Shown here piece after piece: positions 1 through 64,000 of a stretch of 64,000 nucleotides of DNA. The notes beneath the pieces were generated by a model. The model was not told the DNA's origin, did not search any database, and saw only the letters and a list, made by a program, of their open reading frames with translations. Position 1 is the stretch's first letter; every line of letters starts with the position of its first letter. The translations under genes were made by a program, and so were the position numbers. The stretch is taken from the NCBI GenBank assembly GCA_003999685.1, contig CP021220.1:4154001-4218000 (forward strand). Reading direction: 5' to 3'. The stretch comes from Taiwanofungus camphoratus (lineage: Eukaryota; Basidiomycota; Agaricomycetes; Polyporales; Taiwanofungaceae).

Positions 1-260
1 AGGGGAGAAAGCAAAGGTGAGTAGGCAGGTGCGGTTCCCCGCGGGGTGTGCTGGTGGTCGTCGTCGTCAAAGGCGGCATCGTCGTCGTTGAGGTCGATGT
101 GGAAGACGGCGCGTTTGTGTGAGCGGGGGAGGACACCGAGGGAGCCAAACGCGCCAGGGCCGCGCTCGTCAGAGAAGTTGACAGAGGAGCGTGTGCGACG
201 GTGGTGGGTGCGAGGCGACGAAGCGGGGGAGTGGTCTCTGGAGGGGAGAGAGTAGGGCAT
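1..260 (-). CDS. 5' end of a gene, possibly a CBM21-type (Gac1-like) phosphatase regulatory subunit
   Basis: An open frame of 86 codons starts at the ATG at 260-258 and runs off the left edge. The start is MPYSLPSRDHSP, followed by a basic stretch, then SFSDERGPGAFGSLGVLP-like residues (here VNFSDERGPGAFGSLGVLP) and an acidic run of Asp. From memory, basidiomycete glycogen-targeting PP1 regulatory proteins with a CBM21 domain begin in a similar way, but the CBM21 domain itself would lie outside the window, so the product is a guess. The frame has no stop and its codon use is unlike the random ORFs to its right, which supports real coding. The DNA upstream of the ATG is pyrimidine-rich on the coding strand, as in a fungal 5' UTR. 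Confidence 0.55.
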   Translation of the reverse strand, partial: MPYSLPSRDHSPASSPRTHHRRTRSSVNFSDERGPGAFGSLGVLPRSHKRAVFHIDLNDDDAAFDDDDHQHTPRGTAPAYSPLLSP

Positions 261-1688
261 CGTGGGTGGGTGGGTGGATGGGTGGGTAGACAATGGACTG
301 GGAGGTCGGGCCCTAAGTAGTAGAGAGGGTCGCTGGCTGGCGGAGGGAAAGATGGAGGAAGAAGAGGCGCGCGGGGAGTTGGTTTTGTTTCGATTGGGTC
401 TGATGTCACCCATGATGATTAGCCTTTTCTGGCCACGGTTCCCACGGGTCCTCTTATCGCCCATTTTCCTGCTCAGACGTCGTTCTTGCTCCTCAAGAGA
501 CGTCGTCCACCGCGCCGCACGCCCCCACACTCGCCGCTGCCCCCACTGCGGCGCGCTGTGTGCCCACTGCCCGCCCGCTGCACTCGGCGACAAGCGGGCA
601 TGGCTCCACTGTCCAGGCCAATGGTCGAGTGCCAGCCACGTTCTGGCCCCGCACCATCACCCATTCAATCCCAGGCCCGGTCCCCGGCCACGCGCTCCAC
701 ACACCAGACTCTATTCCCCCGTCCACGAACGCGCCATCTTCCCTCGCGAACGCGTCGACGCGTTCCCTTACGTGTCCACTTATCTACCCGGCCTCCCCAT
801 CGTCCTTCCTTTCTCTGACGCTGCCACACTCCCTTCCCTGTCCACCCCCACGCCCTATCGGCGCACACGCCCCGGCCTCCGATGTATTGCACTGCCCGCG
901 TCCTTGTCCGGACTTTTGTACCGTAGCGTGTCCCGTCCTGTACCCGTGTCATAGCCCCTCTCTAATCGTACTCGTTCTCCCACCGCGTCCCATTGCCAGC
1001 CCCAACGCCCAACCACCAGCCTCCAAGCGAGACAGACCCCCCTAGGCCCATTCACGTAAAACGCACCAGAACGCCCGTCTCCCATTTCCAATTCGCACCC
1101 TGTGTGCGCTGTCACAAACAAATTTCCCTGCACAGGCGCCGAGCCCCGACTCAATTGTCCGCGGCTTCGCGAAGCACGATCGGCCCTGGCGCGATCTCAG
1201 CAACTCTATACAGTCAATCTTCGCGCGCACGTGCTCCCCTGCTCAGTGCTGCCGCGGCTGCGGTTGGGTCGCCGGTGGCGCTGCGCGTACCGCACAGGTG
1301 CTGTGCGCGTCGGCCGTCGTCCGAGGCGCGCTGTCCGAGGCGTCTTCCGTCCCCTGCGACCATCGGTGTCCTGCGATCCGCCTCTCGCGTTCGTTCCCAG
1401 CGCGCACACGCTCAGCGCCCATTACCCACGCAGGCGCACACCACCCAGAGACGTGGAAATCGGGCCGCCCTCACGCCACTCCCGCCCCGCCCCGCCCCGC
1501 ACCGCATCACGCACTCTGCACCGCCGCGCCCGCACCGTCCTCTCGCGTCGCCGGTGCCTATCTTCGCGCAGCGCCCACCGGCACGACTCGCCTTCTCGCT
1601 CACTCCTCACTCGTGCCAGAACCTCCCTCGACACCACCGTGACACGCGACCCGTTCCACACAGAACACCCGCCCGACCCGCTTCCCCG

Positions 1689-1723
1689 CTCGCGCACCCT
1701 CGCGCACCCTCGCGCACCCCTCG
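1689..1723. repeat. Short tandem repeat, unit CTCGCGCACC
   Basis: Three to four copies of a 10-base unit close to CTCGCGCACC lie head to tail in the GC-rich stretch. Confidence 0.7.
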
Positions 1724-2929
1724 CTTACCGCGATCCCGCCTCTCAGCAACGCGTGCCCCTACGCCTGCATTCGCCTTGGTGCCCATTCCATCGAGGCGCC
1801 GCGCTGCCCGGCTCGCCACAGCACAGCCCGTCCGACGTCCGCCCACCCATACTGCCCGTGCTCGGGCGGGGCAGCCGCGCGCGCGCGCGTTCGGGAGTGC
1901 GGGGGCGAATCCGACGCGCGCGACGCGCGGGGTGCGGGATGCGGGATGCGGGGCGCGGGACTCGGGACTCGGGACGGTGTCATCGCTCGGGCTCCACCCA
2001 GGGAACCGGTGGAAAACACGGCTGTGGCGCGACAGCAAGACTCCCGCGCGACGGCCGGCGTCACGCGTCAGGACGCGCGTCAAGTCGAAACAGGATTATC
2101 ATATCATACACACCGGCGTCCAGGACCACCACGCGCCTGCGCACGCGGACCGAGGGCCAAAGGTCACAAAGGAGGAGCGCAGTTTTAGCCCACACTCCCG
2201 ATCCGCCGTCCCTCGTCCCTCGTCCTTGCAAGCTTGCAAGCTTGAAGCCTGAAGCCTGGAGGCCATTACGCGACGTCCTCACGCCCGCGCCCCATCCTCT
2301 CCTCCGCGGTCGCCGAGCCACCCATCCAGCGAATCGACACTCCTTCCGATCCCAGCTCGATACGAACCCATGGAGCGCCCGTCTCTCGTCTCCCGTCTCA
2401 ACGGGGATCTACGCACACGGACGGACGGACGGGTGGGTGGGACCACGCAGCGCCCCGGCCGGTGATCCTCTCTCTGATCTGCAGACCCGTGGCCTGCAAG
2501 TACGAATGGCGAGAGCGGCTCCGCGGCGTCCGCGGCGGGCGCCCGGGCCCTGGGCTGGGCGGCGCACCGCAGCCCGGAGTGGCTGTGCGGCGCGCCGTCT
2601 CCGCGCTCCAAACCGCTCGGTGTGACAATGCAGTAAGTATGTATCGGCACGCTCACGCGGTGCTGACGAGATAGGCGCTGGACAGTGGCCACTGGGTCAG
2701 CGCGGCTCCCTCGAAATCTAGCCGGCGAGCCTCGGTGCTGCTTGGTGCGGGCCAGAGGCAGACCTACTGAGCAGCGCTGCGTCCCTCGAGGCAGCCCTCT
2801 CGATCTCCGCCCGCCAGCAGCGTCGAACGTGCACGCACGAGACTGCGCAGGCGCGCCGCAGCCCACGCCACCTCGCTCCAGAGCCCAGGGACAATCGAAT
2901 GTGGCACCACTACTGTACTAGCCCTCCCC

Positions 2930-2965
2930 GATAGGACAGGATAGGATAGGATAGGATAGGACAGG
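2930..2965. repeat. GGATA/GGACA microsatellite
   Basis: About seven head-to-tail copies of a 5-base unit, GGATA with some GGACA, are visible. Confidence 0.85.
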
Positions 2966-3311
2966 AAAAGGGAGAAGAGAAGACGGCGCAGGGCCTTCGA
3001 AGACGCGTGATCGTGATGGGCTGAAATGAAACGGCACCCGCGTCTTCTATTATGTACGCACGTCCCGCGCACTCGTTCTCGTTCTCGTTCTCGCATTCAT
3101 TCGCCCAGCTGCGCAGGCCCGCGGCGAGCCCACCCTGGCGCCTCGGTATCGCGCGATCTGCTATCGCTATCGCTATCATTGTCACTGTCACTATCACTGT
3201 ACTGTCCCCATCCCCATCCCCATCACTGCCACTGTCGCGTCGACGCGATGCGGCTGATAGCCCGCGATGGCGGCGCGACTGACATTCGGGGACAGATGCA
3301 CTGCGGACGAG

Positions 3312-3352
3312 GACAACGGACATCGGACAACGGACAACGGACAACAGACAGG
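3312..3352. repeat. GGACAACG-type minisatellite
   Basis: Four imperfect copies of an 8-base unit GGACAACG follow one another. Confidence 0.7.
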
Positions 3353-3755
3353 CGACACGCGAGCTCAGTCGCCTTCCTGCGCGCATCCGCATCCGCACCC
3401 GCACCTGCCAGATATCCAGCAGAGTGCAGCCACCGCGTACTCTCGTCTGCTGCCCGCGCTTATCGCCGCGCGCACAAGTGGCCGTGCGGGTTGTTCCCCA
3501 GGCGCGACGAACGTGCTGGCCGTGCTACGTTATGGTTTACCGATGCCCTACGGATGCTCTTGCTCGCTGGCCGGCCGGACAGCTCGCACATAACAAACAG
3601 TCGGCGCCGTCGGTTGGCTGGGACAGCAGTGAGTCAGCGTCGCTCTCACATCCTTCATTTCCGAGCCGCTTGGGCAAGTGCAGCAGCTCGGGCATCCCTG
3701 CGCTGCATCTAAAGACTAAGCCGCAGCGGGCGCGCTGCTGCTCAGTGCCCGTTGG

Positions 3756-3833
3756 GTATTGAATATTGAATATTGGAATATTTGGATATTTGGGTATTTG
3801 GATATATGAATATTGGATATTTGAATATTGGAA
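3756..3833. repeat. AT-rich minisatellite, units near GAATATTG / GGATATTT
   Basis: About nine imperfect 7-9 base units mark a sharp switch from the GC-rich left part to DNA of ordinary composition. Confidence 0.8.
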
Positions 3834-3840
3834 ATTCGCG

Positions 3841-6800
3841 ATGTTGGGAAGATTTCACCACGCACACACACAGTGTCGGGTGCCGCCCCGACCTTCCGTG
3901 CGATTTCGTATTGGGGCCTCTGAAACGCAGATTATTTCATTATGTATTTACAATGGACGGTAGCCCGAAAGGTACGCGGCTGTCAGCCTTGACAGCGTTG
4001 ACGGTTGCAACGTTGAGCGCTGAGCGTCTGAGTGCATCCGGGCCCGGTCTTCCGTTCATTTCATTCCTTCATCCCGAGGCGTCGAGGCGTTGCCATATGC
4101 AGGCGAAAGCAAATTCAAGGGACGACGAGACCTCCGTGTGTCCATCCGTGTTATCCGCTGAGCTACCGGCTTTCCAACCTAGTAGTTGAACAATACTTAG
4201 ATGGAAGGTGGGGTGATTGCATCCTATAAGAGATATCAAGTTCCCTCCGAGCTCTTGTCCCTCGCATCCAATACAGTGCCGTTTTAGGCTTGGTTCCCGA
4301 CGCATTTGGTATTCGACAAGGAATGTATACGGCTACCAGATACCGAACAAAGTCTTTAAGACGTAGATGGGGATGGCAGGCTCCGTTCGAAATCGTTTAT
4401 CATGCCAAAAGCCCTGCTAACGCCACATCGGGTCGAGAAAAGTCACACTCGCCCGTCGTCGTCCGTCCGTCCAACGAACCACCCGAAACTGGTACTCAGC
4501 ACGATGAGACACGTCCGAATAGACGATTTGTAATTGTACGGATCCCCGGCCCTGCTTCCCTAGTACGAACGAGACAACGAGGGACGCACGACAGAGTCGA
4601 GCACTAAGACATACGGTTGCTGTCCGCCCTGTTTTGGCACAGGCCGGCCGTGGGACGAGGCGGGGCCTGCAATTTGAGGTGCGGTGATATCAACAAGAGC
4701 AGTCGGCCGTGTGGGGAACGTTTTATACGCGCCACGTGGACCCGGCGACGCCCGGCGCGCAGAATTCGAATGGAGCGCTCGCTGCGCTGAGAACATTGGC
4801 CGACGGGTGTTCGTCGTAATCCTCTGTAAAAAAAAAGTGTAGTCAATGTTTGTGCAAAATTTGCAGGGCAGTCATGCACTAGTCGTACAAGCTGACTATA
4901 GGTTGACTGGTGTGTGGCTGTCCTGCGACTGACTGCTTTATATTCAGCTACCGAAAGGCAAGAAATTCGACTAGTTAGTTAAGTTGTGCAATTTTGGTAC
5001 CAGAAAGGCGACTAAGGCCGACTTTCGGTTTTTACAGAGCGTAATCCTTGCAGGTCCGGCGTCCTGTGAGCGTTGTATATAGCACTAGACGTACCGCAAG
5101 TCGAGCGTTATCTTCTGTCCATCGCGTTAACTGCACAACAGTGGCAACTACCTACTGCCGTTTTCGCTCCAATGCGGTCCGGGATCCACTAGCGTCTCAC
5201 CCTCGCAGGTTGTCTCTTCGTCAAGGCTACTTGGGGGAATCAACGAAGATCGTTAACTGGCGCCTTTCTCTCGTGGGCTAACAAAACACCAAGCTGCACA
5301 GCACACTTTCGTGACACGGAGTGCATGGTGCGTCTGGTGACGTCTGGAGCTCTGGGGTGGTTCATTATAAGTTGTCTACTCTACGGGGCATTGCGAAGAA
5401 GATGCCATTTTCAAGTAATCCCCATCACAGGCCTGAGACTTCCCGGGCCGACCGGACATAACTGGACTCGCGTCGATCGCGAATCTAATCCACCCTCTCG
5501 ATAGCTGCTTGGTGCAAGCAAGCCCCTCGCAAGCGCATTCCCCATTCCCCATCGTAAGAGCTGTGAGTGCGTTGCCATCCGTCGTGCTGATCAAATGATG
5601 CAGAGTTACTGACTTAACCCAAGAGAGGTTCCGTGCCTATCTTGCTGGAGAGGTGCCGGTGCCAAATTGACGCGTAGCACGGAAAGCCCTGCTTTCTGAT
5701 GCCCGTCAGTGATCAGGGCTGGCCTAACGGTACGTGCACAGGTATGTGGGGCTCGACGCTGATCGCCCCTTCGAAGTATGTAACTGCCGTTAGCCTTTCT
5801 CGGCGTCTGCACCCGAGGACGCGGACCGGAAGGTACGAATGGACCAGATATTTTCGCTGCAGTGGCAGGAGAAAGCGGATGAGCATTCGGATCGATCTCG
5901 GTTCCCATGTCAAATGTGATAGGTTCAATAGACGCTTGATCTACAGTCGCTCTAGTAAACATGGACTGAAACATCGTCTCTCTCAATCTTGTCGCAATCT
6001 TGACGAGATCTTGTAACGGCCATGATTAGTGACGCCGAGACATTGGTGCGTGCAGTGTTTCGATATTTTCAAGGGGCGCGTCGAACGATCCATTCGAATC
6101 CCATGTCATGAAGGGGGATCTGCGACTGTTGAACATCCATTGATACAGAGCCGTAGCTCAATTCTCAGACCTCGGATGAATTGGACAGATACAGAGTAAT
6201 ATGTATGTATGTTTTTGATGCCAACTCCGTTCCGACGATGAGAGATGTGCCAAGATCGTCAAACTACCAAAGAGACTTTTTGCGTGCAAGTGCCCGAAAT
6301 TGGCCTCTTATCGCGCCATCAGTGCTTATCTTGTCTGGCAGTTTGCACAGATCTGGACGTATGGATGATGGCTGTACGCAGATATGCACCGAGACGGCAG
6401 CATTAGCCTTCCTGTCTTCGACCTGAAGCTTCCGCTTCACCGGTTCCCGAAAAATGTGGGCATCCTCGTGCCTCGCAATAGTGCCGCGTCTTGTGTTGTG
6501 ACGCACGCACAGCTCAAAATATCGCATGACGTGTACAGCGGATGTAAGTCGAGGATGACTGTCTTCTTCCACGAGGCGTCTGTTCCTGGTATGAAAAAAA
6601 AAGAGTCAGACAAGCTCGAGGCAGGAACGCGTCGGTTGGAAGAGGTGTACGGGACCCCGTGGACACCGTCCTGATGCCGATAGTGACGATCTTCCGTTGT
6701 GGGACAGTATACGTGTCTCGGTGTTATAAGACCTGCACCCCAGACGACTCACAGGTGCCGATATTGGTCGCGCAGCCTAAGGCTTGTATGGGATGGCGAG

Positions 6801-8337
6801 CAGAGAAAGGTCGGAGGAGACTAGCTGACCTTGGGCGTACGACGCGATGATCTCCCTGTTGGAGGCACGCAGGTCCCGCTTCGCCCGAAGCATCCGCGGC
6901 GCGCATCGATACGACGGGTATCCATGATCCATGTACCAAACCTCGACGTGGTCACCCCGCTCAACTTGGATCAATCGACTCAACCGTTTTGTCTGTTCTG
7001 ACCTGTTCATGACTAAAGTCAGAAATGACAAGTACGCCCCTCCTCGGTCTCCAACCACTCAAGTCCTTACCTAGAGATGCGGAACTCAGATTCGCCCAAA
7101 GTCGAAGCTCGGTACCAAGGCGGATTTGTCAAGGTGAGTCGGGCCAATGGCCGATCACTGCAGGATTACTCTCCACAGAACCCGTGGCGCATCCCAGACT
7201 TTGATTTGCACATATCTTCGTTATCTTCTCGTTGTCTTGCTAAGATCGGAGTAAACGCTGATGCTATCAGTAAGAAGATACGGCCCTTGTTACGGTTCAT
7301 ATGATGTAGGACAGCGCAGGGCCTGACTGATCGCGAAGACAAGGAGTGGCGAACATACTCATAACGGTTATTGCCACTTCAAAGCCCACTGGCCGCATCG
7401 CGTTCGCTTTTTCGTGGTTCATCAAAGCCGACCGTTCAAATCGTTTGGCCGCCCCTTGTTGACACGAGATCACAAAGTTGCTGGGTGTCCAAGTTGCCAG
7501 CTGAGACTTGCAATATAGATCACGCATCCAGCACCACACTTTTCGTATTTGACATACGTTCCTCACTACAATCTTTCTACCCCTGCCGATCGCGCTTCGA
7601 TTCACCCAGACCAGGGAAAGTAGCGGTGCTTATAAATGAACAGGAGCAACTACAATCACGTCAAAGCACGTCATGTACATAATCTACGATAGTCATCGTT
7701 ACATGTCAAACTTCACGAGCTATTGGTCAAACGCTAATAGGTGGTGATACGTTTGGCCAATGCTAGTTCTGCATCCAAACCGCTGCAATTTCCGGTCACA
7801 TTTTCCAAAAATCGACTATAACTCACCGTGAATGGATGCGAGGATGACTTCAACCCAAAGGTGCTATCTCAAGGCTGGGCAGTACAGCCTTCGTTTTATC
7901 CCTTCTACCATTAATCTGGAAAACGATACTATGCGTCACCGGGGAGTCGGCACCCACATGATATCTGACTTAGATAGCCAATCTGTCAATAAGTACGATC
8001 ATATGTTGCAAAGAAAAGTATCAGTCGGATGTCAGCCCGACGGCTCTGGAAGAAAGCGATACATACAGCTTGTCGTGCTAACTAGGTGCGACTATGGCAC
8101 CGTTAGGATTTGTGACGTCAGAGATTGACAGTCACTGTAGTGTGAGCAATCCTGGCAAACGGAACCTTGGTGTGTCGATAAACTGATTGTCACTTCCAAA
8201 TGTACAGTAAACAGAGCCAGACATTGTTCGTCACCAACACAGGAAGTCTACAGTATGATAACTGGTGAATGAGTGTAACGGCATCCATCTGACTGAATAC
8301 CAGAGACATACCTGAGGGATATTATGAGATCGCACGT
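3841..8337. other. Intergenic DNA, no gene recognised; weak minus-strand coding signal at 6730-7600
   Basis: No frame here matches a family I know. The best candidate is on the minus strand: an open stretch from 7017 down to about 6790 (VERGDHVEVWYMDHGYPSY and so on) bounded above by a good donor/acceptor pair (GTAAGG at 7073, acceptor near 7017) and another frame at 7530-7365 with natural-looking residues (MNHEKANAMRPVGFEVAIT). I could not join these into one gene; they may be a decayed or unknown gene. The plus strand also has a possible short spliced frame at 7077. Everything else looks non-coding. Confidence 0.35.
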
Positions 8338-10115
8338 TCACCAGAACCGACTGCTATTAGGGTCAAGCCCATTGCCCATCCGTAACATTACGACGAGGGC
8401 AGTCAGACTCGAGAACTGGAGGGTGTCAGGTCAAACAGCAGAAGCTTAGCTGTTGCAGAACTGTACAAAGGCACTCACCCCGTTTCCGATGAACACTTGC
8501 GCCCTCTGCCCGATAAGCATGTCTACGGCCTGCTTTACAAATTCTTGCTCCGGATTCACCAAGAGGTCTCTGCTACTTGTGACCTGGTTCCAATGCCCTG
8601 TCTGGAGCAGCGCAAGCTTCAATTTGTCCACCCATAGGGCTGGCCCGTTCGTCATGATGTACACGTTTTTCAGACCTTGGCCTGCATCCGTCGCGCGTAC
8701 TTCCCCAGTCTTCTTCACGATCTCCTCGATATCGGGGAAACAGTGAAGACGGTACAGATCTGACTTTGCTTCTGCTGCCATGTGTGCCGGAGTCTCAAAC
8801 TTGTCTGGAAGTGACGAAAAGCGGTTATAGCTCATGTAGGTAGACCCCCACCCTGCAAGCCTCTTGCAATGCCTTACGAAGTCGCCTCTTCTGATGTGCA
8901 GCACGAGTAATCCAGGAAGTGGGTCATAACGTTCGGAGTTGTTGTGGAAAGGTGTAGAAGACAGGTACGAGTCAAAAACGATGAGTGGGGAGAAGAATTG
9001 ACGATTCATATCGAAAGCCAGCTCCACGAGAGGAGACCACCCGAACTCAGTCAGTATCGGTGACTGGGAGAATCCTTGCCATACATCCAGTAATCGATCA
9101 GCATTTTGCATGATCCTGTCGCACGTGAGCTCGTGAGTGCATTCAGGAAGGCCGTACTCACATCATATCAAAGATGGGCAGTGAATCCCTTGGAACCTTG
9201 ACACAAGAGTCTTCTGTTACGTTGAGTACTTCCACCCATTTGTCAAGCAGCGTTCCGGCAGTAGACTCCGCATCCAGAAGGGCAATGACATCCTCATTTC
9301 TGATCACTTTCGGAGTGTGACAAACTCTGTCCCAAAATTCCTTCATAACAGCACGTGGGGCGTGCTCTCCAGACGGTAATGGTGCTCCCACCGTCGGTCC
9401 TACAGATCAATCTCAGAAATGTGAAATTGATGTAACGAAGTCGGTATATCACCTCGTATCAAAGCCGAAAGCGGTATTCGAGAAGGAATGGGCTTCCAAT
9501 TGTATAAGGAATGATCATAACCGCTGTCATTCCAGGTATAGTTATAAAATACAAAGCTGAATGGCGAAGTGAGCATGAGCACTCCCAGTGAGGTAATGTT
9601 GGCACATACGCTCGGCCTGCACGATAGGCTAGATAAGAGTTCAGCAGAAGTTGCTGCATAACATTTCCCCATCCAACTCCTGGTAACAGGGTCAGCATGG
9701 AATGCGTGAGTGGAAATATCAGTTCACCATGTTCGTGGTTTTCTATCCAAAGATATGCTCGCTCTTGGCCCTCTGGGAACGACAGGTTTAAGCTATGTTG
9801 AGGCAGCCGAAGTTCGTATTCATGAAAGGCCGAGTACAATGGCGGGAGAGGGGCCGATTTGATGAGCGCGAGTGAGTGTAAAACTGTGTCAGATACAAAG
9901 GCCGCAGACGCAAATAAACCAAATATAATTGGAGCCACAAATATGACCATTAGCGAGATGGATACCGCTATAGCAATTTTGGTGCGTCGCCTCGAGAACG
10001 ACAGTGTCCAGTTAGTAGCAGATTGCGCCTGATCCACGATTTTCGTAGTGGGCAGAGTGCTGGATGTATTCCTTGTTCTGCTCCGCCAGCGAAACCATGT
10101 AAATCGTGGGGACAT
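8338..10115 (-). CDS. Membrane-anchored O-fucosyltransferase-like glycosyltransferase, 5 exons
   Basis: Exons are 10115-9610, 9556-9453, 9399-9162, 9115-8479 and 8415-8338, giving 520 residues; all junctions keep phase and the introns are 53, 53, 46 and 63 nt with GT..AG ends. Residues about 47-74 form one hydrophobic signal-anchor, so a type II Golgi/ER membrane protein with a lumenal catalytic part is likely. HIRRGDF at about 356-362 followed by HCKRLAGWGSTY resembles the nucleotide-sugar binding motif of the GT-B O-fucosyltransferase-like group (Pfam O-FucT), and FIGNG-FSSLTALVVMLR near the end fits the same family. The last exon is short and would be missed by an ORF scan, which would stop in intron 4. 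The start is chosen at 10115 because a TATA box lies about 70 bases upstream; an in-frame ATG at 10151 is the alternative. The acceptor sugar and substrate are not known. Confidence 0.85.
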
Positions 10116-10184
10116 AAGTAAATATGTCTGATGTAACCGGTCAGCCAGCATGTACACAGAACACGACTTTCTCATTTCAGTCAC

Positions 10185-10192
10185 TTTATATA
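10185..10192 (-). promoter_or_regulatory. TATA box of the glycosyltransferase gene
   Basis: TATATAAA on the minus strand, about 70 bases before the chosen ATG at 10115. A start of transcription some 30 bases downstream would leave a short 5' UTR and argues against ATGs further upstream. Confidence 0.6.
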
Positions 10193-10199
10193 CGTCCAT

Positions 10200-11498
10200 G
10201 CCGCGCAGTAGACATATGCAGTGCCGACCTGAATAACGCACGGAGTTCCGTTACTCAGCTCCAAGGAGCTAGACGAGCACCTATCAGCACACGTTTAACA
10301 TTAGATTAATGTGTAAGTAGACGATAATTTTATAGCACGGGTGCCTGTACTTACAGCATATCCACTGATGCGATCATCCTGCGCTCTCAAGTTCATTAGG
10401 TTTGTACGCGCATCTGTGTTGAAATCTCCGACAGAACTCGTGGTCAGCGCTCCAAATTGCCCGTTGGTTTTACCTCTGACCCCGCACTCTCAGAGGTATA
10501 TAAGATCTACTAGCCGGCAAGTAGAACAGAATACTGAGTAGATGGGAATTCATGTGTCAGCCGCATTCTCAGCCTCGGACCATTCTTCTCGTCCATATAT
10601 AGAACAAAAGATTGAAAATTTCTTGAGGGCCGAGACAGTGAAAATAGAAAGCGTTCCACGCCTAGCAGGGATGATAAACCTGTTGAGTTTGTACATCACC
10701 TCTTCGTGTCATGTTGGAATCCTGAAAGGCGTAGAAAATTCATCCCAGCAATGAATCAGTCGCAGAACAGACAGGGTTAAGTGGACTGGTCAATCAAAGA
10801 AAAATATTTGAGCGAAAAGAAGCTGAGAAACCTGACTTTCCCAATGGGGTAATTCGACGTCATTGCCAACTGCATGGACAATTGTCGACAAAATCCATAA
10901 GCGAATCCTATCGGGCGACTGATCAAACATCCTATTGCTTGCTCTACGTCGATTATCGCGTGAAGGCAGCGAACCTTAAGCTTCACCATGATATACTAAC
11001 TCTATCTTTAGCTCTCAGAGCGCAGCCAGAATATGACGGGGCCCACGTCGCTAGCCCCAGTCACAGTGAGCAAGTAGTAGGAAGATCATATGCACTGTGT
11101 GTCCGCATTGAAGATTCATCCAAACTGGCATAAATGAGCCATTCGAAAAACTTCATTGGTAGACATGCACCACTGAGTACTAGTGCACCCACCGCAATTC
11201 ACGCAGATTAGGATGTCCGTTCTGTACACCTATAAACGGTCTTTTCCCGGCATTCAATGGCTCAGTATGGTCAGAAAGGATATACACCTATTACACCAAA
11301 GCAGGCCGCACATGGCCCATACATGTACTAGTAGGAAAGTCATGCACATAGACGAGTGCAGTTCCCTGAAAATCCTCGTACTTCTTCGAGTTCACGTCTT
11401 GCCGCGTCGTATCCGCATTCATGCGGTCGAAGTCCCATGATGCCTTCAGTCCAACACGCTATATAATGTATCCAAGAGTGCCTGACAAGGTGGTAACG
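10200..11498. other. Intergenic DNA with one doubtful 70-codon frame
   Basis: A plus-strand TATATAAG at 10497-10504 stands 38 bases before an ATG at 10542 that opens a 70-codon frame ending at 10754. The peptide shows no motif or signal. The pairing of TATA box and ATG is suggestive, no more. The remainder holds nothing I can support; 11140-11498 may contain unrecognisable 3' remnants of the decayed lyase gene to its right. Confidence 0.3.
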
Positions 11499-11702
11499 CT
11501 AGGATGCGCAGCATAAACTCGCACCTTGAAGAAGTCCTTGATCTGCCAATTGTCGCAGTGCTTTTAATCCGTCCCTGTATCTGTCAACGTCACATAAGAT
11601 TTTTGCCATCGCCATCGTCGCTGGTACAATAAGGTAATTTGTCTCACCACCGTGCGTGATTATGATCGCATTACGTTCGTGCAATGATGATGAGGTCAGG
11701 GT
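11499..11702 (-). pseudogene. 3' fragment of a decayed isocitrate lyase/PEP phosphomutase superfamily gene
   Basis: Reading down from 11702, the frame gives NPDLIIIART, then after one extra base NAIIITHG. This is the ARTDA-type strand of the ICL/PEP mutase superfamily, in which the Arg and Asp bind the substrate and metal. It continues the fragment at 47786-47900: when the LINE and one copy of its 11-bp target duplication are set aside, the host reading is ALKAQF-NPDLIIIART without a gap. One single-base frameshift lies between ART and NAI; a possible 28-base intron-like stretch follows, and conservation fades beyond it. The gene is dead, both by frameshifts and by the 36-kb insertion. Confidence 0.65.
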
Positions 11703-11713
11703 TAAACTGTGCC
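11703..11713. repeat. Target-site duplication of the LINE, left copy
   Basis: TAAACTGTGCC directly next to the oligo-A end of the LINE; identical to 47775-47785. Confidence 0.8.
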
Positions 11714-12024
11714 TTTTTTTTTTTTTTTTAATTCCTCAGGTTTATACTCCATACGACGTAGGTACATGTAGAGTAATAATGATAATGAGTGGGCATCCGC
11801 GCCCGCATGAGCGGCACACCTACAGGTTTCGGTGGCCTCGTTATGTGGCGTGGGTATATAATCCAGCAAGGCCTGCAAAAGGAAAGGTACAGTCATCCAT
11901 AGGACGCCATACCCAACCCCCGCCCGACCCGCTTTTCACGCTCTGTGTGTTTACCCGGCCCGGTAATCCCGTTCCGTCAGTAAATCACCTAAGGAACTGA
12001 GTGTAGCCCTACAGGTTTCAGGCC

Positions 12025-12982
12025 TCAGTTATCATTTGGGTAGATGGGGGGGTCGTCGCGGATACTAGGTTCTGCTATCCCCTCATCTACCCAATTATGG
12101 TATAATTCAAACACCTTTGCTTCAGTGTCATACCATTCACAGAAATCACGGAATTTTCCACCCAGGGCGGTGGTCATTCCGGGATCTAAATGTTGGTCCG
12201 CATGGAACTGCTGCCATGCCGCTTGTCTTCTGACAGTGTGGCACATAAGACGAGCACGAGTGAATGTTCTCGTGCGTGCAGCTTCAGCTTCAAGCAGAGA
12301 TTCAGCCAGAATCTCAGCCCAATCAAATGTGGAGACCATCGGGTTAAGCTGAAGGAACTCCATTATGTCGTCCGGGGTCCAACCCCTTTGTTCAGGGGGC
12401 CCCATCAGAAGCGGATCACGAGGACCCTGTTGGCGCTTTGTCCTGATCCAAAATGGGCAGTTGAAGAGCACATGTTCCCGAGTTTCCTCCCCTCTGCACA
12501 AGCAGGGGTGAGGGCCTGGGATGTTGAACCTAAAGCGGTATTCACCGCCTGGGAAATGGTTGGTGAGCACACGACACATGCATGCCACCTCCTTGTTGGA
12601 CTTGCCAGCTGTCTTCAAGACCCACGTGCCCTTGGCCCTGGTCCTGTGCAGCGGTAGGGCGTCCTCGGTTACTTTCCATAACCGGCGACCGTGATAGCTG
12701 GGATTGTTGACTGATGTCCCCCAGTGCTTTTTGACCCTTGCCTTGACGTGAGCAAGGGTCATTGATTGTGAGATGAATTCCGGTTGGGGATCATCCAATG
12801 CCTTCTTCGCGAGTTCATCAACGAACTCGTTCTGAAAAATGCCTTTATGGGATGGAACCCAAAAAAGGACAATACGTCGGCGTTCATCCGCATCAAGGAA
12901 CGCTCGTACGTGTTGAGAAGCCATGACCGCCGCCATCTGCGACGGCCCGACCTCCGGCTGGAAGATTCAGTCGAGTGCCGAT
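12025..12982 (-). pseudogene. LINE ORF2, 3' part: RNase H C-terminal half and Cys/His cluster
   Basis: The frame carries VPSHKGIFQNEFVDELAKKA, the last catalytic segment of RNase H as found in RNase H-bearing LINEs, then a Cys/His cluster (CLCRGEETREHVLFNC) typical of the tail of fungal LINE ORF2 proteins. It ends at a stop at 12025. Across the junction with the piece at 19554 the frame continues after one copy of CCGAT is discounted, but an in-frame TGA lies just inside this piece, so the ORF was already dead or has decayed since. Confidence 0.8.
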
Positions 12983-13553
12983 TGTTACAAGGCGGTGATG
13001 GTGCGAACTTACATTTTCATTTCTCTTCACTATACCGGACTAGCGGGTCATGTACACTTACAATTATCACCATTATTCCTGACGGGCTGACCGTCACCCG
13101 CTTAGTTATGGACTGTTCCTCAGAAGGGACCACTTGGGCCTCTGACTTATGGACGCTTAGGTGCTGGAACCCGTGGGAGTGAGGGCTGGCTTGCCCTAAA
13201 CCCACCATAGTACTTAAGGGGTTGGCTCACCGCGGAGCACCCCAATCTTGTCCTCCTTAGTTACACTGTGTACTTTGGTGCTGTCGTTACCATTTGTACT
13301 TTACGACTGGGCTTAGGCCCCTATACCTTTGTCTATTCAACGGGTCGCCTTAGACCATCTATATCCTTGTGACTACACTAGGACTTAGGCTGTGACTTAG
13401 CCCGCAACTCTCTCGAGACCGTTGGGCTAGCGGTTGAAGACTTAGACGTGTACTCGTCGTCAGCCAGGCTGACTCCTCGTTTACACTTCGCGCCTGACTA
13501 CTCAACGACCCCCCGTCACGGTAGTCACCTACGGGCGTAGACCCCCCGTAACA
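12983..13553 (+). repeat. 5' LTR of element A1
   Basis: Begins TGTTACAAGG and ends CCCGTAACA; identical to 18983-19553. AATCTTGTCCT at 13244-13254 inside it is complementary to the primer-binding site, which suggests that transcription starts there. Confidence 0.95.
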
Positions 13554-13555
13554 TT

Positions 13556-13566
13556 AGGACAAGATT
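13556..13566 (+). other. Primer-binding site of A1, self-priming type
   Basis: AGGACAAGATT, two bases after the 5' LTR, is the exact reverse complement of an 11-mer inside the LTR. Tf1 and several fungal chromoviruses are known to prime reverse transcription with the 5' end of their own RNA in this way. Confidence 0.75.
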
Positions 13567-13756
13567 CCCTACAAACTCTATCTCAGGATAGCGAATTAGA
13601 ACGCGAACAAGCGGAAGAAACCAGACCCTCACCAACGTCCTCATAGGAAGGATTGGGTAAGACCAGTGTCCCCGTTGGAAGGGACTGGCAGGAGGATCAC
13701 TTGACTACAAGTGCGTACCATCAGTGTTGAGTTGAAGGAAAAGAAACACCGGAAAG

Positions 13757-16700
13757 ATGGAGAAGTTCCTGGCGATAGTCTGGAGAGCTATCACCTGGCG
13801 AAGAAAATTGAAGGAAGGAAGGGAGGAAGACCACATACCCCGACCAGAAACAACAGAAGAAGCAGCCCTAGGGATCCCCTGGGATGGACCGCTTACCCCA
13901 AGCGACAATGACCTCAGACTTTCTCAGCCCTCCACTGAAGCCCTCGAACAGGGGCAGAGAGGCACAGGCTCCAGGCAAGGACACCGACACAACCACCCCA
14001 ATACAGCTCTGACACCTCATCACTGGAAGAAGAGGAGCTGCTACCGATGCAGGAAGCCAGGACACTTGGTCAAGGCATGCCCGGAGCCCAGGAAAATCAG
14101 AAAGGAAGGACACAGAGACGTGGCCCTAGGGGAAGCTGACGATGAACACGATAATCCACACAAAGGCGAACCCAGACTTCCACAACCTTCCAATGATGCC
14201 GGGAGAGACAGGGAACTGGAACTGCACCACTCGTCAAACTCAGACGACTTCGCCTTGGAGGAAACCCAGCCATATCCGGTCCCACCAGCAGACTACTGGA
14301 GCAGTGAAGAAACGGAGGAATCCTTAGGAACGTCCACCGTAGAGTCCATTGAACAGAAACGGTTCCCTCATTTTGAGCACTTCACTGATGCCCCAGGAGG
14401 GGAATCATTGGCTGAAGGCACAGGGAAACCTGCGCAAAGAAACTTGGACAAGCCAAAGACCAGTAAGGACCCGACCATCTCAATGGGGGCCACAATCACA
14501 GGATATCGGAAAGGAACCACTCTGTATGTAGAAGGTTATGTCGTCGCCGGGAAAAAGGCCATCGCTGTGAGACCACTAATCGATAGCGGAGCCGATGCCA
14601 ACCTCATACACCCTGACCTTGTGGAACGATGGGGACTGCCCACACGACCGCTACCTCGGAAGGTACGAAGTACGACCATTGATGGGACCCCCAACAGGGG
14701 TGGACCAATTACCCATCGAGTTGAAGGGAGCATACGGCTTGAAGGGTATGACATACCCACAAACTTCTATGTATCGGACATCGGGGACCTCGAAGTAGTG
14801 CTGGGCAACCCTTGGTTGATTCAAGTCAACCCGCAGATTGATTGGCCGAAAGGGACCCTCACGGTTGACCCGGACAGGATTAAGGAATGGCAGGGGTACT
14901 ATGCTTGGATCATGAACCAGCCTACCACGGACGGCATCCCATTATGCCGAGCCTCTGCACACGAGGACGATGATGAGCTAGAAACCATCCTATGTGCTTA
15001 TACAAGGGGAGAAGGGGTCTTAGGCATGTTCAACGATCAACCGGAACCCCTATTCGATGAAATGGGCCTGCTGCAGCCACCCAAGAAGTCTCAACCATCG
15101 TTAGATCGGAACAGCCATGTAAGAGGCTCAAAACGGTTCATAGCCACCGCCAGGCAGACAAGCGCACCACTGACACCCCCTGAGGAGGGGCCACAGATTG
15201 AAGACCTGGTGCCTGAGTACTTACTCGACTACCGGGACCGCTTTGAAAAGGCGGCCGCTGCTCGATTCCCTGGTTCGAGACCATGGGACCACGCTGTGGA
15301 GACAAAGCCTAACTTTGTACCTAGGAAGTGCGGGGTAATTGCATTATCCCTGGCTGAACAAGCAGAGATGGACAAGTTCCTTGACGAGAACCTGGCGAAA
15401 GGATATCTACGGGACTCAAAGTCACCCATGGCCTCCCCAGCATTTTTTGTGGCAAAAAAGGATGGTACACTCAGGCCCTGTCAGGATTACCGATACCTCA
15501 ACAACAGCACGATAAAAGATGCATACCCACTCCCACTCATTGGAGAGCTCATCGACAACCTGCAAAAGGCAACTATATTCACGAAGCTGGACCTCCGAAA
15601 TGGCTACAACAATGTACGCATCAGGGAGGGCGACCAGTGGAAGGGAGCGTTCATGGTGAATCACCACGGAACCAAGAAGCTAGTTGAACCAACGGTAATG
15701 TTCTACGGCATGTGCAATGCCCCGGCCACCTTCCAGCGGCTTATGAATGATGGGTTTCAAGACATGCTTGCGGAAGGATGGTTAGCCATTTATATGGACG
15801 ACATCCTGATCTACTCCGATGATGCTACCATCCACCGAGAACGGACACGCCGGGTACTGCAACGCTTGCAGGAGATGGACCTCTTTGTGAAACCGGAAAA
15901 GTGTGCCTTCGATGTACAAGAAGTTGAGTTTCTGGGAATGACCATCACACCGGGCCACATCCATATGGACACTGGCAAGCTGCGGGGCATCGATGAATGG
16001 CCCATACCGACCAAAGTCAAGGATGTGGAACGATTCCTGGGCCTTGCCAATTACTATCGACGGTTTATACGCGGATTCTCGGACATCGCCCACCCCCTGA
16101 ATGCACTTAAGAAAAAGGGGGTAGCTTGGAACTGGTCGAACAAGTGCCAGGCAGCCTTCGAGGCACTTAAACGCCGTTTTTGTGAGGCCCCAGTACTCAC
16201 CATGCCCGACCCTGAGAAACCGTTTGTAATCGAGGCCGATGCCTCACTGGTTGCGACAGGTGCAGTACTGCAACAGGAGGGCCCTGATGGGAAACTTCAC
16301 CCGGTGGCATTCCTTTCAAAATCGCTGAAGGAAGCAGAACGGAACTATCAGATCTATGATAGAGAACTACTGGCAATCGTACGAGCACTTGAGGAATGGC
16401 GTCACCACCTGGAGGGCGCAAAGCACCCGGTCACGGTTATAACGGACCACAAGAACCTGACATACTTCAGAGAAGCCCAACGGCTAACACGACGCCAGGC
16501 ACGATGGCAACTGCTACTATCGCAGTTTGACTTACTACTGGAGAATCGAAAGGGTAAACGACTCGTAGTGGCGGACGCCCTATCACGTAGACCAGGACAT
16601 CCAGGGGGTGAGAGGGACAATGAGGACATCGTCCTCTTACCAGAAACACTGTTTGCAAAGGCAGTTAATGTTGACCTCATCGAGCGCATCCGGCAACACC

Positions 16701-18739
16701 GAAGTCGTGACAGCATGGTCATCGAGACGATTGACGCTTTAAAACGGGGGAAAGTACCACCATTCAAGGGCACTGGATTTGCGCACACAACATTGGCCGA
16801 TTGGGATGTACAGGATGGATTGATTCTGTACAAAAATCGAATCTACGTACCACCTAGTGACGACTTGCGCAGAGAAGTCATTCGACTTTGCCATGACACC
16901 CCAGCTATGGCCCACCCAGGAGCACAGGGAACATTTGCCATTGCCAGAAGGGACTGGTTCTGGGATGGTATGGCCACCTTCATCGAAAACTACGTGAAAG
17001 GCTGCGCCAAATGCCAGGAGAATAAGGTCAACACGCATCCAACACGACCACCAATGCAACCCATCCCAACGGAACCGAACTCCAGGCCGTTCTCACACAT
17101 CTCAGTCGACTTCATCACAGACCTGCCAGAATCGCGTGGATCTGACGCACTAATGGTAGTGGTGGACCGAGAACTGTCCAAAGGGATAGTCCTGGTTCCT
17201 TGCAACAAGACCATCGATGCAGTAGGAACAGCCGAGGCACTCCATCAGAACGTTTACCGGCGATATGGGCTACCTGACAGAATCATATCGGACCGAGGCC
17301 CACAGTTCGCAGCAACGGTGTTCCGGGAGTGGTGCAAGCTGACAGGTGTCAAAGCGGCCATGAGCACTGCCTACCATCCGCAGTCTGATGGAAGCACTGA
17401 GCGTGTCAATCAGGAACTCGAAGCCGCATGGAGAATCCTGTGTGCCAACAATCCTCATAACTGGGCAAAGTTTATCCCGGAATTTGAATTCGCACACAAT
17501 CAGGTGCCACATGCTGGGAGAAGGGAGTCACCATTCAAGCTGATTATGGGATATGATCCAAAGGCAATCGGATCACCAAAGGCATCGGAAAGGTACCCAT
17601 CAATCAAGGACCGACTCTTAGCCATCGGAGAGTTCAGAAAGGAAGCACTGGCAGCACAGGATCTAGCTGCGCAGTTGATGGCAGAAAGGGCTCGAACCAC
17701 ATGGCAGCCACTTGAGAAGGGGACGCAGGTTTGGCTAGAAGCAACTAACCTCCGCCTAAAGACCCCGAGGAAGTTTTCCCCAAAGCGAGTGGGACCACTC
17801 AAGATAGCCGAAGTCCTAGGACCGCTAACGTACAAGCTTCAGCTACCAAGGGCATGGAAGATACATCCAGTATTCCATGCATCGCTGTTGACACCATACA
17901 GGGAAACCAAGGAACATGGTCCGAACTTCACAAGGCCGCCCCCAGAATTAGTCGATGGCGATGAAGAATACGAAGTCGAAGCCATTCACGGGCATCGTGC
18001 CCAACGTGGGAAATGGCGGTTCCTAATCAAATGGGTTGGATGGCCGAACTCGGCTAATACATGGCAGTCCGAGGCGGACTTAAGGAACTCGCCCGACCTT
18101 CTGGAGGAATATAAGAAGGTCAACAGGTTGCCTGCAAGGCCCCAGGTCAACGCCCGCTACACCCGGATCTGCAAAGCTGCATACAACCGACATTCAGTGG
18201 AGGCACGGCACTACGATGTCCACTCATACAGACCCCCGACAGCTATCCGTCTACTTGAACCACAGCGCAGCAAGGGTACGAGACCTCGCACCCCGAGTAC
18301 GAGCAAGACACACACGCGCACACCCCTACCGAAACATTCAGGAGACAGTGCCCCCATTGGCAGCGTCCGACGATCCGTACGATCAGTGGAGACTTGCGCA
18401 CCGCACGGCCTGGGCCCTGGTGGATGCCGATCTACGGCCAGAAATAGACACCCGGCTGTTGGCTTGGCCAGACCTGTGGGAGTTGACGAACATTTATCGG
18501 ACACTGGTCATTGTCGCGCGAGAGGCTGGCAGCTTGGCCACACTCGAACGAAGGCAAACAGGCCTTGGGCCAAATGGCAACAACCCGACAACGTGGCAGT
18601 TGGCCACTCTCCACATAGACGCAAGCCGAGCAGCCCGCAACCTGCTCGCCGTCCTCATGCGCTCCCCTCTAATGGGCGTCATCGACAACCTGATACCGCC
18701 ACGACATCAGGCCAGAACACAGGCCCCTTCTGTCAGTGA
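13757..18739 (+). CDS. Gag-pol polyprotein of element A1
   Basis: One frame of 1660 codons. Visible parts by residue: CCHC zinc knuckle near 95 ([14 protein letters not shown]), aspartic protease near 274 (LIDSGA), reverse transcriptase with YMDD near 679, RNase H near 824 (EADAS), integrase zinc finger at about 1043-1090, the integrase core with Asp near 1116, Asp near 1177 and Glu near 1213, and a chromodomain at about 1404-1452. The frame goes on about 200 residues past the chromodomain into a basic tail that overlaps the extra ORF at 18216-18971. A long capsid region before the zinc knuckle is not seen: only about 90 residues precede it. The start at 13757 is the first ATG in frame. Confidence 0.9.
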   Translation: MEKFLAIVWRAITWRRKLKEGREEDHIPRPETTEEAALGIPWDGPLTPSDNDLRLSQPSTEALEQGQRGTGSRQGHRHNHPNTALTPHHWKKRSCYRCRKPGHLVKACPEPRKIRKEGHRDVALGEADDEHDNPHKGEPRLPQPSNDAGRDRELELHHSSNSDDFALEETQPYPVPPADYWSSEETEESLGTSTVESIEQKRFPHFEHFTDAPGGESLAEGTGKPAQRNLDKPKTSKDPTISMGATITGYRKGTTLYVEGYVVAGKKAIAVRPLIDSGADANLIHPDLVERWGLPTRPLPRKVRSTTIDGTPNRGGPITHRVEGSIRLEGYDIPTNFYVSDIGDLEVVLGNPWLIQVNPQIDWPKGTLTVDPDRIKEWQGYYAWIMNQPTTDGIPLCRASAHEDDDELETILCAYTRGEGVLGMFNDQPEPLFDEMGLLQPPKKSQPSLDRNSHVRGSKRFIATARQTSAPLTPPEEGPQIEDLVPEYLLDYRDRFEKAAAARFPGSRPWDHAVETKPNFVPRKCGVIALSLAEQAEMDKFLDENLAKGYLRDSKSPMASPAFFVAKKDGTLRPCQDYRYLNNSTIKDAYPLPLIGELIDNLQKATIFTKLDLRNGYNNVRIREGDQWKGAFMVNHHGTKKLVEPTVMFYGMCNAPATFQRLMNDGFQDMLAEGWLAIYMDDILIYSDDATIHRERTRRVLQRLQEMDLFVKPEKCAFDVQEVEFLGMTITPGHIHMDTGKLRGIDEWPIPTKVKDVERFLGLANYYRRFIRGFSDIAHPLNALKKKGVAWNWSNKCQAAFEALKRRFCEAPVLTMPDPEKPFVIEADASLVATGAVLQQEGPDGKLHPVAFLSKSLKEAERNYQIYDRELLAIVRALEEWRHHLEGAKHPVTVITDHKNLTYFREAQRLTRRQARWQLLLSQFDLLLENRKGKRLVVADALSRRPGHPGGERDNEDIVLLPETLFAKAVNVDLIERIRQHRSRDSMVIETIDALKRGKVPPFKGTGFAHTTLADWDVQDGLILYKNRIYVPPSDDLRREVIRLCHDTPAMAHPGAQGTFAIARRDWFWDGMATFIENYVKGCAKCQENKVNTHPTRPPMQPIPTEPNSRPFSHISVDFITDLPESRGSDALMVVVDRELSKGIVLVPCNKTIDAVGTAEALHQNVYRRYGLPDRIISDRGPQFAATVFREWCKLTGVKAAMSTAYHPQSDGSTERVNQELEAAWRILCANNPHNWAKFIPEFEFAHNQVPHAGRRESPFKLIMGYDPKAIGSPKASERYPSIKDRLLAIGEFRKEALAAQDLAAQLMAERARTTWQPLEKGTQVWLEATNLRLKTPRKFSPKRVGPLKIAEVLGPLTYKLQLPRAWKIHPVFHASLLTPYRETKEHGPNFTRPPPELVDGDEEYEVEAIHGHRAQRGKWRFLIKWVGWPNSANTWQSEADLRNSPDLLEEYKKVNRLPARPQVNARYTRICKAAYNRHSVEARHYDVHSYRPPTAIRLLEPQRSKGTRPRTPSTSKTHTRTPLPKHSGDSAPIGSVRRSVRSVETCAPHGLGPGGCRSTARNRHPAVGLARPVGVDEHLSDTGHCRARGWQLGHTRTKANRPWAKWQQPDNVAVGHSPHRRKPSSPQPARRPHALPSNGRHRQPDTATTSGQNTGPFCQ

Positions 18740-18971
18740 TGGTCCGCCCAACTCTATCACTGGTGGTGCCCCTAGCTCGACCAGTGGGGGGAACTCCCCC
18801 TTCTGCATACGATGCCGACAAATGGGACATTGGAGCCATGACTGCATGCATACCAGTGATGACGATATCCCTTCCGACCAATCTGACACCCTCCGACCAC
18901 GAGCCAGGGTCAAATCAGAACAAGAGGGGTCAGACGCTGAGAGTTCGATCGTCGGGGCGACGAGTCCTTGA
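18216..18971 (+). CDS. Extra 3' ORF of element A1 with a zinc knuckle
   Basis: A 251-codon frame overlaps the end of pol in another frame and ends 11 bases before the 3' LTR. It has a helical, Trp- and Leu-rich middle ([20 protein letters not shown]) and a C-terminal CCHC knuckle, [14 protein letters not shown], then an acidic tail. The frame is kept in the inverted sister copy at 38279-37656. I do not recognise the family; a nucleic-acid-binding or Gag-like role is an inference from the knuckle. The true start may lie downstream of the first ATG. Confidence 0.7.
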   Translation: MSTHTDPRQLSVYLNHSAARVRDLAPRVRARHTRAHPYRNIQETVPPLAASDDPYDQWRLAHRTAWALVDADLRPEIDTRLLAWPDLWELTNIYRTLVIVAREAGSLATLERRQTGLGPNGNNPTTWQLATLHIDASRAARNLLAVLMRSPLMGVIDNLIPPRHQARTQAPSVSDGPPNSITGGAPSSTSGGNSPFCIRCRQMGHWSHDCMHTSDDDIPSDQSDTLRPRARVKSEQEGSDAESSIVGATSP

Positions 18972-18982
18972 GAGGGGGGTAA

Positions 18983-19553
18983 TGTTACAAGGCGGTGATG
19001 GTGCGAACTTACATTTTCATTTCTCTTCACTATACCGGACTAGCGGGTCATGTACACTTACAATTATCACCATTATTCCTGACGGGCTGACCGTCACCCG
19101 CTTAGTTATGGACTGTTCCTCAGAAGGGACCACTTGGGCCTCTGACTTATGGACGCTTAGGTGCTGGAACCCGTGGGAGTGAGGGCTGGCTTGCCCTAAA
19201 CCCACCATAGTACTTAAGGGGTTGGCTCACCGCGGAGCACCCCAATCTTGTCCTCCTTAGTTACACTGTGTACTTTGGTGCTGTCGTTACCATTTGTACT
19301 TTACGACTGGGCTTAGGCCCCTATACCTTTGTCTATTCAACGGGTCGCCTTAGACCATCTATATCCTTGTGACTACACTAGGACTTAGGCTGTGACTTAG
19401 CCCGCAACTCTCTCGAGACCGTTGGGCTAGCGGTTGAAGACTTAGACGTGTACTCGTCGTCAGCCAGGCTGACTCCTCGTTTACACTTCGCGCCTGACTA
19501 CTCAACGACCCCCCGTCACGGTAGTCACCTACGGGCGTAGACCCCCCGTAACA
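18983..19553 (+). repeat. 3' LTR of element A1
   Basis: Identical to 12983-13553 and preceded by the purine tract GAGAGGGGGG. Confidence 0.95.
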
Positions 19554-20394
19554 CCGATTGGTTATCGGAACAGACTATGAGGGTGGTGATGTGGGCAGGG
19601 ACATTGCGGACCGCTTCACGCAGCCTGCACGCCAATGCCATCATCTCCACATCGAAGCTCTGGACCTTGCTGGCCCTGAACTTTCCATGGGCAACGTGGT
19701 CTTCCCCGTCAACGACAAGCCATATGCTACCGGATCTCACTGCTGGCGCATTTGTATACGACCCATCAGTGAACAACATTCGCCCTTCTGGCTGGGCCAG
19801 CTGGCACCGAAATTCCGGCCACCAGGTGAACTCCAACCAGTCGGCAAATTCAGGAGAGCGTTTGTTTGGACCCTTTCCGTCCAAGAACACCCGCTCGAAG
19901 CGATCAATGTATCGATCCACAACCCGATCACCGGGCCGCGCCTCCGGATGGAGTGGTGCAAAGTCTTCTGATGACTGCCGCCCAATGCGATCTATGAACG
20001 TCATGGGGGTGACAGCCTGTTTTTTGCCACGGTGCGAATTAAGTGGCCATGGCACAGTAATATTGGTGACGTTGGTTGCCCAATAAGGTGGAAGAGCGGC
20101 CCTCATTGGGTGCCCTTCATGAACTCGCTGCGCTCGAAGTGCAGCTTTTTCCATATACCAGTCGACCTGGATGCGGATGGGGACCAACCCACCCAACATC
20201 TCCATCGCCCCGATCGGTGTGGTCTTAAAACAGCCAGTGATCCACCTGGCTGCTCTCGACTGAGCGGTCTGTAATTCTTTTGCAGCCCATTTGAGGCCCT
20301 TCCACTGTGGGTTCCACCACAGTTGAGCACCGTATAGCATCAATGGAACGACGTGCACAATGTAGAGCCGCCGTTTGTTGATGGGATGGAATCC
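19554..20394 (-). pseudogene. LINE ORF2, middle part: end of RT region and start of RNase H
   Basis: The frame begins with LYIVHVVPLMLYGAQLWW, the conserved segment after the RT fingers/palm in LINEs, and goes on to LFTDGSYTN (first catalytic Asp of RNase H), FDVEMMALACRL (Glu) and VCSDNQS (second Asp). It is cut at its 5' side by an A-type LTR fragment at 20395 and at its 3' side by element A1. No endonuclease or RT palm sequence is left anywhere in the window. Confidence 0.8.
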
Positions 20395-20500
20395 TGTTAC
20401 AAGGCGGTAATGGTGCGAACATACATTTTCATTTCTCTTCACTATACCGGACTAGCGGGTCGTGTACACTTACAATTATCACCATTATTCCTGACGGGCT
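20395..20500 (+). repeat. A-type LTR fragment, first 106 bp
   Basis: TGTTACAAGGCGGTAATGG and what follows match the first 106 bp of the A-family LTR in plus orientation; the rest of that LTR is absent. It ends where a full LTR in the other orientation begins. The left flank is LINE sequence. Confidence 0.9.
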
Positions 20501-21070
20501 TGTTACGGAGAGTCTACGCCTGTAGGTGACTACTGTGATGGGGAGTCGTTGAGTAGTCAGGCGTGAAGTGTAAACGAGGAGTCAGCCTGGCTGACGACGA
20601 GTACACGTCTAAGTCTTCAACCGCTAGCCCAACGGTCTCGAGAGAGTTGCGGGCTAAGTCACAGCCTAAATCCTAGCGTAGTCACAAGGATTTAGATGGT
20701 CTAAGGCGACCTGTTGAATAGACGAAGGTATAGGGGCCTAAGCCCAGTTGTAAAGTACAAATGGTAATGACGGCACCAAAGTACACAGTGTAACTAAGGA
20801 GGACAAGATTGGGGTGCTCCGCAGTGAGCCAACCCCTTAAGTACTATGGTGGGCTTAGGGCAGCCAGCCCTCGCTCCCACGGGTACCAGCACTTAAGCGT
20901 CCATAAGTCAGAGGCCCGAGTGGTCCCTCCTGAGGAACAGTCCATAACTAAGCGGGTGACGGTCAGCCCATCAGGAATAATGGTGATGATTGTAAGTGTA
21001 CACGACCCGCCAGTCCGGTATAGTGAAGAGAAACGAAAATGTATGTTCGCACCATTACCGCCTTGTAACA
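20501..21070 (-). repeat. A-type LTR, complete, inverted, without internal region
   Basis: A 570-bp LTR on the minus strand from TGTTACGGAG to CTTGTAACA. The flanks (GGGCT on the left, ACCTC on the right) do not match, so this is not a simple solo LTR with target duplication. With the fragment at 20395-20500 it makes a structure with about 106-bp inverted ends. Confidence 0.9.
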
Positions 21071-21506
21071 ACCTCGCCCACCTCGCTCTAACAAACCTCT
21101 AAGCCTTACGCCCTTTAGCTAACTCTAGCTAAAAGGACTTCGCAGCAGTCTCGTACCCTCTGCCGCTTAGTAGAAATTATAGTCCATTGGCTTATTGTTC
21201 CCTAACTCTATACAGCCTACGAAGTCAGCTCGCGCGATTTAGCTAAAACTTCGAAGGACTTCACAGAATCTCGAAGAACTTCGCGTACTTCGGAGGGCCT
21301 CGCAAGGCCTTAGGGATAGTATAGCACTTAGGAACAAGATCCTGTTGTGCAGGACCCTTGACCCCTTACTCCCCTACTTACAAAAACAAGACATACAGGT
21401 TTCCCGGTATCATACAGGTTGTAGCTCCTACCCTCACACCCTCACAGTTATCACACTACCCCACAGCCACGTTGTGGAGCACTCCCTAGGTACCAGGGTC
21501 GTATCA
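21071..21506 (+). repeat. 5' LTR of element C, right-hand part only
   Basis: Matches the last part of 44570-46333 nearly base for base. About 1.3 kb of its left side is missing where it meets the inverted A-type LTR. Confidence 0.9.
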
Positions 21507-21510
21507 TTTC

Positions 21511-21527
21511 TGGAGCCCACCGCGAGG
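21511..21527 (+). other. Putative tRNA-type primer-binding site of element C
   Basis: TGGAGCCCACCGCGAGG, four bases after the LTR end, starts with TGG as expected for pairing with a tRNA CCA end. No complementary stretch was found in the element's own LTR, in contrast to elements A and B. The tRNA is not identified. Confidence 0.5.
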
Positions 21528-24500
21528 GGGAGCAGTCAAGATTTCATTGCCTTCAGATTATCCTACGTCTAATCAGTCCTCTCCGAGAAACAGCGATCAG
21601 TTACTATCCGAGTTCTTTCAGGTCGGCTATCGTTACTATACTCAAGCAGGCCTTCCACGAAGCACCTCTTCGCGAACACCTACGACTATCCCCTCCGATA
21701 TCATTTCTACACTCGAATCTTCCGAATCGACCCCCGACTTTGAGGCTCTTTTCAAAGGGTCTCTAAACACGCTTACCACGTCCGAAGACTCACCAATTGA
21801 GGACTTCGAACCTCAGTCCACATCCCCTGAGCTTCCTAACACCTCCGAAGAAAGCGGTCCTTCTTCAGCGTCTGACCCTATCTTAGTCCATTTACCAGAA
21901 TCCCCTCAGCTATCCTCTACGCTCCCATCAGCTTCGCATTCCCCTCCGATTCCTTCTATTACACTTTCCGACGCTTCTATGACCCAATCTTCTTCAGCTA
22001 GCATCAACTCAGCTTCGAACCCATCTCTGACCGCACCCCTTTTAGCTAATCCCCTAAATCCTATTTCTGTGTCAACCATGAATGCACCTCCACTCATGCC
22101 ACCTCGAGGGAATCGTACATCCCCCACCTTCGATCCTGACCAGCCTAGGACCATCCAAAGGTATTTTCAGGACTTAGAGTCACTTTTTGTCCGCTGCCAG
22201 ATAGCGGATGAGGCGACAAAGAAACACTGGACTACTCGCTACCCTCCTATCGATGTTTCGGACCTATGGGAGTCCCTCCCTGAGTGTTCCGATGTCACGA
22301 AGACCTACGAAGACTTCAAGAAGGAGATTAGAAGCCTCTACCCAGGCACAGAGGACGATAGAATGTGGTCTATGTCCGACTTGGATCAGTTGATAGGGGA
22401 ACGTGCTAGAATTGGAATCAACAATGCGGCAGACTTAGGAAGCTTCTATCGTGAGTTTTACGCCATCACGAAGTATCTAATTTCGAAGAATAGGTTGTCT
22501 ACCATCGAGCAAAGCCGTGCTTTCACGAGGGCCTTCCAGCCTTCGCTATGGGCTCGCGTGTCTACTAGGTTACAGCTAAAGTTCCCTGATCACTTACCCG
22601 ATGATCCCTACACCTTGGACCAGCTACATAGCGCAGTGAAGTTCGTACTCCTCGGTACTTCTACGACTCTTACCTCTGCTACGACTGTAACTGCTTCGAC
22701 CACTGCTGCGCCCGTAGGGGGCTCATCGCTAAAGATAGAGGATCTACAGACGTTCGCGGAGATCCTCACGAAGTCTGTAACCAGTGCGCTAGCTCCTGTT
22801 CTTGCGAACCAGCGACCCCCTCGATTGGACAGCTCACGCGGCGAGCACACTCATGTGGAAGGCCAGTACTGTCACTATTGCGGGGACTTGGACTGCTGCA
22901 CTAGGTGCTGCAAGCACATTGAGCAAGACATCAAGGATGGCAAGTGCAAGCGCAACCCAGATGGAAAGATAGTACTGCCAAATGGAAATTTCGTACCCAG
23001 AATGATCCCAGGACGTACGATTCGCGATAGGCTTTACGAATATCATCGACAAAATGGCACAAATTCCTCCCCACAGCTCCTATTCGAAATCGACAATCGC
23101 CTAAATGTGCCCGCATTCTCACTATCTGCCGAGGATCGTATAGCCGCTTTAGAACACGAGATTTACCAACTTTGGAGACGTCGCGAAGTCTTCGATGGTG
23201 TGGAAGTACCCCAGCGCAGAAGGCAGGGTGCTCCTAACGCGCAGTCTGATCCTAGAAACCCACCCATAGCCAACGCACCTCCGATAGGACGCGCTCAGCA
23301 TCCAGTAGTGGATCCCCCTGCTAACCAAGATGCCCCAGTGGCGGAGGCGCAGAACCAGACCCCTCCTACCATTCTAAGGCGATCCAATTATCCTTCTAAT
23401 TCAGCGCCTTCACCTCCGAAGCCTGCGAATGCATCCGACCCACCCATGAACTCATTGGAGCATGCCTCGTCTACACCTAACGTACCAGCCCAACCAGCAT
23501 CACAGGCAGCCATTCCACCGCCCGCTCCACCAGTACATCCTTTCGCTAATGCTCGAGATGCTACTTACGCACCTCCGAATCTTCGAAATTTCGCAGCAGC
23601 TCCGAAGCCTACAGCAGACAAAGGCAAGGACTTGGCCTATAAGACTGTTACCGGGGGGTTCACCCTGGTAATGCTGCAGAAGCTTGGAGCGGTGTGCAGC
23701 GAAGGGTTGAAGAGGAGCAACAGTGACGACAAGTCACGATCCTCAGTAGTCTTCAACTACAAGCCCTATGTAGTCGCGATAGTCTTTACGGGCTTCTTGA
23801 GGTGCAAGAAGATGTGTGAAGACTAGCGTGTATTGGTACTAATGCGTAGTACACTTTAGAAAAGGATGAACGAAGAGAATACGACTAGGGGAGCCTCCAA
23901 CAGTGGGACCCCCCTTTATACTGCCACCGCCAACCCCCAGGTATACTAGCAGCCCCCCAGAGACCGCATAAGGTGAGAGGAGTCAGCGGCCCGAAAGTAC
24001 ATAACTACCATGGCGTAAGCGGGGACGGTCGGCCCGTCAGTCAATCTGGGTAAGTAAGGTGTGGAAGGGATGCCGCGCGTCCATGGTGTGACAAACAAAG
24101 GGAAAGAAAAAACGAACACGTCTCTAGTCCTACTCGACAGTAACAAAGACGATCACACCGGTTCATCAGGAGAAACTTACAGAGGAAATATTCGCGCAAT
24201 CTATGAGAACACCAGTGGTTACACTAACGCCCAAGGAGCTACTATCTATATCCCCGGATGTTCGTGTGCGATATCGCGAAGCTATCACCCCTAAACGTGT
24301 GCCTATGGATCCTAAGGCTACTTATATGGCTCAAATTACGGAACTCTCAGATGACCTTGCTTCTAAAACGATGCTAGCAACCTCCGAACTATTGTGCCAT
24401 GGTGAACCCCTTGTCCCTGGTTCGACCATCATTCCAGACCCCTACGAAACGTACTTACGACACGTACCCGGAAAGGAAGAACCCTCCGAAATCATAGTAG

Positions 24501-27320
24501 CCCGCGACTCGAACTCTATCCGTTCTATTAAAGCCCTAATCGACAACAAAGAGCGAATTGAATGCATCGTGGACCCTGGTTCACAAGTGGTTGCGATGTC
24601 AGAGCAAGTCTGTCATACCTTAGGGCTAATCTACGACCCTTTTGTGCAGCTAAATATGCAGTCTGCTAATGGCAGTATTGACCGTTCCTTAGGACTGGTT
24701 CGAAATGTCTCGTTCCAAGTAGGCGACATTGTGTTGTACCTACAGATGCACGTCATACGCAATCCCTCCTACGATATCCTTCTAGGCCGTCCCTTCGATG
24801 TGATAACCGAGAGTGTGGTTAAGAACTTCGGAAACGAGGAGCAGACCATCACGATCGTATGCCCGAACACGAGCAAAGTCGCGACCATCCCTACGATGCC
24901 TCGAGGACGTCAAAAGTTCTTACCAGCCCATCATCATAGTTGCCCCCACGTGAACTCTTCGAATCATTTGCGATCGGGTTTTTAGATTTCGAGGATTTGA
25001 GAAATCAAGGAGAGGTCGCCCTGGTCATTGAGTATGAATCCGATACCCCTAAAATTGTGTCGTTCGCTGCTGTAAATGCAGCAGATAACAATTCTGTTCC
25101 TGCGCTCTATCTATCAGTCTCTAACTCTGTGTCTAGCTATCTGCAGTCTCTCTATTTTAGCGAAACTTCGAAAGTCTCGGAAGGTCCTGCTGATCATACT
25201 AGGTGGCTATCTGGCTTTCTAGCAGCAGCAACACCGCCCGAGGCTCCCTCCCTTTCACACGATAATCCGAATTCTCTCCCTATGCTTTCGCTTTCCGCCT
25301 CTAGAAACATATCCTCTATTCCCATTCCAGGTCCCAGGAACGCTACGAAGGTCACGAAGTCAGCCCAAAGACCTTCCCTTGCTCCTAATCCGATGGTATC
25401 CCTTCCTAAGTTGTCAGATTCTTCCCCTATTCCTACATTTGCAGCATCGAAAAAGAAGTACAAGCCTGTAGCGCTGAAGACTCGCCCTATTCTGGGAGCT
25501 TTGGATGAATGATTCCGAATCATTCGCAAAATTAAAGGCGACCCTTTAGCGACGATGCCTACCCTATCACCGACTCCACCACCTTTCGAACCTACTTCGT
25601 GATATACGCAAGAACAGCACGATCTCATGGACAAGCTACACAGCGGAGACTTCCTACAACCAGCAGAGAGGGACCTCCTACATCACTTTATGACCCTACA
25701 TGCTGATGCGTTCGCTTGAAATGACTCCGAAAGGGGGTGCTTCAAGCCGGAGTACTTCCCTCCCATCGACTTTCCGGTAGTACCGCACACGCCATGGGTA
25801 CAAAAGAACATTCCTATCCCACCCGGAATCTACAACGAAGTGTGCGCAATCATCAAAAAGAAGATCGCAGCTGGGGTCTACGAACCTTCGAATTCTTCCT
25901 ATCGTTCACGATGGTTTTGTGTGGTGAAGAAAGATGGAAAGTCCCTACGCCTTGTACATAGTCTGGAACCCCTAAACGCTGTCACGATTCAACACTCAGG
26001 CGTTCCCCCGACTCCCGAACACCTCGCAGAACAGTTCGGAGGACGACCTTGTGGTGCTATGTTGGATCTATATGTAGGCTATGATGAACGCTTGATAGCG
26101 GAGACTTCGCGCGATCTTACAACATTTCAAACACCTTTCGGAGCTATGAGATTGGTCACTCTACCTATGGGGTGGACCAACTCGGTCCCTATCTTCCACA
26201 ATGATGTTACGCACATCCTACAGCCCGAAATTCCTCACCTAACGGTTCCCTATATCGACGATGTTCCGGTCAAAGGCCCTGAAAGTTCGTACGATCTCGT
26301 ACCTATTTCGGAGAATCCAGGCATTCGAAAGTTTGTTTGGGAACATTTTACGAACCTCAATAGGATAGTCACATGCATGCGCTATGCAGGAGGTACCTTT
26401 TCTGGAGTTAAAAGCATTCTAATTGCCCGCGAAATCACTGTTGTAGGGCATCAGTGTACTCCAGAAGGTCGCCTACCGGACGAGTCTCGTGTTGCAGCCA
26501 TACGCAACTGGGGACCTTGTGCGACCCTATCTGACGTTCGAGCCTTTTTAGGAACCATTGGAGTGGTCCGTATCTTCATCCGAAACTTCGCGCATCGTGC
26601 AGATGCCTTAGTACGCCTAACACGAAAGGCAGTACCCTTTGAATTTGGTCCAGCACAAATCGCAGCGCAGGAGGACCTTAAGGATGCTTTGCTGTCCTCT
26701 CCAGCTCTCCGATCCATTAACTATTTGTCAGGTGCGCCCGTGATCTTAGCGGTTGACACCTCCTATATTGCAGTTGACTATCACCTTTGCCAATGCGATG
26801 AGGACAACCCTCAAGTTCGATTCTACAATCGTTTCGGATCCATCACCCTAAATGATCACGAGCGGAGGTTCTCGCAACCGAAGTTAGAGATCTACGGATT
26901 GTTTCGAGCACTTCGCATACTACAAATCTACCTAATCGGAGTTAGGAACCTTATAGTGGAAGTTGACGCACGCTATATCAAAGGGATGTTGCAAAATCCG
27001 GACATCGCACCCAGCGCGAGTATAAATCGCTGGATCGTATCGATTCTAACATTCCATTTCACCCTAGTACATGTACCAGGTACGATGCATGGGCCAGACG
27101 GACTATCAAGACGAACCCTCCAGCCAGGAGATCAAGAAGAGAGCAGCGAAGAAGACTTCGAAGACTGGATAGACAAAATGCACTCATTTCTACATCACAT
27201 CCAAGCCCCCCCTTCCCATTCTATACCATCAATTTCTACCCTATTCCCTTACGAATTTGCCTCTAACATTCCTATCACAACCCCCACACCTCCGATAGCT
27301 CCAACCTTCGCCTCCGAGTT

Positions 27321-27359
27321 GGCTGAGGACAGCCAAGGTTTCAATAGGGAGGAGGAGAG
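27321..27359 (+). repeat. Internal copy of the 3' polypurine region of element C
   Basis: This 39-bp stretch in pol, between RNase H and integrase, matches 44531-44569 without gaps at about 33 of 39 positions. Both contain CTGAGGACAG, TTTCAATAG and a GAGGAGG run, and the second copy lies directly before the 3' LTR. Confidence 0.75.
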
Positions 27360-27638
27360 CTACGATAGCGTCCCAAGATCCGAAATGGCCAAGGAAGCTG
27401 ACGCAAGACTTGACTTAGTAGCAAAATTCCTACGAAGCCTCGCGAGACCTGCCAACCTATCGGATTCAGAATACGAAGGTTTCGTAAAATACTGTCTTCT
27501 ATTCTTCCTCGATGAGGACATACTATGGTGCAAAGATCCACAAGGAGCTCACAAACTAGTTGTAAAGCAGGCAGATCGTCTACGAATCCTCCGAGAATGT
27601 CACGATGCAGTCGCGCATCGAGGAATACACGCTACGAA

Positions 27639-28181
27639 TGATACAAGCTGGTATCAACGACCGGAAAGCCTCGAACGTGAGGACCTGGCTACTAGAGATA
27701 GTAGTGAGGCTTTATGGACACTGCGTATGTCCTCCTGGGCGAAGTCGATGGAGTCGAGCGAGTACTCAGGTACGAAGCGAGAGGTCGCAAGATACGAGTA
27801 TAAGATTGCTAGTGGTAACTAGCTACTTGGTAACCAGATCGAACTTAAGGTCCGACCTACAAAGTACAGGGCCTTATATACGTATTCTACTCTGCGCACG
27901 GACCATGGCACGTGGTCTAAGAATCAGCATGAGTAAGCGTAAGTAAGGCGATATGAGTCATTGGGCCGTATTAGCAATCAGTAAGCGTAAGACAGAATGT
28001 GTAAGTGGGGCCCGATATGAGTCAGAGTCCATGAGTAACCGGGGCCCGTACCGTAAGCAGCGATGAGTCAAGACGCTGCGTGAAGAAGCTGGGCCTACCC
28101 GAGGCCCGTCCTAGAAGCGAAAGGTCATGGGACCGATCCGAGGTCCGACCGATAAGATATGCGATGAAAGAAATTGTATCA
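27639..28181 (-). repeat. 3' LTR of element B
   Basis: 543 bp, TGATACAAGC to AATTGTATCA on the plus strand, followed by TTACCCCCCTACTT, the purine tract read on the minus strand. Confidence 0.9.
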
Positions 28182-28440
28182 TTACCCCCCTACTTATGAT
28201 TGAACGCCTGGTCAATCAACTAAACTCCAATGGGGGAACACGTCGAGTTTCTCCGAGCCGAACTTTGACGACCATCGACGAACTTGACGAACTTCTGAGG
28301 ATGAACTTGAAAAACTTTCCTGGAAGTGACGAGCAGGTGTTTCACCGCAACCGATAAGGGATGACCCTTGAACCCATAGGGGATGACCCCTCCAACCGTG
28401 AGCATCCTTCCAGCTCGAACTTTACAGTTTTACGACATGT

Positions 28441-28540
28441 CGGTCGTACAGTGTAGTTTAACGACGTGCACGGTCGTACGGTGTAGTTTAACGACGTGCA
28501 CGGTCGTACGGTGTAGTTTAACGACGTGCACGGTCGTACC
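28441..28540. repeat. 30-bp tandem repeat in element B
   Basis: Three nearly perfect copies of a 30-base unit starting CGGTCGTACGGTGTAGTTTA and a fourth partial copy, between the extra ORF and the 3' LTR. Partial copies of the core AGTTTAACGAC flank both sides. Confidence 0.9.
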
Positions 28541-28814
28541 CTCGCAGTTTAACGACATGCAGGAACCACTCTGGATGATACGGCGGTACCGGGTCATTGG
28601 CGAATGCGTAATTGACGGCGGTGCATTCGCGCGTAAGGTGCCCAGGCGATGGGCGACTACAGCGGAGACATTTGTAGTCAGGGCACGTCCTGTGCGAGTG
28701 ACGAGTGCTACCGCAGAGATAGCATGGACCGTAACGAGTGAACGAGGATGAAGGACCGTTTGACTGAGACATGCGAGCGAGGAGTGGGGTGAAAATGCGA
28801 CTGATTTCACTCAT
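28518..28814 (-). other. Extra zinc-knuckle ORF of element B
   Basis: A 98-codon frame after the chromodomain with two Cys/His knuckles, CYLCGSTRHSHRTC and CLRCSRPSPGHLTREC (the second with a wider spacing). It occupies the place that the extra ORF has in the A family. Whether it is complete cannot be told in a broken element. Confidence 0.5.
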
Positions 28815-31800
28815 TGTAAGTTCTTGCGCTGCTTATATGCGTTTAGCAGCTCGTCCGCAGTACCGGCTAAGTTCTCTTCCGGTTCCCATGAGTCATCGGC
28901 GGATGAGTAACCTTTCCACCTGACTCGATATTCTCGGCGATTCCTTCGGCGATTCTCACGATGTCCGACCAGAGCTTCGACTTCGTAGTTATCTTCGCCG
29001 CTGATAAGCTCCAGCGGTGGTTCCGTGTAGTTGGGACCGTGGGTGTCCGTCTCGGTGTATGGCGAGAGAAGCGCGGCGTGGAAAACGGGGTGCACTCGCC
29101 ATGTCGTCGGGAGTTTCAGCTTGTAAGACACTGGTCCTAAAACGTCCGTGATTTCGAAGGGTCCCTCGCGTTTGGGAGCCAACTTCCTCGTCGGGTATGG
29201 CAGCTTTAGATTCCGTGAGTCTAGCCATACCTTTTGTCCTTTGCGGAAACCCGTTCCTTTGGGTTTCACGCGTCTTGCTAACACCGTCTGTGCTAGCTCC
29301 ATTGCTGAGTGTGCGTCTTCCCGAATCTTCTGCAAGTTCCGCAGTCGATACGCGGCGCCCGGTGTGTCCGATCCGGGGTGTACAACGGGAATCCCTCGAG
29401 GTTCGTAGCCCATCATGACCTTGAAGGGTGATGCCTTAATTGTCGAATGCTCACGCGAGTTGTGAGCGAACTGTGCTGAGCCCAGCAGCGACGACCAATT
29501 GTCCGGGTTGTTGCTCGTGAAACATCGCAGATAGATCTCCAGCTCCTGGTTGACTCATTCCGTTTCTCCATCCGTTTGAGGGTGGAACACTGTACTCATG
29601 GCCGACTTGACTCCGGTCATACGGCAGAGCTCCTGGAATACCTTTGATGCGAATTGTGGTCCTCGATCGCTAATGATCTTGTCCGGAAGACCAAACCACT
29701 TGTACACCTCACGATATAATGCCTCGGCTGTTCCTGATGCGTCAATCGTTTTGTTGCATGGAATGAAAATTACCCCCTTTGTAAGGTCGTGGTCCACAAC
29801 GACCAGAATTGAATCGTAGCCCTCCAAAGTCGGTAAATCCGTAATGAAATCGCAGCAGAAAGTACTGAACGGAGTGGCGTGCTGCGCGGATTTGATCGGG
29901 AGTAGGGCCGGTCGGGTGGGTGTGTGTTAACTTTCATTTGCTGGCAAGTGCCGCAGCCTTTGACTTATCGTGTGATAAAGTCAGCCATTCCAGGCCACCA
30001 GTAGTCTCGTCGAATAGACGAGAGAGTCTTCTGAATTCCAGGGTGGCCGGCGGAGGGGAGGTCGTGATAATTCGAGACCGTTTGTCATCGCAAATCCTCA
30101 TCCAGGGGAATATACACCCGATTATCATAGAGGAGGTCTCCATCCCGAATTGTCCAGTGGTCGTTTGAGCCGTTTCGTGCGTTACGCATCCCTTCCGTAT
30201 ACACCGAGTCGTTTACACATGCTTCCGCGATGGAAGCCCTTAGACTCGTGTCGATTGCCGCTGCCCATACCTTGTCTGGTAGGACGGTTACATCCTGGTT
30301 GTCTGATGAACCGTCGTCGTGGTCGGGGCGTCGGGAGAGTGCGTCGCTTTGCACCATTTGCGTGCCCGGGACATGAACTAACCTGTAATCGAATTCGGAC
30401 AAGCGAAGAGCCCATCGTGCTTGCCTTCGATTCAGGTTCCGTGCCATCTTCCAGTATGTCAGATTCTTGTGGTCGCTATAAATCGTGACTGGATACGGGC
30501 TTCCGATGAGAAGGTGACTCCATTTGTTGAGTCCTCTCATGACGCCCATGAGTTCTCGGTCATAGACGTCATAATTTCATTCTGCTGGCGTCATGCTCTG
30601 GGAAATATAACCGCACGGATGCCAATCGCCGTTGTTGTCCTTTTGCCTGAGGACGGCACCCGTGGCGAACTTTGATGCATCCGTTTCCAACGCGAACGGC
30701 TTCTCTGGGTCAGGCATCTGCAACACCGGTTGTTCCAGGAAAGCTTTCTTCAGTGCCTCGAAAGCTTCCTGCTGTTCATCGTCCCAGTGCCATTTGACGT
30801 CCTTTCGCGTAAGCGAGACCAGAGGCTGGGCCAGATGCGAGAAGCAGTGTATAAACCGACGGTAGAAGTTCCCAAATCCGATGAATGACCTAACCTCCCT
30901 GAGGTTCTTAGGTATCGGCCAGTCCTTGATGCCGGCTACCTTGACTGGGTCCATGGCGAGTTGTCCGGGTCTAATGATCATGCCTAAGAATTCGACTTCT
31001 TGCACGTCGAATTTGCATTTCTCCGGTTTGAGATACAGGTTGGTATCTCGAAGTCTTTCGATAACTCGCCGTGTTCGCTTCTTGTGCTCCTCGGGGTCTG
31101 TCAAGTAGATAAGGATGTCGTCCATATAGATTGCCAACCATCCTTCCTTGAGCATGTCTGCGAAAACCGTGTTCATCATCCGTTGGAACGTTGCCGGTGA
31201 GTTGCACATCTCAAAGAACATTACCAGGGGTTCGTAGAATGAGGGAGGTCCTTCTCCAGCTGCTGGAACACTGAAAGCCGCTTTCCACTTGTCACCTTCC
31301 TTGATGCGAAGGTTGTTGTATCCTTGACGAAGGTCCATCTTTGTGAAGATTGTGGCATTATTGAGGCGTTCCAGAAGCTCTGTTACGAGGGGAAGAGGGT
31401 ATCTGTCTTTGATCGTTCCCTCGTTGAGTTCCCTATAGTCCTGGCAAGGTCGGTATCCGCCGTCTTTCTTGTCCACGAAGAAGAACGGGCTTGCGAGTGG
31501 CGATTTGAACGGTCGGATGTACCCCTTCTCTATATTCTCTTCGAGGAACTTGTCCAGTTCCGCTCGTTGATCCCGGTTAAGAGAATATGTTGTCTGCTTG
31601 AAGTCCTTGAAATCTGGCTTGAGATTTATCTCGTGGTCGAACTCCGAATGTCGGGGAAGTCTCGCTGCTTTGGCTTTGTCGAACACTGGGAGGAGGTTGT
31701 GGAGGTACTCGGGGACGAGTTCCGTGACCGGTTTCTCCTCTTTCTTGGCGTGTTCTTCAATAGCGAGTTCCGTGGATGTGGTGAGTCGACCGATGTCGTG

Positions 31801-34188
31801 CTTGACCTGCCAGATAAGACCGTTTTCGAGACGACGATAGGTTCCGTCGAGAGGGTACTTTCCCTCTGTAAGAGGTGCGTCTCGATACGCTGGGTACGAG
31901 TCTCGTCCATATGTTGTGATCCGATCGTCTCCCTCGATGAACGCTATAACCAGTTCATCGTCATCGATCGTTTCCATCGCTTGATCCAGTGTGATACCAT
32001 TGACCGATTCTTCTACCGGGGGTGCGACTAGGATGTCGCGGCGTGCCGTCTGCCTAGACATGTCTGTCGTCGGCAGGACAGGAGACATGGTGTCGATCAC
32101 CTCGAAGTCTCCTTCGTCCTCTACCTCCTCAATGGTGGGCTGCCATTGTTGCTTGAGGTGTTTGTCTCGTTCAGCAAGGAATGCCGCTACTTGTGGACAA
32201 GGGGGTGCTGACCAGTCTACCTTATAATCTAGCACGGGATCCAGGGCTTCTTCCTGCTCTCGTTCGGCTAGTTTCTTCAGCTCCAGTCGCACTACTCGTT
32301 GCGCGATGATCCCCTTCTTCCACTCTCGAGATTCCTGTAAGGTCATGCGGTGCTTTAGTTCCACACGACCCCCCTTCCAGTCAATACTGGGGTTCTCGAG
32401 TTTGAGCCATGTATGTCCGAAGATGACGTCTTCGTTCCCTATACTGGCCACGTATGCTTTGACAAACCGGGGCTCGTTCCCAATTTTGTACGATAGCAAG
32501 GCTCGTCGGTTAATGAGCGCTTGCTTGTTGGCAGTGCCGTCCACGTTGAACACCGGTATTGGGTGTGGTAGCACTTCTGTCCGTAGCTTGTGTTCCTTAA
32601 CAAATCGTGGATGCACGAATATTCCCGATGCGCCACTATCGATGAAGGCACGGGCTTCGACGGCTTTTCGTCCCACAGTAATCGGAATGTGCAAAGCTCT
32701 GTCATTCCGGACTACAAGTACAACACGAGACAGTGAAATGGATACGGGCAGTGGTTGTGTCGGCTCACCCTGCCCCTTTAAAAATCCTCCGTTCCTAACT
32801 CCTCGAACATCGCCCTCTTCTCATCCGATGAGAGCGTCTTGATGTATGAGCGGAAATCCATGGGGGATCGCGCCTCGGGTTCCTTCGAGGTATTCCTTTG
32901 GCCTGTCTTGGCCGTCTTCTTCGGACACTTGCGCACCGCGTGTCCTCCCTTGTGGCAGTAGAAACATAGACGATTGTCCATGTGGTACTTCCTTTCCTTC
33001 TCGCTAAGGTTGCATCCGTCTTCCCACTTCTTGGTGAACGGTGTGGGACGCGGGGTAACGAGTGCGTCCACTTCCATGGGTTCACCGTAGTTGACTTCAG
33101 TGGTGGCCGAGAGGGTTTGGTCGATCCCTCTGTAGACGGCGTCGAGGTGGAGAACGTCAGCGTACCATTTCTCCATGGAGTTGGGTCATTCGGTATTGGT
33201 GCGGCCTGCGAGTGTCGTGTAGATCTGGCGGTCCAGACCTTTGATGAAGATCGCCCTCAATGTGGGGTAATCGTTCTCGGTGCGTTGGCCTTGGAGGCCC
33301 ACGATGGCGTCCTTTAACTTGGCCTTCTCTGCCAGGAGTCGGAACCTCTCCACGTACATCTTTGTACTGACCCTGGTCTTCTTGTTTAGTTGCTTGGCCG
33401 GCAACTCCATTAGCACCTGGTGAGCCCTCTGGACTCCTTCGTGCTCGGGGAACGCAAGTCGCAAGCTCGCCTTGAATACGTCCCAGCTAGCGTAGGGAGC
33501 ATGCCCTCCCGCGGCCCATTCGTAAAACATATCGCGCCAGATACGTGCGTCCTGCCCTCCTTTCATGAGAGCGACTGTGTAAGCGATCTTTGCATCATCG
33601 CTTAACCCTTGATTGTTGGTGGCAGTGAGGTAGTGCTCCACCCACTGGAGGAAACGCTCCAGATCTTCTCCTTGCCCGGTGAACGGCTCCGGTGCAGGAA
33701 TGTCGAGCTTAAGGGGTCGACTCCCCTGTTGCTGTTGCGCCGAAAGGTGCGCTATGAGCGCTTCAAGCTCCGCCCTGGTCATCGTTGCGATAGTAGCCAT
33801 CGTGGTAGGGGTGGTGGGTGTTACGGGTGTGAAAGGAAGTGACGGAAACGTGGGAGTAGTCGGGGTGGCTATCAACGGTGTCGAAGGTATCGATGCGGGA
33901 AAGAAACCAGCTGGGTCTCTTCCGTCTGGCGGAGGGTTACGTCGGAAATAGGAGGCTAATTTCTCCTGTGCTCGTCGATTCGAAATTGTCCCTGCCCACG
34001 CGAGTGGGGAGTTCGGGTAGATCAGATCGAGGTTCTGGTCAACGAAAGTCCAACGAAGACGATCGTACAGAAGCAGCGCATCGTTTACTTGAGTCGGCAA
34101 TCCCCAAGCGGTGGGGTCGACTGTCTTGATGGTAGACGTGGTGTCTAACGGTTAGCCCTACTAGATAAGACTAGGGGCGACTTAGCGA

Positions 34189-34200
34189 TAAGTTCGATCT
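34189..34200 (-). other. Primer-binding site of element B, self-priming type
   Basis: On the minus strand AGATCGAACTTA, two bases after the 5' LTR. Its reverse complement TAAGTTCGATCT occurs inside the element's own LTR (27836-27847 on the plus strand read as the complement), the same arrangement as in A1. Confidence 0.65.
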
Positions 34201-34202
34201 TT

Positions 34203-34756
34203 TGATACAAGCTGGTATCAACGACCGGAAAGCCTCGAACGTGAGGACCTGGCTACTAGAGATAGTAGTGAGGCTTTATGGACACTGCGTATGTCCTCCT
34301 GGGCGAAGTCGATGAAGTCGAGCGAGTACTCAGGTACAAAGCGAGAGGTTGCAAGATACGAGTATAAGATTGCTAGTGGTAACCAGCTACTTGGTAACCA
34401 GATTGAACTTAAGGTCCGACCTACAAAGTACAGGGCCTTATATACGTATTCTACTCTGCGCACGGACCATGGCACGTGGTCTAAGAATCAGCATGAGTAA
34501 GCGTAAGTAAGGCGATATGAGTCATTGGGCCGTATTAGCAATCAGTAAGCGTAAGACGGAATGTGTAAGTGGGGCCCGATATGAGTCAGAGTCCATGAGT
34601 AACCGAGGCCCGTCCGGGGCCCGTACCGTAAGCAGCGATGAGTCAAGGCGCTGCGTGAAGAAGCTGGGCCTACCCGAGGCCCGTCCTAGAAGCGAAAGGT
34701 CATGGGACCGATCCGAGGTCCGACCGATAAGATATGCGATGAAAGAAATTGTATCA
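34203..34756 (-). repeat. 5' LTR of element B
   Basis: 554 bp, about 98 percent identical to 27639-28181, with an 11-bp length difference. Confidence 0.9.
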
Positions 34757-36451
34757 ACGAAGGTGCTGATTTCGGAGCGGTTTTGGTGGCCCTACCATCA
34801 TATTGACATTGCCTGGTATGTTCGAAGCTGCCACCTATGCCAGATTCGCCAAGTGCAGCAGATCCTAATCCCTCCTACGGTCGCTACGCCCGCTCCGATC
34901 TTTGCAAAGGTTCATATAGATACCATGCATATGCCCCCTTCTAACGGATTTAGGTACTTGGTGCAAGGCCGGTGTTCTCTAACCCAGTACCCCGAATTTC
35001 GGATGCTTCGCAAGGAGACGGCTAAAGCTTTGGCAGAATGGCTCTTCAAAGACTTTGTTTGTAGGTGGGGCGCGCTATCGGAGATAGTCACGGACAATGG
35101 CGCTCCCTTTGTAAAAGCTACGAACTACATAGCGAAGAAGTACCAGCTACGACACATCCGAATTAGCGGATACAATTCGTGTGCCAACGGGCTGGTGGAG
35201 AGGCCTCACTTCGATGTTAGGCAGGCTCTATTCAAGGCCGTGGATGGCGAAGAGTCTAAATGGTCTCAGGCAACGTACTCAGTCTTCTGGTCCGAAAGGA
35301 TCACAACTCGAAAGCGCATGGGATGTTCGCCCTATTTTGCGGTCACTGGCACCCACCCTGTTATCCCTTTGGACGTCGTAGAGGCCACCTATATTCTTCC
35401 TCCTCCGTCTTCTATGCTATCCACGACCGATCTTATCGCACGTCGAGCTATCGCATTGCAAAAACGGGTGACTCAGGTAGCGGAACTACATTTGAAGGTC
35501 TACGAAGCGCGAAGACAAGCTGCTCTGCGATTCAAAGAAAAGCATAAGCACTCCATCCACGATTTCAACTTCGAAAAGGGCGATTTAGTACTAATTCGCA
35601 ACACACAGATAGAAAAGTCCCTAAATCGGAAGATGCGACCTCGCTACCTCGGCCCAGTACTCGTGGTATCTAGGAACAAAGGTGGTGCTTATATCCTATG
35701 CGAATTGGATGGTTCGGTACTCGACAGGCCTATGGCAGCCTTCCGAGTCATCCCCTACTTAGCGCGAAAAGCTCTCGAACTTCCTACTGAACTCTTGGAC
35801 GTGTCGACGGAGCGACTTCGCGAATTAGAGCTGACTACCACCCAAGGCAATGACGAAGAACTAGGATCATATTCCTACTCTCCTAAGTCCGGCTCTAGTC
35901 CATCCGAAGCTCACTAAAGAATCAGAGGAACAATCGACGATACCCCGACTTTAGCTAAGATTACGCTACGTCCATTTTACTTTTCGCTTACCCTTTGGTC
36001 ATGTTTTACTTTCCCCAACAAGCCCCCACTCAGTTTTGACAGCTATGAAGTCCCGAATGTCTACGAATTTTTACTTACAACATCTCCGACTTTTTACTAT
36101 AGTGATTCAACTCACGAAGTCGCGATATCGTTCTAAAGGCTCCTAAAACGCCAAGCGGAGCGAAGATTGCGCGAGGGGCCTTATGCCCTTCAAGGCCATG
36201 ATGATTTACTGAGCCTAAATGAGCGCATTTTATCCCCCTAAGTCTTCTAATTCATCTCTGTGTTGTTTGGTTACTTCACGCACTTAGGAACCTTTTCACA
36301 AGGACAACGTTTGCGTCCGCTATATTCAGACTATTGTACACATATTGAAGAAGGTCCCTAGCAAAGGGACGCGCAACGAGAGAGAATACAGCACATTGGT
36401 GCGATGGATACGGAATGGGCGAGACGACGAACTACGAGCCCCCCCCACCTT

Positions 36452-39400
36452 CTAAACCTCGGCCTCGGCATCTTCCTCATCCTGCTCGGACTCACCGGAG
36501 GGACCAGGATCAGTAGAGGAGGCGGCGATGCGACGGCGAGGAAGAGGGAGAGAGCTCAAGTCGAGCGGCGCAGGCGTACGACCGGTTAGGGCGGTTTCGG
36601 CACGATAGAGCCCCGAGATGTAGTCTTCGAGACGCATCGCGCGACTCTCGGCCATCGCGCGGTCATACCAGAGGCCTTCGACAACGGCTTGATGCGCAGG
36701 GGTGAGGCCATCCAAGTATTCGGCGCCGTTAAGGGCCAGCGAGGCCTCGAGCGACATCGTAGGCGCAGGGGTCGACTTCGCCTTCTTGGACTCGCGGGCG
36801 CGAGGCGGGGACACCTGAGGAGGTTGGCCTGCAGCTAGGGGACGTCCTAACATCAGCAATGACGCGATAACGAGGGCACGAGAAGCCCTACTGCGCTTCG
36901 AAACGCGCACTCCGCGCTCCTTACCGTCTACAGAGAATCCGCCCCAATAACACCCCTGCGACTCTCGAAGGCACTTACCGCACTTCACAGCACCCACGGG
37001 GAGTTCGCACTCGAAGTCGGTGGTGTAGGTGCTGCAGCGATCGCACTGGAAAGCAATAATAAGTCGCGAACAGCTGTTACGGGGGGTCTACGCCCATAGG
37101 TGACTACCGTGACGGGGGGTCGTTGAGTAGTCAGGCGTGAAGTGTAAACGAGGAGTCAGCCTGGCTGACAACGAGTACACGTCTAAGTCTTCAACCGCTA
37201 GCCCAACGGTCTCGAGAGAGTTGCGGGCTAAGTCACAGCCTAAATCCTAGCGTAGTCACAAGGATTTAGATGGTCTAAGGCGACCTGTTGAATAGACGAA
37301 GGTATAGGGGCCTAAGCCCAGTTGTAAAGTACAAATGGTAATGACGGCACCAAAGTACACAGTGTAACTAAGGAGGACAAGATTGGGGTGCTCCGCAGTG
37401 AGCCAACCCCTTAAGTACTATGGTGGGCTTAGGGCAGCCAGCCCTCGCTCCCACGGGTACCAGCACTTAAGCGTCCATAAGTCAGAGGCCCGAGTGGTCC
37501 CTCCTGAGGAACAGTCCATAACTAAGCAGGTGACGGTCAGCCCGTCAGGAATAATGGTGATGATTGTAAGTGTACACGACCCGCCAGTCCGGTATAGTGA
37601 AGAGAAACGAAAATGTATGTTCGCACCATTACCGCCTTGTAACATTACCCCCCTCTCAAGGACTCGTCGCCCCGACGATCGAACCCTCAGCGTCTGACCC
37701 CTCTTGTTCTGATTTGACCCTGGCTCGTGGTCGGAGGGTGTCGGACTGGTCAGAAAGGATATCGTCATCGCTGGTATGCATGCAGTCATGACTCCAATGT
37801 CCCATTTGTCGGCATCGTATGCAGAAGGGGGAGTTCCCTCTGCTGGCCGAGCTAGGGGCACCACCAGTGATAGAGTTGGACGGGCCATCACTGGCAGAAG
37901 GGGCCTGTGTTCTGGCCTGATGTCGTGGTGGTATCAGGTTGTCTATGACGCCCATTAGAGGGGAGCGCATGAGGACGGCGAGCAGGTTGCGGGCTGCTCG
38001 GCTTGCATCTATGTGGAGAGTGGCCAACTGCCACATTGTCGGGTTGTTGCCATTTGGCCCAAGGCCTGTTTGCCTTCGTTTGAGTGTGGCCAAGCTGCCA
38101 GCCTCTCGCGCGACAATGACCAGTGTCCGGTAAATGTTCGTTAACTCCCACAGGTCCGGCCAAGCCAACAGCCGGGTGTCTATTTCTGGCCATAGATCGG
38201 CATCCACCAGGGCCCAGGCAGTGCGATGTGCAAGCCTCCACTGATTGTACGGATCGTCGGACGCTGCCAATGGGGGCACTGTCTCCTGAATGTTTCGGTA
38301 TGGGTGTGCGCGTGTGTGCCTTGCTCATACTCGGGGTGCAAGGTCTCGTACCCTTGCTGCGCTGTGGTTCAAGTAGACGGATAGCTGTCGGGGGTCTGTA
38401 TGAGTGGACATCGTAGTGCCGTGCCTCTGCTGAATGTCGGCTGTATGCAGCTCTGCAGATCCGGGTGTAGCGGGCGTTGACCTGGGGCCTTGTAGGCAAC
38501 CTGTTGACCTTCTTATATTCTTTCAGAAGGTCGGGCGAGTTCATTAAGTCCGCCTCAGACTGCCATGTATTAGCAGAGTTCGGCCATCCAACCCATTTGA
38601 TCAGGAACTGCCACTTCCCACGCTGGGCACGATGCCCGTGAATGGCTTCGACTTCGTATTCTTCATCGCCATCGACTAATCTGGGGGCGGCCTTGTGAAG
38701 TTCGAACCATGTTCCTTGGTTTCCCTGTATGGTGTCAACAGCGATGCATGGAATACTGGATGTATCTTCCATGCCCTTGATAGCTGAAGCTTGTACGTTA
38801 GCGGTCCTAGGACTTCAGCTATCTTGAGTGGTCCTACTCGCTTTGGGGAAAACTTCCTCGGGGTCTTTAGGTGGAGGTTAGTTGCTTCTAGCCAAACCTG
38901 CATCCCCTTCTCAAATGGCTGCCATGTGGTTCGAGCCCTTTCTGCCATCAGCTGCGCAGCTAGATCCTGTGCTGCCAGTGCTTCCTTTCTGAACTCTCCG
39001 ATGGCTAAGAGTCGGTCCTTGATTGATGGGTACCTTTCCGATGCCTTTGGTGATCCGATTGCCTTTGGATCATATCCCATAATCAGCTTGAATGGTGACT
39101 CCCTTCTTCCAGCATGCGGCACCTGATTGTGTGCGAATTCAAATTCCGGGATAAACTTTGCCCAGTTGTGAGGATTGTTGGCACACAGGATCCTCCATGC
39201 AGCTTCGAGTTCCTGATTGACACGCTCAGTGCTTCCATCAGACTGCGGATGGTAGGCAGTGCTCATGGCTGCTTTGACACCTGTCAGCTTGCACCACTCC
39301 CGGAACACTGTTGCTGTGAACTGTGGGCCTCGGTCCGATATGATTCTGTCGGGTAGCCCATATCGCCGGTAAACGTTCTGATGGAGTGCCTCGGCTGTTC

Positions 39401-42400
39401 CTACTGCATCAATGGTCTTGTTGCAAGGAACCAGGACTATCCCTTTGGACAGTTCTCGGTCCACAACTACCATTAGTGCGTCAGATCCACGTGATTCAGG
39501 TAGGTCTGTGATGAAGTCGACTGAGATGTGTGAGAACGGCCTGGAGTTCGGTTCCGTTGGGATGGGTTGCATTGGTGGTCGTGTTGGATGCGTGTTGACC
39601 TTATTCTCCTGGCATTTGGCGCAGCCTTTCACGTAGTTTTCGATAAACGTGGTCATGCCATTCCAAAACCAGTCCCTTCTGGCGATGGCAAACGTTCCCT
39701 GTGCTCCTGGATGGGCCATAGCTGGGGTGTCATGGCAAAGTCGAATAACTTCTCTGCGCAAGTCGTCACTAGGGGGTACGTAGATTCGATTTTTGTACAG
39801 AATCAATCCATCCTGCACATCCCAATCGGCCAATGTTGTGTGCGCAAATCCAGTGCCCTTGAATGGTGGTACTTTCCCCCGTTTTAAAGCGTCAATTGTC
39901 TCGATGACCATGCTGTCACGACTTCGGTGTTGCCGGATGCGCTCGATGAGGTCAACATTAACTGCCTTTGCAAACAGTGTTTCTGGTAAGAGGACAATGT
40001 CCTCATTGTCCCTCTCACCCCCTGGATGTCCTGGTCTATGTGATAGGGCGTCCGCCACTACGAGTCGTTTACCCTTTCGATTCTCCAGTAGTAAGTCGAA
40101 CTGCGATAGCAGCAGTTGCCATCATGCCTGGCGTCGTGTTAGCTGTTGGGCTTCTCTGAAGTATGTCAGGTTCTTGTGGTCCATTATAACTGTGACCGGG
40201 TGCTTTGCGCCCTCCAGGTGGTGACGCCATTCCTCAAGTGCTCGTACGATTGCCAGTAGTTCTCTATCATAGATCTGATAGTTCCGTTCTGCTTCCTTCA
40301 GCGATTTTGAAAGGAATGCCACCGGGTGAAGTTTTCCATCAGGGCCCTCCTGTTGCAGTACTGCACCTGTTGCAACCAGTGAGGCATCGGCCTCGATTAC
40401 AAACGGTTTCTCAGGGTCGGGCATGGTGAGTACTGGGGCCTCACAGAAACGGCGTTTAAGTGCCTCAAAGGCTGCCTGGCACTTGTTCGACCAGTTCCAA
40501 GCTACCCCCTTCTTCTTAAGTGCATTCAGGGGGTGGGCGATGTCCGAGAATCCGCGTATAAACCATCGATAGTAATTGGCGAGGCCCAGGAATCGTTCCA
40601 CGTCCTTGACTTTGGTCGGTATGGGCCATTCATCGATGCCCCGCAGCTTGCCAGTGTCCATATGGATGTGACCTGGTGTGATGGTCATTCCCAGAAACTC
40701 AACTTCTTGTACATCGAAGGCACACTTTTCCAGTTTCATGAAGAGGTCCATCTCCTGCAAGCGTTGCAGTACCCGGCGTGTCCGTTCTCGGTGGATGGTA
40801 GCATCATCGGAGTAGATCAGGATGTCGTCCATGTAAATGGCTAACCATCCTTCCACGAGCATGTCTTGAAACCCATCATTCATAAGCCGCTGGAAGGTGG
40901 CCAGGGCATTGCACATGCCAAAGAACATTACTGTTGGTTCAACTAACTTCTTGGTTCCGTGGTGATTCACCATGAACGCTCCCTTCCACTGGTCGCCCTC
41001 CCTGATGCGTACATTGTTGTAGCCATTTCGGAGGTCCAGCTTCGTGAATATGGTTGCCTTTTGCAGGTTGTCGATGAGCTCTCCAATGAGTGGAAGTGGG
41101 TACGCATCTTTTACCGTGCTGTTGTTGAGGTATCGGTAATCCTGACAGGGCCTGAGTGTACCATCCTTTTTTGCCACAAAGAATGCTGGGGAGGCCATGG
41201 GTGACTTCGAGTCCCGTAGATATCCTTTCGCCAGGTTCTCGTCAAGGAACTTATTCATCTCCGCTTGTTCAGCCAGAGATAATGCAATTATCCCACACTT
41301 CCTAGGTACAAAGTTAGGCTTTGTCTCCACAGCGTGGTCTCATGGTCTTGAATCAGGGAATCGAGCAGCGGCTGCCTTTTCAAAGCGGTCCCGGTAGTCG
41401 AGCAAGTACTCAGGCACCAGGTCTTCAATCTGTGGCCCCTCCTCAGGGGGTGTCAGTGGTGCGCTTGTCTGCCTGGCGGTGGCTATGAACCGTTTTGAGC
41501 CCTTTACATGGCTGTTCCGATCTAATGATGGTTGAGACTTCTTGGGTGGCTGCAGCAGGCCCATTTCATTGAATAGGGGTTCCGGTTGATCATTGAACAT
41601 GCCTAAGACCCCTTCTCCCCTTGTATAAGCACATAGGATGATTTCTAGCTCGTCATCATCCTCGTGTGCAGAGGCTCGGCACAATGGGATGCCATCCGTG
41701 GTAGGCTGGTCCATGATCCAAGCATAGTACCCCTGCCATTCCTTAATCCTGTCCGGGTCAACCGTGAGGGTCCCTTTTGGCCAATCGATCTGCGAGTTGA
41801 CTTGAATCAACCAAAGGTTGCCCAGCACTACTTCGAGGTCCCCGATGTCCGATACATAGAAGTTTGTGGGTATGTCATACCCTTCAAGCCGTATGCTCCC
41901 TTCAACTCGATGGGTAATCGGTCCACCCCTGTTGGGGGTCCCATCAATGGTCGTACTTCGTACCTTCCAAGGTAGCGGTTGTGTGGGCAGTCTCCATCGT
42001 TCCACAAGGTCAGGGTGTATGAGATTGGCATCGGCTCCACTATCGATTAGTGGTCTCACAGCGATGGCCTTTTTCCCTGCGACAACATAACCCTCTACAT
42101 ACAGAGTGGTTCCTTTCCGATATCCTGTGATTGTGGCCCCCATTGAGATGGTCGGGTCCTTACTGGTCTTTGGCTTGTCCAAGTTTCTTTGCGCAGGTTT
42201 CCCTGTGCCTTCAGCCATTGATTCTCCTCCTGGGGCATCAGTGAAGTGTTTAAAATGAGGGAACCGTTTCTGTTCAATGGACTCTATGGTGGACGTTCCT
42301 AAGGATTCCTCCGTTTCTTCACTGCTCCAGTAGTCTGCTGGTGGGACCGGATATGGCTGGGTTTCCTCCAAGGCGAAGTCATCCGAGTTTGACGAGTGGT

Positions 42401-44402
42401 GCAGTTCCAGTTCCCTGTCTCTCCTGGCATCATTGGAAGGTTGTGGAAGTCTGGGTTCGCTTTTGTGTGGATTATCGTGTTCATTGTCAGCTTCCCCTAG
42501 GGCCACATCTCTGTGTCCTTCCTTTCTGATTTTCCTGGGCTCTGGGCATGCCTTGACCAAGTGTCCTGGCTTCCTGCATCGGTAGCAGCTCCTCTTCTTC
42601 CAGTGATGAGGTGTCAGAGCTGTATTGGGGTAGTTGTGTTGGTGTCCTTGCCTGGAGCCTGTGCCTCTCTGCCCCTGTTCGAGGGCTTCAGTGGAGGGCT
42701 GAGAAAGTCCGAGGTCGTTGTCGCTTGGGGTAAGCGGTCCATCCCAGGGGATCCCTAGGGCTGCTTTTTCTGTTGTTTCTGGTCGGGGTATGTGGTCTTC
42801 CTCCCTTCCTTCCTTCAATTTTCTTCGCCAGGTGATAGCTCTTCGGACTATCACCAGGAACTTCTCCATCTTTCCGGTGTTTCCTACCCCTTAGCTCAAC
42901 ACTGATGGTGCGCACTTGTAGTCAAGTGATCCTCCTGCCAGTCCCTTCCAATAGAGACACTGGTCTTACCCAATCCTTCCTATGAGGACGTTGGTGAGGG
43001 TCCAATTTCTTCCGCTTGTTCGCGTTCTAATTCGCTATCCTGAGATAGAGTTTGTAGGGAATCTTGTCCTAATGTTACGGGGGGTCTACGCCCATAGGTG
43101 ACTACCGTGACGGGGGGTCGTTGAGTAGTCAGGCGTGAAGTGTAAACGAGGAGTCAGCCTGGCTGACGACGAGTACACGTCTAAGTCTTCAACCGCTAGC
43201 CCAACGGTCTCGAGAGAGTTGCGGGCTAAGTCACAGCCTAAATCCTAGCGTAGTCACAAGGATTTAGATGGTCTAAGGCGACCTGTTGAATAGACGAAGG
43301 TATAGGGGCCTAAGCCCAGTTGTAAAGTACAAATGGTAACGACGGCACCAAAGTACACAGTGTAACTAAGGAGGACAAGATTGGGGTGCTCCGCAGTGAG
43401 CCAACCCCTTAAGTACTATGGTGGGCTTAGGGCAGCCAGCCCTCACTCCCACAGGTACCAGCACTTAAGCGTCCATAAGTCAGAGGCCCGAGTGGTCCCT
43501 CCTGAGGAACAGTCCATAACTAAGCAGGTGACGGTCAGCCCGTCAGGAATAATGGTGATGATTGTAAGTGTACACGACCCGCCAGTCCGGTATAGTGAAG
43601 AGAAACGAAAATGTATGTTCGCACCATTACCGCCTTGTAACAACAGCCACGAAAAAGAAGCGTACTCACCTTCGCATGAGTTCGCCTATGCTCCGCCGCC
43701 TTCGCCATGTTAGCCAGGGCTTCGGGCGTCGGAGGAGCCTTCGCCTTCGCAGCGTCCTTTCCCTGAGTAGGAGGGACCCCTACGAAGACACCCGAACTCG
43801 TGGACGAGGCGAGTTCGCCGACTTGGCCGCTAGAAATGGAGGCCATGATTGAGCTGGCCTGGAAAGCCGCGCGAGTAGAAGCTGCTGCCTTGGCCCGAGC
43901 TGAGGGACGACGAGTGCACGATGAGGTACGACTAGGGGCCGGCGAGGGAGCAGAAGACAAAGCCGCAAGTTGGGCAGCGCGTTCAAGCGCAGCGCGCTCG
44001 GCCGCCTCCACACGAAGTCGTTCGGTCGCACGGGCGAGTTCGCGCTGTGCGTCTCGCTCTTGAAGCATAGCGGCGAACTGAGGAAAGCCGGTGCGGGCCC
44101 ACGAGATCCACGACGAGTCCGCGAGAGGGAGGATCGCCGTCAAACCTTCGACGATGGCGGCCTCTAAGGTAGGATCGGCAGGAGCGTTCGAAGCCTGGGA
44201 CAGGACCCGCCAGTTACCCTATAACACAGTGAAGACAATGTAGTGAGTGATCGAGGAGGATACGTACCACACGACGTCCTAAGTTCCTCGCCCACCGCAA
44301 GTAATCTTCGACCTCCGCTACACCCTCCGGACGAGAATCGAGGAGTGCCAGGACATCGCTGTGAGCTAGACCAACACCATCAGAGTCCATATCGTCGAAC
44401 AT
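36452..44402 (-). CDS. Antisense gene carried by element C: cysteine-cluster protein of unknown function, 3 exons
   Basis: Exons 44402-44268, 44218-43670 and 37045-36452 keep phase (all phase 0) and give 425 residues. Intron 1 is 49 nt. Intron 2 was 51 nt before element A2 entered it. Residues 1-45 are acidic ([20 protein letters not shown]); 90-125 are Ala/Glu/Arg-rich and probably coiled coil; 229-260 hold six cysteines spaced C-x2-C-x8-C-x8-C-x2-C-x6-C, close to the fungal Zn2Cys6 pattern but with 8 instead of 6 residues in the first loop; the tail is Pro/Ser-rich and acidic. The gene lies between the integrase and the 3' LTR of C, on the opposite strand. It could be a captured host gene or an accessory ORF of the family. 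A further small intron inside the last exon is possible. Confidence 0.6.
37075..37644 (-). repeat. 3' LTR of element A2
   Basis: 570 bp; followed on the plus strand by TTACCCCCCTCTC, the purine tract in minus orientation. Confidence 0.95.
43073..43642 (-). repeat. 5' LTR of element A2
   Basis: 570 bp, four differences from 37075-37644; next to AATCTTGTCCT (primer-binding site, minus strand). Confidence 0.95.
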
Positions 44403-44569
44403 GATGGGGAAGGGAAAGGCAAAAGGGGAGGAGGAGAAAAAGATAAGAGACACCCACGATTAGCTTCTATCAGGATATCGCCCGCTTCGCAGATCGGACG
44501 CGATAGGCTACAAGTTCCCACGGTCGTGCACACTGACTGAGGACAGTCAGGATTTCAATAGTGAGGAGG

Positions 44570-46333
44570 TGATGAGTCCCGTAGCCTCCCGGGCTCCGAA
44601 TCGCGATTTTAGGAGCTTTCTAATCCCCCAACCGACCACTCTAAGACTCTCCCACAGCCTACGACAGGAGGGATAGGTCCCTATAATATTCCTAACGCCC
44701 CCTCTCCTTCCTAAACCCTCCTAACACCCTACGAAGTCTTGCGAAGTCACACGAGGTGCTACGAGATTTCGAATGCTAGACGCGAAGTCCCTAACTCCTG
44801 CTAAGTCCACTATCGGACACTGCCGGTCCTCCCATACTGTTCCATTGGATCTAGGTTCTATCTACTACATCACTCATCCCGGGCTTAGCTAAGAAGTCTT
44901 AGCTAAGTCTCTCCTAGCTCTTGTGATTGCAGCTACCTCCGATAGGCTCTGAAACGGTCCGAAGTTCCGGAAGTTGGACTTAGAAAGCCTTGTGCACCCC
45001 CATGGGTCTTGATCCTATGCCATAAGGTCATCCTAGGGCGTATCCATATGGCCCTCCACCCAGTTAGGACACCTCCTACCCCGATTAGGCCAAGTCCCGC
45101 TGCTAAGAACTTTGTGCGCTCTTAGCCCGCTAAGATAGGTGATCACGGCGCATGGCTGCTCTCGGATAGTCATCCCACCCTCGTGAATGAAGTTGGTCAC
45201 CTTTCTACCGTACGTAGTTCCCCTGTTTCAGTTCCTAATTAGTTCCTATCCTCCTTGTGTTCACTTTGGAGTCCATGCGCTTTAGTACACATTTCGGACT
45301 CATAAGGATCACTTCGCGCAAGATTAGTTCACCTCACGCTCCCCTATTTAGTCAGAGGTAGTTTACTATGTACGAGAGACCCCTCAGTGCACGCTTCTCT
45401 CTTTGGAATACAAGTTCCCCTGTAGCTCTGATCTCAGGAAAGTGTCGCGAGTACAACCTTAGGAACGGTCCTAAGGCCCCTAAGTCTCCACCCCAGCTCC
45501 GTTTCAGTATCTTTGAACTACGTCTACGCTCGCGATATATCTACGAACTACATCTACGCTTTCCGAACTACGCACTACGATCTACGAAGTCGCCATGACT
45601 TCGTGCCCTTCAGTACCTCTTATAGCACCTATCCGGTGGGCCTCCGCCTTAGTTATACCCTTAGGCTCACGTTGCGTCATCCCTACGTCCTACGAATAAC
45701 CCTACGACTCCCCCATAGCCTTCATTACAGGCTATAGTACATCTCTCTACGCCCTCGAACTCTCCGTCCCACACCTCGAAGTCATCAGACACTTCAGAGC
45801 TTCCAGCAACCTCATTCCCCCATTCCTATTCCAGGTATTAGCTCTCCGAACCATCTGACCTCTCCTACAAGTCTCCTACGCTAGCCAAACCTCGCCCACC
45901 TCGCTCTAACAAACCTCTAAGCCTTACGCCCTTTAGCTAACTCTAGCTAAAAGGACTTCGCAGCAGTCTCGTACCCTCTGCCGCTTAGTAGAAATTATAG
46001 TCCATTGGCTTATTGTTCCCTAACTCTATACAGCCTACGAAGTCAGCTCGCGCGATTTAGCTAAAACTTCGAAGGACTTCGCAGAATCTCGAAGAACTTC
46101 GCGTACTTCGGAGGGCCTCGCAAGGCCTTAGGGATAGTATAGCACTTAGGAACAAGATCCTGTTGTGCAGGACCCTTGACCCCTTACTCTCCTACTTACA
46201 AAAACAAGACATACAGGTTTTCCGGTATCATACAGGTTGTAGCTCCTACCCTCACACCCTCACAGTTATCACACTACCCCACAGCCACGTTGCGGAGCAC
46301 TCCCTAGATACCAGGGTCCCCTAGGTCGTATCA
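44570..46333 (+). repeat. 3' LTR of element C, complete
   Basis: About 1764 bp. The left end is placed at TGATGAGTCC directly after the purine run GTGAGGAGG; the right end is GTCGTATCA, so the ends read TGAT..ATCA. The last 440 bp match 21071-21506. The region is rich in ACGAAGT-type words and has no coding frame of note. Confidence 0.75.
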
Positions 46334-47713
46334 CCGTCATTGTAGGGCCAACCCCATGACCCCGCCCTAACCCGGGACGGGGACGAGGGTCGCGCATGTA
46401 TCTGCTATCACCCTGTCTTGATGACAATTGGGCAGGAGCAGCCATTCCTTGCACGATGCGTAGAACATCGGATAGTGAGATGTTGGGGGCGATTTGTGCA
46501 ATCTCTGTCGCTCCCCGTATGTCATCCCAGTTGGGACCATCATCAGATGTAAGGTCGATTACCTGAGCTGTATTCACCTTTTTCGCTGCAGGCGAGGCCG
46601 CCCTGCTCCTTGTGGGGGAGGGTGGAGCCGCGCGCTTCTTTCCCTTATCTACCGGTGCAGACTGGGGTCCTTCTTTAGGTGGCGACTGGATGCGCACCTG
46701 CTTGGGCGTCTGTTTAGCAGACGATGAGGCCATAGCAGTGGCGTAGCCTGGTGCTGTGGCAGCTATTCCTTTCACTCTCTTCGACAGGGCTCGTAGAGTG
46801 GAGGTGTTAGTAGTGACGGCTTGGATGAGCTTGCCACTATTGTTGGTGGTTGAGGTCGCGATGGCCCCAAGCGTTGTGCGTGCTCCTTCAAACCATTGAT
46901 CTGATGGTTTGGGGAGTGAGTGCCGTCGACATTTCGCTGATGGTTCTTCGTTGTTTGGCAATAGTGGATTCTAACTCCGCCCTAATGTCGACTAGTTCGC
47001 GTACACGGGTAGCCAAGTGACCAATCCCGTTGAGATCCGTGATATGTTCTGCCCCAATCAATGTGACCATTTGATTGGCCACCTGAAGGGCAGCTTGCGC
47101 TGTGTCCCGCCACTCAAGTCCATAAGCTTCAGTGTGGTACTTATTAACGTCCCTCTGTATGATGCGTGTGTAGGCATCCCGGTCAACGTGTAAGGTGTAC
47201 AAGATATGTTGCAATGATTCCCTGATGGCCGCTAGCAGGGAATCCGGAGTCTCATCTTGTGACGAACAGGTGCCTTGGAAGACCTGCACTTTGGGGGCCG
47301 TTGCATACATCGTGGCCTCGGGCAAAGCCGAGACATGCGGTGCAGGCCCCCTCTGTGGGAAATCGATAAACGTGTTGTCCTCGATATCCCTCTGGGGGTT
47401 GCTCACCTCTTGTATAGGGGTGGGCATGAAGGGCTGAGTTGGCATGAAAGCCGTCTGAGGGAGGTGGAGACAACTCTGGGATCGTTTCCATCTCAAAGGA
47501 AGCTCCATGAGCAAGTCGTAGAGCCTCAACTTGGGCTTGGGTTTGAGATCCCCATGCATCAAGCACAGGATATGGGGCAGATCACCCTGAAGGTGTACCG
47601 CCGGACACCCTCGAAGACGACGTGCCAGTCGAGGGTGTCCCAGTGACTTGAGAATCACCAGTGGTAGAATGGGAGCCAGTTGGATGGGAAGTGGGAGTGA
47701 AAGCAGGAGCCAT
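46334..47713 (-). pseudogene. LINE ORF1, decayed
   Basis: The likely start is ATG at 47713 (MAPAFTPTSHPTG). The reading then moves between frames at least three times: one frame carries MLDAWGSQTQAQVEALRL near 47566, another the stretch ending in ELESTIAKQRRTISEMS (a coiled-coil-like helix) near 46970, and a third a basic, Ser/Pro-rich tail with VIDLTSDDG at about 46560. No zinc knuckle is seen. The identification as LINE ORF1 comes from position and strand relative to ORF2 and from the overall make-up, not from a family motif. Confidence 0.55.
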
Positions 47714-47774
47714 TTGGACAACTAAGCTAGGGCGTCTAATGGAGATGATGGTGGTACTGGTTCAAGAAGCGGTC

Positions 47775-47785
47775 TAAACTGTGCC
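47775..47785. repeat. Target-site duplication of the LINE, right copy
   Basis: TAAACTGTGCC, identical to 11703-11713; the LINE ORF1 start codon is 61 bases inside it. The duplicated bases are codons of the host lyase-type gene. Confidence 0.8.
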
Positions 47786-47900
47786 TTCAGGGCCGCAACA
47801 ATACGTTCAAGGTACGTCTCCATGTCCACTACGTCCTTCCAGCTGACCGCAGTGCTTTGCTATCTCAGCTTGAGTGAGCACAATGTACTGTGCCATTTTC
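47786..47900 (-). pseudogene. 5' fragment of the same decayed ICL/PEP phosphomutase superfamily gene
   Basis: On the minus strand the reading IAKHCGQLEG, then after a frameshift VVDMETYLERIVAALKAQF, corresponds to the conserved KRCGH-x-G-K segment (with the family's loop Cys) and the following helix of isocitrate lyase/PEP mutase-fold enzymes. It stops at the target duplication of the LINE and resumes at 11702. Exons further upstream (to about 48.4 kb) were not recognised. Which enzyme of the superfamily it was (oxaloacetate hydrolase, methylisocitrate lyase or another) cannot be told. Confidence 0.65.
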
Positions 47901-48431
47901 GGAAGATATAATTGAAGGCTTCATGGCTTTTGATTAACGACTGCCAACCATTCGCGAAGCCGTGGGATTCCACAGCAGATGAGGTCGGACTAGTTGCGTA
48001 CAGTGATGTGCTTAACCTTGACCCCGGACCCCAAATTCCGGCAGGCTACTGAAGGTCGAAGCACCTCAACTCTCTGTACTTTTAGAGTGATCATGCTTCT
48101 GGATTTTTACGGTACTACAATGCCTGGTATACATTAGAGAACATAAGTTTGTATACAGAGAGTTCATACGCCTTGATACTGCACATCACTAGTTGCGTAA
48201 GCCCTAGATGTTGATACATTAAGAAATGTAATCGGCAAGGCTTGGGAGAGGCCTTGTCACTTGTATCTCCAGCCGTGACACCACTGGAATGTCCGATGAA
48301 GCAAGTCTGAAGAATAGAATCGAGTAGTAAATTGTTGACAGTCCAATACCTCAGCTCTGACCTATACCAAGATAAGAAATCTCTGGCGCGGTGGCTAACT
48401 TGAAGCTTGATACTGAGAACTCAGTTTCGAC
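47901..48431. other. Spacer between the decayed lyase gene and the MOSC gene
   Basis: Upstream exons of the decayed lyase-type gene should lie here on the minus strand, but I found no conserved stretch. It also holds the promoter of the MOSC gene. Confidence 0.4.
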
Positions 48432-50432
48432 ATGGCTTTTCCCTTCCTGCACTTCACAGACCGTCTCCCTGTGCCTTGGATTCCCTTCATCCTGCTTATT
48501 CTTTCGATACTTTACCTGATATGGGGCTTATCTCGAACGAGCAGGAGGAGGCCCAGCAAGCGGCAAACATTTGCCCCCGACAATCTGACGGAACGCGTAC
48601 ACGTACGCTTAGATGGTTCACAAACATATCCACCCCTGACGGTGGTCTAATTGATCTATATAATCTCAGAGGAACACGAATGGAGGCGGGAACAAGGACG
48701 AGATATCAATACCTTTTGAGATGGCTGAGGTCCGCGTCTCTAAGATCTTAGTACATCCTATCAAGGTGAGCCGTATAAATCAGTACCAGCGATTCTACTT
48801 GAGCTTGCGTTATTGACTTGCGCTATTGCAGAGCTGCCGAGGAACCTCTGTGTCTGAAGTGCATTACACCCCTCAGGGCCTCGAAGTAATGAATTCTTCC
48901 TGATGGCTGGAATGAGGGGCCCCCGGGCTCAAAAAGTAGTGTCCCCTGCAAGGTATATCTCTGGATTCTTGAGGTATCTTGCTGCGGATGTGCTTTTCAT
49001 TACCGAGGGTTCTTCCTTCTAGCGTATCACATTAGCTCCCGGCTACTTCCTTATTTAATTGGATGCTCAGAATGACAGGAAATGGTGCATCACAGATGCA
49101 AAAACTCACACTATCCTAACGGCAAGAGAACTACCCACAGTGCGCCTAGTGGTAATGAACCTGAATCGAAGCTGAACGACTATGCCTTGCTTTTGTTAGA
49201 TGGTATTGATCACCCCACGCCTCGAACCTGATCTAACTTCTCCCCACGGCGGACAACTCGTTGTTTCTTTCCCCACCGGCTCTGAATGTGATGCCTTCTC
49301 TGTACTTATTAAACCATCACTTGACATCCTTGGCGGCTGGAAAGTGTACGTATCTCTTAATTATACAACCTTGGTAGCACTTCGTGCATGCACAACGCGC
49401 CATATGAGCCGTTCGTTCCTCCCAAACCATTACCTAGACCGCTAAAGCAGGTGCGGTCTACCCAAAATCTTGATGAAACCGGCAGTACCGCTCGTTATTC
49501 GATATTCAGCGTATTTCGAAGCGTCACTTATTTTGGGCAATTCTCTGTCTTCAGCGTCAAGGATTGCACGATGTTTGGCGAATTTGTCATGGATGGCTAC
49601 GTATGTGAAGCCCTCCCCCCATCTTCGCTCTCGCCCTCCGACATCCTCTCCAAATATCTCTCCCGCCCTGTACACCTCATGATGAAAGGCCCACAACCCC
49701 GAGCATGCCCGCCTACAATGGCGTTCCCTACGCTAAAGGCGACCACAAAGTTCCAGGTACATCCTAGTCTTGCCCGTCAAAAGAGACATGGTCAAGGCAT
49801 GCTGAAATGACTTCAGGACGGTTACCCTCTACTGGTGGCGAGTGAGGAAAGTCTGGCTGAGGTTGAGAAGATGGTTAGAGAGGCAGCGATGCGGGCGAAT
49901 GACCAGGAGGGTCGGATAGGCGGTCTTGATCAAGCGCGGTGGCTTAAAGGTGGCCTCGCAATAGAACGGTACGTAGGTCGCGCAGCCATCTTGCAAAAAT
50001 ATCATTCAACAGGCTCATCGTGCAGGTTCCGGCCCAACATCGTGCTCAAAGGTGCCGGGGTGCCCTTCGCCGAAGACATGTGGCGCGAAATCGTCGTTAG
50101 CCCCAAACCTGAGCCCAATCCCAATGCTGCCCCGAGCGCGAAAACAATCACGCTTGTGTCAAAGTGCACACGGTGTCTGGTAAGATAGTATATCTCTCGG
50201 ATGACGCTACATCACCGATCCTCTCGATCAGCTTCCGAATGTCGATATTAACACCGGCACGCGGGACGCTGCTGTCCCATACAAGATTCTCATGCGGTTC
50301 CGCACAGGGAAAGATCCAGAACGAATGAACAAGCCATGTTTCGGATGCAATGGATTCTACGGGGGCGAAGGAGTTGTCAGAGTAGGTGATTACGTGACTG
50401 TAAAGACGTGGGCGGGCGCTGGCGGTGTGTGA
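48432..50432 (+). CDS. MOSC domain protein, mARC-like molybdenum enzyme, 9 exons
   Basis: Exons: 48432-48602, 48670-48765, 48832-48885, 49071-49151, 49200-49345, 49555-49756, 49817-49968, 50026-50179, 50232-50432; 418 residues. Residues about 15-33 are a membrane anchor. The MOSC N-terminal barrel follows (KILVHPIKSCRGTSV, then NDRKWCI, ITPRLEPDLTSPHGG), then the MOSC core (RFRPNIVLKGAGVPFAEDMW, KCTRCLLPNVDINTG, NKPCFGCNG). Cys351 in the SKCTRC segment matches the Mo-cofactor ligand of mitochondrial amidoxime-reducing component (mARC). A tail-out membrane-bound reductase is therefore likely. The donor of intron 1 may be 48597 instead of 48603. Introns 3 and 5 (185 and 209 nt) are long for this genome and could hide a small exon. 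Confidence 0.88.
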
Positions 50433-50981
50433 CTGCACCGTACCGCCGAGGCCTCAGAGCATCATGGCCAGTATCCACAGAATCTATTTTGTTTTTCAAG
50501 ACCTATGTGATTTAAAAATAGAAGATATGGATTGTCAACCGTCGGCGATCGCTCCCCCATTCATCCTTGAAGTCGGTGCAGTATCATGGCTTGGATACTA
50601 TCTACGGCGCTGAGGTGAGGGTGCGCCAGGCTTGTGGAGGAAAAGGATAGACACAAGCCCAATTGATGCCTTCCTAGCATCTATTCTGCGCATGTCGTCG
50701 GTTTGTGGAGTCAACTCTCAACATCTTCCGACAAGATACACAGAGAAGATCTATAGAGGTGGCAGGGGACCTTGTCCGAAATATATCTGCCACCTATGGT
50801 CTAGAACTAGTTGAACCGATTGGTATGACGGTCAATGTGTTATAGAGCACTATGTATAGGTCTAAGATAGTCTTTCGACTGCTGCGTGATCACGCCATAT
50901 CCGTTAGATTCATTACCAGTGCGAAAAGCAGAATGAGTTAAATCTACATTGGCTACAATACAATTGAAGGTATACTCGATA
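50433..50981. other. Convergent spacer between the MOSC gene and EXO84
   Basis: Holds the 3' ends of two convergent genes. No coding frame with any support; two short frames (60 codons each) lack motifs. Confidence 0.5.
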
Positions 50982-53684
50982 TCAGAACATTCCTTCTCTT
51001 CTTGGAACAGCGACAGGCGGAGGTCTATGCCCCGTTGCGCTGCCTGGTCGGTCCCGCGACCGAGGAGGCGGTGCCGGACTACCACGCAAAGGTCGCGGAG
51101 CGCGCAGTGGTGAGTCTGTGTTGAATGGTGTTGGCGTCACAGTTCGGGAAGACGACACCGATGCCGTCCTGGGCACTGGCGAGGGAATGCGGGAGGCGGC
51201 TGAGCGCGGCAACGGCGAAAGCGGGACTGTTGAAGGCACTGGGGGAGCATCCGGTAATGGGGGAAGCGGGGGCACAGGGGGGATAGGCGAACTCCGAGAA
51301 TTGGGGGTCTGTGAGTAAGTTATTACTGCTGGGGAACGGGCACGGTGGGGTGTGGAAACTGGTACATGGATCGGCTGCGGATCCTTCTGTTGGTGAGGGC
51401 GGAAGTGTGGCGGTCGCGAGGGATCTTTCGGTTTCTCGACTAACAGCTTATCCAAGAGAAAGCGGAAGTCGATTCCATATTCTTCCAATGTCTGATTCCA
51501 AGAAGATGAGAGGACGAGATTGAAGAGAATGGGATACATACCTTTCTGCTTTGTAGTTGGGTAATTTTGATCGCCTCCTCGATCGTCTGCTCGTCGACAT
51601 CAGAGCTATATACCTGGTTGCGGAATATCTCGGCATAGAATTCGACCTGCTTCTTGGCCCATTCAACAAAGACTGGGAAACTAACTAGGTGAGCTGCACT
51701 ACTTAGTCCACGCATTTGACTCACAACTCGCTACCTCGTTTTCCCTGAAGCTCGCGAGAAACCAATCGGCGGTGTGCTTGATCCCTGTGAATATCACAAT
51801 GGCAAGATCCCCGATATACGTCCCGACCGATCCTTCAAATCTGATCATCCTCACGCTTTTCCTTATCAATTCCTCACGTGCGGCGAGGAATGTACTACGC
51901 GCGGCTGCACCCGCTTTGAGACGGACTAGTAACGAAACAAGATGGACAATCGCAGACTTGCGGTTACTGGACATCGAGAGTGACTGAAGAAGGGCGGCAG
52001 TGAGGGACGCTTTAAGAGGGTTGAGCTTGGCTGCAAGAGCTGGAATGGAGGACAGCTTTTCTTCCCCTATCACCGACCGACCATCAATAGTGTACTCATA
52101 CACACTTGGATGGTAAAAATACCTTTCTCTACCAGCTTGACTGCCTTGTCCCATTCACGGAGCGCTATGGAGACAGTCAGGTCATCCGAGAAGTCTCCGA
52201 TCCATCGCGCATCTTGCTCGGCTTTCTCTTTCGCACTTGATCCCACCTCCGTCTGTCCTACAAGATCTTCCAGCCAGTTGGGAACAGGGGGTGCAGCTTC
52301 CCCTCCAAATGCGATCGAGTTCCGCTGATAGAGGATTTAGTCATTGAGAACCGCTCTGATGACGAATTCGGAACATACATCGCCAACCCATACACTCTTA
52401 CGACGAAGATGTTCGCCCTCTCTTTCTTTACGTTTCTTGGCAGATAGCTCTTCTGCGACTTGACGGAATTGTCCGAGAAGATATTTTTTATCTCCTGCAA
52501 CTTCTGTCCGATAGACGTGAGTCTCCTTGCCATATCTAATCTTGAACACGTTTGACATTGCTATTGAGTACGATTTAATATATGGTCGTACAAGAAATCA
52601 TGCTACATTCACTTACTAGCCGTGTCTTTCGTGTCAAGAACCAACATGTCATTGAGAGGCCAGCATCTCTCGGCCATCAACTTATCGCTCTCGGCGTTAT
52701 TTCTCCTCCGTCGTATCCTCGCAACAAGGACAGCGTCATCGAGGATAACGAACCGTACTGGGTGGTCTGCCTTGTAGGTCGCAGCGTTAAGAGCTAGTAT
52801 GTTATCCATCTCCGAAATTACATGCCGCCCAGGCGTAGTGGGAACGAACTTGCTGGAACCCTCGATTTGTGCATGGAGAGTCTGCATCTGATTTGCATAC
52901 AACACGCGCAAATCGGCGATGGAGGAGCGGACATTCCGACGACGCTCTATTAGTGGAATCAGGGACTCGATCGATGTAGAGTAATATCTGGCTTCTGCGT
53001 ACCGGCGACTGAAGCCGACTCCTCAATATGCAGGAGTGACGGCATGCTCTTCCACTCCGCGAGTAACTCTTTGAACTCGAGGATTTCGTTCTCCAAGACA
53101 CTTACTTCTTTAGATGCCTGCACGAATTCAGCATAGCTATTTGAGATAGGAAATCAATAATCGCCGAAGCCAAGTGCCTAGAGACGTACTTCTTAAACAC
53201 GTCGCGTTGTAAATCCTTGGCCACATCGTCCCTCTGTGATCTCAAGGAAGACTGCATAGACTTCAGTTCTGCCTCGGTGGAGTTTGCCAGCTTCACTTTG
53301 AGAACTGCACTTTACAATGTCAACGAATGATGTCGCCTATGAGGTCGAAACGTCCTCACAAGCATCAGGGTCAAAGTTATCCTTGTCGAGCAACCTTAGC
53401 TCAGAGTCTCTAAGGTCTTCTTTAGGCTGTCGAGGTTCCCTTCTCCCTTCATCACGTTCTTGGATAGGAGCAGGTAGCACTCCAATAGGAAGACTTGGTA
53501 CGGCAGGAACAGCAGCATCGGTGGGCGACGAGATGTCGGCATAGCGCATAGACATGCGCTTTTTGATCTTGTCATCTACTCGAGTCGACCTGCGACCATC
53601 TCTGGGCCCTGGCTTAGTTAGTCGCCCTCCAGTACGTTGGCCTTTGCGTGATTCAGACGGTTTGCGAACGCGAAGAGACTGCAT
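50982..53684 (-). CDS. EXO84: Exocyst complex component EXO84, 9 exons
   Basis: Exons: 53684-53360, 53304-53190, 53136-53003, 52946-52617, 52560-52379, 52324-52123, 52066-51725, 51684-51542, 51491-50982; all phases fit and the product is 760 residues. Seen in order: N-terminal basic/Pro-rich part with RVDDKIKKRMSMRYADISSP, the Vps51-type coiled coil (ANSTEAELKSMQSSLRSQRD, LENEILEFKELLAEW), then the PH-like part (GKETHVYRTEVAGDKKYLLG) and the Exo84 C-terminal helical domain (MIRFEGSVGTYIGDLAIVIF, KHTADWFLASF, EEYGIDFRFLLDKLL). A Pro/Ser-rich tail of about 140 residues follows. EXO84 is a subunit of the exocyst that tethers secretory vesicles at the plasma membrane. Intron 7 is only 40 nt; the others are 50-56 nt. 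Confidence 0.95.
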
Positions 53685-53956
53685 CGCGACGGTAGATTAC
53701 AGACAAATAGAACACTGAGAGCAAGTGTCTTCCCGAATACCTGCGCCGACCCTCACAGAGGGACGGTGATGATGAATGAAATACAGACAGTATACGACCT
53801 ATAGCAATAGACCGTGTCTGAAGAGTCAAGACGAGGCAGGAAGGATCGGGAGTTTGATCGAGCCTGAACAAGCGCGCAAGGGTTCTATGGTTTAGTACTT
53901 ATGTAGATACTCAGTACTGATGATGGGCACTGTTCCAGCGACGAGATTTATAGGCA
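53685..53956. promoter_or_regulatory. Shared promoter of EXO84 and the RWD gene
   Basis: 272 bp separate the start codons of two divergent genes, so both promoters must lie here. No TATA box stands out. Confidence 0.6.
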
Positions 53957-54946
53957 ATGATCACGCTACAACACCAACTGCAAGAGCTTTACCTGCTCGA
54001 ATGCTCGCTCCTCCCTGGAGAACAACTCTCAATTGACCCTTCAGCAGACGACCGCGAGCGCTGGCAGGAACTCCTAACTTTGTATACAAACGACTCCGTT
54101 ACACATCTCTCGCAACCGCCTCATTCGCTCGCACCTGTCCGTTTCCAAGTAACGTTAGAACGCGCTCGAACGTGGTTCATCGTCGAACTTCCATCCGATT
54201 ATGGAGGGAGCCCCAACGGCACTGAACCTTCCAGACCGGTGGTCTCAGTGAAGGGTGAGAACATTGGTCGTAGTGAACAGGAGCGATGGCAGGCCATCAT
54301 CAAAGATAAAATGGCCGACCTACAGGATAGTGAGTGCGTCTGCCTAACCACGCTCACTGGGTAGTACAGCACCTGCAATTGACTCATATGCCATTGCAGA
54401 TACCCCGTATACGAGCTGATCGCTGCACATCTGCTACCGTTATTGCACGGGGAGCTCGATGCATCCAGCGCCTCTCCCACAATTTCGTCTCCACCAAGTC
54501 CCTCTGTGCCAGTCACACACAATTTGCACTATCATGCGCTCCTCACTTCGCACCACTTGAAGGCACCAAGCAAGCGGCGTTCCCTTCAGCAGTGGGCTGG
54601 TGAGCTCTCACTCATCGGATTTGCGAAGGTAGGACACCCAGGTGTCATCTATTGCGAGGGAATGCAAGCCCAGGTGGAAGAATTTGTCACAAACGTGAAG
54701 GCGCTGCAGTGGCTCGCGCTGCGGGTCAGATTCATTGAACCTCTACCAGAGGCATGTCAAAACACAGTTGGTCAAGCTGAGAGTAAGAATTGTGCAAATG
54801 ACAGACAGGAAGTGGCGCCACGGAAACAGTGGGTGGAATTTGAGAAGGTGGGTCAAGTGGTTGAGGAGATGAAGAGGCTCAAGCGAGAACATTATGTAGT
54901 GGAGATGGGCATTGGCAGTACAAGCTCGAGTCTGAGCACATATTAG
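53957..54946 (+). CDS. RWD and DUF1115 domain protein (RWDD2-like), 2 exons
   Basis: Exons 53957-54333 and 54400-54946; the 66-nt intron has donor GTGCGT and the join reads DSEYPVYEL. The product has 307 residues. The first exon is an RWD domain (LQELYLLECSLLPGEQLSI, then RFQVTLERARTWFIVELPSD); the second has the DUF1115 segment (HYHALLTSHHLKAPSKRRSL, WAGELSLIGFAKVGHPGVI). RWD domains are protein-protein interaction folds related to UBC; human RWDD2A/B share this pair, with no settled function. It diverges from EXO84. Confidence 0.88.
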
Positions 54947-56512
54947 ACCTTCGAGACTCTGGTTCACTGTTTGACATTGTCTTAACATTCAAAATACGCA
55001 AAATTCAACTAGGTGAGTTTGTTCTTGCTCTGACATAATGTGCCTTGTGACACTCTTTGCTTTTATTTATGATTGCCCACTCACATTTGTTTCACGAGTT
55101 GATTATCGCAAAGGTTTTACTCTCCAGTTAAGTCAGTTGTTATGACCACTCATGACAGCGCGGCCAAGGGACAAGTATATTACGCAGCCGGAATAGTCCA
55201 GCAACGAACTCATTATAGTCCGTGCACATTGTGCTTCATTCCCATGCAATCACAGCAGATCTCACGACAAGCCCACTAGTTGAACCTGAACGGGATAACA
55301 TGTGGAGTGGTTGTATGTCGGATTGCTTGAGTCCGCCTTGTATATAACATTTTACAGCTGGAGTGTGTTGAGGGACTGTAGATAGATAGAGAGGCTACCG
55401 GGGATGTTATTGACGGCCAAGACTGGGTATGAGGAGTGTGGTCGTCTGATATGGTAACTTGAGATTGCTGCTAGAAACAAGCAAGGGAGATATGAGTTCC
55501 ACAGTAAATTTGAGCGCCAGCTCCAATTGGGCATGTGCTGCTAGAGTGTATCTGCAGACCTAGGTCACAGTCAAAAAAGGAACTTTTCTTATGTTTCCGC
55601 CACCTGATTGGTCGGTCCCTGCAGGTACACTCTATTACCTGCAGTGCATTATTTGCGACGGCGTGAACACTGTCTGGTTCATAAAAGTAAGGAACAAGTT
55701 GTCCACTCTCAAGCGTTCAGTTCGGCCACTGATTGCTGAACCCCTTGGAACACCAGGTCTGCGGCGTAGCGAGACAGAACCATCAGTGTACTGACCTTAA
55801 TCATAGGCAATGCAACGGAAGCAGTAGCAATGATGCTCAATGCAAGGAGAGCATCACTCACCCGATTCGTAGCGCGTCCCGCCTGCGACGACTTGACCAG
55901 CGACGACCAACAACATTGAAAGCAGCTTGAACCTCTCTTTTTTCAAAATGAACAGAAAGAATTGAAGGCCAAGCAAACTGTGGTAGACTGACGAGCAGAG
56001 GCTATCCTTTATATGCTCAAGAGAACAGCTTGGCGAACTTGCCACGTTGTATTTGACCATTTACTGTAGCAATTTTTGGGATGCGGATGGTCGCGACTTA
56101 ATGGTGCCGATGTCATCATGTCATGGCCTGCAATGCAATACTTACAATCACTGCAGTATGTTGTCCCCCAGTGCGAGCCCGGAATTAGCCGTGCTGATGA
56201 ATTCAAGTGGCAGTAGGGGAAGACGCACTACGTTACAGAGCGCAGGAAGCACGTTGGGTATTCAATTCACAATGCGCAATGGTGGTAATACTGTATCTGA
56301 GTATACTGAGGAGTCCTGAGCTTGTGGTTGAAGTAAGTGAGTATTAATTTCGTGTTTCTCACTCAGGCTGGCAATACTAGGGTCTTAAACTATGGTAAGG
56401 TTTAGGTTTTGCCTGGACTGGATATAGTTAAGGTTGGCAAGGCAACATGAGCCTTCTCCAGCCTTTTATTGAAGGTGTTTCCCCTACCCGAGGCCCGACG
56501 TAGGCTTGGAAG
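54947..56512. other. Gene-poor stretch
   Basis: No frame shows a family motif. On the minus strand a start MLLVVAGQVVAGGTRYESG at 55916 looks like a signal peptide and can be spliced into a further 50 residues near 55800-55610, but nothing confirms it. The right end holds the promoter of the zinc-knuckle gene. Confidence 0.35.
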
Positions 56513-57668
56513 ATGGTTAACCCAGCTGCGACCAGATGTTGGGTATGCGGAAAATGTGAGTATTCTGTTTTTCAAGACCATAAAACCTGCTCTAACTTGG
56601 CCATACACAGCCGACCATACGACACAGAATTGCTCTGCCGCTGAACGACTTTGCTTCAACTGTCAACAGCCAGGTCATCAGTTGGTCAATTGTCCCCTGC
56701 CTCGGGGTATTCTGAACCGAAAATGTGGTGGGTGTGGCCAAAAAGGCCATTTGGTAGCTAATTGTCCAAAGCACTCTGTAAGTTACATGCAATGCAAGTA
56801 TGCCAGGTGGCGCTTATGCACTTCCAATGATCTAGGAATGGATATGCCAGAATTGCAGACAGCAAGGACATGAACATTGGGAATGTACAAAACCGAAAGG
56901 TTATTTAAGGATGAAATGCAGGCTATGTGAGGAGATTGGGCACCTTCAGAATGAGTGTAACAACCGTACGGTACGTTGAATCTATTATATATTGGAGGAA
57001 AATATCATCTGACAGCAGAAGAAATGGAAATGCACCAACTGTCATGGGAGTGGTCATCACCAATGGGAGTGCTCCAAACCACGCGGATACCTAAGGATGA
57101 CATGCTCGCTCTGTCAGGAAGTGGGGCATCTGGCAAATGAGTGTGTTAATCGTTCAGTGAGGTCTCTTATTACAATATATGAACCCGTCTTGACTTCTTC
57201 TCTTGGGAAGAAATGGCACTGCATGAATTGTGGTGAGAATGGTCACTCTCAACAAGAATGCCCCAAACCTCGAGGTTATTTGAGAATGATATGCAAATTT
57301 TGTGAGGAGACAGGGCACATCGGAACTGAATGTATCAATTATTCCGTAAGTTCCTTGATTTGGACATCAGTCTTCTGTGGCTTACTGTTCGAAAGAAATG
57401 GAGATGCGTGAACTGTAATGATGTGGGGCACCTCCATATGGAGTGCCCGAAGCCCTGGGGACATTCCAAGAGACAGTGTCGTCAATGCGGAGAGAAAGGC
57501 CATTTGTCATCAGGATGTCCCAATCGCAGATGCTTTGTGAGCATTCTACAGGTTATTTGCTCATAAGATTGACAGGATCTACATTGGTAGAGGTGTGGTG
57601 GAACAGGACATATATCAAAAACTTGCCCAAATTTAACCAATTCCCAAGGTATTTACTCTAGTTGGTGA
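56513..57668 (+). CDS. Twelve-zinc-knuckle protein (CNBP/Gis2-like), 7 exons made by tandem exon duplication
   Basis: Exons: 56513-56555, 56611-56777, 56836-56970, 57016 (or 57019)-57156, 57211-57345, 57396-57536, 57591-57668; about 279 residues. It consists almost wholly of CCHC knuckles with strict C-x2-C-x4-H-x4-C spacing, from CWVCGKSDHTTQNC to CFRCGGTGHISKTC. The four exons 56836-57536 each encode two knuckles and share the layout Lys-Trp-x-Cys ... Pro-Lys-Pro-x-Gly-(Tyr) ... Cys, are phase 0 at both ends and 135-141 nt long. The first and the last knuckle are each split by an intron (56556-56610, 57537-57590). Such proteins bind single-stranded RNA or DNA. The zinc knuckles are unlike those of the LTR elements nearby in linker and order, so this is taken as a host gene. 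Confidence 0.82.
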
Positions 57669-57730
57669 TCAAAAATACGTGTTGAATATGCATCCAATAG
57701 GTCACTGCTTTGCATGTTTCAGCACTGCTC

Positions 57731-59708
57731 ATGTTTCCAGGTATGATTTCATGAGAATGTGTATTGATGTCTCGTTCACACGAGAACCAGAAACTGCCCA
57801 CTTGTAAATGGTGGTAGTTCTCCAGACGAGCTGAATAACAACAGTCCTCTGAATGAGCCGAATAATAACAATGGTTACTTTGCCAATCCCAAACCCAAGG
57901 CTGATAGTGCTTTTGATAATGGCAAGAGGTAGGGGTATACGTTTCTGCATGCACTGCAGTTGCATTAATGTATTGACTATCAGGGCATCAGAATCTCCTA
58001 AAGGCGCGAGACAGGACATGGATGCAATGAAATATTGGCGTCTGGGACTGGTTGCGGTTGCCTTGGAAGAGTACATTGATGCCATCTCGCTGCTCACGGA
58101 AGCGATTTGTCAGTTACTCTCAGCTTGCACTCCGTCACATTGCTAATAGTTTTGGATTATATAGCGATTGATTCGACCAAGGTGATATTCTTCGTGACTC
58201 GTGGCACTACTTATGCCAAAAACAAGGATTACGCCGCTGGTATTGGGGACTTCCAGCTTGCATCGACGATGCGAGGATATTCGCAAACTGCAGAGATACT
58301 TGTACAGATCGCTCGCTGTAGGCTTCACCTCGGGTCTCCGTCTATGGCCTTACTTGCGCTTCGCGACGCATTGTCGCTTGAACCGTCAGATACGGATGCC
58401 CTCACACTTAGACGCCGTGTGCTAGACTTGAATACTCATATGGAAGGTTATCGTGGAGCGCGGATTCGTAAGCATTGGCATACAGCAAGATCATCATATG
58501 AATTATGTCTTCAAGTCTACGCGGAAGAAGACAGTGATCCACCAGTCGAGATACAGTGCTGGGACATAGAGTTGTCTATCGTCAAAGGCAGCTGGGATGC
58601 AGCAATCGCAGCCGTAGAGTATGTATATCATAGCTCATTCTGAAGGTGTGTTACGTACACTTAGAACACCTTGCACAGCCATCTTTTGCTCGAAAAGCCC
58701 AAGGAGATTCAGGCCATGACACTGCGAGCCTTGGTATTACTACTCACCGGAAGACTGTTACAGGGTCTGGATCAAATCAACGCTGTTCTGAGGTTCGATC
58801 CGGATAATCAGCCTGCGAAAGAGCTTCGGTCTCGTATTAAAGGTGTCATACGTTTGAAGGAAGACGGAAATGCATTGTTTGGCGAGAAGCAATGGAACGC
58901 TGCAATTGGAAAGTGGAGTGACGCGCTCGAGGTGGGTTCTACTTTGACTGGTATCACTCTGCATGCGAAGCAAGTTTTTGCGTCGTCGACGTCTTCTATA
59001 GCTTGTGAATGATAAAGAAGAAGAGGGAAAGGGCGGACGCATGCGAGCTATCTTATTACTCAACCGGGCGATTGCGAGGTCAAAGGTGCGTGACGAGTGG
59101 CTTCCCCGGCTTTCATCACTGACGAAGTTCTTCATTCAGCTTGGGCAATTTTCAGAAGGCCTCAGTGACATCAACGGTACTCTTGGATTAGATCCTTCTT
59201 ATTTCAAAGCGTTTCTTGTCCGCGGACGTATATATGTTGGTCTGGAATTGTATGAATCGGCTGCTCAAGACTTCAAGGTTGCCCTCGAACATAGCGTGTC
59301 GCTGGAACCGGCTGATGTACGAGCCTTGAAAGACGAACTTGATAAAGCGGAAGAGATGGTTGCAAGAGAACGCAATCAGGTAAAGGACTACTACAAGATC
59401 TTGGGTTGGTTTACATTCTACTCTCAAGATCCGAACAGTGCTGACCCTAGGATGGCCCCGTTCCACTGACCAGGTCTCAGTCGAAACTGCACAGCAGCCG
59501 AGCTTCGAAAAGCTTACCATAAACAATCCCTCAAGCACCATCCAAACAAGGTTGATTCATCTTTGCTGTTTTTGTTGTGGAGTTGACACCGCTTGTGCAG
59601 GGAGGCTTAGAGGAGAAATTCAAACTTGTGAATGAAGCATATGCTATTCTTTCGGATGAGACCGCCCGGAGGGACTACGATGAAAAGAAAGAAAAAAATG
59701 AAGATTGA
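57731..59708 (+). CDS. DNAJC7/TPR2-like co-chaperone with TPR repeats and a C-terminal J-domain (HPN variant), 9 exons
   Basis: Exons: 57731-57740, 57826-57928, 57984-58108, 58165-58622, 58665-58931, 59002-59085, 59140-59404, 59474-59550, 59601-59708; all phases fit and the length of 498 residues is that of DNAJC7 (about 494). TPR-type helices are seen in IDSTKVIFFVTRGTTYAKNK, GYSQTAEILVQIARCRLHLG, RLKEDGNALFGEKQWNAAIG and ILLLNRAIARSKLGQFSEGL. The J-domain is DYYKILGLSRNCTAAELRKA ... KHHPNKGGLEEKFKLVNEAY. DNAJC7 passes clients between Hsp70 and Hsp90. The canonical HPD of the J-domain is His460-Pro461-Asn462 here (codon AAC at 59545-59547), which should weaken or abolish stimulation of Hsp70 ATPase. 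The first TPR (residues near 50-80) is also weak. The 10-nt first exon is the least certain part. Confidence 0.82.
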
Positions 59709-60317
59709 TATCCATGATTTCGGATGGGCCTCCCAAAGTGGTTGAAGGTTAAGAGGAGCTTCGTCTGATAGTCGAGTTCTGGACTAGGTTCGACCCCTCC
59801 CACGTGAACATGGGAGGAGTTGTACCAAGTTCTGGACCAGATAACTTTTGACTTTTCGATAGACGAGCTCGACTGCAGCGGGGGAATAACTCCATGTAAA
59901 CTTGCTCGATAATCTTGGTTTCTTAGTCAGCTCCCTCTAAAATGTCCGAATGATAATGAGTGCACTATTCTTGAGATAGAGCAGTGCCCCATCATCAATT
60001 GCGACCAACATATTCTCTCTGCTGGCAGGCTGTGTCGATGTGGGAAACTTGTATGTGAGATCTTGAGTGCACATGGAGCAGAGGTATTGGCAGGCCAACA
60101 CAAGACCTCAAGGTTAAATGCTGCGACATTATGCCTGCACAGGAAGACACGACAATCAAACCCTCGACCCCATCACTTTCAACAAAGGCGTGCTAAATAC
60201 ATGAAGAGACAGCGAGGCATAAAGACAGCGAAATCTGAGGGAATAAAAAGGTCAAGTTTTGGGAGCCTTCGGCAGGCTGAACAGAAGTATGAGCGTGAAT
60301 TCCGCTCAGTCGACCGC
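59709..60317. other. Convergent spacer between the J-protein gene and the SR-protein gene
   Basis: 3' untranslated DNA of two convergent genes; no supported frame. The plus-strand frame from 60063 is the shadow of the SR-protein gene. Confidence 0.5.
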
Positions 60318-61254
60318 TTAGTACCTTCTGTCGTCGTAGCCGCCGCGACGGTCGTATTCACGACCATATCCTCTGTCGTAGTCACCACGATAACCGCGAT
60401 CATAGTCGCGTCCGCCACCACCGCCGCCACGGTAGTCGTCGTCGTATCGAGGGCGACGCCGATCGTCATAGCCGCGAGAGTAGCGGCTGTCATATGGACG
60501 AGGATCGTAGGGTCGCTCGTCTGGGTCGCTGACGCGTGAGCTCCGGAGTAACGGTGATGATAAAGTCCATACGCACATTCGTGGCGCTTAGGGGGGCCGT
60601 AGTAGCGACCAGGAGTTGGAGTCCTTGCACGTGCTCGGCGAGCCTGCGAAATGCAATAAGACAACGTGAAGGTACACTACCAACAAATGATAAACCTTTT
60701 CGACTGTCATGGTCTTCCCCATGAGATCAGTAGCATTCAAAGCAGTGATAGCAGCATCCGCCTCTTCTGCAGTTTCCATAGTCACGAACCCGAATCCCCG
60801 CGACTCACGCGTATGAGGATCATACATGACCTGGGCCTTCTTAACCTGTAATAATAATGGACATTCTGTATAACACGCATGCGACTCAAAAGACGCACTC
60901 GGCCGACTTTTGTAAATGCCTGCTCAAGATCGCGCGTGTCCACCTTGTGGCTAAGGCCAGACACATGCAAATTATTCCCTGGATTCTGACTGCCGTCGCC
61001 ATTACGGCTAGCTGCTGGTAAGTTTCCTAGCATGGTACGTAGACTGACACTTACCCTCCTCTGTCGTCGCCCCGGGCACCGGGGCTTCTGCTTCTGCTGG
61101 AACGCCTGGGCGGTTCAACAGCGCTGCGCGGAGGGGAACGGGCCCCACCATTACTCCAGCCCTGCTCATCAGCACCGCCAAGGGCAACGGTATGGCTCAT
61201 GCTCGCGTCATGAGTGGGAATACTAATGCCCCCACCATTGCTGGGGGGAGCCAT
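60318..61254 (-). CDS. TRA2-like SR protein with one RRM, 5 exons
   Basis: Exons: 61254-61055, 61007-60899, 60845-60696, 60643-60577, 60520-60318; 242 residues, introns 47-56 nt. Residues 1-66 are Gly/Ser/Arg-rich with an RS stretch (RRSSRSRSPGARG). One RRM follows: RNP2 LHVSGL at about 80-85 and RNP1 RGFGFV at about 119-124. After the RRM come RRARARTPTPGRYYGPP, the linker typical of transformer-2 proteins, and a tail rich in Tyr, Asp, Arg and Gly repeats. TRA2-type proteins bind exonic purine-rich RNA and promote splicing in the nucleus. The RRM is split by two introns at usual places. Confidence 0.9.
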
Positions 61255-61670
61255 ATCTTGAGACTGCCAGGCTGGAGGAGAAGGGTGGAATGGTGAAAAG
61301 GGGGGAATGAAAAACGTCAGGGGCGTCACGTTGGGCAGGCGAGGGTACGAGCGGAAGCGAAAAGCGGGCGGCGACCAAGCGACGCGTGAATAAAGGAGGC
61401 ACGGAAGAACTGGCGCCAAAGAAGCGGACACGATGTGGGAATGAAACTGCAGCGGTTTCTGACGACGGAAAGGCCGGGAGCGACGGCGGCGAAGACGCAT
61501 TCGTCTCACGTAGGCCTTCAGCCAACAGACGACAAGACAAAACAGGGGAAACCGCCGTCACAGGGGCGTCAACTGTGGGCTGAAGGCAGCGACTGCTGCG
61601 GTCGGGCGTACGGGGCATTACGCATAGTATGGTGGGTCACGAATACTGAACGGGGCGGGAGTGCCGGGAT
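61255..61670. other. Spacer with promoter of the SR-protein gene
   Basis: Pyrimidine-rich on the minus strand near 61260-61330, as expected for a 5' UTR or promoter of the SR-protein gene. Frames on both strands here carry no motif. Confidence 0.4.
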
Positions 61671-62026
61671 TCACGGCGACATCGCAAACATATTCCTCGT
61701 TGTCCTCGTTGTCCTCGGTGCTGATGCTGAAGACGTACCGTCATCCATTGGGGAGGCTGCGTTGAGGAAGGTTTGTGTTGTGGAAGAGGAAGAGATGGGT
61801 GAGAGGGAAGGGCGTCCAACGACGGGCTCATATGCAAAAGCGGTCCAAACACGACCATACCCATCATCCGCCACAGGCGCTGTGAGTGCACATAGCACAA
61901 TTTTAGTCTGCGTTTACCAAGCAGCCTTTGCCAATTACTGAATTGAGTCTCATCACCATCACTGGCAATGCGTGATCAGGAGATGTGAGATGAACTTCTT
62001 GCAAGTGAATACAAGTATGCGAGCAT
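61671..62026 (-). CDS. Possible small gene of unknown function, 3 exons
   Basis: Exons 62026-62013, 61961-61918 and 61879-61671 would join in phase into 88 residues (MLAYFDGDETQFSNWQRLL and so on, then DDGYGRVWTAFAYEPVVG, ending in a Ser/Thr/Arg-rich tail). Both introns have GT..AG ends but are 51 and 38 nt, the second very short. No family is recognised. Support comes only from consistent phases and natural-looking residues. It would diverge from COX6 with 185 bp between start codons. Confidence 0.35.
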
Positions 62027-62211
62027 GATGCAGCACTCGAACTTGCTGAGGCCGTCGGGCGACAAGCAGCCGGAGCGAACCGGTTCGCTTGTCGATCCAG
62101 GCTCAGTGTCAATCCGAGCCGCGGCGGGTCGCGACCAGCAGCAAACATCATTTTCTCTGTGCACTCGCTCCTCCTCTAACGCCGTCCCCCTCGTTCCTCC
62201 CCATCACCATC

Positions 62212-62607
62212 ATGCGTGCTCAGTTGGTCGCATCTCTCCTTCGTGCCCGCCCCGCCGCCGTCGCCAGGCGCGTTGCACCCGCTTTCACGCGCCCCTCATC
62301 CACCTCGCATGAGGAAACTTTCGAGTCCTTCACGGAGCGCTACGTCACTTTCTTCCAGCAAGCCCAGGATCTGTTCGAGGTCCAGCGGGGCCTCAACAAC
62401 TGCTTCGCCCACGACCTTGTTCCTGCGCCCTCCGTCATCGAGGCTGCTGTGCGCGCCGCCCGTCGCGTTGACGACTATGCAACGGCTGTCAGGATCTTCG
62501 AGGGTGTGAAGGAGAAGGTGGAGAACAAGTCGCAGTACCAGGCTTACTTGGATGAGCTCAAGAGCCTGAGGGAGGAGCTTGGTAGGCCGTCTCATTCGCA
62601 TGACTGA
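62212..62607 (+). CDS. COX6: Cytochrome c oxidase subunit 6 (COX5A family), mitochondrial precursor
   Basis: A single exon of 131 residues. The first 28 or so residues are Arg/Ala-rich without acids (MRAQLVASLLRARPAAVARR), a mitochondrial presequence. The mature part fits the COX5A/yeast COX6 family throughout: HEETFESFTERYVTFFQQAQ, DLFEVQRGLNNCFAHDLVP, VRIFEGVKEKVENKSQYQAY. The subunit lies on the matrix side of complex IV. The start at 62212 is preceded by CACCATC, a good initiation context, and gives the right presequence; the frame is open further upstream but that part is not conserved. Confidence 0.95.
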   Translation: MRAQLVASLLRARPAAVARRVAPAFTRPSSTSHEETFESFTERYVTFFQQAQDLFEVQRGLNNCFAHDLVPAPSVIEAAVRAARRVDDYATAVRIFEGVKEKVENKSQYQAYLDELKSLREELGRPSHSHD

Positions 62608-63355
62608 TGTCTCGGTGTTGATTGTCTTTTCCATCTCAAAAGGCATTAGCACGAGGGAAGAGCTGTACACCTCATGAAAATGCACCTTGTTAATCTTAGA
62701 GTACGTCTGCATGAGCTATCATTCGTCCCTCGGTACCGATGCTGCAAGATTTTAGTTCCCGTGCATTGCAAAAGACAATTCTACAATCATATTATATGAC
62801 ACTCGCATGGACGCGATGCGGCTAGTTCATTCTTAATGTTCGCCTTTGATAGTGAACGTTGTACTCCGGCTCGGGTCTGTAAGTACTATGACGACATTCA
62901 ATCCAAGGTGAAGGGGATCTGTTTTGCCTGACAGTGTGCTGTGTCCGAGTGCCCATACAACTCATCCTCAATGTCTTTGGACATAGACGGCCCGCGGTAT
63001 TCGGGAAAACAGGACTGATCCTACCACACCATTTACTTTTAGGAGCCCCTCTGTTAACTTGAATGCACCCGGATGCTCTGAATAGACAGTCTGTTAGCCT
63101 TATGCGGGATTCAATGAGGGCAGTTTTGTCCTAATGATGTTCGCACGAAGCTGTGTCAGTTGTGCTCGGGTGACCATAGATATAACGGATTGCAAACAGC
63201 TTCCTCCTGCATAGCCCGTCGTTGGGATGCAAACTCGACGGCTATACCTGTTCTTTGATTCCCACGGCTACTGCCGCGACCATACTTGACACCATAATCT
63301 ACAGTAGACCCGCCTCCAAACTGTGATTTCTACGTGCACTTGACAGTTTATTACT
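62608..63355. other. Intergenic DNA
   Basis: No frame above background on either strand; contains the 3' UTR of COX6 and the promoter of the ankyrin gene. Confidence 0.5.
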
Positions 63356-64000
63356 ATGTCTGACGGCGCGAGCAATAGTAAGTTGCGAAAAGGTGCTTCA
63401 ATCTTCGTGTCAGACGTGTCCTGAGGCCGGGGATCTGGCAGACGAACGACTCCTCGCAGCGGCGCGCTCGGACAACGAAGACCTACTCCTCGAGGTCTTC
63501 GAGGAAGGCAAGTTTGACATCAACTACAAGGATGGGTATGTCCCCCATCCAATCTCATTCCGCATGCGTTCTATTTCTGATTTGGCCGCCAGGCTAGGAA
63601 ACACAGGTAATACAGACACGCCAGATCTCAGTGATTGCATGGCTTACGCCTAGCACGCACATCAGCCCTCCACTACGCGTGAGTATGTACTGTCCCTGCC
63701 GGACCCGCTTCGCACAAATGCTCACGATCACCAGGGCATCGACTGGATCGCTCAGCGTCCTTGAGCACATCCTGTCACACGAGGACTGCGATGTCGACCC
63801 CATCAACCGCCTCGAGCGCGCTACGCCGCTCCACCTCGCGCTCAGGCTGGGCGATTCGGAGGTTCGGAAGGCGGTCGTCGAGAGCTTGCTGGATGCTGGA
63901 GCGGACATGACGTACGTGGCTTTTCCCTGTTGACGGATCCAGCTCGGGATGAGACATCGCCGTGCATCGTTAGGATCAAGGACAGGCACGGACAGACCGC
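63356..64000 (+). CDS. Ankyrin-repeat protein, 5' part, with two microexons
   Basis: Exons: 63356-63377, 63442-63535, 63593-63606 (14 nt), 63666-63678 (13 nt), 63735-63911 and 63974 to the window edge; phases fit at each join. The product starts MSDGASNNERLLAAARSDNE, then DINYKDGLGNTALHYAAS, ATPLHLALRLGD, LLDAGADMTIKDRHGQTA, three ankyrin repeats with the usual TALHYA and TPLHLA cores. The two microexons together encode LGNTALHYA, the ankyrin core, which is strong support for them. Similar small ankyrin proteins of about 200 residues are common in Agaricomycetes; partners are unknown. The 3' end is outside the window. Confidence 0.82.

Follow-up and report, generated by a model that had tools for sequence, protein, structure and literature searches.

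A Ty3/Gypsy retrotransposon of Taiwanofungus camphoratus, here called element C, contains a three-exon gene model with an open frame of 425 codons on the strand opposite to gag-pol, between the integrase and the 3′ LTR. It lies in the window analyzed, by which we mean the whole stretch of 64,000 nt taken from the forward strand of contig CP021220.1 (positions 4,154,001-4,218,000; assembly GCA_003999685.1). The gene is best read as an accessory gene of the kind found in plant elements and in the fungal Boty elements, here with introns and probably encoding a nuclear regulator. In its full form, namely that C is a Ty3/Gypsy element with an antisense spliced accessory gene whose likely nuclear product acts on the element's own LTR, this reading is tentative and is given a rough probability of 0.45.

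Element C (21071-46333, plus strand) comprises a 5′ LTR remnant, gag, protease, reverse transcriptase (RT), RNase H, integrase, the antisense gene and a 3′ LTR, with two further elements, D and E, nested in it. An LTR of the A/E family truncates the 5′ LTR remnant (21071-21506, plus) on the left; next come an ORF in the gag position (21490-23826, plus; 778 aa from stop to stop), for which no Pfam match was found, and an aspartyl protease ORF (24128-24985, plus). The RT/RNase H region (24940-27638, plus) has three in-frame stops before the RT core. Pfam matches for the protease, RNase H and integrase (H2C2) fit the order protease, RT, RNase H, integrase; RT itself was assigned by its position and a YIDD motif recognized by eye, since RVT_1 gave no match to this ORF at E 0.01. 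Element D, also Ty3/Gypsy (27639-34756, minus; target duplication ACGAA), splits the integrase zinc-binding domain, and the remainder of the integrase lies at 34763-35917 (plus). The 3′ LTR (44570-46333, plus) is defined at 45889-46333 by its match to the 5′ remnant, and a left end near 44570 is proposed. The two LTRs pair over 431 bp at 98.84% identity, the left part of the 5′ LTR being lost. The target duplication of C has also been lost, and its left flank is replaced by a rearranged LTR. A polypurine tract was sought as a run of at least eight purines directly before a TG, and none was found; a run of seven purines before TGATGAG was noted by eye at 44563-44569. The loss of its left end, the three stops in the pol frame and the insertion of element D into the integrase make C a dead copy.

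The antisense gene reads on the minus strand from an ATG at 44402 to a stop at 36452, with GT-AG intron borders and every junction in phase 0. Exon 1 (44268-44402, minus; 45 codons) is followed by an intron of 49 nt (44219-44267, minus; GTACGT...TATAG, GC 0.43), whose removal is required for exon 1 to be joined in frame. Exon 2 (43670-44218, minus) has 183 codons and includes an Ala/Glu/Arg-rich stretch, and exon 3 (36452-37045, minus) has 197 codons plus the stop. Intron 2 (GTGAGT...TTCCAG) now occupies 37046-43669 on the minus strand, about 6.6 kb as against 51 nt in the empty site, because element E was inserted into it. Element E is a Ty3/Gypsy element of a family different from C (37075-43642, minus), with LTRs at 37075-37644 and 43073-43642, a target duplication ACAGC at 37070-37074 and 43643-43647, and a pol frame interrupted by stops. 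A first-pass annotation of this DNA had proposed a three-exon antisense gene between the C integrase and the 3′ LTR. Its frame, strand and place were borne out, the integrase ORF ending at 35917 and the LTR following the gene, but of the 7,951 bases from 36452 to 44402, 6,568 belong to element E, which that annotation did not mention. The gene thus holds as a gene model with corrections and is partly confirmed.

Support for the frame comes mainly from its joint length and its codon usage. When the empty site was restored by joining its flanks, splicing on the gene strand gave an ORF of at best 442 codons, corresponding to the 425 codons plus a retained intron 2; this length was reached in none of 300 local shuffles (maximum 258), and the same test on the opposite strand gave at best 76 codons. 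Codon usage favored the gene frame among the six in exon 2 (score reached in 1/500 shuffles, margin in 16/500) and in exon 3 (1/500 and 9/500, respectively); in exon 1, which is short, the six-frame test showed no preference for it. A frame arising by chance from GC-rich DNA with few stops would fit the exon GC of about 0.62 and the only mildly unusual lengths of the single exons (among 1000 shuffles, 14 reached the length seen in the exon 3 region and 66 that in the exon 2 region). The joint spliced length and the codon preference of two exons make such an origin extremely unlikely. An argument for selection from the stop-free gene as against the three stops in pol was dropped, since, on a rough estimate, 1.3 kb of coding sequence would frequently stay free of stops anyway.

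Splice signals are present on the gene strand, and its transcript would probably be spliced. Introns of about 50 nt, like the look of the C RT, would suit a basidiomycete of the Agaricomycetes. Two or more donor-acceptor pairs occurred in 17.6% of shuffles, and a third candidate intron is located within the cysteine cluster described below. Intron 2 is intron-like in composition, with none of 348 exon windows equally GC-poor or T-rich, yet its 51 nt are a multiple of three and hold no in-frame stop, so that it is likely rather than proven to be real and an unspliced reading is possible. Its codon score is ordinary (168 of 348 exon windows were as low or lower).

The predicted protein consists of a coiled-coil-like stretch, a putative zinc module of six cysteines, a basic stretch and an acidic tail. 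The likeness to a coiled coil was noted by eye in the Ala/Glu/Arg-rich part of exon 2, and the cysteines (C-x2-C-x8-C-x8-C-x2-C-x6-C; 36950-37045, minus) stand at the start of exon 3. No family was matched by the protein, and the cluster had no match in Pfam or PDB. The Zn2Cys6 domain of fungal regulators begins with C-x2-C-x6-C, so that its first loop has six residues. The present cluster resembles these regulators in having six cysteines in two C-x2-C...C halves, the second of which is spaced as in GAL4. It differs in its first half, C-x2-C-x8-C, where the loop has eight residues and lacks lysine and arginine. A profile search of the cluster, as suggested by the first-pass annotation, gave no Pfam zinc-cluster match (PF00172) up to E 10. 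By spacing and by profile the cluster is not a Zn2Cys6 domain, in agreement with the earlier view that it is close to this domain without being one. A weak match to SusD (in Pfam, E 0.004-0.01 with 15-17 bits where the cutoff is 27; in PDB, E 0.77) was taken as chance, since SusD is a bacterial outer-membrane family and the match is below the cutoff and falls in a helix-rich stretch. A structure prediction of exon 3, made for the exon alone with no alignment, had a mean pLDDT of 45.1 and was not relied on.

The DNA to either side of the gene bears on whether the gene belongs to C, and it was scored for C-likeness by 5-mers trained solely on the 5′ LTR remnant, with 402 flank windows as background. 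Between 44618 and 45892, 12 of 16 windows scored above the maximum of the flank windows; between 35900 and 36349, all five windows were above the flanks' 95th percentile and just one of the five was above their maximum. The score is a less biased version of earlier counts of motifs that had been chosen by eye after reading the region. On this measure the DNA on both sides of the antisense gene is C-like. It argues against a chimeric locus, in which an ordinary gene of the host would be bordered by a 3′-truncated C and a separate C LTR without ever having been carried by any one element. The rearranged left end of C with its lost target duplication and the missing run of at least eight purines would suit such a history; however, both the integrase-to-gene and the gene-to-LTR stretches are C-like and the LTR remnants are 98.8% identical, as within one element, and we consider it improbable.

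The same C-like non-coding DNA weighs against a one-off capture, by which a host gene with its introns would have entered the C lineage once, in antisense, without being a standing part of the family. This is unlikely, although the introns are present, exon GC is 0.61-0.63 as against 0.48-0.52 in C gag-pol, and the window holds no further copy (tblastn of the spliced protein against the 64 kb returned only its own exons, the next match having E 1.6). The host ORFs in the window span GC 0.45-0.70, so that the GC of the exons gives no hint of a donor. The introns had been taken earlier to mean either transcription from an own promoter or capture of a host gene, which as stated is unsupported, since introns do not require capture: reverse transcription works on genomic RNA of the opposite sense, in which antisense splice sites would not be read, and the introns of an antisense gene would be expected to persist through many rounds of retrotransposition regardless of origin. 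Very unlikely, too, is a role of the antisense transcript as RNA, in the form of double-stranded RNA that silences the element. Such a role has been regarded as possible for antisense ORFs (PMC7264820), and for Blumeria there is a report of lncRNAs antisense to transposons (PMC10648671), but an open frame of 425 codons with codon bias would be needless for silencing.

Several observations run counter to the accessory-gene reading: the gene was seen in one copy with no relative found, its exon 1 lacks codon support, intron 2 can be read in frame, no profile backs DNA binding, the target duplication of C is lost, and the exons are GC-richer than C gag-pol, as would fit a foreign origin. Relatives were sought for exon 3 among viral contigs and plasmids and for the C RT among viral contigs and prokaryote genome contigs, and none was found. 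The pol of the well-formed element A was likewise unmatched among viral contigs, so that elements of this type lie outside the coverage of such collections and the lack of relatives is uninformative. Among the matches listed for the open-licence literature, judged from listings and titles, none concerned an antisense gene in an element of a basidiomycete, which argues only weakly that none has been published.

Retrotransposons with antisense genes have been described before. The Boty-like elements of Botrytis cinerea are reportedly the subject of Zhao et al. 2011 (cited in PMC8365987). As the first-pass annotation had noted, plant Ty3/Gypsy elements have antisense additional ORFs (aORF-3R), described for Grande (gene23), RIRE2 and Retand, with an own promoter and a nuclear product reported for the Grande ORF (PMC7264820, PMC11963269). 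Beyond plants, PMC7264820 lists brtn, an antisense additional gene of the Boty-like elements, which the present gene resembles in being an antisense extra gene of a fungal Ty3/Gypsy element; brtn is not known to have introns. The frame in C is open, antisense to gag-pol and located between pol and the 3′ LTR, the position equivalent to that of the plant aORF-3R. Its protein differs from the plant ones in having no TRP28 (PF04195) or SMC match, and in having a six-cysteine cluster and probable introns; in the searched passages of the Retand paper the word "intron" does not occur. Spliced antisense genes near the 3′ LTR also encode the nuclear regulators HBZ and APH of the HTLVs, with mRNAs that originate from the 3′ LTR (PMC3185765). 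HBZ has a bZIP domain, for which the present protein has no match in Pfam, and the comparison concerns a possible mode of action and not descent.

Under the accessory-gene reading, the antisense mRNA would start in the 3′ LTR or in the leader 5′ of the ATG (44403-44569, minus), a candidate promoter whose 45 bases next to the ATG consist largely of pyrimidines when read on the gene strand, and would be spliced twice. By analogy with the HTLV antisense proteins, its product would most likely enter the nucleus and act on transcription from the element's own LTR. A more specific proposal is doubtful: in a lineage of large fungal Ty3/Gypsy elements, an intron-bearing antisense gene would be a permanent component and would encode a divergent zinc-cluster protein by which the element's own LTR is controlled. 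Such a gene would be the counterpart of HBZ in a fungal retrotransposon, its introns having been kept because they are invisible in genomic RNA. If true, a spliced antisense gene with a putative zinc module in a fungal element would offer a genetically tractable case for element regulation, and antisense orientation would make it easy to predict whether a captured gene can retain its introns in a retrotransposon. In the present copy the system would be dead, with pol broken and element E occupying intron 2.

The first-pass annotation read positions 36452-44402 as one antisense three-exon gene. The three-exon frame stands, but an inserted element, E, accounts for 6,568 of the 7,951 bases, and the antisense gene itself is therefore short. 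Repeat and BLAST analysis identified E as a minus-strand Ty3/Gypsy element that looks complete (37075-43642), with LTRs of 570 bp each that differ at 4 sites, a 5-bp target duplication (ACAGC) on both sides, and 96.4% identity over 6,572 aligned positions to element A (12983-19553), a member of the same family. Element A has identical LTRs (571/571), is flanked by the duplication CCGAT and carries a single stop-to-stop ORF of 1,667 aa with matches to PR, RT, RNase H, integrase and chromodomain; it is a very recent insertion.

The minus-strand gene model comprises exon 1 (44402-44268; 45 codons, ATG at 44402), a GT-AG intron of 49 nt, exon 2 (44218-43670; 183 codons), intron 2, which now contains E, and exon 3 (37045-36452; 197 codons, stop at 36452). 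Reconstruction of the empty site, with a single copy of the target duplication, gave an intron 2 of 51 nt prior to E, running from GTGAGT to TTCCAG. All junctions are in phase 0, and the spliced protein has 425 residues. Judging from composition and reading frame, both introns are likely to be real. None of 348 equally long exon windows is as low in GC or as high in T as intron 2, which intron 1 resembles in composition; intron 1 is also required for joining exon 1, and the unspliced reading soon meets a stop. Counting against splicing, the length of intron 2 is divisible by three and its frame is stop-free. Its codon score is ordinary (168/348 exon windows were as low or lower), 17.6% of shuffles contain at least two donor-acceptor pairs, and the cysteine cluster that opens exon 3 (36950-37045, minus strand) holds a third candidate intron.

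Evidence that the antisense gene exceeds chance is strong jointly, although no single piece is strong. In a spliced-ORF test, the empty-site flanks were joined, a maximum of two phase-0 introns (45-65 nt each) was allowed and shuffles kept local composition. The longest spliced ORF on the gene strand was 442 codons (the 425 plus a retained intron 2), compared with 76 on the other strand and a maximum of 258 among 300 shuffles. Exons 2 and 3 are each mildly long for their composition, their lengths being reached in 66/1000 and 14/1000 shuffles, respectively. By a codon-usage score learnt from ORFs of the window's other elements, the gene frame ranked first of six in both exons, with a score reached by 1 of 500 shuffles in each; codon usage gave no support for exon 1, where the gene frame ranked second.

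The host, element C (plus strand), begins with an LTR remnant at 21071 and ends at 46333. Its matches to protease, RNase H and the integrase zinc-binding domain follow the Ty3/Gypsy order, and its two LTR stretches are 98.84% identical over 431 bp. The antisense gene lies between its integrase and 3' LTR. A score based on 5-mers and trained solely on the 437-bp 5' LTR remnant was compared with 402 windows from the flanks, which doubled as score background, and with elements A, D and E, which did not (maxima -0.057, -0.169 and -0.016). From ~44618 to the known LTR, 12/16 windows scored above the highest flank window, and in the integrase-to-gene interval all five exceeded the flanks' 95th percentile and one their maximum; the gene therefore sits within C-like DNA on left and right. 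The exons themselves are unlike C in composition (GC 0.61-0.63 vs 0.48-0.52 in C gag-pol). A possible start of C's 3' LTR is TGATGAG (44570), which is preceded by seven purines; the LTR would then measure 1,764 bp, and the antisense start would lie 168 bp outside the LTR. Against this, a scan found no run of at least eight purines before TG, and TGATAC does not occur in the region.

This copy of C is dead: its pol frame has three stops upstream of the RT core, and its integrase is interrupted by element D (27639-34756; target duplication ACGAA). D also holds a 30-bp tandem repeat in three overlapping copies (28441-28539). The left end of C is cut at 21070 by A/E-family LTR sequence, two opposite pieces without a matching duplication, so that C's own target duplication is gone. 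These pieces (20395-21070; 106 bp and 570 bp, head to head) look like a rearrangement.

The first-pass annotation had also held that the cysteine cluster (C-x2-C-x8-C-x8-C-x2-C-x6-C) is close to but not the same as Zn2Cys6, and this was borne out. Compared with the Zn2Cys6 spacing rule, the first loop here is eight residues long and contains no lysine or arginine, and the cluster by itself had no Pfam or PDB match up to E 10. The sole Pfam match of the spliced protein was SusD (15.3 bits, below the cutoff of 27), and PDB gave nothing better than E 0.77. By eye, exon 2 encodes a helical, charged stretch that looks like a coiled coil, and basic clusters follow the cysteines ahead of an acidic tail; structure prediction for exon 3 had confidence too low for use. 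Because profile and spacing both failed, we file the antisense gene not with Zn2Cys6 proteins but with the known antisense accessory genes of LTR retrotransposons. The novelty would lie in finding introns and a six-cysteine module together in this fungal lineage. No relative was found in viral contigs, plasmids or prokaryote genomes, where the well-formed element A, as far as tried, likewise had none.

A pyrimidine-rich leader, common in fungal promoters, lies directly ahead of the ATG. The antisense mRNA would be spliced and then translated, and the genomic RNA, of opposite sense, would have no splice sites in the gene region, so that the introns would persist. The encoded protein may be a nuclear factor that acts on the LTR, a role modelled on plant and HTLV cases. 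The antisense product of the plant element Grande is reported to be nuclear and to be expressed from a promoter of its own (PMC7264820), the TRP28 domain of the Retand antisense product probably binds DNA (PMC11963269), and HTLV antisense proteins, whose spliced antisense mRNAs start in the 3' LTR, repress sense transcription of the virus (PMC3185765).

Minus-strand ORFs flanking C (19525-20451 and 46269-47721), with no Pfam match at usable score, may be the two ends of a single older element into which C inserted. All 16 LTR-pair differences in the window's elements are transitions (C 5, D 7, E 4, A 0), 10 of them in CpG context as read by eye, which suggests methylation-linked decay. Positions 1-4000 are very GC-rich (0.67 and 0.62), and both strands carry long, overlapping ORFs, three of which were tried against Pfam without a match. 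A minus-strand ORF at 8446-9162 matches GDP-fucose protein O-fucosyltransferase (E 1.8e-9) and is probably a host gene. At 56652-57518 (plus strand), five cysteine-rich units in a row have a C-x2-C-x4-H-x4-C zinc-knuckle look.
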